A stretch of DNA of 64,000 nt from Anadara kagoshimensis (lineage: Eukaryota; Mollusca; Bivalvia; Arcoida; Arcidae), in the NCBI GenBank assembly GCA_021292105.1, contig CM037864.1:45057109-45121108 (forward strand), given 5' to 3'. The translations under genes and the position numbers were made by a program. The notes under the pieces are model-generated. The model ran no database searches. It was not told where the DNA came from and was given only the letters and a program-made list of their open reading frames with translations. Position 1 is the stretch's first letter, and each line of letters begins with the position of its first letter. Below, piece after piece: positions 1 to 64,000 of this stretch.

Positions 1-307
1 ACTTACTCCCTCACGGACATTTGTGATTTTACAGTGCTTGGATGTAAAATTGCTAGATATACCAAAATTATGTCTAGTTACATGATGCATTAATTATATG
101 TATTTACACTATCACTTTCTACAGTGTCCACCTCTTACTCTATCTAAAGACCACCTGTCTATAGAAACCAGTCTGAAGTATCCCCATTCAAGTAATAATT
201 TATATTTTTTATGATTTTAAATAAGCAATATAGATGTAAGTCATTGACCATTACAGTATTTTATAATCCTAACATTATATTTATAGTTTATATTTTATTT
301 TGTTTAG

Positions 308-490
308 CCTGATAAAGGACCAAAACCAGTTTTACTTGTGATACCAACAGAGTTAGGGCAACCAGCGCACTCGCAGGCTAAATCCACACATGACCTTAAA
401 CGAGGACACGGAGCCTTTGTTAATTCTATCAGCCAGCTGTGTTTAAAACATGCATCTAAACACCGTAAACGAGTAGTGTCTAATTGGCAG
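308..490 (+). CDS. Unrecognised gene 1, exon a (61 codons)
   Basis: It is bounded by TTTGTTTAG and CAG|GTATGT and is phase 0 at both ends. The peptide begins PDKGPKPVLLVIPTELG and ends in the basic stretch KHRKRVVSNWQ. It is the most ordered-looking part of the protein seen here. Confidence 0.7.
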
Positions 491-3400
491 GTATGTAGCT
501 ACACCCAATCTTAGTCAGTAATTGAACAGAGAAGTTATTTTTATTGTGGTATATTATGCTCATGTATTTTGTGCTTCTAGTGAACCCGATTTCCTTTTCT
601 TCTGTATTTAGAAAAATCCATATTACACTACTGAACTTAGATCTAAAACATTTTTGGTTAAGAAACCCATTTACGCTCGTATCATTTGTAAGTTATAACA
701 TAACTTGTAATATCATACATATAACACATCCCTTCATTGGTTGTAGAAATATTCATATTGCTGTACTAAATGTCAAGTCAACTGTAGCAAGCAGGTTCAC
801 CCGTTGTAATGCTTAGACATCCATTCCTGCTTTCATTAATTAATTCTGAAAAAAATACTAATAATAGAATGTTATTTGACATAGTATCTATCATACTGAG
901 ACATTGACTTAAGGTGTTATAGTTTGAAGTTACACACCCACCCTTGCAACCAAACATGTAGGAAATGGTTACAATAATTTATTATTTGCAATTTATACAG
1001 TTGCCACTGTGTTTCCACTAACAGTGAATGTTTATGATAACATCTAAACACCATAGACATCCTTTAAACTACAATTACAGAATGGTTTCTGTACATACAT
1101 CTTACTAATGGTTCTCTGGATGTATGATTCTTACCAGTACATTATTATTAACCTGGGGCTGCATGGTTAGACTAAAACACTAGGGATAAGGGAGATGGTT
1201 TTTAGTCCAAATAAAAATACAGGATTAGGTCAACTTTTAGCTTCATATAATCTTTTGCTTAAGTAAATAGTTGAATTACTTAATTTTTATAAAGGTCTTG
1301 AAAAGAAGTTGTCTGTTTTGATCATATTCTGCTGGGTGGAAGATGCTTTTATTTCATTTGAACAAATCAAGTACATGTACCGGTACTAATATTTGCTACC
1401 TTGACAGTACTTCTTGTATGTAAAAGGAGATGATACATGTACAACTTATGTAAAGTTATATCAATATTTTATATTGGGAAATGGGTTTAAAGACAGGGTT
1501 AATGACTAATTTTGTAAAACAAGTTCTGTATCTCTTCTATAATTTGCCTACATTAAATTGCAGGAGAAAGTTTCAGTAAGTTGTTATTTAATATATGTGT
1601 CACAAAACCCAGTCTTTGTTTTGTTAGTAGAAATTTTTGATGATTAATATTTGTCTCTTGTATAGTCTTCACCATTGTGAAATTGTTATTCCAGTGACCA
1701 CTAAATGTCATATATCCAGACTAGTTCCTCTCTGCCAATATCAGTGTTTTTAACATTACCACCTATGATTTTGATGTGGGAGTAGATATAAGGATTTGTA
1801 TCAGTCCTAAGTGTTAGAGGGTGAGGCTCAGTGGCTGAGAAAGCTGGGCACTCTGAGCACTCCATTCCAACCCGTCCACCCCCATGATCCCAAAACAGAC
1901 TTGATATAAATGAAAGAATATATCTGGGCCATAAAACTACACTACTCCATTGCACTGCCACTTTCTCTGAGAATTCTGTTATTATGGGGTTCATCCTTGT
2001 ATCGTGTGATAGGTTTTTACATTTGGTTTAGAGTGATATTACTTGACATTTCCCATAAAGAGTGTTGAAACATAACTATTAGAAGTTCTAGTCCCTTAAC
2101 AGATCTCAGCAGATGGAATACAGATAAACCCTATTCACAGAAGAAAGTTCCTGCAGATTGATTTCTAATTCTGCTTTATAAATGTATTTCCTTGTCAATC
2201 ATTGTTTTGTTTTTTAACCTATTTAGAAACTTTTAGAGCAGTCAGATGGAAGTGTAAGTAATAATTCTGTTCTGAGAGGCACAGTTGCCATAGTTACAAT
2301 GCTAATGTATATGTAATAAATTAATGCAGTATTATAACGGAGTAGAAAGGCGGCAAGTGAATGACTGGTTCGTAGCTTGGAACAGAGTTAATAAACACTA
2401 ATCTGACACTTGCATATTTTTCTATTCACAATGACCAATTAAAAATTCTTGACTCAAACTAAATAATTTCCATTATTTGCTGTTTCCCTGGTTTTGTACA
2501 TGTGTGTTTGATTTTCAAGATTTATGTACGAAAAAGATTTAACTATACTTGTTCTATTTTGTTTGCCAATGAATACTTGGCTGCCACAACACTTCACCCT
2601 GCATCAATGATAATAATGAATATACTGCCTAAATTTATATAAAAAGACAGCATTAGCACTAAGATTCATTCAAGATTTTTAAAGACTTTTTTGAATTCCA
2701 TGTTTTTATTTTTGTTTTTAGCTCACCTGACCGAAGGTCATGTGAGCTTATGGCATAGCGCGGCGTGTGTATGTGCGTGTGTGCGTGTGTGCGTCGTTAA
2801 CACCTATTTTCCACTTCTCCTCTGAAACTACCGTACAGTTTTTAATGAAACTTTGTCAGAAGTATATATGGGCCGGTGCAATTCAGATTTGTTCGTGGCG
2901 TTGCCATGGCTACAATAACTAGGTCAAGGTGACCTAGGGGTGCAAAAATCTTAAAAAATCTTCTTCTCCAAAAGTACTGATTGGAGAAAAAATCTGATGT
3001 GATATTTGGCTTCTTTGTGGTCTTAAGCCTATAGTTTGTTCATTTTGTGAAATTCGGATAAAAAATAGGTTACGCGTTTTTGCGTTTAATTTTGAAAAAA
3101 TCGTAAAATAGCTTCAAATTGTTATAACTTGACTATTTGACCAGATAATGACATGGGGTTTTCAGTTTTGACATCTTCTTGTTAGTATCTTCAAAATGAG
3201 GTCAAGGTCAATTGTGAAGGTCGTGACCTAATTTTTTTTATCTCTAATTATAATTATTATCTCGAAAACTATAAACTTTTTGTATAGGCATGTATATTAG
3301 AATGTTGTAGGTATTGATACAACGATCATTTTGATGTATAGAAAAAGGTCATGGGTTCAAAGGTCAAGGTCACAGATGCAAAACAATACCGAAATGGTTA

Positions 3401-6400
3401 ATTATCTCAAAAACTATAAACATTTTGTATAGGCATGTATATTAGAATGTTGTAAGTATTGATACAACGATCATTTTGATGTATAGAAAAAGTCATGGGT
3501 TCAAAGGTCAAGGTCACAGATGCGAAACAATACCGAAATGGTTAATTATCTCGAAAACTATAAACTTTTTGTATATGCATTTATATTAGAATGTTGTAGA
3601 TATTGATACAACGATCATTTTGATGTATAGAAAAAGGTCATGGGTTCAAAGGTCAAAGATGTGAAACAATACCGAAATGGTTAATTATCTCAAAAACTAT
3701 AAACTTTTTGTATAGGCATGTATATCAGAATGTTGTAGGTATTGATACAACAATCATTTTGATGTATAGAAAAAGGTCATGAGTTCAAAGGTCAAGGTCA
3801 CAGATGCGAAACAATACCGAAATGGTTAATTATCTCGAAAACTTTAATTTTTTTGTATAGGCATGTATATCAGAATGTTGTAAGTATTGATAAAACGATC
3901 ATTTTGATGCATAGAAAAAGGTCATGGGTTCAAAGGTCAAGGTCACAGATGCGAAACAATACCGAAATGGTTAATTATCTCGAAAACTATAAACTTTTTG
4001 TATAAGCATGTATATTAGAATGTTGTAGGTATTGATACAATGATCATTTTGATGTATAGAAAAAGGTCATGGGTTCAAAGGTCAAGGTTACAGATGTGAA
4101 ACAATACCAAAATGGTTAATTATCTCGAAAACTATAAACTTTTTGTATAGGCATGCATATTAGAATGTTGTAGGTATCGATACAACAATCATTTTGATGT
4201 ATAGAAAAAGGTCATGGGTTCATAGGTCAAGGTCACAGATGTGAAACAATACCGAAATGGTTAATTATCTCAAAAACTATTAACTTTTTGTATAGGCATG
4301 TATACAAGAATGTTGTAGGTATTGATACAACGGTTATCATGATGTAAAGAAAAAAGTCATCTGGGTTTAGTATTTATGTTGTCTTTAAATCTATCAGCTA
4401 GCTATTAGTTATCAGGTGAGTGTATCAGGCCCATGGGCCTCTTGTTAATTTTAAAAATTTTTGAAAGATCTTTGTTTGTTTTTGTTTTTATTTTTATCTG
4501 TTTTAAAAGATTAAAAGAAAAATTCATTAAAACTGTTTCTGATACACCTGCTGAGTGGATAAGGTCACTAATCGTAACTGGAGGATCTTGGAATTTCACT
4601 TTGCTACACTACACCCAGCTACTAAATGAATTAATATCATCAGATATGCAAGGATTTATTTCTTTTACCTTCAAATTTGTCCACCAGAGATAATAGGGTT
4701 CATCGCTTTAACCTTGCCACAGTTGTCACTTTACCCAATCTAAACCATTGTACATGTTAGGTGTATAGCATATGTTGCTACCTTGTTATAATAACAGACT
4801 TAAGAATCAATGGTCATGTTTTCTAGACAGCCTAAATCACTGTGGTACAGCGTACACGGGATATTAAAGCATAAAATGAGCAAAACAGCCAGTGTAAACA
4901 ACACCAGCGGGAGTCGAAAGCCGATTTTTGACTTATCTGTTCATTTTAACATGTGATGGTGTATTGGGGCATCAATCGGACACATAAATGATTCTATTGA
5001 AATAGTTAACTGCATCTGATACACTGTTTAAACTTTAAAACAAATTGATAAAGCGCAAGAGCTCACCTGTGATTTTGCCGTCGACGGGAGTTTCTTTCCA
5101 ATATTTTAAATTTCACCTGATAAATAAAAATTCTGAAGCGTACAATTCCTCTAGGATGTTAAGAACTACATGTCGACCAAATTTCAGCTCAATGTATTGA
5201 GATATAAAGGAACAGGAGACGTTAGAGGATAACATGCGGTGTACTGGGAATTGCAAAAAGGTGTACTGGGTATTGGCAATTAAGGAGGAAGTAGGTGTAC
5301 TGGGAATTGAGGATTCAAATATCTTGCCAACTGTGCGATTTTCATGTTTTAATGAATTTATATTGAATTTATACTTCTTTTTCAATGACAAACAAAACAA
5401 TTAATTATCTAGTGAAAATCTTCAACATCTATAATTATTAATAATGCATTATAGACGAGATGAAGATGAAACATACATAGACCACATCTTTAACACACAT
5501 TTCCCAGCTAAAATATGACTTATTTATATCAAAGGTCAAGATGAGACAGTCGTCCGTCGTCGAAAGGAGGTATCTAGTGTAAAACAGTTCCACAAATGAG
5601 ACGAGAGTAAAATCAAACGTCTTGAAACTGATTTATAAATAAAAAGTTTGAACAATATAACACATTTTTTTCATTTTTAACATGTTAAACATAGTTCATA
5701 GTGTCATATGTTTATTTTGAATTTTTATTTACGAGGGCCAATCAATAAGAAACCAGCTTAACCTTTTTTCCGGATTAGATCTACCTCTTCTATTTAATGT
5801 AATTCAGTGCCCTCTAGTGTGATGCACTTATCCATCACCCCAGATCTGAAAAAGACAGGGTCATTTTCATTGACACACTCCTCAACTGTCTTCATGACTT
5901 CTTGGTCAGACCTGAAATGACGCCCTCAGGTATCATTTTTCAATTTTGGGAAAAAGAACAAGTCGCTACGAGCTAGGCAGAATGTGGTATTTCACCCCAC
6001 AGCATTCATTGTAACTTTGCAACTGTGTACTCTTGCGTTGTCCTGTTGCGGCGGTTTCACGGATATCAGTTCTCGTGTCGTCTAGCAAGTTTGCATAGTG
6101 CACTCCAGTTATCATTGTACTTCTCTTCGGTTAAAAGTCACACACAATAACACCTTTTGCGTCCCAAAATACTGTGGTCATCACCTTGCCAGTAGACTAA
6201 TGCTTCTTAACCTTCTTTGGCCTAGGGGACCCAGGCCCTATCCACTGACGACTCTGTCCAGTTTTTAGACACTGCCATTTTTGGCCTGTTAGTTTATCAT
6301 AACCATAGCATTTCAAAAATAATGCACTTGGTAAAATATTATATACATTTTTTAATTCCTTAATATCGGATGTGCAACTCAAAAATATGTATTCCGTTAC

Positions 6401-9400
6401 GCTCTGCAAAAAAGTGCCTAAAACTATACTGAAACCTCGATACGCGTGTAATTTTGTATCCGGGTATAAAACATGTATTGAAACAAGGCACAAAAATAAT
6501 GGCCGTGTCGGACAATCGGAAATGGGTTGGTTGGTTGGTTAACGTCGCATCAGCAATTTTCCAGCTATTCGCGACGAGAACTATTAATTTTATTAATCTA
6601 TAAACAAGTTCGTGTATGCATGTGAAGTGCGAGTGTGTCTTATGGTCTGCTTTGTACTAGGACGCACTCATGGCGACTTTAACGTGCTAGCTCACAGAGT
6701 CAGTATGCCGCAGACAAGCGTACCACTCCCCAGGCACATTATACTGATACCAGGTAAACCAGTAAAGGCCAACGGCAAGGAAAAATCACTTTCCCGCATG
6801 TGGTCTGAGTGGGACTCGAACACACAGCGGTGAGAGACCCTGGATTTGTAGATTGATGTCTTATTCATTAGGCAACCGCGGCCTCTCAATCGGAACTGGG
6901 ATACTAGGATGGTCCCTCGTAAAATGAAATGAAAAAACTTTACACATTCTACATACATGTTTCTATAATGCCTATATTGTCTTTTGAGTCTAGTGGCATT
7001 AACGTAAAGACCACCTCTAAATAAGAACAGCTTGTTTATTGAAGCCAGTATGTTCTATGTAAATGCAACCTATATACTGATAACGGTGCACAATTCCGGC
7101 CACTCACCATAAGTGATGCTGTTTAAAACGTGATATATTTTACCTTGAATCGACAATTTTTAATCATTCTATAGACAATAACAAGTACTAATAATAATAA
7201 AAATAAGGTATTACACATATACCAAGCACCAACTGGCTGCAGTTTCACTATCATTTCCTAAGATTTGTCTGATTTAAATAGGCTACTTTTAGCGGAACAG
7301 CACATCTTTACTGGGCTTTCCGTCATTTCTTGAATTTAATAATTTTCCGTAACTGCATCATAAGTGATGAATAGTATGTGTCATTGATTGTTTGTCCCTT
7401 TTGGAGATAACCTACCATCAGATTATGATCATCATCACTGGAAAACGAGGTCCTACCCTCTCCAGTTGATGTAACAGTGTTGGTCTTTTTTTCAGGGTGA
7501 TCAAGTGTAAACTTTGGCCACTGGGGTGAATTGATAAACCCACGTTTAATCCATAGTGACTAATCTCTGAAAAAAAAGCACACAACAAAGTGCACTTGAT
7601 GTGCTTCTGACCAATTGTCAGATGCCTTGGTAAGTTGGTACCCAACTGAAAGCATTTCTCATTACAAGATTTTCTGTCAGAATTAAATGTAATACATGTA
7701 TTCCCTGTGAAATGTCAACTGGCTACATACCATTCTGTAACTCGCTTGTCAGTCGTAACAATATCATAAACTTTATTGACCTTTTCTGGGGTTGCATCAA
7801 TGACAGACCATCTAGAACAAGGGCCTTTCTGTTGCGTTTAAATCCTACAACCCACATTTTTACTTTTAAATTCGAAGGTCATATTTTCCTAGTGTGGATA
7901 CCATATTAGTTTGGATATCCTTAAGTGTTAAACACTTTAATGAAACTATGGAATCACTCTATGTCTCTTAATATTGGCGATTTACCTAATTCAATTTTGA
8001 AATCAAGGTTAGAGCCTTTACTATGAACACCTAATATAAACTTGCACAGTGAAACTTATTTATTATTGTATGCACCATGCATACAAACTGTATCATACAT
8101 TCGCAATCCCCAATTTCTTAAAAAAATTGGGACTTGAAAATAATGTTATACACGATTCCCGGTAACCGTAATTTTGCAATTCCCAGTACACTAAACCGGT
8201 GATGAGAATCAATTCCCAGTACACCACGTCGATCTTTCAACGTCTCCTGCTCCTTTATTTCGCAATACATTGAGCTGAAATTTGGTCGACATGTAGTTCT
8301 TAACATCCTAGAGAAATTGTACGCTTCAGAATTTTTAATCAAGAAGTGAAAATTGACATATTGAACAGAAACTCCCGGCGACGGCAAAATCACAGGTGAG
8401 CTCTTGCGCTTTATCAATTTGTTTTAAAGTTTAAACAGTGTATCAGATGCAGTTAACTATTTCAATAGAATCATTTATGTGTCCGATTGATGCCCCAATA
8501 CACCATCACATGTTAAAATGAACAGATAAGTAAAAAATCGGCTTTCGACTCCCGCTGGTGTTGTTTACACTGGCTGTTTTGCTCATTTTATGCTTTAATA
8601 TCCCGTGTACGCTGTACCACAGTGTAAATGATAGATGATTTATAACAAAACATTTAAATTCAACATTTTTCTGACGCAAAGATTGTAAAATGAATAGGTA
8701 ACAACAAAAATACTGGCATGGACTGTTGTATTATTTATGGAACAGTGGCTTCTGTCTCTTAAAATTAACACAGTGAGTCTGGAACATTAATGATGGGATT
8801 TTTGTCCTGTTACTATGGTGATATTATTGTATTAATACTAAATTTCTAACATCTTGTTTGTGTTTTTGTTGTTAAGTAGTTAAGCATTGTTTTTCAGGGT
8901 AGGACTAGAAGTGTTTATGGTAGCCCTGTGGGGAGTCCTGTTATCCCCCGAAAGGGTAACTATGCTCAAGGATTGGAATGGCCTGTTACTAATGACAACC
9001 AGGAGGTAAAAATGGCCACCAAGGCAACAGCTAGCTTATGCCATGCATCTTCTTGTAGATTATCTGACTTATATGGATAATCTTTAATCCATATTTAAAT
9101 ATTAGTAGCATGTCTTCACATGGATGAGAATTTTTATGTTTAATTGCAATTTTATTTGGCAGGTGAAATGTACTTGTATTTAGTTTGAATCTGCCTGTTT
9201 AATAAGTGTGTAGCATGTGATTTTTAATTTTTGTTTTATATTTATTTTAAGATGTCTGTAACTTAACCATACAAATCTTTTAATATGACTTTTTTTGTAG
9301 ATTTTTTTAGTTTGTATTAATTTAGTGATACTGATAATAAACTCCATGCATTCATATACACAAGCTTTTGCAGAACTATGCAATTCTATATTTACTTTTC

Positions 9401-12400
9401 CTGTAACTACAATACCTTTGTTCTGTCAGAATGTTTTACAATGATCATTAAAATCTATATACTGTTCAAACATTTTGGGTATTAAATAGTATAGTAAAAC
9501 CTGTGAAAAACAAACCCTGCTTAAATAGAAAACCTGTCTAAACTGAACTAATTCATTATGGCATGCTATCATTATTATTATTTGTGTTAACTCCGAAACC
9601 TGTCTAATCTGAACAAGTACAGAAAGTTATATCATTTCTTTTAGAGAGTTTTTACTGTTTATAAGCATTCAGTGTAATTTTTATTCTTGTTATTGAGGAA
9701 TTACCTGAAATGATGCTGTACCTGTGACTTACGGAAAATTGTACACAGCATCCATTTTGGTTACAGTATTTCTCAGTGACCTAAATGAAAATCAGATTCA
9801 ATGTTTACAATTAAATTTTTTCACAAGAAATGGAATATTTTACACCATTTAGATATCTATTAAAAATGATAAATGTCCGTTGTTAAATTTACTGCACCAC
9901 CCACATAATTTTACCAATTAGCAGCATTATTATTAAAAAATAACTTTAATATTTTTTCACCTTTCAATCAATGAATGGTTAGAAATTTGGAAGATTTACC
10001 TAAATATAAATTAATCCAGTTGTAGATGTACAACTTAGTTGTAGTAAGGTGTTGGTATCTGGCTGTACATTTAAGATTTGATCGGCACTGTTCATACTCT
10101 GTCACATACATGTATGTCAGTCAGTACTGTCTTCATGTCTGTCTCTCTTCTTCATCTGTCCTTTTAAATTGGTGCATTATTGACTTTTACTTGTGTAATC
10201 TTCATTTTTGTTTTCAAATTTTAGATGTTCCATCAATACCTGAAACTTAATTGTTTGTAGATGTATTCTTTTCTGTGACCAATCAGTTTCTGTCTGATTC
10301 ATTAATATGGCCCATAAGAAAGACAAACAGCATGCTCAATGATGATCTAGTTTTGTGTGGGTGTGGTCCTTTGTCACCTTGTATATTTACCCCTCCCCCA
10401 ACAAAGTTGAATCACCCTGTCCATCCATCTGGTTGTCTCTCCAAATTGTGTCCGCTTCAATTATCTTTCATGTCTATGGATGGATTTTAAACAAACTTGG
10501 CACAAATGTACCGTAAACCAACATGAGACAATGTGTCAAATACCAATTGATGTCCATAAGTCAAAGGTCAAGGTTGCGGAAAAACATTACATGTTGTGAA
10601 ATTTCTTGTAGAGGTCCAATGAGACCCTTCTTTTAACATTTTTTATTGTTTATAATACAGAAATGTAATTGTTTTGGTTAATTTTGTGGATGTTTCAAAA
10701 AAAATGTTTTGTCTATGTAGTATAAGCAATTAATGTTATCAGATAATTTCAGCTGTTAACATTGACGTGTTGTCAATAAGACAAAGTAGTGGCTAGCGAA
10801 ATCAAAAGATACCACTGGCCCTAAAAATCCAATATAGATTAAAATGTACATATGTGCTCACACACACACACACACTAACGTACATGTACACATTTTGAAT
10901 GTTATGCTTATTTAATTCGTAATATGCATCTAATTGTTGTATCATTTAACAATTTAATAAATAATCTTAATCTACTAATACAAAAATTGCCTGTGTGTTA
11001 ATTTGCAGTAATACCATATACCTGTAATTATATGAATGTATTATGTTAACTTACATATAATATGTTTGACTTTGTATGTATATGATAATATATTGCATCT
11101 TGTGTATCTGTGTACTTGTATAATTGTTTTATTCTATTTTCTATATGTTGAGTTTTATAATTAGTTGTCACATGTTGTTTATTATGTTGAGTTTTATTAT
11201 TTAATTTATTGGTTATGTTGTTTTTGTTCTGTATAGTTTAGTAATAGTCAACTTCATGTTACTTAAAATAACTACTTCCAGAGTTGTGGTTCTGTTTTAA
11301 AATATTTCAAATTTAAATACATTCATAGCAAACTGCAGTATGACATCACAAATAAATACCTAATCTATACATAAAAATGTAGCGTAGCTGAGCTAGTAGT
11401 GATGTATATACCGGTAGTAGATATAATAGAGTAATTTACTGCCTGACTATCTGGCCGAGTCTTTTAGCTTCGTGGTAGAACGCTCCCTTTTTACCCTGAG
11501 AGGGCCGTTTTTGATCCTCAGCCAGGGCACTCGGTGAGAAAGTGGTTTTTTTTCAGGTTTTACCTCCCACTTGTTACAAAAACAATAACATAGTTATTCA
11601 AAACTTAAATCAGTAGTTAATCCATTAGTCTAATCTGGGATTTCCAAAATTATGTGAAAAAGGTTCTAAAGATTATGTTTTCATAATCAGCAATGCACAA
11701 GAGACATATAAACATTTTGAGTCTGCCTGGTTGTGTGGCATACCCAGGCTGTGTTTTCATAATCAGCAATGCACAAGAGACATATAAACATTTTGAGTCT
11801 GCCTGGTTGTGCAGCATACCCTAGGCTGTGTGGTATGCCCTTGAGCAAGACATTTAATTTTGAATTACTTCTGACATACCTAATAAATCGATGGATACTA
11901 ACAAAAATGTTGGATGGGGAGGAAGGGTGGTTAACCTTGTGGTGAACTGGCAAATAGGGGATTTCAGTGGTGCTAAAGTTGAGTTCTCTCAGCTAATTTA
12001 TGCCACAAAAACCACGATAAGCACCAACAATCAGCCTTATAGGTCTGTAGTCCAAGGATGAAACATACACTTGACATGTTAGGTCTCGTGGCTTGTAGAC
12101 TTGGATTAAATCTGTGGTTTATTGTCCTTGGGTATTTTGGCTTTTCTTCTTTTTTTCTTTTGTTGTTGTTTTTTGTTGCAATACCGGTAATATATATGAT
12201 CGTTTTTGTAATGCTTTAAAGAAAGTTTGTTGTGGTTATTTCATTTATTTTTTTGTGAATTTTTGTTATTTAACATTTTATGGTGTTGTTTTCCATAAAA
12301 ATTTAACATTTTTGTCTTTTGAATTTTTTACAGAAAGTGCAACAAGCCAAGAGCCTGGGAACTTTATTTACCAAAGGTAGAGCTGCTGAGGGCAACAAAC

Positions 12401-15400
12401 AAGTGCAATTTTCTAATGGTAGCATACAAAGGCAAGTAGACATGCACAAATCAGGCTCAAGTAGCTCCTCCCTAAATGAGGAGGAGGAGCTTGAGATGAA
12501 GACCAATGCTATTTATCGTAGAGTGTCTGAAGCTCAGGAAAGTAGTGCTAGGAAAACGGACAATCCCGATCCTGAAAATGTTTCCCCTGAGGAAGAAATA
12601 GTTGAAGCTAAGATGTAAAGTGCATGGTTGTTGAGTTTCTATGACAACTCAGCTTTGTGCTATTAACCTGTAACTATAGCAACAAACCTTTGTGCTTTTA
12701 AAAATTTCACTACCATAGATCTAGAATGTTGATATGACGAAAGAAATCATGACATTGGATGTTTCAATTGATCATTGGCAGGTGAATGTTGTAGATGATA
12801 TAAATTTTAATTTTTACTACAAGTGCATCATGGATTTCTGCTACTGCTTATGTTATCTGCATTTTGTATTTTGATATGCCAAGGAATGATTGCCTCTAAT
12901 CATGTAACATAGCTAAATCAGCTGTATGCCAACTAGTAACATACTAGGCTAATAATCCAGTCTTTTTGCAACTTTTAAAGCATATGAAGTTGTTCATTGT
13001 ATATATAAGGAATTCTGAAGCTTACTGGTAGTTGGCAATGGCCACTCATAACCAGTTTTATGTTTTATTATACAAGTTTTAAATATCATTTAGACCATTT
13101 TTTTTTGTTTATACATTGTACATGTAGTTTATTTTTCTTTATTGGTTTGTGAAGTTTAGTTTTATTTCTTAGAATTTTCTTTATTATATTATTATTTTTA
13201 GAATTTTGAATTTTTTTGGTGTTAAGCTATTACATATGATTTTCTTTACCAGACTTTATATTACATGTATATAGATTTGAGATTAATGTACCTATGGTAA
13301 ATGTAGTAAGCTTTACTGTAAATTGGTAAATTACTGGTAAATTTTCTTGTCAGCCAAAATTAAACCTCTCCATTTATGGTAAATCAATTAAAATTCACGC
13401 AACAACTTTGGTCTAAAATTATACATGTACTTCTAAAATTTATTAATTCAAGCAATTTTATGTTTTGGTCTATATTAAATACTGGTGCATTTACATGTGA
13501 TTGAAGCACCCTCAACATCTATATAATAGTTTGAGATAGCATTATGAGATAAATTTATTATCTTTATGAATGATTCAAAGCCTTTTCAGATGTCTCTAAA
13601 CATTCACAAAATTTGACCAGTCCCAATAGTACTTATTTTCCTGTTGTTGAATTCATGTTAAAAATCTATATTAAGATTAAATACCAGTATTTACAATTCT
13701 TTAATCTCCTGTAAAGGAGATTCGCCAATTCATGCAAAAATTAGAAATGAGAAATTTTCCCATTTACAGTTTTAGATTGCTTTTGTTATAAATTCAGTTT
13801 TGAAATGTTGATGCCAGATTTGTGTCAATGGAAGACCAACCCTTTGCACCCCTATAAAGGTTTGGTATGTTACATTTTGTTATGAGGAATGAACCATGCC
13901 ATTATTTAGGGAAGGGGGAATGGTTAATGCCAAAATTTTTATAAACTTAGATTTGTGTTTTTTTGCATTTAGAGTTATTTTTATTTTGTCAGCTAATGTT
14001 TTCTTTTTTATTTTGTTACGTAGCATGCAATGTGTTTTGTTATATATAATACTGAAACTACAATTTAAAGGCAGCATGAAATATAAAATACAAATTACAA
14101 TTAGTTGTTGATACCGGTAGGTCAAATTTACACTTTTTACACTGTTATTAGTTTGTACTGGTAGTTCATTCAAACAAGTCATTTTCTTATTGAAAAAATC
14201 TAAACAGAAATTTTATAATTTTTTTTGTGCTAAATTTAAGGAGAAAATATGACAGATTTTTAACAAAGTTTACCTCATTTCTTTATTCTAATGCATGAAA
14301 TAGACAATAACTTTTTATACACACATTTTTGCAGAATGGCATGAAGTTGTTGAGAATCTAGTTTATATATGACATGTATATAACATTGTATTCTGAGAGC
14401 TTTTAACATGTAGTTATTGTGTGTATATATACATATTGTATGCGGAGCTACAAGATCGGTCATTTTTACAAAGCTTTTTAATTTTACATTGTAATACTTT
14501 GACAGGATGCTGCTTCATTTTATTAGTTTATAATCGAATGGCCTACTTAATGCTTTAGCAGAATTAAACTCTTTGTTACTAATAAGCATTTAAACAAGCA
14601 GCCAACAATGAAAAGCTGATTATTAACTACCATATTAATTTAATTTTAAAATTTTAAAATTTTGTTTGTTAGCTTACAAAGTGTCTCGGATTGTTGTTTG
14701 TGTTTCTTATCGGCCATGTCAGTCATTTTGTGAAACTATGGGACTACATATATTAGATAATTGAAAAAGTTGTGAAAGTAAAAATGGAAAAGATGTATTA
14801 TGAATCATTTAAAAATAGAAAAATACACAGATAAAAGTCAATAACACACCACTTTGGAATAAGTTGAGTTAAATTTGTGTCTAAAAGAAAAAGCCAGATA
14901 CTGGTAGATAGACCCAGTGGTTAGCAAAAAATAAGGAGTATTTTATCATAGTGCTGTGTCCCTCCCCATCTGAAACACTGTAACATTTGGTTTATTTTTA
15001 TGAAGTTTGTTGATGTGTAGCAATGCTACAGTCTGTAACACATTGAAAGCAGAGGCAGCATCTACAGTCAATTTTATACAATCAAACCTGTCTATAAAAA
15101 CCAGCTAAGGGAGTCATTAAAATGGGGTGAATTTTTATTTAAAGTTTAAAACAAGAACTAAATTTGCTAGTATTTATGTAAACGGATGACATTGAGGACA
15201 TATTAGACAGTTGATGTTTATTACTTTACAGTCAAATGTTCTTATCTAACCCTTGATATAAAGACTACCTGTTTATAAAAGTTAACTTTTATCCTCTACT
15301 CTAATGATTACCAGGGCTTGAAATTGTTGGGCAAGGGACCCTCCAAACCTCCTTCACAATGATTTTAAAACCCCCTTCAGATTACTGACATTGGGAAATG

Positions 15401-16624
15401 TGCAAAACTCCCAGATCATTTTTCCAAATTTCAGTCCTGTCAAGCAAATGTGCAGTTCAGACTTAAGTGTCCAGTTTCTTTCTGGATTTTATAATTGACT
15501 TAGATAAATATTTTGATGAAACCTTTATTTGTATATTTATAAATAAACAAATAAAGACATATCATGGAATTATAAAAAACATATCTTAATTTTAAAAAGT
15601 TCAATTAGTCTTAAAAGATTATGTCAAAGAAAAATTCTTGATCTTTGACATACTTTGTATTTTAGTTGGGATTTATAGATAGGTTTTGTGTCTTTATTTT
15701 GGTTTTATTTTATGTAGTTATATATATTTTATTTTGTTTTGATTTTTAGTTTCTTTTATGTACTATTTCCACATTATATTTGATTATTTCTGTTTATGAT
15801 TGTTAAAGGCTTTACAATTATGATCAAGCTGTTATCTACATTATATTTGATTTATAATTCTTACATTATGTTTCCTCCATTCTTCTAACAGAGAGGACTG
15901 TGAGTATCCACTTGGAGCAAGAGCTTCAACCCCAGGCAGGATAGAAGGGAGACAACTCATACAAGTAGTTCATGAGTCCGATTCTGATGGATTAACCGGA
16001 ACGTCTGAGTGTACTAATTCTTCTTCTGGAAATGGAAATGGGTTTCCACTCCCCAGAATTCCAGAAGTAGATTCTTCCTATGCAGGTGGAAGTATAAATA
16101 ATTTGGACAGTGAAACAAGTCTGTCCTATGATATGTCAGGTTTAGTGTATAAACGTTCCATGTCGATGCCCAATCCAGAAACATCAGAGTTGAATTACTC
16201 TGGAGATGAGGAAAGTACAGATAAAAGTGAAAATTCTTGGAACATTAAAAGTGAAAAAGTAACAAACTTGTCACAAGACAAAAATGAGATTAGCCAAAAA
16301 CTAAATCCTATGCAAACTGAAAATAGACCATCTCTATCAAAAAGTGAACCAAATGCATCGAGAACTGATCCTTTATATAGAAATGAATCTCTGCCTGAAA
16401 CAAGCCAAAAAGTGGCAGAAGTTCACACAGAGTCACAGGTGACTCATGGTGATGATGAATTAACAGATTTCATCAACCAAACCTTGTCAATACCCAGCGA
16501 TTCTTCAAAGTCTGACACTGAAATGGTAGCATCATCCGGTAGTGATAATATATCTGCCCACCATGATTTAGAATTGCCAGCTACAACAAGCGAAAATTGT
16601 GACCAGGAAGACACACATTTGTAA
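308..16624 (+). CDS. 3' part of an unrecognised Ser/acidic-rich protein gene (5 coding exons)
   Basis: Five exons join in one open frame: 308-490, 2227-2253, 8898-9005, 12334-12614 and 15892-16624, with phases 0, 0, 0 and 2 at the four junctions. Each has AG before it and GT after it, and the last ends in TAA. Together they encode about 443 residues and the frame is open at the left, so the true start lies outside the window. The product starts with a segment ending in a basic patch (KHASKHRKRVVSNW). It continues through a Gly/Ser/Pro stretch, a Ser run followed by an acidic run (SSSSSLNEEEELEMK), and a long Ser/Asp/Glu/Asn-rich tail. I see no signal peptide, membrane segment or catalytic motif, and it looks like the disordered cytoplasmic C terminus of a large protein. 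I do not recognise the family. That it is real coding sequence rests on five consistent splice pairs and codon-like composition. Confidence 0.72.
491..2226 (+). other. Gene 1 intron a
   Basis: AT-rich intron. Short ORFs on both strands have no splice support or coding character. I see no named element in it. Confidence 0.5.
2227..2253 (+). CDS. Unrecognised gene 1, 27-nt microexon
   Basis: AG|AAACTT at the start and AGT|GTAAGT at the end bound exactly nine codons (KLLEQSDGS), phase 0 to 0. The donor is a strong consensus. Because it is symmetric, it can be skipped without changing frame. Confidence 0.6.
2720..4447 (+). mobile_element. Helentron-like non-autonomous element, copy 1
   Basis: The element begins TTTTTAGCTCACCTGACCG and ends with CAGGTGAG, then a GGCCCATGGGCC palindrome just before CTTGTT. 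The core is a tandem array of about eight 145-bp units. The same start, core unit and end occur at about 41791-43186. A tandem-repeat core plus a short 3' palindrome fits Helentron-associated (HINE or 'pearl'-like) elements described from bivalves; that class assignment is inference. It carries no coding sequence and sits in a gene 1 intron. Confidence 0.7.
3230..4345. repeat. 145-bp minisatellite, about 8 copies
   Basis: The word GAATGTTGTA recurs at about 3301, 3446, 3590, 3729, 3874, 4019, 4164 and 4309. Spacings are 145, 144, 139, 145, 145, 145 and 145. Units differ by scattered substitutions and one short deletion. Confidence 0.93.
4838..5290 (+). repeat. Left terminal inverted repeat of the 3.8-kb element
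   Basis: It matches the reverse complement of about 8160-8624. Shared landmarks include the stretch around GATAAAGCGCAAGAGCTCAC and the words CTACATGTCGACCAAATTTC and GTGTACTGGGAATTG. Confidence 0.88.
5731..6195 (-). pseudogene. Mariner-type transposase remnant (3' part)
   Basis: Read on the minus strand from about 6190, the translation gives VMTTVFWDAKGVIVCDF. This matches the mariner block around a catalytic Asp (FWD.KG...DF). Then come a stop, PKRS and YANLLDD in the family order, and near the end RSGVMDKCITLEG. The segment ends at ACGAGGGCCAATCAATAAG, which looks like a mariner terminal repeat. In-frame stops and shifts and the missing N-terminal part make it dead. It lies inside the 3.8-kb inverted-repeat element. 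Confidence 0.72.
6612..6900 (-). mobile_element. tRNA-derived SINE (family A)
   Basis: On the minus strand the head has a pol III B box (GTTCGAGTCCC, near 6810) and an upstream tRNA-like segment. The body continues through ACCACATGCGGGAAAG. A related, more degraded copy lies at about 47630-47890 in the same orientation. Confidence 0.65.
8160..8624 (-). repeat. Right terminal inverted repeat of the 3.8-kb element
   Basis: It is the inverted partner of the arm at 4838-5290, with small indels toward the inner end. The outer 200 bp are nearly identical between arms. Confidence 0.88.
8898..9005 (+). CDS. Unrecognised gene 1, exon c (36 codons)
   Basis: It lies between TTTTTCAG and GAG|GTAAAA, phase 0 to 0. 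The peptide is rich in Gly, Ser and Pro (YGSPVGSPVIPRKGNYAQG). Confidence 0.7.
9006..12333 (+). other. Gene 1 intron c
   Basis: AT-rich intron with a short CA repeat near 10857, a 76-bp direct duplication at 11676-11829 and a tRNA-like fragment near 11445-11540 (GGTAGAACGCTCC). ORFs in it have no splice support. Confidence 0.45.
11676..11829. repeat. 76-bp direct duplication
   Basis: The block beginning TTTTCATAATCAGCAATGCA occurs twice in tandem and the copies are almost identical. Confidence 0.9.
12334..12614 (+). CDS. Unrecognised gene 1, exon d, donor overlapping a stop codon
   Basis: The acceptor is TTTTTTACAG. The exon carries a Ser run followed by four Glu residues. The donor reads AAGAT|GTAAAG. 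Splicing gives phase 2 and joins to EDCEYPLG in the next exon. Reading through gives ATG TAA, so intron retention would end the protein at 12618. Confidence 0.72.
12615..15891 (+). other. Gene 1 last intron
   Basis: AT-rich, about 3.3 kb. Its first two bases are part of the potential TAA stop described for exon d. I see no repeat array or gene in it. Confidence 0.5.
15892..16624 (+). CDS. Unrecognised gene 1, last exon
   Basis: The acceptor is CTTCTAACAG. The exon encodes 244 residues, mostly Ser, Asp, Glu, Asn and Thr, ending QEDTHL and TAA at 16622-16624. The composition suggests a disordered tail with many possible phosphorylation sites. Confidence 0.75.
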
Positions 16625-19600
16625 AACAGCTTTTTGTAGACCCTGTTTACACCTACTTTTGTAATGTGACTGATAAATATTGCTTGTTATATTACTATAG
16701 TAGTAACTTGTACATTGTTAACTAGCCAATACAATTTGGTTGTTTATACTATTGTAGCTCATCTTTCACATGTACTGATTTTACAGTGACCATTATTATT
16801 CTTCTGTCATTTATCAATTCTGTTGTTTTATATTTTGCTTGTGTGAACACAGTGTCCAAAAATACTTATTCATCTCTAAGTTCTGTAACAAAAAACTTAT
16901 TCATTTCTTAGTTCTGTAACTTCTATTTTAACAGCGACAGATGTTGCTTGGTCATTATCAAGTACTGTAAATTATATGAAGTTGTTTGGATTGTAACTTA
17001 TATTTTTAAAGTGACCATAATGTCGTAATTTATAGGTACTGTTTTTGTTACATTTTGTAAACATATATTACTAAATTTATCCATATATTTAAGCTGACTA
17101 AAGTTACATGTAAATTTATGCAAAAATATATATATATTTTTTAAGATGCATGTAATTATAAACCTAAACACCATTATTGGTATTATTTTTTGTCTTTATG
17201 ATAATTACTGTGGTTATAAAGGAAGAGAAATGAAAGATTGTATGCACCTTTTAAGATTTTTCACTTATATCAAGATGCCATCAGTTGTGGTGAAGTTACA
17301 GAAGTTTATAAATACGTTTGCAATACATGAGTAATGTCATGATCATATCAGTTTTAAGGTTCATCTGAAGGACCCAGATGACAGTCATCTAGCTGCAGCA
17401 CTGTGGTATGAACCCTTGATAGAGTAACACTAGGCTATACCCCTCCCTCCCCACCCATACTGTGGTAAGCTTGGTTCCATTTCTTCTGACCCCACAAAAC
17501 CTTGGACCATAGAGATCATTTCTCTGAAGTTTTATGAAATCCCTCTTAAAAGCAATAAGTTACGACGCAGATCCATTGTGAACTTGACCTTTATGATATT
17601 ATCGAGGTTTAATTTTATGACACACTCATGGTATGTATTTGTATAAGGTTTCTTGGCATTTATGAGAAGCAGGTACGATTTATGGCCCAAACAATGTACA
17701 TGATGTACCCATTCTGCAACCTATAAGATTTGATCTTGGTTCAAGAACATGGCACACCATCAAAACAATTAGTGTGAAGTAGCAATGAGTTATAGCCAAG
17801 ATATTATTTGAATGTGACAGAGACGTGGCAGTTCCTATATATGAATGGTTCCAGGATGTGTTGGGTTTGTAAAAGGTCAAGGTCTCAGTAGCAGTGAGAC
17901 AAAGAGCCTAATGTAAAGGTCAAAGTCACACAGGGTTTGTGAGATACATAGAGGGGATATTAGTCCTCTCTAACAATTCTAGTTTACGACAGGTAAAACA
18001 AGAAAAAATGGCTGAATACTATTTTATTATACACCATTATAATCATTAGAAATTTTATGTTTTCAGAATCAATTTGATTTGGAAGTTAAAATAGTGCTAG
18101 TGTTATGATCTGCCTTGTACTAAAGCTCATTGATGACAACATAATAATTGCTAACACACCAAACCCACAGTGTCAAATTAGGGACCTTGGTGACTGAGTG
18201 GTCTTAAGTAATGGCTTACTGATCACAGAGATGTTAATGTGAGAAAGTTTATCAGTTTGTTGTGATTTTCTCAGTCATTTTGGTTTTCCCCAACGTCCTT
18301 GAACTGAAAACCTTGGTATAAGTAAAATACTAATAACTGGGACATAACACCGTTATTCCACCACAAAGTACATACCATTACTAAATGTACTGATCACAAA
18401 GCCTTCACCAACTACTGTTTCAATGACCAATGGTACATGTATGTAGAAATCAATCACTTACTATTGTTCCAGGGAACTTAGATAGTCCATTTTTTGTCAA
18501 TTAAGCCTTTATGTTTCATGATTTATATTGAATGTTATACATATTAAATCTTAAATATAAAAGCCCAATTAAATGTCAAAACATTGGTGTTCTACAGCCC
18601 TCTGGTTTTGCTCTACATACCGAAAATTAGTTGTTTTTCAAACACTGCACATATGCCCTCTCGTTATCTGTGCCTCATATGCAAATTTAGAGCATTGCAT
18701 GAAGGGTAATTATTATACGCGAGTAAAACCCGAACTGCAGACCTGAATGACAACCTTGTTTTTACCCGTGTGATAATAATGAGTATGCAGGTCAACCAGG
18801 TGTGATGTACACCTATCTGAGGTACATTTAGGTATATATGCAACACATTGGTTTTTCTTTGTTATGAAAAACGACAAAAGTTTCGGTATATACCTGTTTT
18901 GTAATTCAAGTTCAAGTCAGCAAACCTCATAGGTTTGATAGGTGATATGATTTTATTTACAGAAATATCAAGATAAGTACCAATATTACAATACTTGATT
19001 TTATATTAATGATAAATCGACTATCTAAGTTACCTGGAACAATAGTAGTCTACTCACTTATGTTGACTACTCACTCTGGATAATTATTTTTAATTGCTGG
19101 ACAATTTTTATTACAAGTAGAAATGATGAATAGAGGAAGATCGAAAAAATAAAAGATACAAATTTTTTTTCAAAAGTTTATTGTATAAAAATCATATTGT
19201 ATAAATATTTAAGAATTTATGGACGGTAAAAAATCACAGATGTATCATGTATTATTCATTTTTTCTATATGTACCATACAATGGTATTTGAAACCTGACA
19301 ATTACACACATACACACACACATGCATGCATGTACCCACACATACAAATAAAGACATTCACACATTTTCTTGAAATTTACACTATCAATATACACACTAA
19401 CAAACTTCAGATCATAATGATTTACTTAACAAACAGGAATGTAATTACATAAGACATCTACCATATAACAAATACTTAATCAGTAAATCTGTAAGGTCTC
19501 TACTTACAACTGTTTATAAATCTCTGGTCAAAAGCCTTAAAGTAAGAAATACCTTGTACATGTGTTTCAATTGAATTGGTTTTAGTCCTTAATCTTTGAA

Positions 19601-20065
19601 ATTTTGTTTAAAATGGAATCACAAAATTACCTCACCATAGACTGCCTATAAAGTTTGAAGGGATTATCAGGTATGGCAGCTTTCAACATTTTCTCGTACA
19701 TATGACATTATTTATGGAATATGTAGTGTACACAGATTCCTTGTCCTGGAAACATTATGTCCACAAGAATGATAAGGAGGTACATGTTTGCTGGTGAAGA
19801 CCATTGGAAGTTAACCGTAGTAAAGATTCTCCCTATACAACAAGTTAATAAATTTAAGATTCTCCCGACACAAGGTCGTCAACTAAGACAACAAGGTCTT
19901 AAATTAACATCTTATATCAATGAATGGTTCATGATTTAAATAAAAATCCGTAAGTAAGCAATGTCCATGATTTATAAAATAAATAAATAAATAAAACCTA
20001 ACTTATATAAACATTACAAATATACTTTTATAATTAGTAGAACTACAACCTATCTGTAACTAGTA
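16625..20065. other. Spacer between convergent gene 1 and the tectonic gene
   Basis: It should contain both 3' untranslated regions, since the flanking genes converge. I cannot place the poly(A) sites. It holds a 585-bp inverted-repeat element (18461-19045) and a short CA/TG-rich microsatellite near 19306-19335. Confidence 0.5.
18461..19045. mobile_element. 585-bp MITE-like element with nested inverted repeats
   Basis: The left end CTATTGTTCCAGGGAACTTA pairs with the inverted right end, which finishes CCTGGAACAATAG. TA flanks both sides, as for Tc1/mariner-class insertions. A second inverted pair lies inside: ATACCGAAA near 18618, and TTTCGGTAT near 18881. There is no coding capacity. Confidence 0.75.
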
Positions 20066-20323
20066 CTATAATCTCATAACAAACACTAACTGATGTACTA
20101 ACAAAAAACAAATTAACATCAAATAACTGTTATACAAAATACTATCTGACGATCCTGAAAGGAAGGGATACCAAAAGTCATATGGAACTTTGGCCAAAAA
20201 TATGGGTGGTTCTCCTACATAACCTACAGCTGGTTGTGACACATCTACAAAAGAAACGGACTGACTAACTTCAAACGACTGATCTAACCCATCACTTCCT
20301 GCCTGGCAGTACGTACCAACACA
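20066..20323 (-). CDS. Tectonic last exon with hydrophobic C terminus
   Basis: It reads CVGTYCQAGSDGLDQSFEVS, then the conserved VSFVDVSQPAVGY and VPYDFWYPF motifs. The end is hydrophobic, LMLICFLLVHQLVFVMRL before TAG. This could be a membrane segment or a lipid-anchor signal. Confidence 0.93.
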   Translation of the reverse strand, partial: CVGTYCQAGSDGLDQSFEVSQSVSFVDVSQPAVGYVGEPPIFLAKVPYDFWYPFLSGSSDSILYNSYLMLICFLLVHQLVFVMRL

Positions 20324-23300
20324 CTGAAACAAACAAATAACAACACTAGCTTGTAAGATGTCGTGGTTGATGAATGATATAAATTAAAACATTAAAGGGA
20401 TATTCTAACAAAATTATGAACTGAAATTTCTAATATAGTCTTGCAATTAATTTTCAATAAACACACTAAAAGTTCAAATTACAGAATGTAAATTCTATCT
20501 GGGATAGTAGCTGTGTGTCTGACATGTGTACTACAGCTAAACTCTTTATAAATAAAAACTGTTTATCATGACAAAGAGGAAGAGAAAAACATAAAAATGT
20601 TAATTGGGATTTCCCCCAACATGCAAGAAGTTGCCTAGTAGTTGTAATTTATTTACTAGAATGTCGTATGGAGTAGTAATCTCAGTCTAATTATTCAAGT
20701 CTAGAACCCAATAAAGCTCTGTTTAAGATTTCTTGGTCTAATATTTTTGAGTCTTGAATTGGCTAAAGCTCAGGTTAAAATTCCCCTGCCTGGTACCAGT
20801 ATATTCCAGCCCAGAACCTGCTAAAGCTCTGGTTAAGATTTCCCTGCCTGATACCAGTATGTTCCAGCCCAAAACCTGCTAAAGCTCTGGTTAAGATTTC
20901 CCTGCCTGATACCAGTATGTTCCAGCCCAGAACCTGCTAAAGCCCAGGTTAAGATTTCCCTGCCTGATACCAGTATGTTCCAGCCCAGAACCTGCTAAAG
21001 CCTGGTTAAGATTTCCTGCCTGATACCAGTATGTTCCAGCCCAAAACCTGCTAAAGCTCTGGTTAAGATTTCCCTGCCCGATACCAGTATGTTCCAGCCC
21101 AAAACCTGCTAAAGCTCAGGTTAAAATTCCCCTGCCTGGTACCAGTATATTCCAGCCCAGAACCTGCTGAAGCTCTGGTTAAGATTTTTCTATCTAACAT
21201 GACAGGCTTGGATAGATTCTATTAATTTTGCTGATATAAAAGTAGTACTAATAGAATCTATCGCTACTGATCATATGAGATAGTGGTATCTCAACCCAAG
21301 GTCTTATATATTTGGTCCAGAATGAGGCTTGCAGAGGGTTGAGATTTCCCTATCTCATATGACCAGTAGCAAATGATTCTTTTACTCGCACCTCATTCCT
21401 TTAAAAATCCATTAAAAGCTTCTTGGGTCACAGAAAACAGCTGTTTATTCAGGTGTAGGGTGTGTTCTGTCTCAACCCTAGGGTGAGACAAGGAAATCCC
21501 ACATGGGTATCTATGTCACAGGTGTGAGAAATTAGTAAATATACTTACCCTGTATGTTATAGTCTGTTCATTCTCATATATAAATGACACGCCAATAATT
21601 TTAGGTTGTGGATTTATCAAGGATCCTACATTGGCATACATAATAACTATATGCATCCCCATTGAAAGTTTACAGGTTGGTCCTTCAACTGTCTGCTCAC
21701 CCTGCATTGTACAAATAAATAAATTGTAATAATATGTTTGCAATAGTTTACCAAACAATTTTAAATCAGAGATATCTGTCAGGATAGTTTAAGTGGGTCA
21801 TATATAGTCCATCAATAACATAAACCAACAAATTGTAAGTAAATTTGGATGCCATGTATCCAAGTGTTCCCAAAAGGAACCCCACCTGGGAAATTCAGGT
21901 TTACCCAACCGAATGTATGATCAAAATATGAAAAGCCAATGGCTCATCTACTCCAACCAAAGTTTTTTTTCCCTGTAAAGGTACAAAAAGATCTGTTAAA
22001 TAGTTTTCAAGAAAAGTGGCAGAAGAAATGGAGAAAACATTGTTGTATATGTATACCATCCTGACAAGTTTTGATGTCTAGATCAGCGATATTTAGAATA
22101 GATTAAATGTAGTTACTGGGATATTCATATACTATATATTAAGGTTCATAAATAACCTAAGTTTGAAATTTGTATTTTGTAATTATGTTAGAAATTATGA
22201 AAAAAAAACAACCTATGACACTTTCTGCCATAAAAATCATTAAATCAACAACAATAAAAACATCTTTGTTTGTAATCAACAAGAGAGTATTTGAGAAAGA
22301 TTAATCAACAAGAGAGTATTTGAGAAAGATTGGAGTTTTACAGCGTCAGCCTCGTGTTGTTCAAGTTGATATATAATGGTCACCTGTTGTGGAAATCGTC
22401 TATTTTGTCTCAGTATTGGTACCCAGTCTCCTGTCTTTAGTGTATCTGAATTTCCAAATGTAGCCACATATCGATTAAAATTATTTGGATTATCACGATT
22501 AATGGTGTCATTTAATCCCTCTAAAGCTTCATATATGGCAGTTTGCATAGCAACACAATAATCCACTAAATTTAAACTGGTAAAATTAAATCTGAAATAA
22601 CAAAATATATAAAGGTTCTAACATTTATTCAGCCTTACAAAAACGAGAGCCCCTCTTAACGTTGAGGTAAATCATCTTGCAATTTTCCATGTAGAGTCTC
22701 CAATTGTTGTCATCTAAATGGCTTTAAAAATGTTTGTGAGCTCTTTATGTGGTTTTTGTAATTCAAACATAAATTGGTTGGAAATAAATGTTCAGATTCT
22801 TAAAACGGATAATATCGGATATCATATAATCGATATGTTTTTGTTGCAATTTTTGAAAAAAAGAGATGATTACAAATGTATGCCAATACTCAATCAGGGT
22901 TTGTTGAACTGATAATGGCAGTATTCCAAGACTACTTGACCAACTGAACAAAAACAATGTTGACAACTTGAAACCTTGACCCATTATTCAATGGAAGTCA
23001 AGAAACCAAATATGCAGGTAAGACCTGAAAACCTAATATCTCTGACACATGGCGATGTTACAAAATAGAAGTGATGTTAACCCATTAAGATAAATAGTAT
23101 ACCTCAGAAGACATCCTGTGCGTACATTTTCACCAAAGTTGACCTGAACACGGTTTCCTGCATTGTCACACAACTACCAGTCTGTGATGATTTGACCATT
23201 GTTAGGTCATATGTACTCTCTTCAATTAAATACGTAATATTGTTAAGGAAAATAATATAATACTGTGGTGACTTGGTAGAGTGGTTAAAAGGACAGAATT

Positions 23301-26300
23301 CTGATTCAAGGGTTCAGGGTTCAACACCCAGCCTAGATGTTAGATATCTACTTTAGCAATATTAAATAATGATTAGGACTATCATCAACATCTTCAGATA
23401 CTAATTATTCTAATTAATTTTAATTAATTAAATTATTTTAAGTTGTATGGTTCTGGTCAAGCTTTTAGCCTGGGTGGGCTTTATCATTCCACCCAAACGT
23501 TAAAATTGGTCATCAATTATAAAGGATATTTTTTGGTTGTAGTATTCTCCACTCTAATGCCGGCACGACTGGTTTCCCTACCACATAACCTGGATTACCA
23601 CTCTCTCTACAACATTGGTGTCATTAGCCTGTGAACAAAAGAAAAATCTTAAACTAAAATATCACATCAAACAGTTAAACCTCAATTCAGCATCACCACC
23701 ATATGTTCAGTTAAATTTTGATATTACAAAAAGGTTTGGAAATAAATTATGGCAAACTTATAAAGAACAACACAACACAAATGGATTTTGGGACTTAGAA
23801 ACTTCTGTTTTTAAATGAGTGAGTTGACAAGGGAGGCAATATAATCTTATTCTACTGTAATGTAAATGGAAAAATGGTATAAAATACATACACCTTGGAA
23901 GGTAGCAGCAAATGTCTGCGACACTGGTAGACTGGCACTATTTAAAGATCCAATAATAAATCTGACTTGCGATCTTGTAAGTCCTTTGGTTCCGTCATGA
24001 GTCAGAATGTACTCAACCTAAAATATCAGAATTCAAATAAAGAATATAAATAATAATAAAACATTAAGTTTTATTGTAAGTTAATTCAATGTTTGTTATA
24101 TTAGAACTTAATTTTAACCACAACACTGGACATCATTTGTTTATAATATCCAGTTCCCCTTCAAAGTCAGTAGTTTTACAATCCATCTCAATATGTTTAA
24201 AAACTTAAACATTGTTAACTTAAAGCAAATTTAGATATAAATAAACATGTACATATCCCTGCCTTCTCATATTTCTTCCCAATAAAATCCAATAGATTGT
24301 TCTGGTATATATATTAAAGTCAATCGGTAATGAATCCTAATTTTGAAAAAATCAATCAGTAATGAATCCTAATTTTGAAATCTTTTACTGAATTACAAAT
24401 TATATAAAACAAAAGTTGATGATGTAGTCAATACATAAGCCTACACTACAAATGTATGTGTTAGTTAATGTATGAACAAACTTACCCGTAAAACCACATT
24501 ACTACAAACACCATTACTATATGTAGGACTAGGAGGGTCTCCATTAAACGGACAGTCTATTGTTACACCTTCTATATCTCGACATTCCACAGTGTCTAGT
24601 TCTATATTCATTGTATAACTGTTATTATATAGGTTAAGTGTATCAAATTCAGGAGCTGTAATAAATAACAACATCAACCATAATCAATTCTGAATTCACA
24701 AAGTTGATAATTATTTTTTCTTCATTAAGAGTGGAGTAGATTTATAGTATTTTATACCCCAGTCAAGATTATTGCTAAAAGTAAGCAAGTTTTGTAATGA
24801 TGGGAGAAACTGCAGATGTCCATAAAAAAAACATTAAACTTTGAGCACTTGACAAATTGTTTCATGCTAAGAACCTTGGTGGTCACAAAGACTCTAATCA
24901 TTAAATATTTGCCGTAGACAACTCTGACACTATGGTTGTATTACCTGTTTTAAATGATGTAGTACTGTAGATCTATTTTTATTCTTTATAATTCTGAAAA
25001 TTTCACATTAGTTAGCAATACATTTCATCGTTTCATAAAGCATATTAGACCCAGAAAATAAATTGCTTCTTTCCACTTACAGCTCTCAAACATGGATAGG
25101 ACTATAATTGTTACAACAGCCTGACAAACACACAGATGACAGACAACATCATACTGTAACGTGTCCCATCTGTGAGAGGTGTATTAAAACTGTATTCTAC
25201 ATTGGGACTATCAAACAGTATTGAATACTTCTGTTCGATGGCAGGGTAGAACAAACACATGTTGGGTAGGAAAAGTGGAAACAAATACAATTTTTTTCGA
25301 GGCCATATAAAAAGAAGAAATTGAAGAGCATCCTTTCACTATAAGATGTAGAACACAAAATTGGCAAAAAAACCTGTAAAAATAGCTGTATGGCTTAGAA
25401 GACACTAGCAGAGTTTTAAGCAAAACAAACTTCAGATTCTTATCACCCATGTAAGCTAAGCAAACACAGTAAAACCTGTTACAATTACAAACTCTTTATA
25501 AAAGACCACCTGTTTTATTCTAGCAATTATCTTAAAATTGACACCTCAAGTTCCTGAATATCTTCAAAATTAACAAAATTATAAAGATTTGAAATTTTGT
25601 AAGATTTTAGTTAAGGAAAATCTTAGATAAGGAATGATTGTGAAACCGGGGCCTGTCCATTAAGAAAATTTTTAAGGGCCTTTATATACCGTATTTCAGA
25701 ACTTGTTGTCAATATAAATTTCTGGATACTTCTAAATTAGAATATATAACACTTGACAATAAGTTTTCATTTTAACTGTCTTCAAAAGATTTTAAATATA
25801 AAGTCAATTTTAACCTTAATTTTTGAATACGTATACCTGTAATATTGATAAGGCTAAATAATATTCAAAAGTAGATTGTGAATCAACATCACAAGGGAGA
25901 CAATCAGGTTGGAGCAATTTTCATATATTCTTTTCAATAGTACAATTGTGAATCATCAACATCAAAGGGAGCTAATCAGGTTGGAGCAATTTTCATGTAT
26001 TCTTTTCAATAGTACAATTGTGAATCATCAACATCAATTTATTAATACCTAACATGTTAAAGTTATTTCAATACTTCATTTTGTGCTATTGTTATGCAAT
26101 TCTAATTATCTCGGCTGACAAATTTGACAATATCAAACATATGCTGACTGCTTCTGAGCATGCCTTAGGATGAAATAAGATGGAGTGATGCGTGATAAAT
26201 CAATGCTTCTCTGTGCAACAGAACAAGGAAAATATAACTTAAAAGAACATGTGACTGGATATAAACAAGTGCATGGCTACATGATGTCCTTACAAACCTG

Positions 26301-28728
26301 TGACTGGGGAGTGGTTGTGATACGCACTGTCGTAACATTGCCAGCGTCTGTAATGTTAGTCTTTGTAATTACTTACAAAACCAGATATTTTGTATAAAAA
26401 TTCATCAAAGAATTTTAATTTTGTTTTAGATCTGCATGAAGTTCTTACTTAATGTTTTGTATACACATAATTTTTATTGTAAAATGATGTCATAATTTTA
26501 TTTCTTGATTTTAGTACTAAAATTGTTACAAAGTCAATGATTTCATATTAAAACGAAAATGCAGAGTATTTACTGTTGGTATTTTGGATTCAAAGAATTG
26601 CTATCAAAAAGAACAGCTTTCTTAAAGCTAAAACTATATGTATTACAAAACCTTATCATTTCCTTTGTAAAATTTAGAACATTCCAAGTTAATTAGAATT
26701 AAAATTATTGGTCACTTGTTATATATAAAATGTCAAAATCATGATGGTAATAAAATATGTGGTACATTTTATTTCCGCAAAATTTAAAATAACTTTTGCA
26801 TTTCATTTCCCCACAAAAAAAAACTTATTTTCTGAATAGTTTATTATTTTCATTTCCATGATTTGTATGTTAATTACTGGTACCCCTTCCATTGACCAGA
26901 TTTAACCTGGTTTCCCTCTGCACACCTAGTGAAGATGGAAGTGATAGAGTAATACATACATGTAGGTGTAGTTGTGTCTCTGCTTTTTTTCTTTACTACA
27001 TGTATCACATGTATAATTGTAGTTCTTGTTTACAATTGTTGTTTCTTCAGAATCCCAATTTATCCTTACTTTACAGAATTTGACAGAGTTATGTCTATAG
27101 ACAATACCCTTTTTTAACACATCATTGGAGACTTCCTTTATGTGTATATCTATCAGGCATCAAACAAATTTTCTGCAATTAGTCTATCAAAACTTACCCA
27201 ATCTTACAATAAAGATAAAATAATAATCATTGTCAAAATGAAAAATGATAATGCAGAAATGAAAACAATGACTTTTGTGACAAACATTTGGGTAATGTGT
27301 GTGAATACTGTACCTGTTGTTGTAGGAGCTGGAGTAGTAACAGGAGAAGCTGTTGTGGTATCATTTGTGTCTAAAAGATGGCCAAATAAAATAAACATGC
27401 AATAAAACAAAAAAGAAAAGAAAAATAAACAAAAATAAAGAATGGAGACACAAATACAGCAAACCTAATGTTCTGGAAACGAAATAAGCTTTAAAATTGC
27501 AATGGGTTTCATCAGCATACCACATATCCCATAATACATGTGCTAAACTATAAGTTCCTGTGGATAAGGAACTGCATATTTTGACTTTTTCCAGTACAAC
27601 ACCATGGTTCCTAGAATTTGTGACATACCGGTTCACATTTTCCACAAAATGCATTCTGGGATATTATGTGGAATGTTGGTGAAATCCCATAAAAGAAAAC
27701 ATTTCTGGAGTACCTCAAAAATAAAGGTTTTACTGCAAACTTTAACAAAATTATTTAAAAATTAAAATAAAGAAAGTTAAATGCAACTTAAAGATAATTA
27801 CAACTTAAAAATAAATAGCTAAAATAAAGTTTGGATATTCCAAGCCTTAGCCGACTGTTTTCAAAAATTTGAATATTCACATAAAGCTAGGTTAATACAG
27901 ATATTAGCAAAATTTGTGAAAATAAAGTCCCTTTAAAACGTTTTTTTTCCCACAAATTTGCTAAGATAGGTTACACGAATTTGCTAAAATAATGGGACTT
28001 CTTGAAAGAATTCCTGAGAAATCAGTTACAAATGGAGATTTTGGCTACCAGGAATGGAAATGCATATATATAGCATACAGCTGAACACTTTGGACTATAA
28101 ATGTAAAATTTATGGTTGAAGGTGAAAATTGTTTGGTCTGTGACCCTGGCACAGTGGAATTTTGAAGCCTTGCTTCAGCTGTATGTTCGGATTGTGTAGA
28201 GGACATATTACTTCCTATATACCTGTGGCATTTCCAGCAGGTGGTGGTTGTGGGTAGTTTGTGGTTTAGTGGTTGTGGTAGTGACCTCTGTTCCATTTAT
28301 AATCCAGGTAAAAAGGTATGGAGTCTGAAATGAACATAACAGTCACAGTCAAAAGACTTACAAACAACATTCTGTAAATATAGGTTAACCACGGAAATGT
28401 TTATATACAACAACACTAGATTAATCTCCTTCCTTGGATTATAAAGGTACTTTATTAATACATGTTAATTAACAATACAATACCAAGTAATAGTTTAGTT
28501 TAGACAGATTTTGAATTACTCGAGGTTTGATTTAGACATTGTTACACTGTATAAAGAAAATTCTAGAATAACTGGTAGTATATCATAATACCTAAGAAAT
28601 TCTCACAAATGAAAATCAATAAGTCACCCCAACATAAGGTGACTGAAAAATAATCTACAATTTTAGGCATTTTAAAAGTTTGATTTTATTTGAATATATA
28701 AATTTTGTTTAATATTCAAGTAATTTAT

Positions 28729-28761
<33 letters not shown>

Positions 28762-31700
28762 ACGGCCATAAAAAGGTAAAATATTTTGTCAAACTCCAAC
28801 TCAAATTATAGAGAGTACCAGTACACACATTTTTATGTATGGATTACTTACATTGTTGAGTCATAAAAGACATAAATTCTCAATGTATAGAACATAACTA
28901 TAAACCAAACACTAAAGAAACTATATATCCAAAATATGACTATCAACTAATGTTGAAAAATATGACAAGTTGTCATATACAAAATATGACAAGTTGTCAT
29001 ATACAAAATATGACAAGTTGTCATATACAAAATATGACTGTCAACTAATGTTGTCATATACAAATATGACTGTCAACTAGTGTTGTCATATACAAAATAT
29101 GACTGTCAACTAATGTTGTCATATACAAAATATGACTTTCAACTAATGTTGTCATATACTAAATATGACTGTCAACTAGTGTTGTTATATACAAAATATG
29201 ACTGTCAACTAGTGTTGTCATATACAAAATATGACTGTCAACTAATGTTGTCATATACAAAATATGACTTTCAACTAGTGTTGTCATATACAAAATATGA
29301 CTGTCAACTAATGTTGTCATATGTAAAATATGACTGACAACTAATGTTGTCATACAAAATATGACTGTCAACTAATGTTGTTATATACAAAATATGACTG
29401 TCAACTAGTGTTGTTATATACAAAATATGACTGTCAACTAGTGTTGTTATATACAAAATATGACTGTCACCTAGTGTTGTCATATACAAAATATGACTGT
29501 CAACTAGTGTTGACATATACAAAATATGACTGTCAACTAATGTTGTCATATACAATATATGACTGTCAACTAGTGTTGTCATATACAAAAAATTGACAAA
29601 TAAATATGTGTATAAAAAGAGCTATCATAAGAAGATTGTAACTCTCAAGCAAATCTAGCCCATCCAAAACTTTTATAATTGATGTCAAGACTAATGTTTA
29701 CAAAAAGCATATGTTGTGTTTTGTACAGACCAGCTAAAAAAACTTACCTTAACAACTTTAATGAAGTTGTAATAAGATGCTGCAGACAAATAAGGCGTCT
29801 GTTCACATGTAGCTTGTGTTAAATCTATTATAGGTCTGACACAGTCAAAATTATCATCTTTTAAAAATGCTGAAAATAAATATAACAGGATTTAATTACT
29901 AATATGAAACTAAGACTTATTTCTTGGTTTATGGGTACAATAAACATCATCAAAAGAGGTAAGTATGACATCACAGTTGAGAATTATGTGGAAGGTTGAC
30001 TTTGTTAGTGACAAAGTTTTTATTTAGAATGTAGAGTGTATCTATAACACATAAATAAAGTCTCTGTCTGATCATCAAAATTTAAAACATGTCACAATTT
30101 CTATTCTTCTTGTTTTACTAAATTCATCTTAGAAAGGCTTAATATGTACATACAAAGGTATAACCTTAGAGATAAAACTGATACAAATCTGGCACCAGTT
30201 TGGTGTCTTGTAAACAGTCAAGATAATGACTTGTGTAATGTTTGTTTTTATTGTTTGTCCAAACATTTAGCATGATACTATATCGATTCAGTAGTCTAAT
30301 GTACAACTGTTTGAGGTTAAAAAGAAAAAAAAATAAAGAAAAAAAAAAGAAAATTAATATTCTTATGTCTTGTCTGACAAAGACTTGAAATAAGGTAGTG
30401 GATGTTTCCTTTCAGAAAGTGATTTGAATTTAGTTAATAAATCAAAGTCCTTCAGGTGAGATCATAAAAAGTCAAATGACCTGAGTCACAGTAGGCATGG
30501 CATGACAAAGAATTCTTATACCAGCTCATAAATATCTGGTTACATCTAAGCATATGTGAAATTTTCTTGATTGAGATATGAATTTCCATCAAATGTATCA
30601 ATTAATCACACTTAACCCTTAGCACTACTAAAACATTTTGGTAAAATATCTATTAAACATATCCTACATACAAACCATGCTCAAATGAATCAAGATTACA
30701 ATCACTGCTATTGTGTCAATAATGGTGTAGCACTTTGTATTTAAGTATACTACAGCTCTTGTTTTAAAATAAAACCCAGTTTTCTTTTCTCCAAGTCAAA
30801 AGTTCAAATGTGACATTTTTAACTGTTAAAGAATGGAGAAAAAAATTGTATTTTACACCACCATCAAGATTATTTCACTTATATTGATGTAGTCAGTTTT
30901 GGAATGGTGGAGGAAACCTGATTACCCTGAGAAACCACTGACTTTGGCGAGCAAACTGAGTAACATTCTCACACTAGGAATTATCAAGAGTTGAAATAAA
31001 ACCCTAGTCAGTTAGACACCCTGCCCCCTGTGATGGACTTATTGAGGGAACAATAAAAATAAAGACACATATGCCAGTTTAAGACACCCTGCCCACTTGT
31101 GATGGACTTATTGAGGGAACAATAAAAATATGCCAGTTTAAGACACCCTGCCCCCTGTGACAGACTTATTGAGGGAACAATAAAAATATGCCAGTTTAAG
31201 ACACCCTGCCCACTTGTGATGGACTTACTGAGGGAACAATAAAAATATGCCAGTTTAAGACACCCTGCCCACTTGTGATGGACTTACTGAGGGAACAATA
31301 AAAATATGCCAGTTTAAGACATCCTGCCCCCTGTGATGGACTTATTGAGGGAACAATAAAAATAAATACATGTTTGCCAGTTTAAGACACCCTGCCCACT
31401 TGTGATGGACTTATTGAGGGAACAATAAAAATATGCCAGTTTAAGACACCCTGCCCCCTGTGACAGACTTATTGAGGGAACAATTAAAATATGCCAGTTT
31501 AAGACACCCTGCCCACTTGTGATGGACTTACTGAGGGAACAATAAAAATATGCCAGTTTAAGACACCCTGCCCCCTGTGATGGACTTATTGAGGGAACAA
31601 TAAAATATGCCAGTTTAAGACACCCTGCCCACTTGTGATGGACTTATTGAGGGAACAATAAAATATGCCAGTTTAAGACACCCTGCCCACTTGTGACAGA

Positions 31701-34700
31701 CTTATTGAGGGAACAAAAAAATATGCCAGTTTAAGACACCCTGCCCTTGTGATGGACTTACTGAGGGAACAATAAAAATATGCCAGTTTAAGACACCCTG
31801 CCCCCTGTGATGGACTTATTGAGGGAACAATAAAATATGCCAGTTTAAGACACCCTGCCCCCTGTGACAGACTTATTGAGGGAACAATAAAATATGCCAG
31901 TTTAAGACACCCTGCCCACTTGTGATGGACTTATTGAGGGAACAATAAAAATATGCCAGTTTAAGACACCCTGCCCACTTGTGACGGACTTATTGAGGGA
32001 ACAATAAAAATATGCCAGTTTAAGACACCCTGCCCCCTGTGATGGATACATGTATGCCAGTTTAAGACCCCCGTGATGGACTTATTGAGGGAGTTTACCT
32101 GTTGGATTGATGTCTGTGCACAAATTAGAACCTAATCGTCTGGGTATGTTAAGATATCCACTAGCTAAAGAACTGTACACAACAAAAACAGGTTCTCCAG
32201 TCTGAAAAACAACATGATAAAACCCAATAAATGTCATAATAATGTCATTTCTTAATAAATACCTCAATAATAAACGGTAAATTTTAGTTACAATCTTAAA
32301 TATTTCCAAACCGTTTCTACCGTCTACCATACTTCTACCAAGTATAGTAATGGCCATTATGACAACTCCAGACACCAAATGAGAAATTGCAATTGTATAC
32401 AATATGTTATCTATCAAAATTTCACTAAAATATATTTATCATAAGTTCACCAATTGATTTCATTGAAGTTTTGTTAAGATTGATCAGAGCATATATTTCG
32501 GGCTCATTAGTCTTATCCTTGTTTCAATGGTGTGGTGTTACCTTTTCACATATTGATGAGAAGAGAAATTGTTGACAACTATTCTTACCTTATATGAGGC
32601 TGGATAAGGTGTACTTATGGCATAACCAGGACGATATGTGGGTCCAGCATATCTATTGTAGTAGGTCTCAAATGTTACATTATCTGTAACAAAATCTGGA
32701 ATGTTGTAGTAATTTCTTTGTTGGTCTGAAAAATAAGAAAAATATCTAAACAGATTTTGTAATAAATTGGTGGCGGCTGAAATGGTGTTTCATGCTAGAG
32801 TCAAGTTTACCCGTGTTTAAGCCATACTGGAAGGGCCAGTTCTGAAAAAGTTGGATGTGTGCATAGAAAAAACTTTCTAATTCAACAAATGGACTGACTT
32901 ACTTTCTTACACTAATGTCTGTCCTAGTGGGAATGAAACCTTGGCAATATGAAACATGACAATAGTGATAAAACTGTTTAAAAAGATGATGATTAAAAAT
33001 CTAAGATATTTTAAGATATTTTATTATCTATTATATTAGTAGTTTTAATGTTTCTCAACATCCAGTCAACTTTATTGGGATTCTGTCTCATTTTTGTTTT
33101 TGACGCATTTCTGTAAAGATTACACTTGCTGAACATAGTGTTTTGATCGTTTTCTATTTAGAACAAAGACCATGTATCTGGCAACAAACTGAAACAATTC
33201 TGTCATCCACAAGGTTTCCATTAACATTGGTGTCCTTTGTAATTTGACTCTTTAATTCATTTTTGAGTATTAGTGACAGCCCTGCTTCAAATGGCTGATA
33301 CTGGTATATACTTACAGTTATCCAAGTAAATACAGAAAAGTCCATCTTGAGTATAAGTTTTATTGTATGGTGCATTGTCTAGAAGTAACAGATCTGACTG
33401 AACACAAAGTCTGTCATCCACACTAAAATATAACATTTTATAATATAAATAATAAAAAAAACTTAGACAGTCACAATTCATCAAGTTTAGATTTGTTCAG
33501 CTTATGAAAAGTAAACAAATACAAGTTAACTATTCCAAATGTCTTCTGGTAAGAAGTGGTATTCAGTAGAAAATAATGAATTAATATTTATTTCTCAAAG
33601 CAAATAATAATAATAAACTGATATTATGATATACAGAGGAAACAAGTACTTTGAGTGCTATATACATTAGTGATGTGCAGATGATCAATTATAACTGATA
33701 ATCAATTGAGACCAGATTTTAAGCGTTTGAATAAAGTATTGAAAAATCAATAATGGTTTCCTTTTTAGCAGAAAATTATGGTCAACCCCCCCCCCCCCCC
33801 AAAAAAAAAAAAACCCACAAAGGTATGGCTACCCCCTACCAACCCCCATTACACACATTCTCTCTTTCTCATCTCTGATCTTACGATTGGGAGGAAGGCA
33901 GACATTCTGTAAATGCATTTTGATCTTGTACACTACAATCAGCATCACAACAACAGTTTATATCACATGCATTTCCTGTTAAGTCACATGGACAAGTTCC
34001 AAGATCTGTAAAAAAAAAAAAAAAAAAAAATTTAAAAAAATTACCGTACTAATTTTAGATTTAAGCACCTGTCTTCGTTTTATCATTATGCCAGGTATCT
34101 TTAAAAAAAAGGTGGATGTTATTACCACATATTTTTTATACCCATATAACCGTATGCATGTAACTTCATACATCGGTTGTCTAGGATTAAATAGTTCCAT
34201 TTTGAATTAAAATGAATTAAAACAAAATTTTATCGAATATTTTCCTAAAAAGTTGCTGTTTAAATGATTGATGATCAATCTTTGATCGTGATGAACTGCA
34301 AAAAACGATCCAACCGTATGACGAAAACAAAAAGGCAGATCTAAAACCATATTTACGTTTTTTTATTAAAATAATCTATTATTTGAACCAAATAAGATAA
34401 ATATCTATTAAATATCCGTTAATTATTACTAAATTGTATGTATTGCCAATAATATGCATAAAGTTATAAAGCCCACGTACATGTATACTATAATATATGG
34501 GTATAAAAATGTGGTAATAACACATTTGTTATTGACACATACGAGGCAATAACCACTTCGTAAAAAAAAAGATGTCTTAATGTGTCTATGATGTATTTCA
34601 TAATACCATAAACAATATGTATACCAATTTTCAAAACAAATCATTTCAAATGTAATCAGGATTTTCCCTAAGAAATATAGAACATTAGGTTTGACCTGAT

Positions 34701-35388
34701 AGGCCTACATAATCTGCATTACCCCTATACTAAAATTACTATGAGAGTAGATTAGTTTCCAAAGGTTTGATCTACTAGTAAATAATCTGCATTTGGACCA
34801 AGCTGAAAGTTAAAAAAATCTTCTGTGATAGAACTTTGTCTGCTGTGCTGTCTTAATGGTCACACCCGTCAGTCATATTAATTTTGAGCATCTACTACCG
34901 GGGTAGGGTGGAGGGTTTTGAGGATCTACTACCGGGGTAGGGTGTGGGGGTTTTGAGGATCTACTACGGGGGGGGGGGGGGGGGGGGGGGGGGTGGGGGG
35001 GGGGGGGGGAATTTTGAGCATCTACGGTATTGACTAACAAAACCGTGTGATGTAGATGATTGAGAGACATCAATAGATCAATAGGGACATGTTTAATTTG
35101 GTATTTGTCTTAAAGGTAGCCACCTGTGTTAGAAGGAACCACTGAGGGTGGTTCAGTGGGTATCGGTGTTGTAGTTGGCGGTGTCGTGGTGGTCGTTGGT
35201 GGAACTGTCGTCGTCGTGTTCTCTGCAGATGCATTGCTATTAGCCGTTGTTCCTGTTACATTTACTGTAGTTGCTGCAGGTACATCCGTAGATGTTTGGG
35301 AAACTACTGTGGATGAATTTATCAACAATACCAATAAAACACTACAAGCCAAGGCACGTAACAATTTTGTCTTCATGTTTACCGCCAT
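20066..35388 (-). CDS. Tectonic family protein (TCTN1/TCTN3-like), about 15 exons
   Basis: Tectonics are transition-zone proteins that control membrane composition and Hedgehog signalling at cilia. Exons, in gene order: 35388-35124, 34005-33885, 33422-33316, 32725-32589, 32201-32099, 29869-29748, 28324-28223, 27372-27316 (Thr-rich), 24655-24486, 24017-23894, 23604-~23567, ~23217-23103, 22591-22384, 21701-21549, 20323-20066. The protein starts with a signal peptide and a Thr/Pro stalk. It then has the diagnostic Cys cluster DINCCCDADCS, VDDRLC, the ESGNPGYVVGKPV block, FGENVRTGC, VATFGNSDTLKTGDWVPI, VGSLINPQPKI and SVSFVDVSQPAVGY. A hydrophobic C terminus follows, as in TCTN3. Two exons need a one-base correction to stay in frame, and one donor (near 23567) is uncertain. 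The family call is firm. TCTN1 against TCTN3 is not settled. Confidence 0.93.
20745..21190. repeat. About 59-bp minisatellite, 7 copies, in last tectonic intron
   Basis: The units contain CCTGATACCAGTATGTTCCA and AACCTGCTAAAGC. They differ by single substitutions and small indels. Confidence 0.92.
21549..21701 (-). CDS. Tectonic exon 14
   Basis: 51 codons from GEQTVEGPTCKLSMGMHIVI, including YANVGSLINPQPKIIGVSF. The NPQ motif and spacing match tectonic C-terminal regions. Donor is AGG|GTAAGT. Confidence 0.93.
22281..22334. repeat. Short direct duplication
   Basis: AATCAACAAGAGAGTATTTG and its continuation occur twice in tandem in the intron after tectonic exon 13. Confidence 0.9.
22384..22591 (-). 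CDS. Tectonic exon 13
   Basis: The peptide includes NLVDYCVAMQTAIYEALEGL and RYVATFGNSDTLKTGDWVPI. I place the donor at CAG|GTGACC, which keeps phase 0 for the next exon. A later GT in the same phase (GCT|GTAAAA) is possible. Confidence 0.87.
23103..23217 (-). CDS. Tectonic exon 12 with an apparent one-base deletion
   Basis: One frame reads STYDLTMVKSSQTGSCVTMQ. A second reads NRVQVNFGENVRTGCLLR and joins exon 13 in phase. The switch lies in GCAGGAAACCG. From recalled tectonic sequence, 11 residues usually separate this Cys from the Phe-Gly pair. Here there are 32 nt, one short of 33. Confidence 0.72.
23268..23340 (+). mobile_element. tRNA-like SINE head fragment
   Basis: TGACTTGGTAGAGTGGTTAA resembles an A box and GGGTTCAACACCC a B box. 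No SINE body was followed. It lies in a tectonic intron. Confidence 0.4.
23567..23604 (-). CDS. Tectonic exon 11: SGNPGY block, 3' end uncertain
   Basis: It continues exon 10 as Q-ESGNPGYVVGKPV, a conserved tectonic motif. No good donor follows. The possible GTs after CCA or GTC are non-consensus, and the open frame runs on through PALEWRILQPKN to a stop. The boundary is a guess, and a short further exon may be missing between here and 23217. Confidence 0.65.
23894..24017 (-). CDS. Tectonic exon 10
   Basis: The peptide runs from VEYILTHDGTKGLTRSQVRF to AATFQ, ending in phase 1 at GTGTAT. Confidence 0.9.
24486..24655 (-). CDS. Tectonic exon 9
   Basis: The peptide runs from APEFDTLNLYNNSYTMNIEL to NVVLR, phase 1 in and 0 out (CGG|GTAAGT). 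Confidence 0.9.
25874..26040. repeat. About 71-bp direct repeat, 2-3 copies
   Basis: The blocks share ATTGTGAATCATCAACATCA, CAGGTTGGAGCAATTTTCAT and TATTCTTTTCAATAGTACAA. The third copy is partial. Confidence 0.85.
27316..27372 (-). CDS. Tectonic exon 8: 57-nt Thr/Pro-rich, skippable
   Basis: The acceptor is CATCTTTTAG and the donor ACAG|GTACAG. In phase 1 it reads DTNDTTTASPVTTPAPTTT. It is phase 1 at both ends, so inclusion or skipping keeps the frame. Confidence 0.65.
28223..28324 (-). CDS. Tectonic exon 7, frame problem near its 3' end
   Basis: It opens TPYLFTWIINGTEVTTTTTK. It is 102 nt, so it ends in phase 0, but the next exon needs phase 1. Near the 3' end a different frame (QPPPAGNAT) would end in phase 1. 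One extra base in the CAACCACCACC stretch would reconcile the two. Confidence 0.7.
28926..29595. repeat. 33-bp minisatellite, about 20 copies, in tectonic intron 6
   Basis: The unit contains AAATATGACTGTCAACTAGT and GTTGTCATATAC. Because 33 is divisible by three, several frames on both strands stay open and give false repeat ORFs (for example LSYTKYDCQL). A variant at the left end, ATATGACAAGTTGTCATAT, is palindromic. Confidence 0.95.
29748..29869 (-). CDS. Tectonic exon 6
   Basis: Begins AFLKDDNFDCVRPIIDLTQA and ends NFIKVVK at GTAAGT, phase 1 in and 0 out. Confidence 0.92.
31012..32092. repeat. About 58-bp minisatellite, about 18 copies, abutting tectonic exon 5
   Basis: The unit contains AAGACACCCTGCCC, TGTGATGGACTTATTGAGGG and AACAATAAAAATATGCCAGT. 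The last partial unit runs into the exon 5 donor. CTTATTGAGGGA is shared by the array and the donor flank. Confidence 0.95.
32099..32201 (-). CDS. Tectonic exon 5
   Basis: The peptide TGEPVFVVYSSLASGYLNIP continues to CTDINPT, phase 0 in and phase 1 out. The donor GTAAACTCCC runs directly into a 60-bp minisatellite. Confidence 0.92.
32589..32725 (-). CDS. Tectonic exon 4
   Basis: The peptide runs from YQQRNYYNIPDFV to PYPASYK. It has a TTTTTCAG acceptor and an AAG|GTAAGA donor, and ends in phase 0. Confidence 0.93.
33316..33422 (-). CDS. Tectonic exon 3
   Basis: Begins SVDDRLCVQSDLLLLDN and ends at GTAAGT in phase 1. It matches the conserved segment after the Cys cluster. Confidence 0.93.
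33784..33812. repeat. C-run followed by A-run
   Basis: A long C homopolymer joins directly to an A homopolymer in a tectonic intron. Lengths in such tracts are often unreliable in assemblies. Confidence 0.9.
33885..34005 (-). CDS. Tectonic exon 2: Cys-rich signature
   Basis: The peptide DLGTCPCDLTGNACDINCCC continues with DADCS, the hallmark of the family. It ends at a GTAAGA donor in phase 2. The acceptor follows a poly-T tract on the minus strand. Confidence 0.95.
34897..35012. repeat. G-rich tandem repeat and near-pure G tract in tectonic intron 1
   Basis: Repeats of GATCTACTACCGGGG and GTTTTGAGGAT lead into about 40 nt of G broken by one T. The plus strand could form a G-quadruplex. The transcript would carry the C-rich strand. 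Confidence 0.9.
35124..35388 (-). CDS. Tectonic exon 1: signal peptide and Thr/Pro stalk
   Basis: ATG at 35388-35386 begins MAVNMKTKLLRALACSVLLV, a hydrophobic leader, followed by a run of Thr, Pro and Asn. A second in-frame ATG lies four codons on. The donor ACAG|GTGGCT is weak, but it gives phase 1, which makes GAT with exon 2 and a clean TDLGTCPCD junction. Confidence 0.85.
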
Positions 35389-36562
35389 GTTGTATACAAA
35401 GCTGAATCATGGGTAGTTTTCAATAGAAACAAATATTTTATTTAAAAGAAATGTTAAAAAGAATAACGATTATCAAATCTGATAAAATCTTATTATTTAT
35501 TTCTAGATAGAACACGAAGTTTACAAATTATTTGAAGAAAAAAAATTTTGACGGAAAATACCGGAGATAAACGATTTCACCGGCGGAAAATCAAACGATA
35601 AAGCACAACCATAACAAAGCGTGAGGTCGACCGGCTGACATCTTAAAACGAAAGAAAGAGACCAGAAAATGTAAACTATACACTGATTAAGGATTGTGAT
35701 TGTGTATTCCACAATGTCATAAAATATTGCCTATTAGTTATTAGATGCCATTTTCAAATCTTAATCGTTTGTCAACATTTGTTTTCGTGCACCTGACCGG
35801 GGGGGGGGGTTGTTAATGACTAGGACTAGGGTTCAGAACTGTATAGGCTATGACTTATAAGCATATCGAATTTAAATCCTTTTACTGAGATATATTGAAA
35901 GACTTGTCACTTCATGAGTAACTCCACCACCCAGTGCTCTAACATCATTCTTGCTGTAGTCATTCAGTTTTGATTTCAGATAATTATGGAGACGTTTTCC
36001 AATGCTAATGGAAAGTAGCAACTGAAGGGGTCAAATGTTTAGTAATGTCACACCAGTGCCCAGTGGTTTCAAAAAAGCCATCAAGGCGACAAAAGTTGTC
36101 TGCTACTTTTGTGGATTGGGATGAGTTGGTAGAATGAAGTTGGGATGAGTTGACTTGTATTCAGAAAATAACCAGATTTTTATCAGATTTACCTCTTACA
36201 GTGCTGTCAATATGTTTTTAATGTATGATCAAGGGGTATAATCTGTAATTGCTATCAAATTTTTGAATGGGTAACTTGGTATGCAAGTTTAATAGCATCA
36301 ATATCAAATGGAGACACCTTAATGCATGCAGATAGAACTTGCCGATACAAACTTTGAAGTAACAATGAATATTGTATAAAGTGACCAGATTAAAACTTGA
36401 ACTTTTATAATTTTTCACTGTTTAATGTAAAATATAATAAAAATAAATGACATAACTTTTATGGTAGTTCTGACAGTTTCTAACTCTTAAATAAAAATAA
36501 AAGCATGCACAGACAACCTAAAGTATATGACAAAATGTTTAAGATTATTTGTTTCATTGTAG
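35389..36562. promoter_or_regulatory. Probable bidirectional promoter region, tectonic / gene 3
   Basis: The two start codons are divergent and about 1.2 kb apart with no other gene between. A candidate X-box lies at 35416-35430. A 9-base G run sits near 35800. I could not identify TATA boxes or start sites with confidence. Confidence 0.5.
35416..35430 (-). promoter_or_regulatory. Candidate RFX X-box upstream of the tectonic gene
   Basis: GTTTTC-AAT-AGAAAC fits the degenerate X-box RYYNYY-N(1-3)-RRNRAC bound by RFX factors that drive ciliary genes. It lies 28 bp upstream of the tectonic ATG. The motif is degenerate, so a chance match is possible. Confidence 0.45.
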
Positions 36563-36673
36563 ATGCCTGCCTCAGACTATGGATGGATGTTGTCTGAGAA
36601 TAAACCATTGTTTCAGGTATATGGAACTAAAAGAAAATTTGAAGGAAATGACAGTTGTACAGCAGAGGGAATG
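36563..36673 (+). CDS. Gene 3, first recognised coding exon
   Basis: The acceptor TTCATTGTAG immediately precedes ATG. The donor is ATG|GTATGT. An internal CAG|GTATAT is also in phase 0 and could serve as an alternative donor. Confidence 0.72.
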
Positions 36674-39600
36674 GTATGTATTAAAACAAATATAGTTCAT
36701 CATCAACAATTGTTAATCACATATTATAGTAATAATTGTTGTGGTCATCAGTTGTAGCAATAAAAACCTATGTAATGGGAATTACAGAATACAGTGGTCA
36801 GTGCCAGACTCCAGTACCATCTTACCAACACTTATTGGATGTTTATATTTTGCTAGTTTAATTAATTCCTTGGTCTATGTTTACCTCCACTAGCGGTTGA
36901 GATAACCTTCACTAGCAGGGAAACTTAACCTCACAAGTAGGAAAGTTGATCTCCAATAGCGGGGAAATTTAAATTCATTAGGAAGAAAGTTGACATCTTT
37001 TAGCGGGAAAGTTAACCTTCACTAGCAGAAAATTTGACCTCCAGTAGTAGGCAGTTTAAACTTCATTATCTGGGAAAATTGACCTCTACTAACAGGAAAG
37101 TTAACCTCCACTAGCGGGAAAGTTAACCTAAATTAGGGAAAAATTTGATCTCCACTAGCAGGAAAGTTGACCTCTACTAGTGTATCTTTCAGTTGTGTGA
37201 CTTGGAGTAATTTGAAATAACAATCTTGATCACAAACATGACTTAAATTTCAGCTGGATAGAAAATAACCAATGCTTGATATCTGTCAATTTAATTTCTG
37301 CTAATTAACTGTGGCTGGTGACATCTCAATATAAGTGAAATAATTTTGACTGCAGTGTAAAAAATCCATTCAAACAATCATTTATCTGAATTTAAGACAA
37401 GATTAATTTCCCATTGACATTTTCCTCATGATGAAGAATTATTATCTTATTTCTATTGATGTAGGTATGTGAGTCAGTCGGGAAGAGAAGATGTGTCCCT
37501 CAAGAAGAACAATGTGTAAACCAGACCTGTAATATACAAGAAATAAATCACAATTCACTGATGTCACAAAATTATAATTTGAATTCTCCTTCCGTCCAAA
37601 CACAACAGGTAAGTCAAATAATTACTATTTAACTTGGCTTTATTCACATGTGTGAATTATTACCTGTCAGACAATTGGTAGGCTAAGGGGGGTTAGAAGT
37701 TTTAGTTGACATATAACAGAAATGGGAATCACTAATATAAAATTTACATTCAGAGTTCCATCTATTTGTAGCTATGGATACTAATATCTACAAATCACTA
37801 ACACTGGGAGAAATAAACTACCAGTACCTATAGTTCTGTATAAGAGATTTTCATCAGTCTTATTGGTAACCAATTCTATCCATGTCAGAGATGAAGCTTA
37901 ACTATTTTGATTTGGGAGAAAAACTCACTTAAAAAAAGAAGCATTAATAGTATTAAATAGCTATAATGTGTACAATTTAAGGGCCCAAACTTATTTTTTC
38001 TACTGATCCCTTACTAATCTTAACCCCTATGTGCTCAAGATCATGGGTAGGCTTGTACCAATGTACATTTTAGGTCACATGTACACTGCCCTTGGTGAAC
38101 TATTGCAACATGGTTTGTCTGCTCCCGTGTGCTAACTTGTTAAAATTTTCAACTTCTTCTCAGGAATCACTGGGCCAATTTCAACAAAATTTGGTCAGTA
38201 GCTTAATTAAGTATGTAGAGGGACATAAAAATTGTAAATTTTGGGTCCCCACCCTTCTGGGACCACATGAAACTGAGTGAGTCCAAAACAATGGAAAAAC
38301 ATACTATTTTAAAAAAATAAAATCATCTCTGCTCTGGGATCATTGAGAGACAAACTATTTGGTTGTGACTTCCTTAGTGTTATACCTGAGTTGTAAAATT
38401 CATGGATCCAGGAGGTGTCCTGCAATTTAGGTTCATGATTAAAACAGCAACAGAATACCAATTTGCTCAGGAACCATCAACTTTCTATATAGGTATATGC
38501 ATTTGAAAGTTGCAGGAACTGAAGCAAAGCTTATATTGAACTTGGATTGGCTGAATTTGAGATTTAAAACAGTTTATGTTATCTTTTACAGGATTTCATG
38601 ACAATGAATCTTGATGAACATAACTCCACGTCAGTAGACCCCACACAACAGCATCAGCAGGGAGAGTTTATACATCAACATTTGAACCACCAGCCACAAC
38701 AGATTTCTGTTACACCAATGGGAGATCATATACATAATGAATCTGGATCACATGAGCAAATTCATCATTGCAGTCAGGTATAAAATTGCTATACACAGTG
38801 ATTTCACATTGAAGTATTCAAAAGGGAGGGGGTTCCTAAAGAAGTCATGGAATTAATTTTTTTCTGGAAAAGTGCTTGAATTTTATGTATACTCTTTTAA
38901 AAGTACAGGTACTTGAATTTAAACCAATAGCATGTAGAATTCTATATAAATTGCTGTATAATAATTTAAACAAGAATGTAAAAAAATGCTCAATGAATTC
39001 CAGAAATATAAACTTGATCTCATTGTTGTTGATATATATCCTATTTTAACTTTTTAATAACTAAGTGTAGTTTCATGTCTGATTTTAAACCGTGTAAAAG
39101 TAAAAGGCAGACAACTTGCTACAATTGTAAAAGACCAGTAACCCCAGATACAAGATGATATATCAAATAGGGTGGTAAGCACAGATTGATTCAATGGAGT
39201 TTTATCTTCCAGTCAAGAATATTTCACTTACACTTAGACTTCACCACCTATAGACGAAGTAACAGAAATTTTTACCTTTGCAATGTGCAGTACTCCTGTT
39301 GTGACACAGGGCATTGGTTTTTAAGGTATCTTCTGAAAGGCCTATAAATGTGGAACAAACTGTATTATCTGCTTAAAAACTTGTAAGTCTCGAGGGAAAT
39401 GGGTAGGTTTTTTGTAAAATCAGAAGTGTAGCTGTCAGACAGTGAGTGAGTAATATCAGGGGTAATATACATGTATGTATTTTTAACACAACATGTTCTG
39501 GCTGTATCATTGCCAGATCTTGACCCTTTTTATATACACACATTTTTAACACTGCAGAAACATAACTTTTTCAGGACAAGATGATAATGGACCTACATGA

Positions 39601-40922
39601 TGAAACCTACTCTGTTGTCAGTGATGTTGATATATGTGATGTAAATCAAGCATGTATAATGATGGATTCAGATTTTGTACCAAACCATGAACAGTATAAA
39701 CAAGTAGAACCTAGTAAAATATCTGGGTAGGTTACATATGACAAACTAATGATCAGTATAAACCTAGTAAAATATCTGGGTAGGTTACATATGACAAACT
39801 AATGATCAGTATAAACCTAGTAAAATATCTGGGTAGGTTACATATGACAAACTAATGATCAGTATAAACCTAGTAAAATATCTGGGTAGGTTACATATGA
39901 CAAACTAATGATCAGTATAAACCTAGTAAAATATCTGGGTAGGTTACATATGACAAACTAATGATCAGTATAAACCTAGTAAAATATCTGGGTAGATTAC
40001 ATATGACAAACTAATGAAAACAGATGTGTTAAAAGTGAATTTATTATTGAAAGGTTTATGAATAAAAAATAACACATGGTTAAATTGATATCGCATACAG
40101 ATATACTGTAAATATATTAATTTTAGCTGTGTACTGAATTAAGTGATTTTTGTGATGATACAGTAGTGTTAATTTAAATACACTGCTAAATTAAATATGA
40201 TCATAATGCATAAGCTGATCTATGGGATTTACGGAAATTCAAGTCCACATGAATTCACACACATTATAATTAGTGCTAAAGTTTATACATGGTAAAATGA
40301 ATACATTTACAGTATTGCATTAATCAATCACCTAATTACCTGTCCGAGGAGTTGATGTAGAATATGATACCAGTTAGGACAAACATTATTAAGTAAAAGA
40401 TTTAATGTATCTTTAATCAACACAACTTTATAAATTGGCATAAATATTTTATCCTGAATAAATTATGTGTTTTGCTCTTGATCTAGTTTATAATACCCCC
40501 CCCCCCTTCAAAGAAGAGGGTGTACTGGTTTACATTTGTCTTTTTGTCTGTCCCTCCAAAACAAAATTCTTTGGAAGTTTTCTCAGCAATTACTAAACTC
40601 GGCTATTTGAAACTTTGTATGCAAGTTCAGTTTTTATGAGGTCCCATGCCATAAATAACAATTTCAAGTCTGCCAGACATCTACCTCCTATTTACTGATA
40701 TAGTTTATTTTTCAACATTTACGGTCAATGGGATAAGCAGGGGATATACTAAGATAGCAGTAGCTCAAGATTTCTTGTTTTAATAACCTTATCATTAGTA
40801 CATTTGTTTTTGTTGACAGGACAGGGGACATGGTAGTGCACTCAGGGAGACCGAGATCATTTTGTCGTCCATCATGGGATGGACATATGGAGATGGGATC
40901 ATACATATCAGATTACTATTAA
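36563..40922 (+). CDS. Unrecognised Gln/His/Met-rich protein, five exons
   Basis: Exons 36563-36673, 37465-37608, 38592-38777, 39575-39726 and 40820-40922 join with phases 0, 0, 0 and 2 and give about 231 residues. The protein starts MPASDYGWMLSENKPLFQVY followed by GTKRKFEG. It has a basic patch (GKRRC), several Cys in exon 2, Gln/His-rich repeats in exon 3, an acidic Met-rich segment in exon 4, and the C terminus GHMEMGSYISDYY. There is no signal peptide or membrane segment. Basic patches followed by Gln-rich sequence would suit a small nuclear cofactor, but that is a guess. The ATG sits directly after an AG acceptor, so an upstream exon, non-coding or coding, is expected. Confidence 0.75.
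36890..37190. repeat. Degenerate about 30-bp tandem repeat
   Basis: Variants of CTCCACTAGCGGGAAAGTTAA recur about ten times with many substitutions, in a gene 3 intron. Confidence 0.8.
37465..37608 (+). CDS. Gene 3, exon 2
   Basis: The peptide opens VCESVGKRRCVPQEEQCVNQ and continues with TC. Four Cys lie within 22 residues. It has a CAG|GTAAGT donor and is phase 0 to 0. Confidence 0.78.
38592..38777 (+). CDS. Gene 3, exon 3 (Gln/His-rich)
   Basis: DFMTMNLDEHNSTSVDPTQQ is followed by HQQGEFIHQHLNHQPQQ. It has a TTTTACAG acceptor and a CAG|GTATAA donor. Confidence 0.78.
39205..39400 (-). mobile_element. Degraded SINE fragment (family B)
   Basis: Reverse-oriented body words (AAGAATATTTCACTTA, ACTTCACCACCTATAG, GACACAGGGCATTGGT) match the SINE at 48335-48645. 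The tRNA head is missing. Confidence 0.6.
39575..39726 (+). CDS. Gene 3, exon 4 ending in a tandemly repeated donor
   Basis: DKMIMDLHDETYSVVSDVDI leads to the end PSKISG. The donor TCTGG|GTAGGT is the first of six near-identical copies spaced 53 bp apart. Use of the first gives phase 2 and a clean join to exon 5. Confidence 0.78.
39709..40016 (+). repeat. 53-bp tandem repeat carrying an exon tail and 5' splice site, six copies
   Basis: The GGG of CTGGGTAGGT occurs at 39725, 39778, 39831, 39884, 39937 and 39990, exactly 53 bp apart. Each unit contains the last bases of exon 4 (CCTAGTAAAATATCTGG), the donor GTAGGT and intron sequence. The last copy has GTAGAT. Confidence 0.97.
40820..40922 (+). 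CDS. Gene 3, last exon
   Basis: TGTTGACAG precedes it. It reads GTGDMVVHSGRPRSFCRPSW, then DGHMEMGSYISDYY and TAA at 40920-40922. Confidence 0.78.
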
Positions 40923-41559
40923 CACAACGGAACTCATATCTAACCTATAATGCCTTTGAACAACTCTGTTGACTTATGTGTTTGTCCTGTTATACCTTCA
41001 TATCATTTTGCCTTTTATTTTGATTGTGTATATTCTTCTGATAGTTTGCCAAAACAATGTACACAAGAGATTATGCCTTACCCCTGACATGGGTGTTAAA
41101 ATCTAGTGTTAAATATGTTATTTAATAGAATTACAAGAAACTACAATGTTCTTCTGATAGCACTTGATTTAATATACGGTATACATGTGCACTGAAGCAT
41201 TCCATAGATGCTATAAATTTAAGACTTCATATTCAGAATTTACTTTTGCCTTAGAATTCTATCATTTGATTGGATTGATGCTGTGTACCTCCTGATATCG
41301 AGAACATGTGAACAGCTGATTAGTCATGAAAACATTTAATCTAGTATAACATGTAGTATACAGGTGGACCTTACACAGTTAAAACTGTCTATAAGTATAA
41401 AAGCCACCACTTGTACAAAGTGGTCTTTATGGACAGGCAGACTGGATTAAACATATAAAAATACCTGAAAATAATAGAATATAGATTAAGAGTTCTGAAT
41501 GTGTTTTCCAAGGGTAAAATTATCAGTTAAGTTAAAGAATACTGAATATATTGGAAATT

Positions 41560-41760
41560 GTAATCTCGGATATTGTCAGGTATACATGACATCATCATCA
41601 TCTACTACTACAATATACTGGAAATTTTAATCTCTGATATTGTCAGGTATACATGACGTCATCATCATCATCATCTACTACTACAATATACTGAGAATTG
41701 TAATCTCTGATATTGTCAGGTATCAATGGAGTTGTCCTCATCATCATCATCAACAACTTT
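41560..41760. repeat. About 70-bp tandem repeat, 3 copies, with CAT triplets
   Basis: The units share CTGATATTGTCAGGTATACA and TCATCATCATCTACTACTAC. Confidence 0.88.
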
Positions 41761-41790
41761 TTAAAATGTTTATAGCAATGATTTTTTTTT

Positions 41791-43186
41791 AGCTCACCTG
41801 AGCCAAAGGCTCAGATGAGCTATTGCAATCTATCACCGTCCGTCGTGCGTCGTGTGTAAACTTTACATTTAAATCTTCTCCTCCAAAACTACTGGGCCAT
41901 ATTTGATGAAACTTGGTGATTATCATGCCTAGGTAACAGCCTTTCAAAATTGTGTTCGGGGTTTGGCCACGCCCAACAAGATGGCCGCTGTTACTAAAAA
42001 TAGCAAAAAGACAAAAAAATCTTCTTCTCTAAAACCAAAAGGTGCAGGCAAATTTTGATGTAAACAAGTACTGAAATGGTTAATTATCTCAAAAACTATA
42101 AACTTTTTGTATAGGCATGTATATTGGAATATTGTAGGTATTGGCCTAACGATCATTTTGATATATGAATAAAGGTCATGGGTTCAAAGGTCTAGGTCAC
42201 AGATGTAAACAAGTACTGAAATGGTTAATTATCTCAAAAACTATAAACTTTTTGTATAGGCATGTATATTGGAATATTGTTGGTATTGGCCTAACGATCA
42301 TTTTGATATATGAATGAAGGTCATAGGTTCAAAGGTCAAGGTCAAAGATGCGAATGAATACTTAAATGGTTAATTATCTCAAAAACTATAAACTTTTTGT
42401 ATAGGCATGTATATTGGAATATTGTAGGTATTGGCCTAACGATCATTTTGATATATGAATGAAGGTCATAGGTTCACAGGTCAAGGTCATAGATGCAAAT
42501 GAATACTTAAATGGTTAATTATTTCAAAAACTATAAACGTTTTGTATAGGCATGTATATTGGAATATTGTAGGTATTGGCCTAATGCACATTTTAATATA
42601 CAGATGTTTTAGCTGTTTATATTATATATTGTAGCTAGACTTTAAATATGTTATATATAGCATCTTTATATAATAATTATTATAATTAATTTGCAAAAAT
42701 ACTTGCATATTATTGGCCCTTACTGCTGAAAATTTCGATATTCTCTTTTATTAATGTCATTGACTATTGACCACTGCGGTAGCTCAGTTGGTAGAGTGCT
42801 CGCTCCGTAAGTGGGAGGTCGTGGGTTCGATCCCCAGCCGTGTCTGACCCAAGACTTGAAAGTGGGTAGTGACTGTTCTTTTGCCAAGCACTCGGCATTA
42901 CGAAATGAAAGTCACAGTTCTTACGGATGGGAACTTAAAATAAACGAGGTCCTGTGTCACGGTGGGCTTGGCACGCTAAAGAACCCTGCTGTATAATGCC
43001 ATCAGCGCAACGCACAGGCAAAATTTCTGCACCTTCGCCTTTAGTTGGCGACGTCTCAATATAAGTGAAATATTCTTGACTGGGACGTTAAACACCATTA
43101 CTCACTCACTCATTGACCATTGAACCTCTGCATAAGATATGTACTCTTCCTCAGGTGAGCGTTAAGGCCCTTGGGCCTCTTGTTAA
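41791..43186 (+). mobile_element. Helentron-like non-autonomous element, copy 2
   Basis: It begins TTTTAGCTCACCTGAGCC and ends with CAGGTGAGCG and the GGCCCTTGGGCC palindrome before CTTGTT. Its core has four 145-bp units (GGAATATTGT at about 42126, 42271, 42416 and 42561) homologous to copy 1. A complete SINE is inserted near its 3' end. Confidence 0.72.
42772..43112 (+). mobile_element. tRNA-derived SINE (family B), well preserved
   Basis: The head has an A box (TAGCTCAGTTGGTAGAG) and a B box (GGTTCGATCCC), and looks like a tRNA gene. The body contains AAGACTTGAAAGTGGG and GGCGACGTCTCAATATAAGT. The tail is GGGACGTTAAACACC with CACT/CTCA repeats. ATTGACCATT-like words on both sides may be the target duplication. 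Confidence 0.85.
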
Positions 43187-43270
43187 TTTATTAAAAAGAA
43201 ACTCTTGTTGTTTTCCTGTCTAAATGATATTTGATGTGTTTAACCTATACATGTACTTGTTAAAGGTTTT

Positions 43271-43395
43271 AATGTTTATTAATCATCATCATCATCATCA
43301 TCATCCATCAGATATTGTCATCATCGTCATCATCATCATCATCCATCAGATACTGTCATCATCATTATCATCATCCGTTAGATATCATTTTAATT
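43271..43395. repeat. CAT/ATC triplet microsatellite
   Basis: Runs of TCATCA are broken by CCATCAGATA(T/C)TGTC, giving a higher-order repeat of about 50 bp. His- and Ser-run ORFs across it are artefacts. Confidence 0.95.
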
Positions 43396-45340
43396 TTATA
43401 TATATTACTACCCACTTTTTATTTACCAGAAAGCCACCTAAAGCAGCTTGTTAAAGCAATATGTTCTCATGTTGATGTTTTAAGTGTTATGCAAGCAATA
43501 TGACTTTGTACACATCTGTATAGATCATACACTGTGTTTTGGCTAGGAATGTAAACTTGGTCTGCATGTAGTTATATTTAAAAAGGAGGCGGCAGAGTAG
43601 ACATGGTCAATTTATGTTAACATTGGGAAGGGTTAATCAACAGAGATTAAAACAACAAAAAATAAACTCAGGACTTGTATATTGCTACAATGAAAGGGTA
43701 GGATGGAGTAATGTTGTTTTATGCTCAGCAACATTCTTTCACTTCCATGGAAAGACGACATAATAATGAATCAATGACCAGAAATTGACCCATTAGAATA
43801 TGTAGCTATTTCATAAAGTGGATGACTAATAAGTAAACAATGAATACATGTAATGTATGTTAGTAGTAGATGTTGTAAACAAAAAAATTTAAAATCATAT
43901 ATACATGTATTGACATAAGTAACAGACAACTTTCACTAGTTACTTATTTCTACTTAAATCATTATTTACTGTGATAAAACACTGTATGATTTATATACAT
44001 GTACATGAAGTTACATTTGTTGTTGTTGTTAATGTATTTTATACTTGCTTGTATGCAAAAATATTTTTATGTCAAATTTGCCTTCAGTCAGTCACAAAGT
44101 CATGCTCAATTGAACCATTTTGCACCTTAAATGTCCATTTTAAATTTAATAGCACATTTTCTATATAGCTTGTTGTGTACTACATCAACATGTATAGAAG
44201 TATAGAAAACTGCTAGTTTAATGGTAAACAAAAATCATTTACATTCAGATATACAATGTATAACAATAAATACATGTACCATTAAGCAGTAGAGTCTGCC
44301 GATGTCATCCCAATGTTTTTGGGAGTTATTAGTGTAAATTTTCATTCACTACTATAGGCCTGGTTTTATGTTGAGTTTGTTGTTTAGATGGATTTATTTT
44401 ATTATAAATGATTGGCATACAGATATTTTATGCATTTTTACTAAAGATCTGTCTCGTATTGCTATTGTATATAACACTATCTGTCCACATTAGGTGACCA
44501 TCTTTTGTCACAAGTGGTGACTTTTTGAGGCAGTTTATCTTCATTGTTTTAGTTTTACATGCGAGCAATATTATATTTTAGTTCATGATTCTTATTGTGT
44601 GCAACAAACATTTTACTAACAATGTTTTAGTTTTATTTTCAAGATTTATTTTGACCCAAGTGCAGTTTTTTAACGGTTTTTATATAAATTTTGACTTTTT
44701 CTTTTAAAGTTCTTTGACATTTGTTTTTCATGATATTGATAACTGTTAACAGACAAATATTATATGTAGATCTGACTTGATACATTCACACCCATTATTT
44801 ATCATAGGTTATCAAGTTTTCTTTTTCTTATTTGTTATGATCTCAAAATTTTTGTTGTTTTTAAATTAAGATATTATTTGATCTTATACCGTAGGTTACT
44901 GGTACATGTACACTTAAGAGGCGTGTGTGTGTGTGTGTGTGTGTGTGTACAAGTGTGTGTGTTTTATAATTTAAGAAACATTTACATTTGCTAGATACAA
45001 GTAACTTTGTGCCCTATGCAAGAAATAGGCTTTAAGTAAAAATTGTCAGAATTGCTTGTAGATTTGTACATATTTATAATACATTTTATGTACATTTATT
45101 GAGCCTTCAAAACATCTGGTCAAGCTATTATAAACGCAACAAATCAAAACATAAATTGTATTATTTTACCATGCCTACATGAACACTAGAAGTATCATGA
45201 ACTACAAGAGTATCATGAAAGTATCATGCACATTTAGTTATTAGTCATTTGAGGTTTCAGTGCCATGTTAAATATATTTTCAGCTATAGTGTTATGATAT
45301 TTTCAGCTATATTGTAACAATATTATCAACTACATGTGTA

Positions 45341-45465
45341 TACAGTCTAACCTGCCTTAATGGCCACCTGCTTATAAAGGTCATTAGAATTGTATTGTTC
45401 TTTATTTATATTATTTGATTGTGTATATAAATGGCACTTTTGTTGATTCCAAAGGTTTGACTGTA
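45341..45465. mobile_element. Small MITE with CAGTCAAACCTG-type ends
   Basis: TA-CAGTCTAACCTGCC on the left pairs with GGTTTGACTG-TA on the right. Relatives lie at 53598-53759 and 57183-57342, with half copies near 25467, 41372 and 48244. Confidence 0.75.
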
Positions 45466-45675
45466 TAGTTGTTTCAGTATACACAGAAAATGGCACAAGT
45501 ATAAATGATTTTGAGGGCATGAGTACACCAGATATGTAATTCTGAATACAAACATTAGGAATACATCAACCAACAAATTTCTGTTGAAAACATGTTAGGT
45601 CCTCTACAATTTACTTGTCATCTTTAGAATGTGTAAATCAGGAATGATACTTCAGGTTTTACGACCATTGGCAAT

Positions 45676-45760
45676 ATCAGTACATTGTTACAATATCAGT
45701 ACATTGTATCAGTACATTGTTACAATATCAGTACATTGTTACAATTTCAGTACTTTGTTC
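45676..45760. repeat. About 22-bp tandem repeat
   Basis: CAATATCAGTACATTGTTA recurs four to five times with small deletions. Confidence 0.9.
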
Positions 45761-46721
45761 ATGTATACATTAGAAATATTCCATTTATTGTACCGGGTAT
45801 AATCCCCCCCAAAATCCATACAATAAAGCCATGTTATAGAAATCGTATTACTCACATAAGGCTTGTTGCATGAAATTTTATTCAACTCGTTTAATAAATC
45901 CAATATTACGAAATCACTCATTCAAAATCCTCTATTTATATGCTTTTGGATTTTAATATTAAACAAAACAAATTACATTTTGTATAATTTGTTTAAAGTT
46001 GTTTATTACACATTACTAGAGACCATTAGTGCATAGCCATATTATTACAGTAATGTGTTTTGGATTGTTGATCGCTTAAGAATCTTAAGTATCTTGAAAC
46101 ACATGTAAAATATAATATGTTCTCAATCTCATAATCTGTGAATATAACAGCCCACAAAAAAGTAGGAAATTACAAATCTGCAAAAATTTGAACCTGTGAA
46201 ATTAACTACATTTACAGTATATATACTTGGTATTTTTTTTTTTTTTTTTTTTTTTGTGTACATATGTAACAAATAAATGGTGTCATAATGTAGCTGAAAA
46301 TACCCCTAAACTAGACTGAACCTGAACTAAACCATGAAATACAACCGACATATACTGCAGCATATTTGTATATAATTTGTTTCATCAAAGTATTTACAAA
46401 ATCTAATTTATTATGAAGTTTATATTTTTGTATGTATTATGTTAAAGCGGTGCTTCGTAATTTTACACATGACATATTGTCACATATGTATATAAGAAGT
46501 GTTTTTTTGTTGTTACTGTTAGTTGTATGTGTAATATACATATATCTTTTTATCTTCAGTTTTTAGTTATAAAATAGATTGAGAATTTTATATGCTGTTT
46601 TTGTTTATGAATTTGAATACGGTCCTATTGTGAAGATATTGTGATTGTACTTATTTTGGGAGATTATAAAATAAGATCCTTTAATGCTCACACTTTGTAA
46701 CACATGCATTGATTAAATGAA

Positions 46722-47030
46722 TGGGGTTTTATATCCCACTCAAGATTATTTCACTTATATCAAAACGTCACCAGCTATACATGTAGGTGAAGTTGCAGAA
46801 AAAAAATTTCTCTGCAGTTTGCTCAGGAGTGTGTGCAGGAAGGGGGGTCTTTAACATGCTAAACCTGCCATGTCAAGGGGCATCAGTTTTTAAAGTCTCT
46901 CATTTATAAATACCAAGTGCTTGGTGAAAGAACAGTCGCTACCTATTTTCAAGTCCGGTCAGACCCCAACCAGGTTTTGGACCAATGGCTTCCATTATAA
47001 AAAGCAAGCTAGTGACTAGTGTGTATGATT
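46722..47030 (-). mobile_element. SINE family B, diverged copy
   Basis: In reverse orientation it shows the family B body (GATTATTTCACTTATATCAA, ACGTCACCAGCTAT, TTTCAAGTCCGGTCAGACC). The tRNA head is degraded. Confidence 0.7.
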
Positions 47031-47129
47031 AGAAAGTATGTTATATATTGGTAACTTATCACATTACAATTCCTTTTATTGTCATAATTAATGACAATGT
47101 TTGTTCTCTATGTCAAATTGTGAAGAACA

Positions 47130-47470
47130 TTTTTAGGTCAAGGTGACCAATATTGATCATGATTGTCTGCCCCTGTGCATTGTAAACAATTTCACATTTT
47201 GAACTTCCTTCTCCAGAACCAGTGAGCTACTGATAGTAAAACTTTTTATGTATTTTCCTTGGCCAAAGCCCTTTCAAGTTTTCCAAATTTGTTATTAAGG
47301 TCACAATGACCTAAATAGTAAAAATTTTAACATCTTCTTGTCAGGGACCCATAAGGCTAGAAGCTTGTATACAACATCAGGACATGGCACTCTTTCAAGT
47401 TTAAGAAGCTGGTCGACTTTGATCTACTTTCAAGGTCACAGTGACCTTAAGTAGTAAAACTTGAAAAACA
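47130..47470. repeat. Dispersed repeat fragment with AAGGTCACAGTGACC words
   Basis: It contains internal repeats of TCAAGGTGACC, AAGGTCACAATGACCTAA and AAGGTCACAGTGACCTTAA with AGTAAAA after each, spaced about 150 bp. The class is unknown. Confidence 0.5.
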
Positions 47471-47629
47471 TCTTTTTGCCACGAATTAAAAAACGTTAAT
47501 GCTCGATACTTCATACATGGCACAGAGCATGAAGCTTCAGCTAGTTTATGAAGCTGGTTGTTTAAAAGTCTTGATGCTATATGAGAATTTTCAAACTTTA
47601 TGACCACTTGGTTCATGATTTTTTTTACT

Positions 47630-47890
47630 ACTTTGTGTTTGCGTTTGAAGTCCGAGTGTTTTATGGTCTGCCTTAAATCGGCACGCACTCGGGATGACTT
47701 TAAGGTGCTAGCTCACCAAGTTAATATGCCACAGAGAAGCATACCACTCCCTCAGTCATATTATACTGACACCGTGTGAACCAGTAAAACCCAACAGCAA
47801 GAAAAATTCACTTTTTCATATGTGGTCCGAGCGTGACTCACAGCAGAGATTTGTAGACATATCCATTAGGCCACCACAGCCTCTGTAAAC
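47630..47890 (-). mobile_element. SINE family A, diverged copy
   Basis: It shares TTTATGGTCTGCCTTAAATC, GGCACGCACTC, TTAAGGTGCTAGCTCACC and AAGCATACCACTCCC with the copy at 6612-6900. The B box is degenerate. Confidence 0.65.
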
Positions 47891-48334
47891 TTGGTGGAGA
47901 TTCATGCCCTGATGTTCATAAGTTTCAAGCTTCTAGGCTTATTGGTTCTTGACAAGATGTTAAGTTTTTAACTATTGAAGGTCAATGCATCCTTTGCAGA
48001 GCTTCAAGCCCTGATGCTACACATGAAGTTTCATATTAATACTCATTTAATGATGCCAGACAGCTGGGAAAGAAAAGAACCTTCACTACTTTTTCCTTTG
48101 ATAATTGATAGCAATTTCTGCACCACCTTTAGCTGGTGTCATCTTGGTATAGAGATAAAATCTTGACTGCGAGATAAAACATCACTTTACTCATTACAGG
48201 GGCAAGTGATGTATACATGTGTGACCACACTTTGTCCCCACTTTTAAAGGTCACCTGCTTTAACTATGGTAGTTCCCTTAGGTGGCCTTTATAGACAGGT
48301 TGGACTGTACTTTAGTGGTTTTACGATTGATTGG

Positions 48335-48645
48335 GGTTTTACAACCCACTCATAAATATTTCACTTAAATTGAGACGTCACCAGCTATAGGTGAATTTGC
48401 AGAAATTCCGATATTTGCAGCGCACTCAGGGCAATGTGCAGGGAAAGTTCTTTAACATGCCTCGACACGGGGCATTTGTTTTCAAGGTCTCTTCCAAAGG
48501 ACCCCGTGAATTTCATTTCTAAATGCCCAGTGTTTGGCAAAAAAACAGCCACTACCATTTTCAAGTCTTTGTCAGAACAGGCCAGGATTTGAACCCATGG
48601 CCTCCCTCATATGGAAAGAACACTACCAACTGAGCTACCATAATA
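48335..48645 (-). mobile_element. SINE family B with tRNA head
   Basis: Read on the minus strand it starts with TATGGTAGCTCAGTTGGTAG (A box) and GGGTTCAAATCC (B box), then GACAAAGACTTGAAAATGG and the same body as 42772-43112. Confidence 0.82.
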
Positions 48646-51600
48646 GTGATAGTGGTTTTAAGAAATACAAAGTAAAGAAACAACAACAGTAGTATTAAGT
48701 TACAAGTTTAATGACACTGAAATAAAATGATGACATATTTACAAAATGATAAATCTCTACAAATGTAAAACACAACATTGGCTTTCTTTGTCCTAAAACA
48801 TTTTTATAACATAGCTGTTCTAAACAACCATAACATTATTATTGTTAAAACCACATACATTATCTTTATTAAAGATATAAATTACAGATTCATCGACTTA
48901 ATTACATTCTTTTTGGATGTTTGAACTTCCAGTATTATCCCTATACATGTAAATCTTTACTGGTCAGTTATACAGAACTAAATTGTTGATCCCTGCTTGG
49001 CTTCCATGATATAATTTATCAGTATAAATATTATCCTTACTGATAAGGAGTAAATGAGGTTTGCTGCTGTACCACGTGATACCCCTAACATTTGGAACAA
49101 TTTGTGGAACAATTATTTCCATTGGACATCATTACTCATAAAATTTCATGTTCCCCTGTTGTTTTGGGAATTCACGACATTTTCCATAACATCCCAAACA
49201 AAGGGGTGCTGATCATATAGCAGTGGCACAGCGACAAAACCCCATTGTAGATCCCTGTTGGGCTTTGAATTATGAAGATATTATAATGATATGTTAAAGA
49301 ATAGATCTGTTTTATATCAAAAGTCTATAAATTGTTTTATAACACAAATTCCATGACAAGGTACAAAATATATAACAAGTATGACCTGTGACAAGATACA
49401 TGACAAATATGAATTGCGGCGAAATAATATCTATGTTTGTATTGTGAAAAAATAATTATGGTTGAGTGGAAATCTTATACATGTATATGCATGTAAAAAA
49501 ATAAGAAGCTATAGTAAACTCTTTTTTTCTCCTGCTAGTTTAGTTAGAAAATAAAATAAATGTGTACGTATAAAAATATCCAACGTCTAACTATTATAAA
49601 TCTTTTAGCCATCAAAAAACCTACCCTTGTGATGAATTACACAAGTCATACAGCATATGATATCAAACATCCTGACAAACAATATATGGCAATAAGATTT
49701 TCATGTCACACAAAAAATGAACTGAATGAAGATTTTACAGTCATAGAATTTGGACTATAACTCTGACACAATTGGAACTCAATTAAGCCTCAATTTTTTT
49801 TACAGAAAGGAATGACATTATTCAAAATTTCAAGGGCAAAGGACATGATATACTTTGATTCTTCCAAAATGGTTGTGATTGTATATGCCTAATGTGTTCT
49901 GTATTAAATGTTGAAACAGTTGAATTCACAATAAAATGTGCAACAGATTTTTCATCAATATTTTTAACAGATACAAACTTTCCATTTTGATTTTTGCAGT
50001 ACAGTTAATCTATTAAATTTTGTAATCAAGTAAGAAATGTGAAAAAGTAAAAACTATTGAAGATTTAAGTAAAAAATATTATCCTTAAATAACCAAGTTT
50101 ATTGTTGTCCTATGTTTCAAATACTGTATTAAAATGTATATATACATGTGCAAAAAACAAGTAAAAAATATGAATGTCTTTAAATAAATCCAGTAAAATT
50201 GTATAACTACTTGCAGTTTGACTTTAAAAACACCAACAGTCATGGCATAATTTCTCTGCCCTTGGATTGTAATTATGTCTCATTTTTTTTATACTATCTT
50301 AATTGCAACCTAAGATTCATCTTTAATACAAGAATATATATACATGGATATAGTACATGTAAAATTGTCAGTATTTGGGTTGATAAAGTTTTTAACATAT
50401 CCTTTTATGGAATATACATGTACAATAAGTTAAGGTTTCTTGAAATCAGACCAATGCTATTTGACCAGTGTTAAGTCTGTTATGATAATGGTTACAAAAT
50501 ATGGATATAAAAATTTAACTGTTAACATTATATTTTAGATTGAAGCCTTCTACCCAAGCCTTAATTACTTGATATACATTTGCTGTATATGCTGTGGTAA
50601 CATTGAGTTCTGATAAAATTGAACCTATACTGATTTCATTACCAGATTAATCTACAAGGTAGATGACCAGTGTAAAATTGGCAGAACTAATTAACATATC
50701 TACATACGATGACCGTTTTAAATATGATGATGTCTTCTTAATTCCAACTTTAGCAAACTTCCAGTGTACTGTAGCGAGATAGACGGCTGGCTGGGCACTG
50801 GATGTATGGTAGCTGTACAGTGTGGTTCTTCTATCTGTTCATTCATGGTCAAACTAACAACCACTTTTAACATCAATATAGAATTCTGTATGGACATTTA
50901 CTTACCATCAATGATTCAGTGATATTATATTTATACTTACCATCAAAGATTCTGTGATAACATTCAAATTTCCTATTAGACTTACCTCTTGAACGGTGTA
51001 CGGTCAAAACTCTCAAAAACAAACACCTCATTGGAGTTTACAATTAAACTTTGATAACAAATTTGAAATACATGGGACTTTTATAACCATTTTATTTCCT
51101 TTTTATAGGAATTATATATAGGATATGAAAAATCTCTGATTGGTCAACTTCAAGACAAAAATAGGTTTATGATTTAACGAAGTAAAATATGGTTTTGGAC
51201 ACAACGTGATAATGCAACATTATCAAATTCAATTTTGAGGAAGTTGATTTGTATGTTTTTCCACCTCTTTGTGTTACAATTACTGGACAAAGTGGCTAAA
51301 TGTGTGTATGTAAGATAAATTCCTATATTACAGAAGAGTTGCATAACCTTCAATCACTTATAAACATGTATGTACATGTATATATTATTAAATTTTACCC
51401 AAAATAAATGGATACCAGAGCTAAAAACTCTATATATGAAAAAGGTAATGTGTATCAGAGCGAAAACAAAGAGTTATTCTTGAAAAACTTCAAGTGTAGC
51501 ATGTAGCTTTAAGCAATGATTTATTTTTATGAAATATCCCATTACTAAGAAAAGTACCTACTACAAGAAGTATACAGATGATGTCTGGTTTAGAGAGGTT

Positions 51601-52995
51601 TAACATTACACTTATTGTTTCACATTTCCATTTATAAATTATTAAAAGTACCAATGATAACTTTACCTTTAGACCATCTCAGTGGACAGTTATGAATATG
51701 AGATTAAAACAATGTACAGATATATGGCCATAGCTATCAAGGTGTCCAATACTTAACTTTATTAAGCCTTATGACAAAGAACAATATTTTTATTTTGGAA
51801 AAATTTATAGCCGACATTGTTAAAATTGTTGTAACAAAATCAGAATATAAATCATGCTCCAAAAACCTAGAAAACCTAAAAGCAAGCAGATAATTAATAT
51901 TATTTCTATATCAAAAGTAACTAGCAAATACCTTAAATATATTATCCCACTCATATACCAAAAGTATGACATTTTAAACTACAAACTAACAGAGCCAATT
52001 CTCTCAATTTGTCTCTGGATTATTCATATTAAAATTCTCTCCGTTATGAATCAATCCTCAAGTCCTGACAAATATAAAACCTCTCTAAAACATCAGAGAT
52101 TTAACCTTTCCAATCCAATTTTGACTCAATAGTTTTAAACAAATTTCCTAAAACTGTACCTGTCAAATGCAAATATCTAATAGTTCAATACCATTAGTCA
52201 TCTAACATTTTTAAATATCTGGAATCAAAATGTTCCATACTCTAAAGCTTCAACAGTAGCTGATACAATTTACTAGATTAAGGGCAAAGCTATTGGTCAA
52301 CACTTGTGGCATGTTTAGTCCTGAAACTGTAACTCAACTTGGATTGTCACTTCTCAACATATAACCTTGGTCTTAACAACACTATCAGTAATTCCACAAG
52401 TCACTTGATATAACTACAAACATTAAAAAACCCTTAAATCATCACTGGATATGGACGGACATAAAAACAACAATAACTAATGAGCTGATTCAGAGACATA
52501 GAAACAAAATTAACCCAGTACCTATCTCCAGTAAAGCCACCAAATAATACAGTTCTTTATGTAGAGGTAATGTCTAGTAGAAAAAGATTCCTATAAAATT
52601 TACATTAAATAATGAATTTTTCTCTCACTCTATCTTTCTCATGTGCACACACACACACACACACACACCCCTACCTACCTCTATCTCTGAACAACTTACT
52701 GTAACATTCATCAAGACGGTGTAACAGTAATGAGAACTGACAATGTTTCCTTAATCAGATTATATCTTACTTAATACCTTCCAGTCGAGCCAAACAGATG
52801 GTGATGCTAAATTACAAACCTTGTATTGTCGTACTGGAGAAATGTACCAATATAAACTGAAGGGATGTAAGGAATACCTAATTTTTCATCTTACATCTGA
52901 ATAATTTTTGTTGACCTTTTTATATAGGACAATTTTAACATGTGGCTGTAACCCATGTCATTATTTGATACTGTTCTATTTTTGCCATGAATGAT

Positions 52996-53069
52996 CTAGT
53001 ACCGCCTCCCACCACCACCACGAAAACTACGCCTTCCACCACGCCCACGGAACCCACCTCTTCCTTGAC
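52996..53069 (-). CDS. API5: API5 last exon (RGG tail)
   Basis: GQGRGGFRGRGGRRSFRGGG continues GRRY and TAG (52998-52996). The Arg/Gly-rich tail is typical of nucleic-acid-binding C termini and matches the family. Confidence 0.96.
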
Positions 53070-56000
53070 CTGTAAAGTTAAATCAGAATTGAAGTAAACT
53101 GTTTATAACCAAATGAGATAAAAAATCTAGCTTTTACTTGGATTAATCCCAATAATCCAAATAATTTTTTTAAATTAAATTTGTTAATTTAAACATAGAT
53201 TATATAAGAATGACAAAAGCACCTTGCATTCACAAATACATTTTGGGTAAGCCAACAATGTATCATAATACAAATAAATTTGCTACATTTGAAAGCAACA
53301 TTTCAGATCATAATCAGCAAATTAATAGTTTTTAGGCCTAAAAAAATTAAATGTGTTTCCACTAACCTAACCAACCCTAACTTTTGACAAACACTTTTCA
53401 AGTTGGCACCCTTGTCTGTGTGGTAAATGTAAGTCAAAACATTTTTGTCTTTGGCCTTATCAACATTGAGAAAATTTTTATATATGGCATATGCTCCTCT
53501 GTTCCTCATACAGGAGACCTTACAATATGAAGGCAATTACAATGGTATTAACAGAATACTGAAACTTCTCTTAGCTCAAACTCTTCAAATATACATGTAG
53601 TCCAACCTGCCTTAAAGGCAACCTGCTTATAAAGGCCAGTAAAATTGTATCCCAATTGTTCTTTATTAATAATTTTTGAACCTGTATATAAAGGCCACCT
53701 GCCCATAGAGTCACTTTTACTGGTTCCCTTGGGTGGCCTTTACAGGCAGGTTTAACTGGCATTTTTCTGAACAAAACTATAACATTGGATGCCAATGTTT
53801 AAGTTGGATATATGTGTATAAGATATAAACTCACTTTTGTGCTCCATACAGGCATGCAGAAAAAGCAGATCAGGAACAAAAACTTCTTGAAATTAAATCA
53901 TATTCATCAAGTCATAAATGGTTGATGAAATATTTAAGAGAGGCAATGAATAATAACCATAGACAAAATAATGTTACCTTCTCTGAACTGTCCTGCCTTT
54001 TCACTGTACTTCCCACCTGGCGGTGCATATAATGTACGTGTTTCACGGTTCGCTTTTTTCCCACCGGCACCCTCTGAATCATATGTAATTGGAGTGTATC
54101 TCTTTTGACTATAAAAAAGAAAAGTTTTATTTTAAATAGAGAGAAAAATCAATGTCAAAAAATTGTGAGCTGTAGTATTTAATAAAACTATTCCTAATGA
54201 TTACATCAACCTTAAGTTGCCTGTAAACAGTGGACTCTTCCGTCATCTGCTATCATTGCTGTGGAAAAACATATTGTACATCTCCATAGGGAGAACATTT
54301 TCTGTTGCTGTGGAATAATGGATCCTTTTAATTAATTGTGATCTCTTGGAATGACTCAGTGCAAGTGATTTGAAAAAAACATTTTGATAACCAGAAGTCA
54401 ATCCAATATTACTATCATCTTTTACACATTAAACTGACTTCAAAATGTGGTCTTCTTTATCTAATCAAAATCTACCAACAACTGAATACATTTTGTTAAC
54501 AAAGAAAATGGTCCACTTTTGTCTTTCCAGTTTTGTTTTGGATATTATAACCACCCCAAACTTCTGGCTATATATTGTAGCGATAAAGATGTTTTGTCAT
54601 GATCAGCTGAGAAGTATGGTTGGCTGCTTGTTAGTCTATGTAAGGGATAACAGTTTAATCTAAAATAATATTACAAACATGCTGACAAGCACACAGCTGT
54701 TAATTTATCAAAACATGTTTTGTTGTTTATTAAGGTCTGCTTACCCTGCTGTTTGAACTGTTTCTTGTGTTTGTGGTTTCTTTTGCTGCAAAATTAATTC
54801 AAAATTTTACATAGACATTTTTAACAATCATGTTTAATATTTTATGTAAATAAGTTAAGGCAAGCTGGTTCTGCTTCATAGTTTTGAATAAAATGGAAGG
54901 GCCTTTTCATAATATGAAAATGATATTTAAAGATTAGAACTGCATCAAGACTCTTGTGATCTGTGCCTTGATGTCTTCTAGATTCATTTTGGGATAAGAC
55001 TTGATTTACTTTTGGATTATTCTTCAGCTAAGAGGGATGCTTAGGAAAATGCAAATAGAATGAAAGAAAAGCGTGCTATGTAAAGTGTATCACCTAAGTA
55101 ATACAGGAGTAACCATGTAATGATATACATATTCCAATAAAACCAGTTTAAACAATTTCTGTGCAATTACCACAAAACAAGTTTAAAATACCATGATATT
55201 CTGGTACAGAAAAATGTCCCAATAGAATATAATATCACAATAAATTGCTGCTAAAAACTATGAATCTTGAAAATTTAAATGTTACATTGTTATAAACATG
55301 GTATGTCATCTAACGGTTTTGTTAAATTTCATGTTTGTAGTAGATAACTTTGAATATCATTATATCAGTGCAGTCAAAGTAAACCATAGTTATAAACAAA
55401 CTAAAATTACTCTTTGGTTTTATTTATATAAGTACACATGATTCTGTTATAGATACATGTATAAGTACAAGTTGTTACATCGATGTACATAGCAGTTTAG
55501 TTAATTAATTTTGCAATACATGTATGTTACAATACCATTTGTCACTATAACCCCATTTCTCTGTAACTTTGTAATCTGGACCTGTGAATAACAACCCCCA
55601 GCTCCCTTTTATGATGTTTAAAGACACATTTAAATATATATGTTTATAGTCTTCCACTAAGGGTTTCCATGACACTGTTACCACAAATTTGTAAGTTGGA
55701 GGACTGTGGAATAAATCTTTTATCAATGTGTTAATACATGTATAACTCACCACTAATGGTTTCCATGACACTGTAACTACGGCTTTGTAAGCTGGGGGAC
55801 TGTGGAATAAATCTTTTATCAATGTGTTAATATTTGATGTTATTCTTAAAGCTGCTACTTTTATTTTATTCTGAAAATAAAAAATAAAAATATAAAATTT
55901 TATGATATACTGTAAATAAAGACTCGTGAATTTGATACCTTTTTCCACAATTATGATCTAAAATGTATTAAGCATCAATTGACATCACAAAAGCTGCTTT

Positions 56001-59000
56001 ACAGGGTTTAGATCAAAATTGTGGGGAAAAAATAAGAACAGGTAATCATTCATCATCGCTCATGGTTTACAGAAAGAATCAATATTATTTCTTCTTCCTC
56101 GTCAATAGTAAGGGTTACTTTATCGTTATATAATGATCCTCAATTCCAGGGATGAAGATTAGCAGGAGCCCAGTAGCCCATGGCTACTAAATTTTAGTCT
56201 GGGCCCCTGAATGTTAACACATTTTATATGTTTATTACTATTATTTCTGAAGTGAGCTGGGCCTCCAACTCAAAATAGTTAAGCTTCATCCCTGAATTCC
56301 TACTATGAAAGTAAAAAATAGGAAAATATGACATACATGTAGTTATGAACTACTGCCACTGTAAAAAAAACCCACTGTTTTATGTTTCCTATCCAAGACC
56401 ATGTCGTACATACTAAGTTTATGAAGATTGGGCTGAAAATAAAGATGTGACACCTGGAACCCAATACTGAAAATATCCCATAAACTTAACATAGGGACCA
56501 TTCGATTTTGATTCTAAGCTGACTACTAAGTCTATCACCATACAGATTATACCATTATACAGGACTGGTCTTATCAAGAGTTATCAACTAAACATGACAT
56601 ACCTCTTCACTTTTTAATGCTTCTCCTGTCTTCCCTTGTAGTGCTTGTCTTAACTGTTTTATATAAACCTGTACTCCTCTGGCAAAATACTGTAACCTGT
56701 AAATAAATAATGGGAGAGAGTGACTGACAGACAGACTGACAGAGTATTATAAAATCTGAAAATTAACCAAGAGCTAGTATCAGGGGAACGGCATAATTCA
56801 ATGGTTTTGATTAAAATTTCAAAGGGGTACAACTGTGAAAAACAGTCAGTTACCTCCTCTCCTGGTGCAATGTCATATTCTGGTAATTAATCATGTTTAC
56901 CAAGTTTAGTATAAAACATCTTTAACATTGAACAGACAAACTATTACAGACTTATGAACATACCATTGGACGTCTAACCTTAATATGTCCAGTTTCTAAA
57001 ACCAGTGTATAAAAATCCTGTTGGAATGTCAGGGTTTTTTTTTTTTTTTTGAGAATATAGACTCAGTATTTTTGTAAGCTTTGGTATATTGCAATACAGT
57101 TTTGGTGTACTGTGGTATAGTCTATAAACTGAGATATGTTTTTATTTCTGTACTGTTAGAACCTAACAAGAAACACTAACATAGAGTCAAACCTGTCTAT
57201 AAAGGCCACCCAAGGAAAACAATTAAAAGTGGCCTTTATGGGCAAGTAACCCTTATATACAGTTCAAATACATGAATAAAGAGCATCTGAGATAAAATTT
57301 AGTAGTCCTTATATAAAGGTGGTTAAGGCAGGTTTGACTGTAATATGACTATCTTAATATTATTCCTGGAGAGGAAAATACATTTGAAAATGACAATATA
57401 AAGTCAGCAATATTTCGGCTCTACAGCCTTCATTAACAAGTGTCTAATAAAGGCTGTAAAGCCGAAATATTGACTAAGAGATGACTTTTTATTTTGTAAT
57501 ATGACTATCATTTTTACCTCTGTTTAAAATCTTTTAATCTGTCTGCATTAGCTTCATCTGCTAGAAATCCTGGAGACTTTCTGGCTATTTGATGGAAAGA
57601 ATACATCAAACATTCTACAAATGAAAACTGTAACTTTGGCTCTTCATTTGATGACAAGTCGTCATTTTCCTCTGCTGGTGGAGTTGGCATATATTCCTAA
57701 AACATAAAATATCACATTATATTGTACTTTAAATAAGGTGGGAACTCAATGCAGGACTGTTATACCTATTCTTTTATGTACAAAGGTCTAGGATTCTAAG
57801 AATTTACAATAATAACCCATGTTTAATGAATGACATTTTGAGAAGAAAAAAAACTAATTTTGAAATAAACAGTATTATAAAGGTAAAAAATGGCAAAAAA
57901 CATACAAAGTATTTTAATCTGTAAAATTTCTTTGCTGTGCTGCCAGTAATGATCGGATAAAAATGGGAGTCAAGATGGAGTTTACGTCTTTTATACATTT
58001 TATTGATAAGCTCACTGTCAGTCTAATTTTTAAAATATTAACCATGTTGATTTGGTAGACCAAGTGAGATGCACCAGGGCTCTCAATGGATTGTTTATAG
58101 GGCCAATATTTTTCCCATTCACAATTCAAAATCTTGTGGTTTTTGTCACAATCACTTTGCAAATTTTCACAAATTTGAAATTTGAGCTTTAAAAACAGTA
58201 TTTTTTAAAGTTTTCTATCACTTTTTCTTTTTCATAATTTTGGCCATTAGGATGCTTATTTTCATTATTGCATGGGTCCCTACCTATTTACAAAAGGGTG
58301 AAAGATACCCCTGTAATATGTAAAGAAGTGTGTGTAATGTTTAATATAAACTTACTATAAGACAGGAATATAAACTATTTATCCTTTCATCTAATTTATC
58401 CAAATCACCACAAAACTCGGACATCTCACCCAGTAACTTTAACATCTCCAGCTGGGCATCTACTCCCTCCTCTGGACTCACAAGTTTGGAGAACGCTGGT
58501 AAAACATTGTCACATATATAGCTAACAAATGCTCTTGAATGTACATTTTTCTGAAAATCAAATAAATTTATCAAGATTTTTATACATAATTTCATAAAAT
58601 ATAATAGAGTGGCTGATTGATATACACAATTAGCAAGGTTTACCATATTTAAATTCTACGATACAATTTCAATTACATAAAAGTACAACACTGAGATTAA
58701 AATTAAAAATAAAGAAATAAGAAATCTAAAATCTTGTATTATCATTCATCTCAATTACAATCAAAGTGGAATGGTATAATTATGTATAAACCTCAGTCAA
58801 GTTTTTTCACCTATTCCACCAAGGCAGTCAGTGCTGTGAGTAATTAAACATTATTGTCACCCTTCAAAGAAATTTCTCGCATAGCGATTGGTTAACTTGC
58901 CGGGGTACATGGAACGATGTTCGGAAATCTGCCGGGGTACATGAACGCACGCGACGTTTAGCGGTAAAAGGGAAGTAACTCGTACATCGCTGACGTCTAG

Positions 59001-62000
59001 TTACGGTAAACAAACATGTCGACAAAGAACGCAAGTCAAACATAATACGAAATGGAAGTTAAAAAAATCCAACTTATAACGCTTTGAAGGGTGACAAAAA
59101 CGTTATACAGGGCTTTGGCAGGTTACACAGCCCCATGTACCCCGTCAAAGATGAATGTACCCTTCGCCTGCGGCTCAGGGTACATAAATCTTTGACGGGG
59201 TACATGGGGCCGTGTAACCTGCCAAAGCCCTGTATAACTTATAATATTTATGTTTATCTGTCAATCAAGAAATCAAGAGTGTCTATATAAAAAACCACCA
59301 ACCTTTGACAAGTGAACTTTTCTTACACTGTTTAAAAATTTGTTTCAACATCATATTAGTAATCACTTTTTTGTTTTTCATTTCTCCATATAAAAAAAAC
59401 CAACTTTTTAATGTCATTGTTAGGTGTTAACCTGCTATAATTCTAAATATACAGTACTTACAGAAAACAAAGGAAGGGCTTGCTTGGCACAATGCATTAG
59501 TTTATCTACACAATCTGCATCATCAGCCTGAAATTACAAATATAATTTGTCAGAAATAAGTTTTACAAATCCCTCTCAACTTGGAAAGTTTGATCATGGA
59601 TCTTTTATGGAGTTTTCAGCATAGGAAACATTAGTGTGACTTCAAACACTAATAAAACATTCCTGGAGAAACATTAGGACATGGGACAACTTCTGCAGCA
59701 AAGTGTATTTTTACTTAGATGCTATGTTCCCATTGCTTAAAGAGTCCACCACTGGTTATTGTTTTCTTAGACATTTTTTCCAAAAAGAAAAAATAGTGAA
59801 TATGTGAAAAATTACTTTAAAACATATTACGGGTACACTTCCCGTTTTATATTTTTTAAATTTGGCTACAATTCAAATTTTGTAGTAACCTAACCTATAT
59901 GTTGCATTTTTTATGTGCACAAAACTGTATAAAAAGGCATATATAATATATAACCATTCTGTTTTAAAAGACAAAGATAATACAAATGATGTGGTTATTG
60001 ATAAAAACTGATATTACATTTAATTTTGCTAAAACTTCTATATTTTTAACAACAATCATACACTGTTAATTATTTTGGGATCCAGAGGTACCAACCAGAC
60101 CCTGACTTATACTAACCTCAAATGACTGATCAAGTTCAGCCTGTTCTGTAACTATATCTACAAGTTGTTGTCTCCCCTGCACTGTACTCATGGATTTTTG
60201 TACTTTTAAAATGTTCATGATTGAGATGAATTCATCTTTAGTTACATCTTGTAACACCTAGAAAACATACGTTTTAAATGCTCAATAGTGAAAAAAAAAA
60301 AAAATGACATGGTGATTCAAAGTTGTATTTGACTTAAGGCTTACCAGTAAACTATACAGTCCCTTAACAGTACAATACTTTGAAATAATTTTTTTACTGC
60401 AATAAACATTATTTTTGGTGTTTTTAGTTAGTTGTGTTGATTTGTCATAAAAATTTAATGAATGTTGCCTGTAAATACTAATTTTAATTGATTATGATAT
60501 CATATATCTGACATTAGAATTGGTGTCACAAATTAAAAATTAAGAAAATATTTTTTTTTAACTATTTTTGGATGACAATAAATTAATAAGAGCTGTAATT
60601 AGAACAACATAGCTCACTTAGTCCACCAATAAATATTAGTCCATAAAATAAATTCAACAAAAACTTTACAATGATGTCAAGATTGATACACATATAGATG
60701 TTTAAGTTATTGTAGATAGTCACTTTGAACAAGTAAGATAAATATAATCAAACCTTTTTACACTGTGTTACAAAATATTCTTCTACATCTTTTTCTGTTG
60801 TGTCCTCTGGTAGAGATTTAACTTTTGTTTCTAGAAATTTGATAGCTCTTTCCCTGGCTTGATCATCATCTCCCATAATCTGTGTGAACAACCCTTGTAA
60901 TGTACCTAAATTATACAATAAATTATACAATAAATATTACTCTTTTGTGTTATATCTTTCATTCTTTTGGACCTTAATGTTGGCCACAATAGCCAAGTGG
61001 CATTTCTAGTGGTGTACAAAGCTTGTAATTTATAATTTACCTTAGTATCAACAGTGTAATATTGGTGAGTGAGAAAAATGGTGTTTTATACCCAGTAAAG
61101 AATATTTACCATGACAATATCGCTGAACAAATTCAATTCAAAGCTCTGGCCAAGCACTACGACCAGACTAAGTTTTTGGTTAATGAAAAAGTTTTTCAAT
61201 TGATAAGAATTATGACCTAAAATGGTCACGTAGACTAAATGTCTTATAATATACAAACAAACAGACACTTATCATTTTCAATGCCATATAAAAGTATATA
61301 ACATCACTAACTTTGGAAGTATTTATATCGCCTGTTTTCTTGAAAAATCATCTGGACATAATTTGATCACAAATGGGTATTTTGACAAAGCTTGCTTGAC
61401 CAAAGAAACTGTAACAAGTTATGACTAAAATGGGTTGTCATTTCAAGTGTCCCCAAAACAAATACCAAACTGGCAAATCAATGTTTTCCCATTTGTGCAT
61501 GAATCAATGAAAAAAAACATAATAAAAGAATAGTCAATGACACATTTACTACACCCAAATATTGTTTCTGTTAAGTTTCATAAATATCTGTTAAAAAGTT
61601 TTCCAGAAAAGCCAAAAACAAAATATTGGTGGAAGAAATGGATTAAATACTATGGGTCTATATAAAAACATATTACAATGTATACATGTAATTACCTTTA
61701 GGGCTGATGGCTATCAAGTTAACAAGAGAAGACTGTACAAGACTGATTTCTCCTGGGTCATCACATTGACTTAGTAACTGTGTCAAGGCCTCAGATATCT
61801 TGGCTACATGCTCTGGAGCTGTTTTACAGAGTGATGGCAAGTCTTTAATGGCTTGTTTCCTGATCTAAAAACAGATGTTCTATTAAATTTATTAAACAAT
61901 TCAAATATCAAACTGTTATATTACTCAAATAACTTGTTAACTATAAGCTTAAACTGAAAACAATCAATGTTGGATTTGGCGACAGAAATTTTGGTAAGCA

Positions 62001-62514
62001 AATTGGTAACTTATAACAAAACATTGTCCAAAAATCATATTTTTAGTTGCCATTGCACATAATTTAGTCACAGCTTTGATCCCTGGTTACAGAGGTTTCA
62101 TATTGACTAGCGTCCCTCTTTGGCAAGATGCTGGGTAATGCGCAAAAATGTACAACCCAAAAACACCAAGAATAAAACTTGGACAAGTGTTTACAAAATA
62201 ATCAGAGTAATGGATTCAATAAACAAATTTTCACTATAAAGCAAAACCGAGTTGTTGAAACAATTTTTTAATACAAAATGAAACATAAAAATGTGTAATG
62301 ACATGAATAAATTAATTAGATGATAATTATAGATAAATCAATACACATTTACCATGACGTCATCATCTTCACAAAGATCAAACAAAGCATTAATAGCTTG
62401 ATGTGCTAGATTCGGAAAATGTTTAAAAAATCTGGTAATGAATTGTGAAGCTAGTCTCTTCTCTCCTGAACCTCCCTTAACTGCACTGAGGATGGACAAA
62501 AATTCAGCTTCATG
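52996..62514 (-). CDS. API5: Apoptosis inhibitor 5 (API5/AAC-11), exons 2-13; exon 1 outside window
   Basis: API5 is a nuclear HEAT/ARM-repeat protein that restrains apoptosis, and it binds Acinus in mammals. Exons, in gene order: 62514-62353, 61864-61696, 60905-60754, 60257-60117, 59527-59462, 58550-58356, 57696-57518, 56696-56603, 55870-55751, 54785-54745, 54108-53978, 53069-52996. All join in phase and give 507 codons plus TAG. About 23 N-terminal residues are missing, so full length would be near 530, against 524 in human. Landmarks include VKGGSGEKRLASQFITRFFK, FKHFPNLAHQAINALFDLCE, QSSLVNLIAISPKGTLQGLF, SKNVHSRAFVSYICDNVLP and EEPKLQFSFVECLMYSFHQI. The leucine-zipper segment is LQYFARGVQVYIKQLRQALQ and the C terminus is Arg/Gly-rich. 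Intron 9 holds a partial copy of the exon before it. Confidence 0.97.
53598..53759. mobile_element. MITE of the CAGTCAAACCTG family in API5 intron 12
   Basis: AGTCCAACCTGCC pairs inverted with GGCAGGTTTAACTG. The interior has AAAGGCCACCTGCC and GGGTGGCCTTTACAGG, shared with 57183-57342. Confidence 0.75.
53978..54108 (-). CDS. API5: API5 exon 12
   Basis: QKRYTPITYDSEGAGGKKAN through PPGGKYSEKAGQFRE. Phase 2 in, 1 out. Confidence 0.95.
54745..54785 (-). CDS. API5: API5 exon 11 (41 nt)
   Basis: QKKPQTQETVQTA plus two bases; TTTGCAG acceptor and GCAGG|GTAAGC donor. It is the variable linker before the C-terminal region. Confidence 0.92.
55647..55735 (-). pseudogene. Partial tandem copy of API5 exon 10
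   Basis: INTLIKDLFHSPPTYKFVVT plus VSWKPLV repeats exon 10 at a 96-bp period, about 89% identical by eye. The copy lacks the first 13 codons, has no acceptor of its own, and its donor has changed from GTGAGT to GGAAGA. Since 96 is divisible by three, reading through the exon 10 donor stays in frame across the copy and stops near 55505. Confidence 0.9.
55751..55870 (-). CDS. API5: API5 exon 10
   Basis: NKIKVAALRITSNINTLIKD through VSWKPLV, 40 codons, donor GTG|GTGAGT. Its 3' half is duplicated immediately downstream. Confidence 0.96.
56603..56696 (-). CDS. API5: API5 exon 9 (leucine-zipper segment)
   Basis: RLQYFARGVQVYIKQLRQAL through GKTGEALKSEE. Phase 2 in, 0 out, donor GAG|GTATGT. Leu/Val spacing follows the zipper reported for human API5. 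Confidence 0.96.
57183..57342. mobile_element. MITE of the CAGTCAAACCTG family in API5 intron 8
   Basis: GAGTCAAACCTGTCTATAAA pairs inverted with AAGGCAGGTTTGACTGTA; the interior has AAAGTGGCCTTTATGGGCA. Confidence 0.78.
57403..57467. repeat. Inverted repeat able to form a hairpin
   Basis: AATATTTCGGCT(C)TACAGCC pairs with GGCTGTAAAGCCGAAATATT across a loop of about 25 nt. It lies in API5 intron 8. Confidence 0.85.
57518..57696 (-). CDS. API5: API5 exon 8
   Basis: EYMPTPPAEENDDLSSNEEP through RLKDFKQ, ending phase 2. It includes the conserved FVECLMYSFHQIARKSPGF block. Confidence 0.96.
58356..58550 (-). CDS. API5: API5 exon 7
   Basis: KNVHSRAFVSYICDNVLPAF through RINSLYSCLI, 65 codons, donor ATA|GTAAGT. 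Confidence 0.96.
58854..59097. mobile_element. 244-bp MITE with 16-bp perfect inverted ends
   Basis: TTGTCACCCTTCAAAG at the left equals the reverse complement of CTTTGAAGGGTGACAA at the right. The interior repeats GCCGGGGTACATG twice. It lies in API5 intron 6, beside the 50-bp hairpin. Confidence 0.85.
59103..59237. repeat. 50-bp-arm hairpin, one mismatch
   Basis: Arms 59103-59152 and 59188-59237 are complementary at 49 of 50 positions around a 35-nt loop. They contain TGGCAGGTTACAC and CCCCATGTACCCCGTCAAAG. The GGGGTACATG word is shared with the adjacent MITE. Confidence 0.93.
59462..59527 (-). CDS. API5: API5 exon 6 (22 codons)
   Basis: ADDADCVDKLMHCAKQALPL plus FS; TTTCAG acceptor and TCT|GTAAGT donor. 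Confidence 0.96.
60117..60257 (-). CDS. API5: API5 exon 5
   Basis: VLQDVTKDEFISIMNILKVQ through AELDQSFE, phase 0 to 0, donor GAG|GTTAGT. Confidence 0.96.
60754..60905 (-). CDS. API5: API5 exon 4
   Basis: GTLQGLFTQIMGDDDQARER through FVTQCKK. Phase 1 in, 0 out; the donor GTTTGA is weak. Confidence 0.95.
61696..61864 (-). CDS. API5: API5 exon 3
   Basis: IRKQAIKDLPSLCKTAPEHV through NLIAISPK, ending phase 1 at GTAATT. Confidence 0.96.
62353..62514 (-). CDS. API5: API5 exon 2
   Basis: HEAEFLSILSAVKGGSGEKR through DLCEDDDVM, phase 0 to 0. Acceptor TTGCAG, donor ATG|GTAAAT. In human API5 the equivalent His follows the short exon 1 peptide, which I could not find between 62520 and 64000. Confidence 0.96.
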
Positions 62515-64000
62515 CTGCAAATAAGATACAATAACATTAATGCCAATATCCAGTTAGGGGTCCACTTGGTCCATGGGGTACAGAAAATCTTAAGCTCAGT
62601 GTCATAATTGCAATATTTTAATTACAGGCCTATCATTTCCAATTATTTGATCTGGGCTAGTCTTGATATTTAGAAGATTTTATTCTCGGTTTCGGTGTGA
62701 CGTAACAGGTGAACATGGCGACTTAAGACACCTTGGAAACGGTGACACTAACCCCTTAGATACTATAGATTTATATAGTGATTCGTACAGGCCAACATTA
62801 AAAGATGGAATAAAATTTAAGTTTGGCAAGGTTATATGACATGAAACTTTCCACAAAAAAATATGACTTTAATAAATGTTTAGAGACTTTCAAAATTTAT
62901 CAAAAAGTCAAAAATATTAAATTTATAAGGCGTTAAATTTGGGGATTCGGGCGGGGTAAAAATAAAGTATAATAAAATAACCACGGAGCATGGGGAACAT
63001 TCTTTAAATTTGTTTTGTAACATTTTTTTTTAAATATTACAGTATAACATTATTAATATTTAAATAATTATTTCATATATTTTTCCGATTGTGTATTTCT
63101 GATCACGGTAAAATATGTATGAAATTGTAATTTAACGGTACCTCTCATTCTCATTCTCTGTATCTTAAATTCTGTCGTAATTCATTTTCTGACCCTGGTA
63201 TAACTCCAAATTTTAATATTTCCATGATATCGTCATAAAACAATTTTAAAACTTAAAAATAATTTAAAATTATAATAACTTAGACATCATCTCTATTTAA
63301 ATTACATCATCAAAAACAATATCAGTTAAAACATCCCGGGATCATAAAACATTCTTTTATTTTTTCACTATATTTATTTGATCTCAATTTATTAAAAGTA
63401 GAATTTACATCCGATTCTCACATACAGGTAATTAAGAGATTATCAATAAACTATAGTACCAGTAGATCCTGTTGATTAGACATTCCATCGCCGGTAATCA
63501 AGAGGTAGATCTACCTTACAATATACAAAACTGATTGACAGGTGTTAATATAGGGATAAAGTCTTTACGATGTCAGTTGTCATTAAGTTGGAATTTGGAA
63601 AGATGTGTTAAAATGGATTTTAGGTTTATATTTTAATTTTTTATTTTTAATGTATTTAGTGATGGACTGAATAATCGACTGTAGTAAATTAAACTTATTT
63701 AAATTCACAAAATGGTGCTATTTGTAATTCAGTTTTATTATTTAAAATATCAAAAATGATAATTTTACTTTTTAAGTTTCTCGTGTCTTTTACGCAAAAA
63801 AGTAAAACTATTACCAAGTTCGTGACCATTGTGAACGCTGACTGACACATCAGTCCTTTCAAAAAATAAATATAAATTTACCTATAAATTATTTTTTTAA
63901 AATCATTTCATCCATATGACATTGTTATCAGATAGACTTGACTACAAATTTCATGAAAATCGCTTTAAGACTTAAATAAAGTTTAATATCCGCGGTAAAT
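62515..64000 (-). other. API5 intron 1 (partial)
   Basis: AT-rich, with no exon 1 match and no clear repeat. The missing start codon and promoter should lie beyond 64000. Confidence 0.6.

Follow-up and report, generated by a model that had tools for sequence, protein, structure and literature searches.

The 53-bp tandem array that crosses the end of exon 4 of a predicted gene (gene 3) in the window (the whole 64-kb stretch of DNA analysed here, C8:45057109-45121108) is probably an ordinary minisatellite that has grown across a splice donor, the first donor being the one used and the others leaving with intron 4. The units lie head to tail, are nearly identical, have a length within the class of roughly 10-100 bp and vary in number between two copies of the region within one assembly.

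Six candidate donors at the predicted end of exon 4

Tandem Repeats Finder (TRF) placed the array at 39708-40017 on the + strand (period 53, 5.8 copies, 99% matches, score 613); a run of six nearly identical 53-bp units does not arise as a chance match, and the array is real. Aligned in register, the units start at 39708, 39761, 39814, 39867, 39920 and 39973. Units 1-5 are identical, and the first 45 bp of unit 6 match them with one substitution (GTAGGT to GTAGAT), after which the native intron follows. The array straddles the predicted exon 4/intron 4 junction and offers CTGG/GT six times (the slash marks the exon end), with the GT at 39727, 39780, 39833, 39886, 39939 and 39992. Donor 1 (TGG/GTAGGT, 39727-39732) and donors 2-5 (same sequence, within 39780-39944) each form a duplex of -10.0 kcal/mol with the 5' end of U1, and donor 6 (TGG/GTAGAT, 39992-39997), in which the G at position +5 is replaced by A, is weakened to -6.2 kcal/mol. 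That every unit carries the predicted end of exon 4 together with its donor, as an earlier note on this DNA had proposed, was seen in all six units; its six nearly identical donors are more exactly five identical ones and a sixth without the +5 G, and the 17 exonic bases that it gave to each unit are 19 contiguous bases (AACCTAGTAAAATATCTGG) plus a further exonic stretch, CAGTATAAAC, which lies beside a common ATGA and is also repeated in the units. A 9-bp piece between these is restricted to the real exon.

Among the donors of gene 3, those of the array are second in U1 pairing to the donor of exon 2 (CAG/GTAAGT, -12.1 kcal/mol). On the + strand, a value of -10 is reached by 14 of 3793 GTs, including five in the array and one in intron 3 (TGGGTAGGT, 39403, -10.0), so U1 energy is not enough to define a donor. 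Mini-introns between the units were also considered and are unlikely, because the AGs of the unit have weak pyrimidine tracts: by a simple count, 5-7 of the 14 preceding bases are pyrimidines, compared with 7-11 of 14 at the four real acceptors, of which the exon 4 acceptor, with 7, is no richer than the unit. RNA folding of the array, computed without a control, gave small hairpins over the donors. An exact 32-base pattern of the unit had no match in genome and viral contig collections, which represent other organisms, as expected.

Gene model and outcomes of donor choice

The exons of gene 3 were predicted ab initio from sequence alone. The model has five exons on the + strand, with AG and GT at each internal junction and a single open frame of 231 aa. 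The coding part of exon 1 runs from the ATG, which is preceded by AG, to a GT donor with a phase 0 join (36563-36673, 111 nt); exons 2 (37465-37608, 144 nt) and 3 (38592-38777, 186 nt) are open and flanked by AG and GT, as is exon 4, which with donor 1 spans 39575-39726 (152 nt) and ends in phase 2. The coding part of exon 5 (40820-40922) follows a GACAG acceptor and ends at a TAA (40920-40922). In the neighbourhood, a Pfam DUF1619_N match (33875-34012, - strand, E 1.9e-9), which we take to represent the tectonic family of ciliary proteins, lies inside a gene running from about 35390 to 32000 and arranged head-to-head with gene 3. Elsewhere in the window, an open frame at 55505-55957 (- strand) matches API5 (apoptosis inhibitory protein 5; E 4.7e-16), and a partial DDE domain at about 6110-6256 (- strand) matches Transposase_1 (E 5.3e-12).

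Only donor 1 of the six keeps the frame open into exon 5, giving in translation of the predicted model a protein of 231 aa that ends SDYY. An in-frame TAG (39728-39730, + strand, within the GTAG at 39727-39730) ends translation at KISG in any product made without donor 1. Since GG/GTAG reads GGG TAG in frame, donors 2-6 and retention of intron 4 all lead to one and the same truncation, a 198-aa protein ending KISG and lacking the last 33 residues, and the divisibility of 53 by three is irrelevant. The expectation that each donor choice shifts the frame was thus mistaken, and the expectation that most choices would change or truncate the C terminus was right about truncation, which takes a single form. 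Exon 4 would measure 205, 258, 311, 364 and 417 nt with donors 2 to 6, with the stop 49, 102, 155, 208 and 261 nt, respectively, before the last junction. In vertebrates, nonsense-mediated decay follows a rule of 50-55 nt. By this rule, mRNAs from donors 3-6 are expected to be targets, and the donor 2 product would sit on its edge.

The same TAG, standing right after the exon, agrees with a reading in which exon 4 is terminal: the 3' end would lie in intron 4, the stop would be KISG-TAG, the array would be 3' untranslated sequence and exon 5 would rarely or never be joined. Two AATAAA motifs do lie downstream, at 40061 and 40457. We regard this reading as quite improbable, however, as two AATAAA in intron 4 are no excess over the 2.4 expected in shuffles, and the frame behind the good acceptor at 40820 is in phase with donor 1 and has a stop of its own. 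An intronic polyadenylation signal, taken as a candidate in its own right, was rejected on the same count.

A second copy of the region

A whole-genome search (1.115-Gb assembly, 36 contigs) located the array at two places only among the scored candidates: in the window and at C8:46539713-46540519 on the other strand, 1.4 Mb away, within an inverted copy of the region. To judge from its repeats and its size, the genome looks like that of a bivalve-like mollusc. The second array has 11 units, every one with GTAGGT; units 1-9 equal the window consensus, and unit 10 departs from it by a single T to G at position 17. Because the last unit there reads GTAGGT, the GTAGAT of donor 6 in the window is probably derived. 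The unit, its junction and the 9-bp difference are common to both copies. The exon of the second copy retains the 9-bp piece, with two substitutions within it, so the founding events predate the separation of the copies. Array length has changed since then (6 versus 11 units), and variation in copy number, as the earlier note had suggested, is thus borne out within one assembly. The possibility it had raised, that individuals with one copy would expose the array as an assembly artefact, has lost weight, as the second copy too holds a long array with the same derived junction; with 11 units there, the repeat is no one-off assembly error.

Between the copies, 7 codons differ in exons 1, 2, 4 and 5, 4 of them changing the amino acid, and exon 3 of the second copy (C8:46541292-46541479) has 10 substitutions and a frameshifting 2-bp insertion, which may be a real lesion or an assembly error. 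In total, 18 of 696 aligned exon sites differ, compared with 40 of 880 noncoding sites at more distant positions of introns 3 and 4 and 4 of 698 beside the array. The low divergence beside the array relative to the distant noncoding sites gave a Fisher P of 5.6e-7 in a test made after the profile had been seen; as low tracts are common here and the test was post hoc, we claim no conversion hotspot. These comparisons bear on a further reading, namely that an erroneous gene model or a gene in decay leaves the donors without any role, the array being plain intergenic or pseudogene sequence. The frameshift in the second copy would agree with it, as would the searches with the 231-aa protein, which gave no Pfam family at E up to 10, one chance-level match among PDB sequences (E=0.96) and, beyond the two copies, one further match listed in the genome (E=1.68); the three + strand frames of 30001-39902 likewise had no Pfam match at E up to 0.1. 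The window copy nevertheless keeps five exons with canonical ends in one continuous frame, and its exons differ less than the distant noncoding sites, with the qualification that noncoding sequence near the array is lower still. We therefore consider a wrong model or a decaying gene very unlikely.

The two copies may be alleles or paralogues. The window aligns with C8:46517593-46576974 by inverted matches, in pieces, from window position 1 to 62319, and the homology continues past both ends. A probe at 44.400 Mb, 0.65 Mb to one side of the window, has its partner at 47.17 Mb (93-94%), and one at 45.250 Mb, about 0.13 Mb on the other side, at 46.38 Mb (96%); for 45.700 Mb the partner was found at 42.42 Mb (85-94%), amid many repeat matches, and no partner turned up, at E up to 1e-150, for the first 2.2 kb of a probe at 46.462 Mb. 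Neither of two control places had a clean second copy on the same chromosome: C8:12.0 Mb showed no copy above 78%, and C3:20.0 Mb showed a 92% copy 7.4 kb away and a 92-93% copy 0.75 Mb away, within a repeat family. In the window, 109 of 128 500-bp bins were sufficiently aligned, with a median divergence of 2.9% and 27 of the 109 at 1% or less, so that divergence forms a mosaic of near-identical and 3-10% tracts. Such a mosaic over at least 0.85 Mb favours an unpurged second haplotype over segmental duplication; the alignments thus suggest that the second copy is a retained haplotype, and a large inverted duplication appears less favoured. If it is a haplotype, 6 and 11 units would be alleles of one animal. 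One near-identical tract, window positions 17001-23000 against C8:46.56 Mb, comprises twelve 500-bp bins at 0.0-0.2% (about 6 kb) between flanks at several per cent. Just past the right-hand side of the window, C8:45137089-45139265 and its partner near 46.504-46.508 Mb hold a long tandem array whose units, judged from match offsets, measure roughly 80-160 bp.

Origin and fate of the array

The real exon reads ATGAACAGTATAAAC-AAGTAGAAC-CTAG..., units 2-6 are preceded by ATGATCAGTATAAAC-CTAG..., and the intron after the last unit likewise starts after ...AATGA. These junctions would be accounted for if a tandem duplication had joined the intron (about 40017) to the exon (about 39687) at the common ATGA, so that the end of the exon was duplicated together with its donor. 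Loss of 9 bp between two AAC triplets in one of the resulting units, along with one A to T change, would then account for the 53-bp unit, which would have expanded through unequal exchange or slippage. The TRF table of the 64-kb window holds 27 arrays with unit lengths totalling 1189 bp, from which the expected number of founding units on a splice boundary is 0.15 for the 8 boundaries of gene 3 and 0.74 for an assumed 40 boundaries, in a rough count that ignores selection; one such unit in 64 kb is, on this count, unsurprising. When arrays were compared between the two copies, 9 of 14 rows were matched and 5 had no match, and 6 of the 9 matched arrays differ in unit number (17.5 versus 7.0 and 13.7 versus 16.0 among them), so the splice-site array is not exceptional.

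Exon 4 is flanked by introns of 797 and 1093 nt, which places it in an exon-definition setting. Under the preferred reading of a minisatellite grown across a donor, the upstream acceptor at 39575 would define the exon with the nearest donor, donor 1, and the remaining donors would be removed inside intron 4, close to neutrally. In the accessible text of Carranza, Shenasa and Hertel (2022; PMC9225289), five of five human minigenes that paired two identical strong donors in an exon-definition context spliced exclusively from the upstream one, and the upstream donor was favoured among human donors of equal strength in long introns; in human data without equalised strength, downstream donors were favoured in about 60% of events. 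The first-donor preference considered in the earlier note would agree with these tests of equal donors, which concern human genes, and we infer its carry-over to the present animal. Two points count against the preferred reading: coding constraint on the exons is weak when the copies are compared, and distal units can be usable, as the human gene IFI6 is reported, in the text available from PMC4526556, to use downstream repeat units as donors.

The latter precedent also fits a reading of the array as a source of regulated isoforms, in which distal donors or retention yield the 198-aa KISG protein or decay, and unit number sets the ratio. Donors 1-5 are equal in U1 pairing and 6 and 11 units occur within one assembly, as this reading would have it. 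We still find it unlikely: donors 2-6 give the same product and therefore no graded protein output, identical strong donors in the human minigenes led to upstream use only (PMC9225289, as far as its accessible text goes), and neighbouring arrays vary as freely without any known donor inside. A more elaborate proposal makes the array a copy-number rheostat of U1 sites. Surplus U1 snRNP, recruited by the extra units, would strengthen definition of exon 4 and shield intron 4 against premature polyadenylation; a leaky array would instead feed a decay-prone KISG isoform past the second unit, where the distance from stop to junction goes from 49 to 102 nt. The 6- and 11-unit copies would then differ in full-length output; we think this highly improbable. 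On the preferred reading, a minisatellite can take in a splice site and do little predicted damage, since the native donor is still the first.

Comparison with known systems

The repeat of human IFI6 has a short unit. The minisatellite of IFI6 (also 6-16 or G1P3) provides several splice donors (Turri, Cuin and Porter 1995, Nucleic Acids Res 23:1854). As far as the accessible parts of these reports describe it, it resembles the present array in lying at the end of an exon and in bringing a donor with each successive tandem unit; here too the units overlap the (predicted) exon end and each carries a donor. It differs from the present case in that the unit here is 53 bp long, the host is not human, an in-frame stop stands right at each downstream donor and the donors are known from sequence. 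De Grassi and Ciccarelli (2009; PMC2812944) described human genes in segmental duplications that carry variable internal tandem repeats at their exon-intron boundaries, with 27 intron modifications reported after inspection. Their cases, according to the available text, share with ours boundary minisatellites that have different unit numbers in near-identical copies of a gene; they are mostly new introns within exonic repeats, whereas here an existing donor has been multiplied and the units add to the intron. Given these two precedents, the kind of system is already known, and the array is not a new one. Our literature search found no mollusc case of a minisatellite that multiplies a donor, which is no proof of absence.

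Two further systems are comparable in part. The dual-specific splice sites of polyubiquitin UBC (Duan et al. 2024, PMC10809524) are also spaced periodically by a tandem repeat; in the available text, the repeated site there lies in coding repeats and serves both as donor and as acceptor, and in arrays of this type the intron length is a multiple of the unit. In the present units the AGs are pyrimidine-poor by the simple count given above. The constructs of PMC9225289 likewise place successive identical donors downstream of a single acceptor, with long introns on either side; as described in the accessible text, these were two designed donors in human cells, whereas here there are six to eleven natural ones. 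If gene 3 is expressed, its 6- and 11-donor copies, in otherwise similar sequence, would provide an in vivo test of the choice among identical donors, for which the published tests in that source used two.
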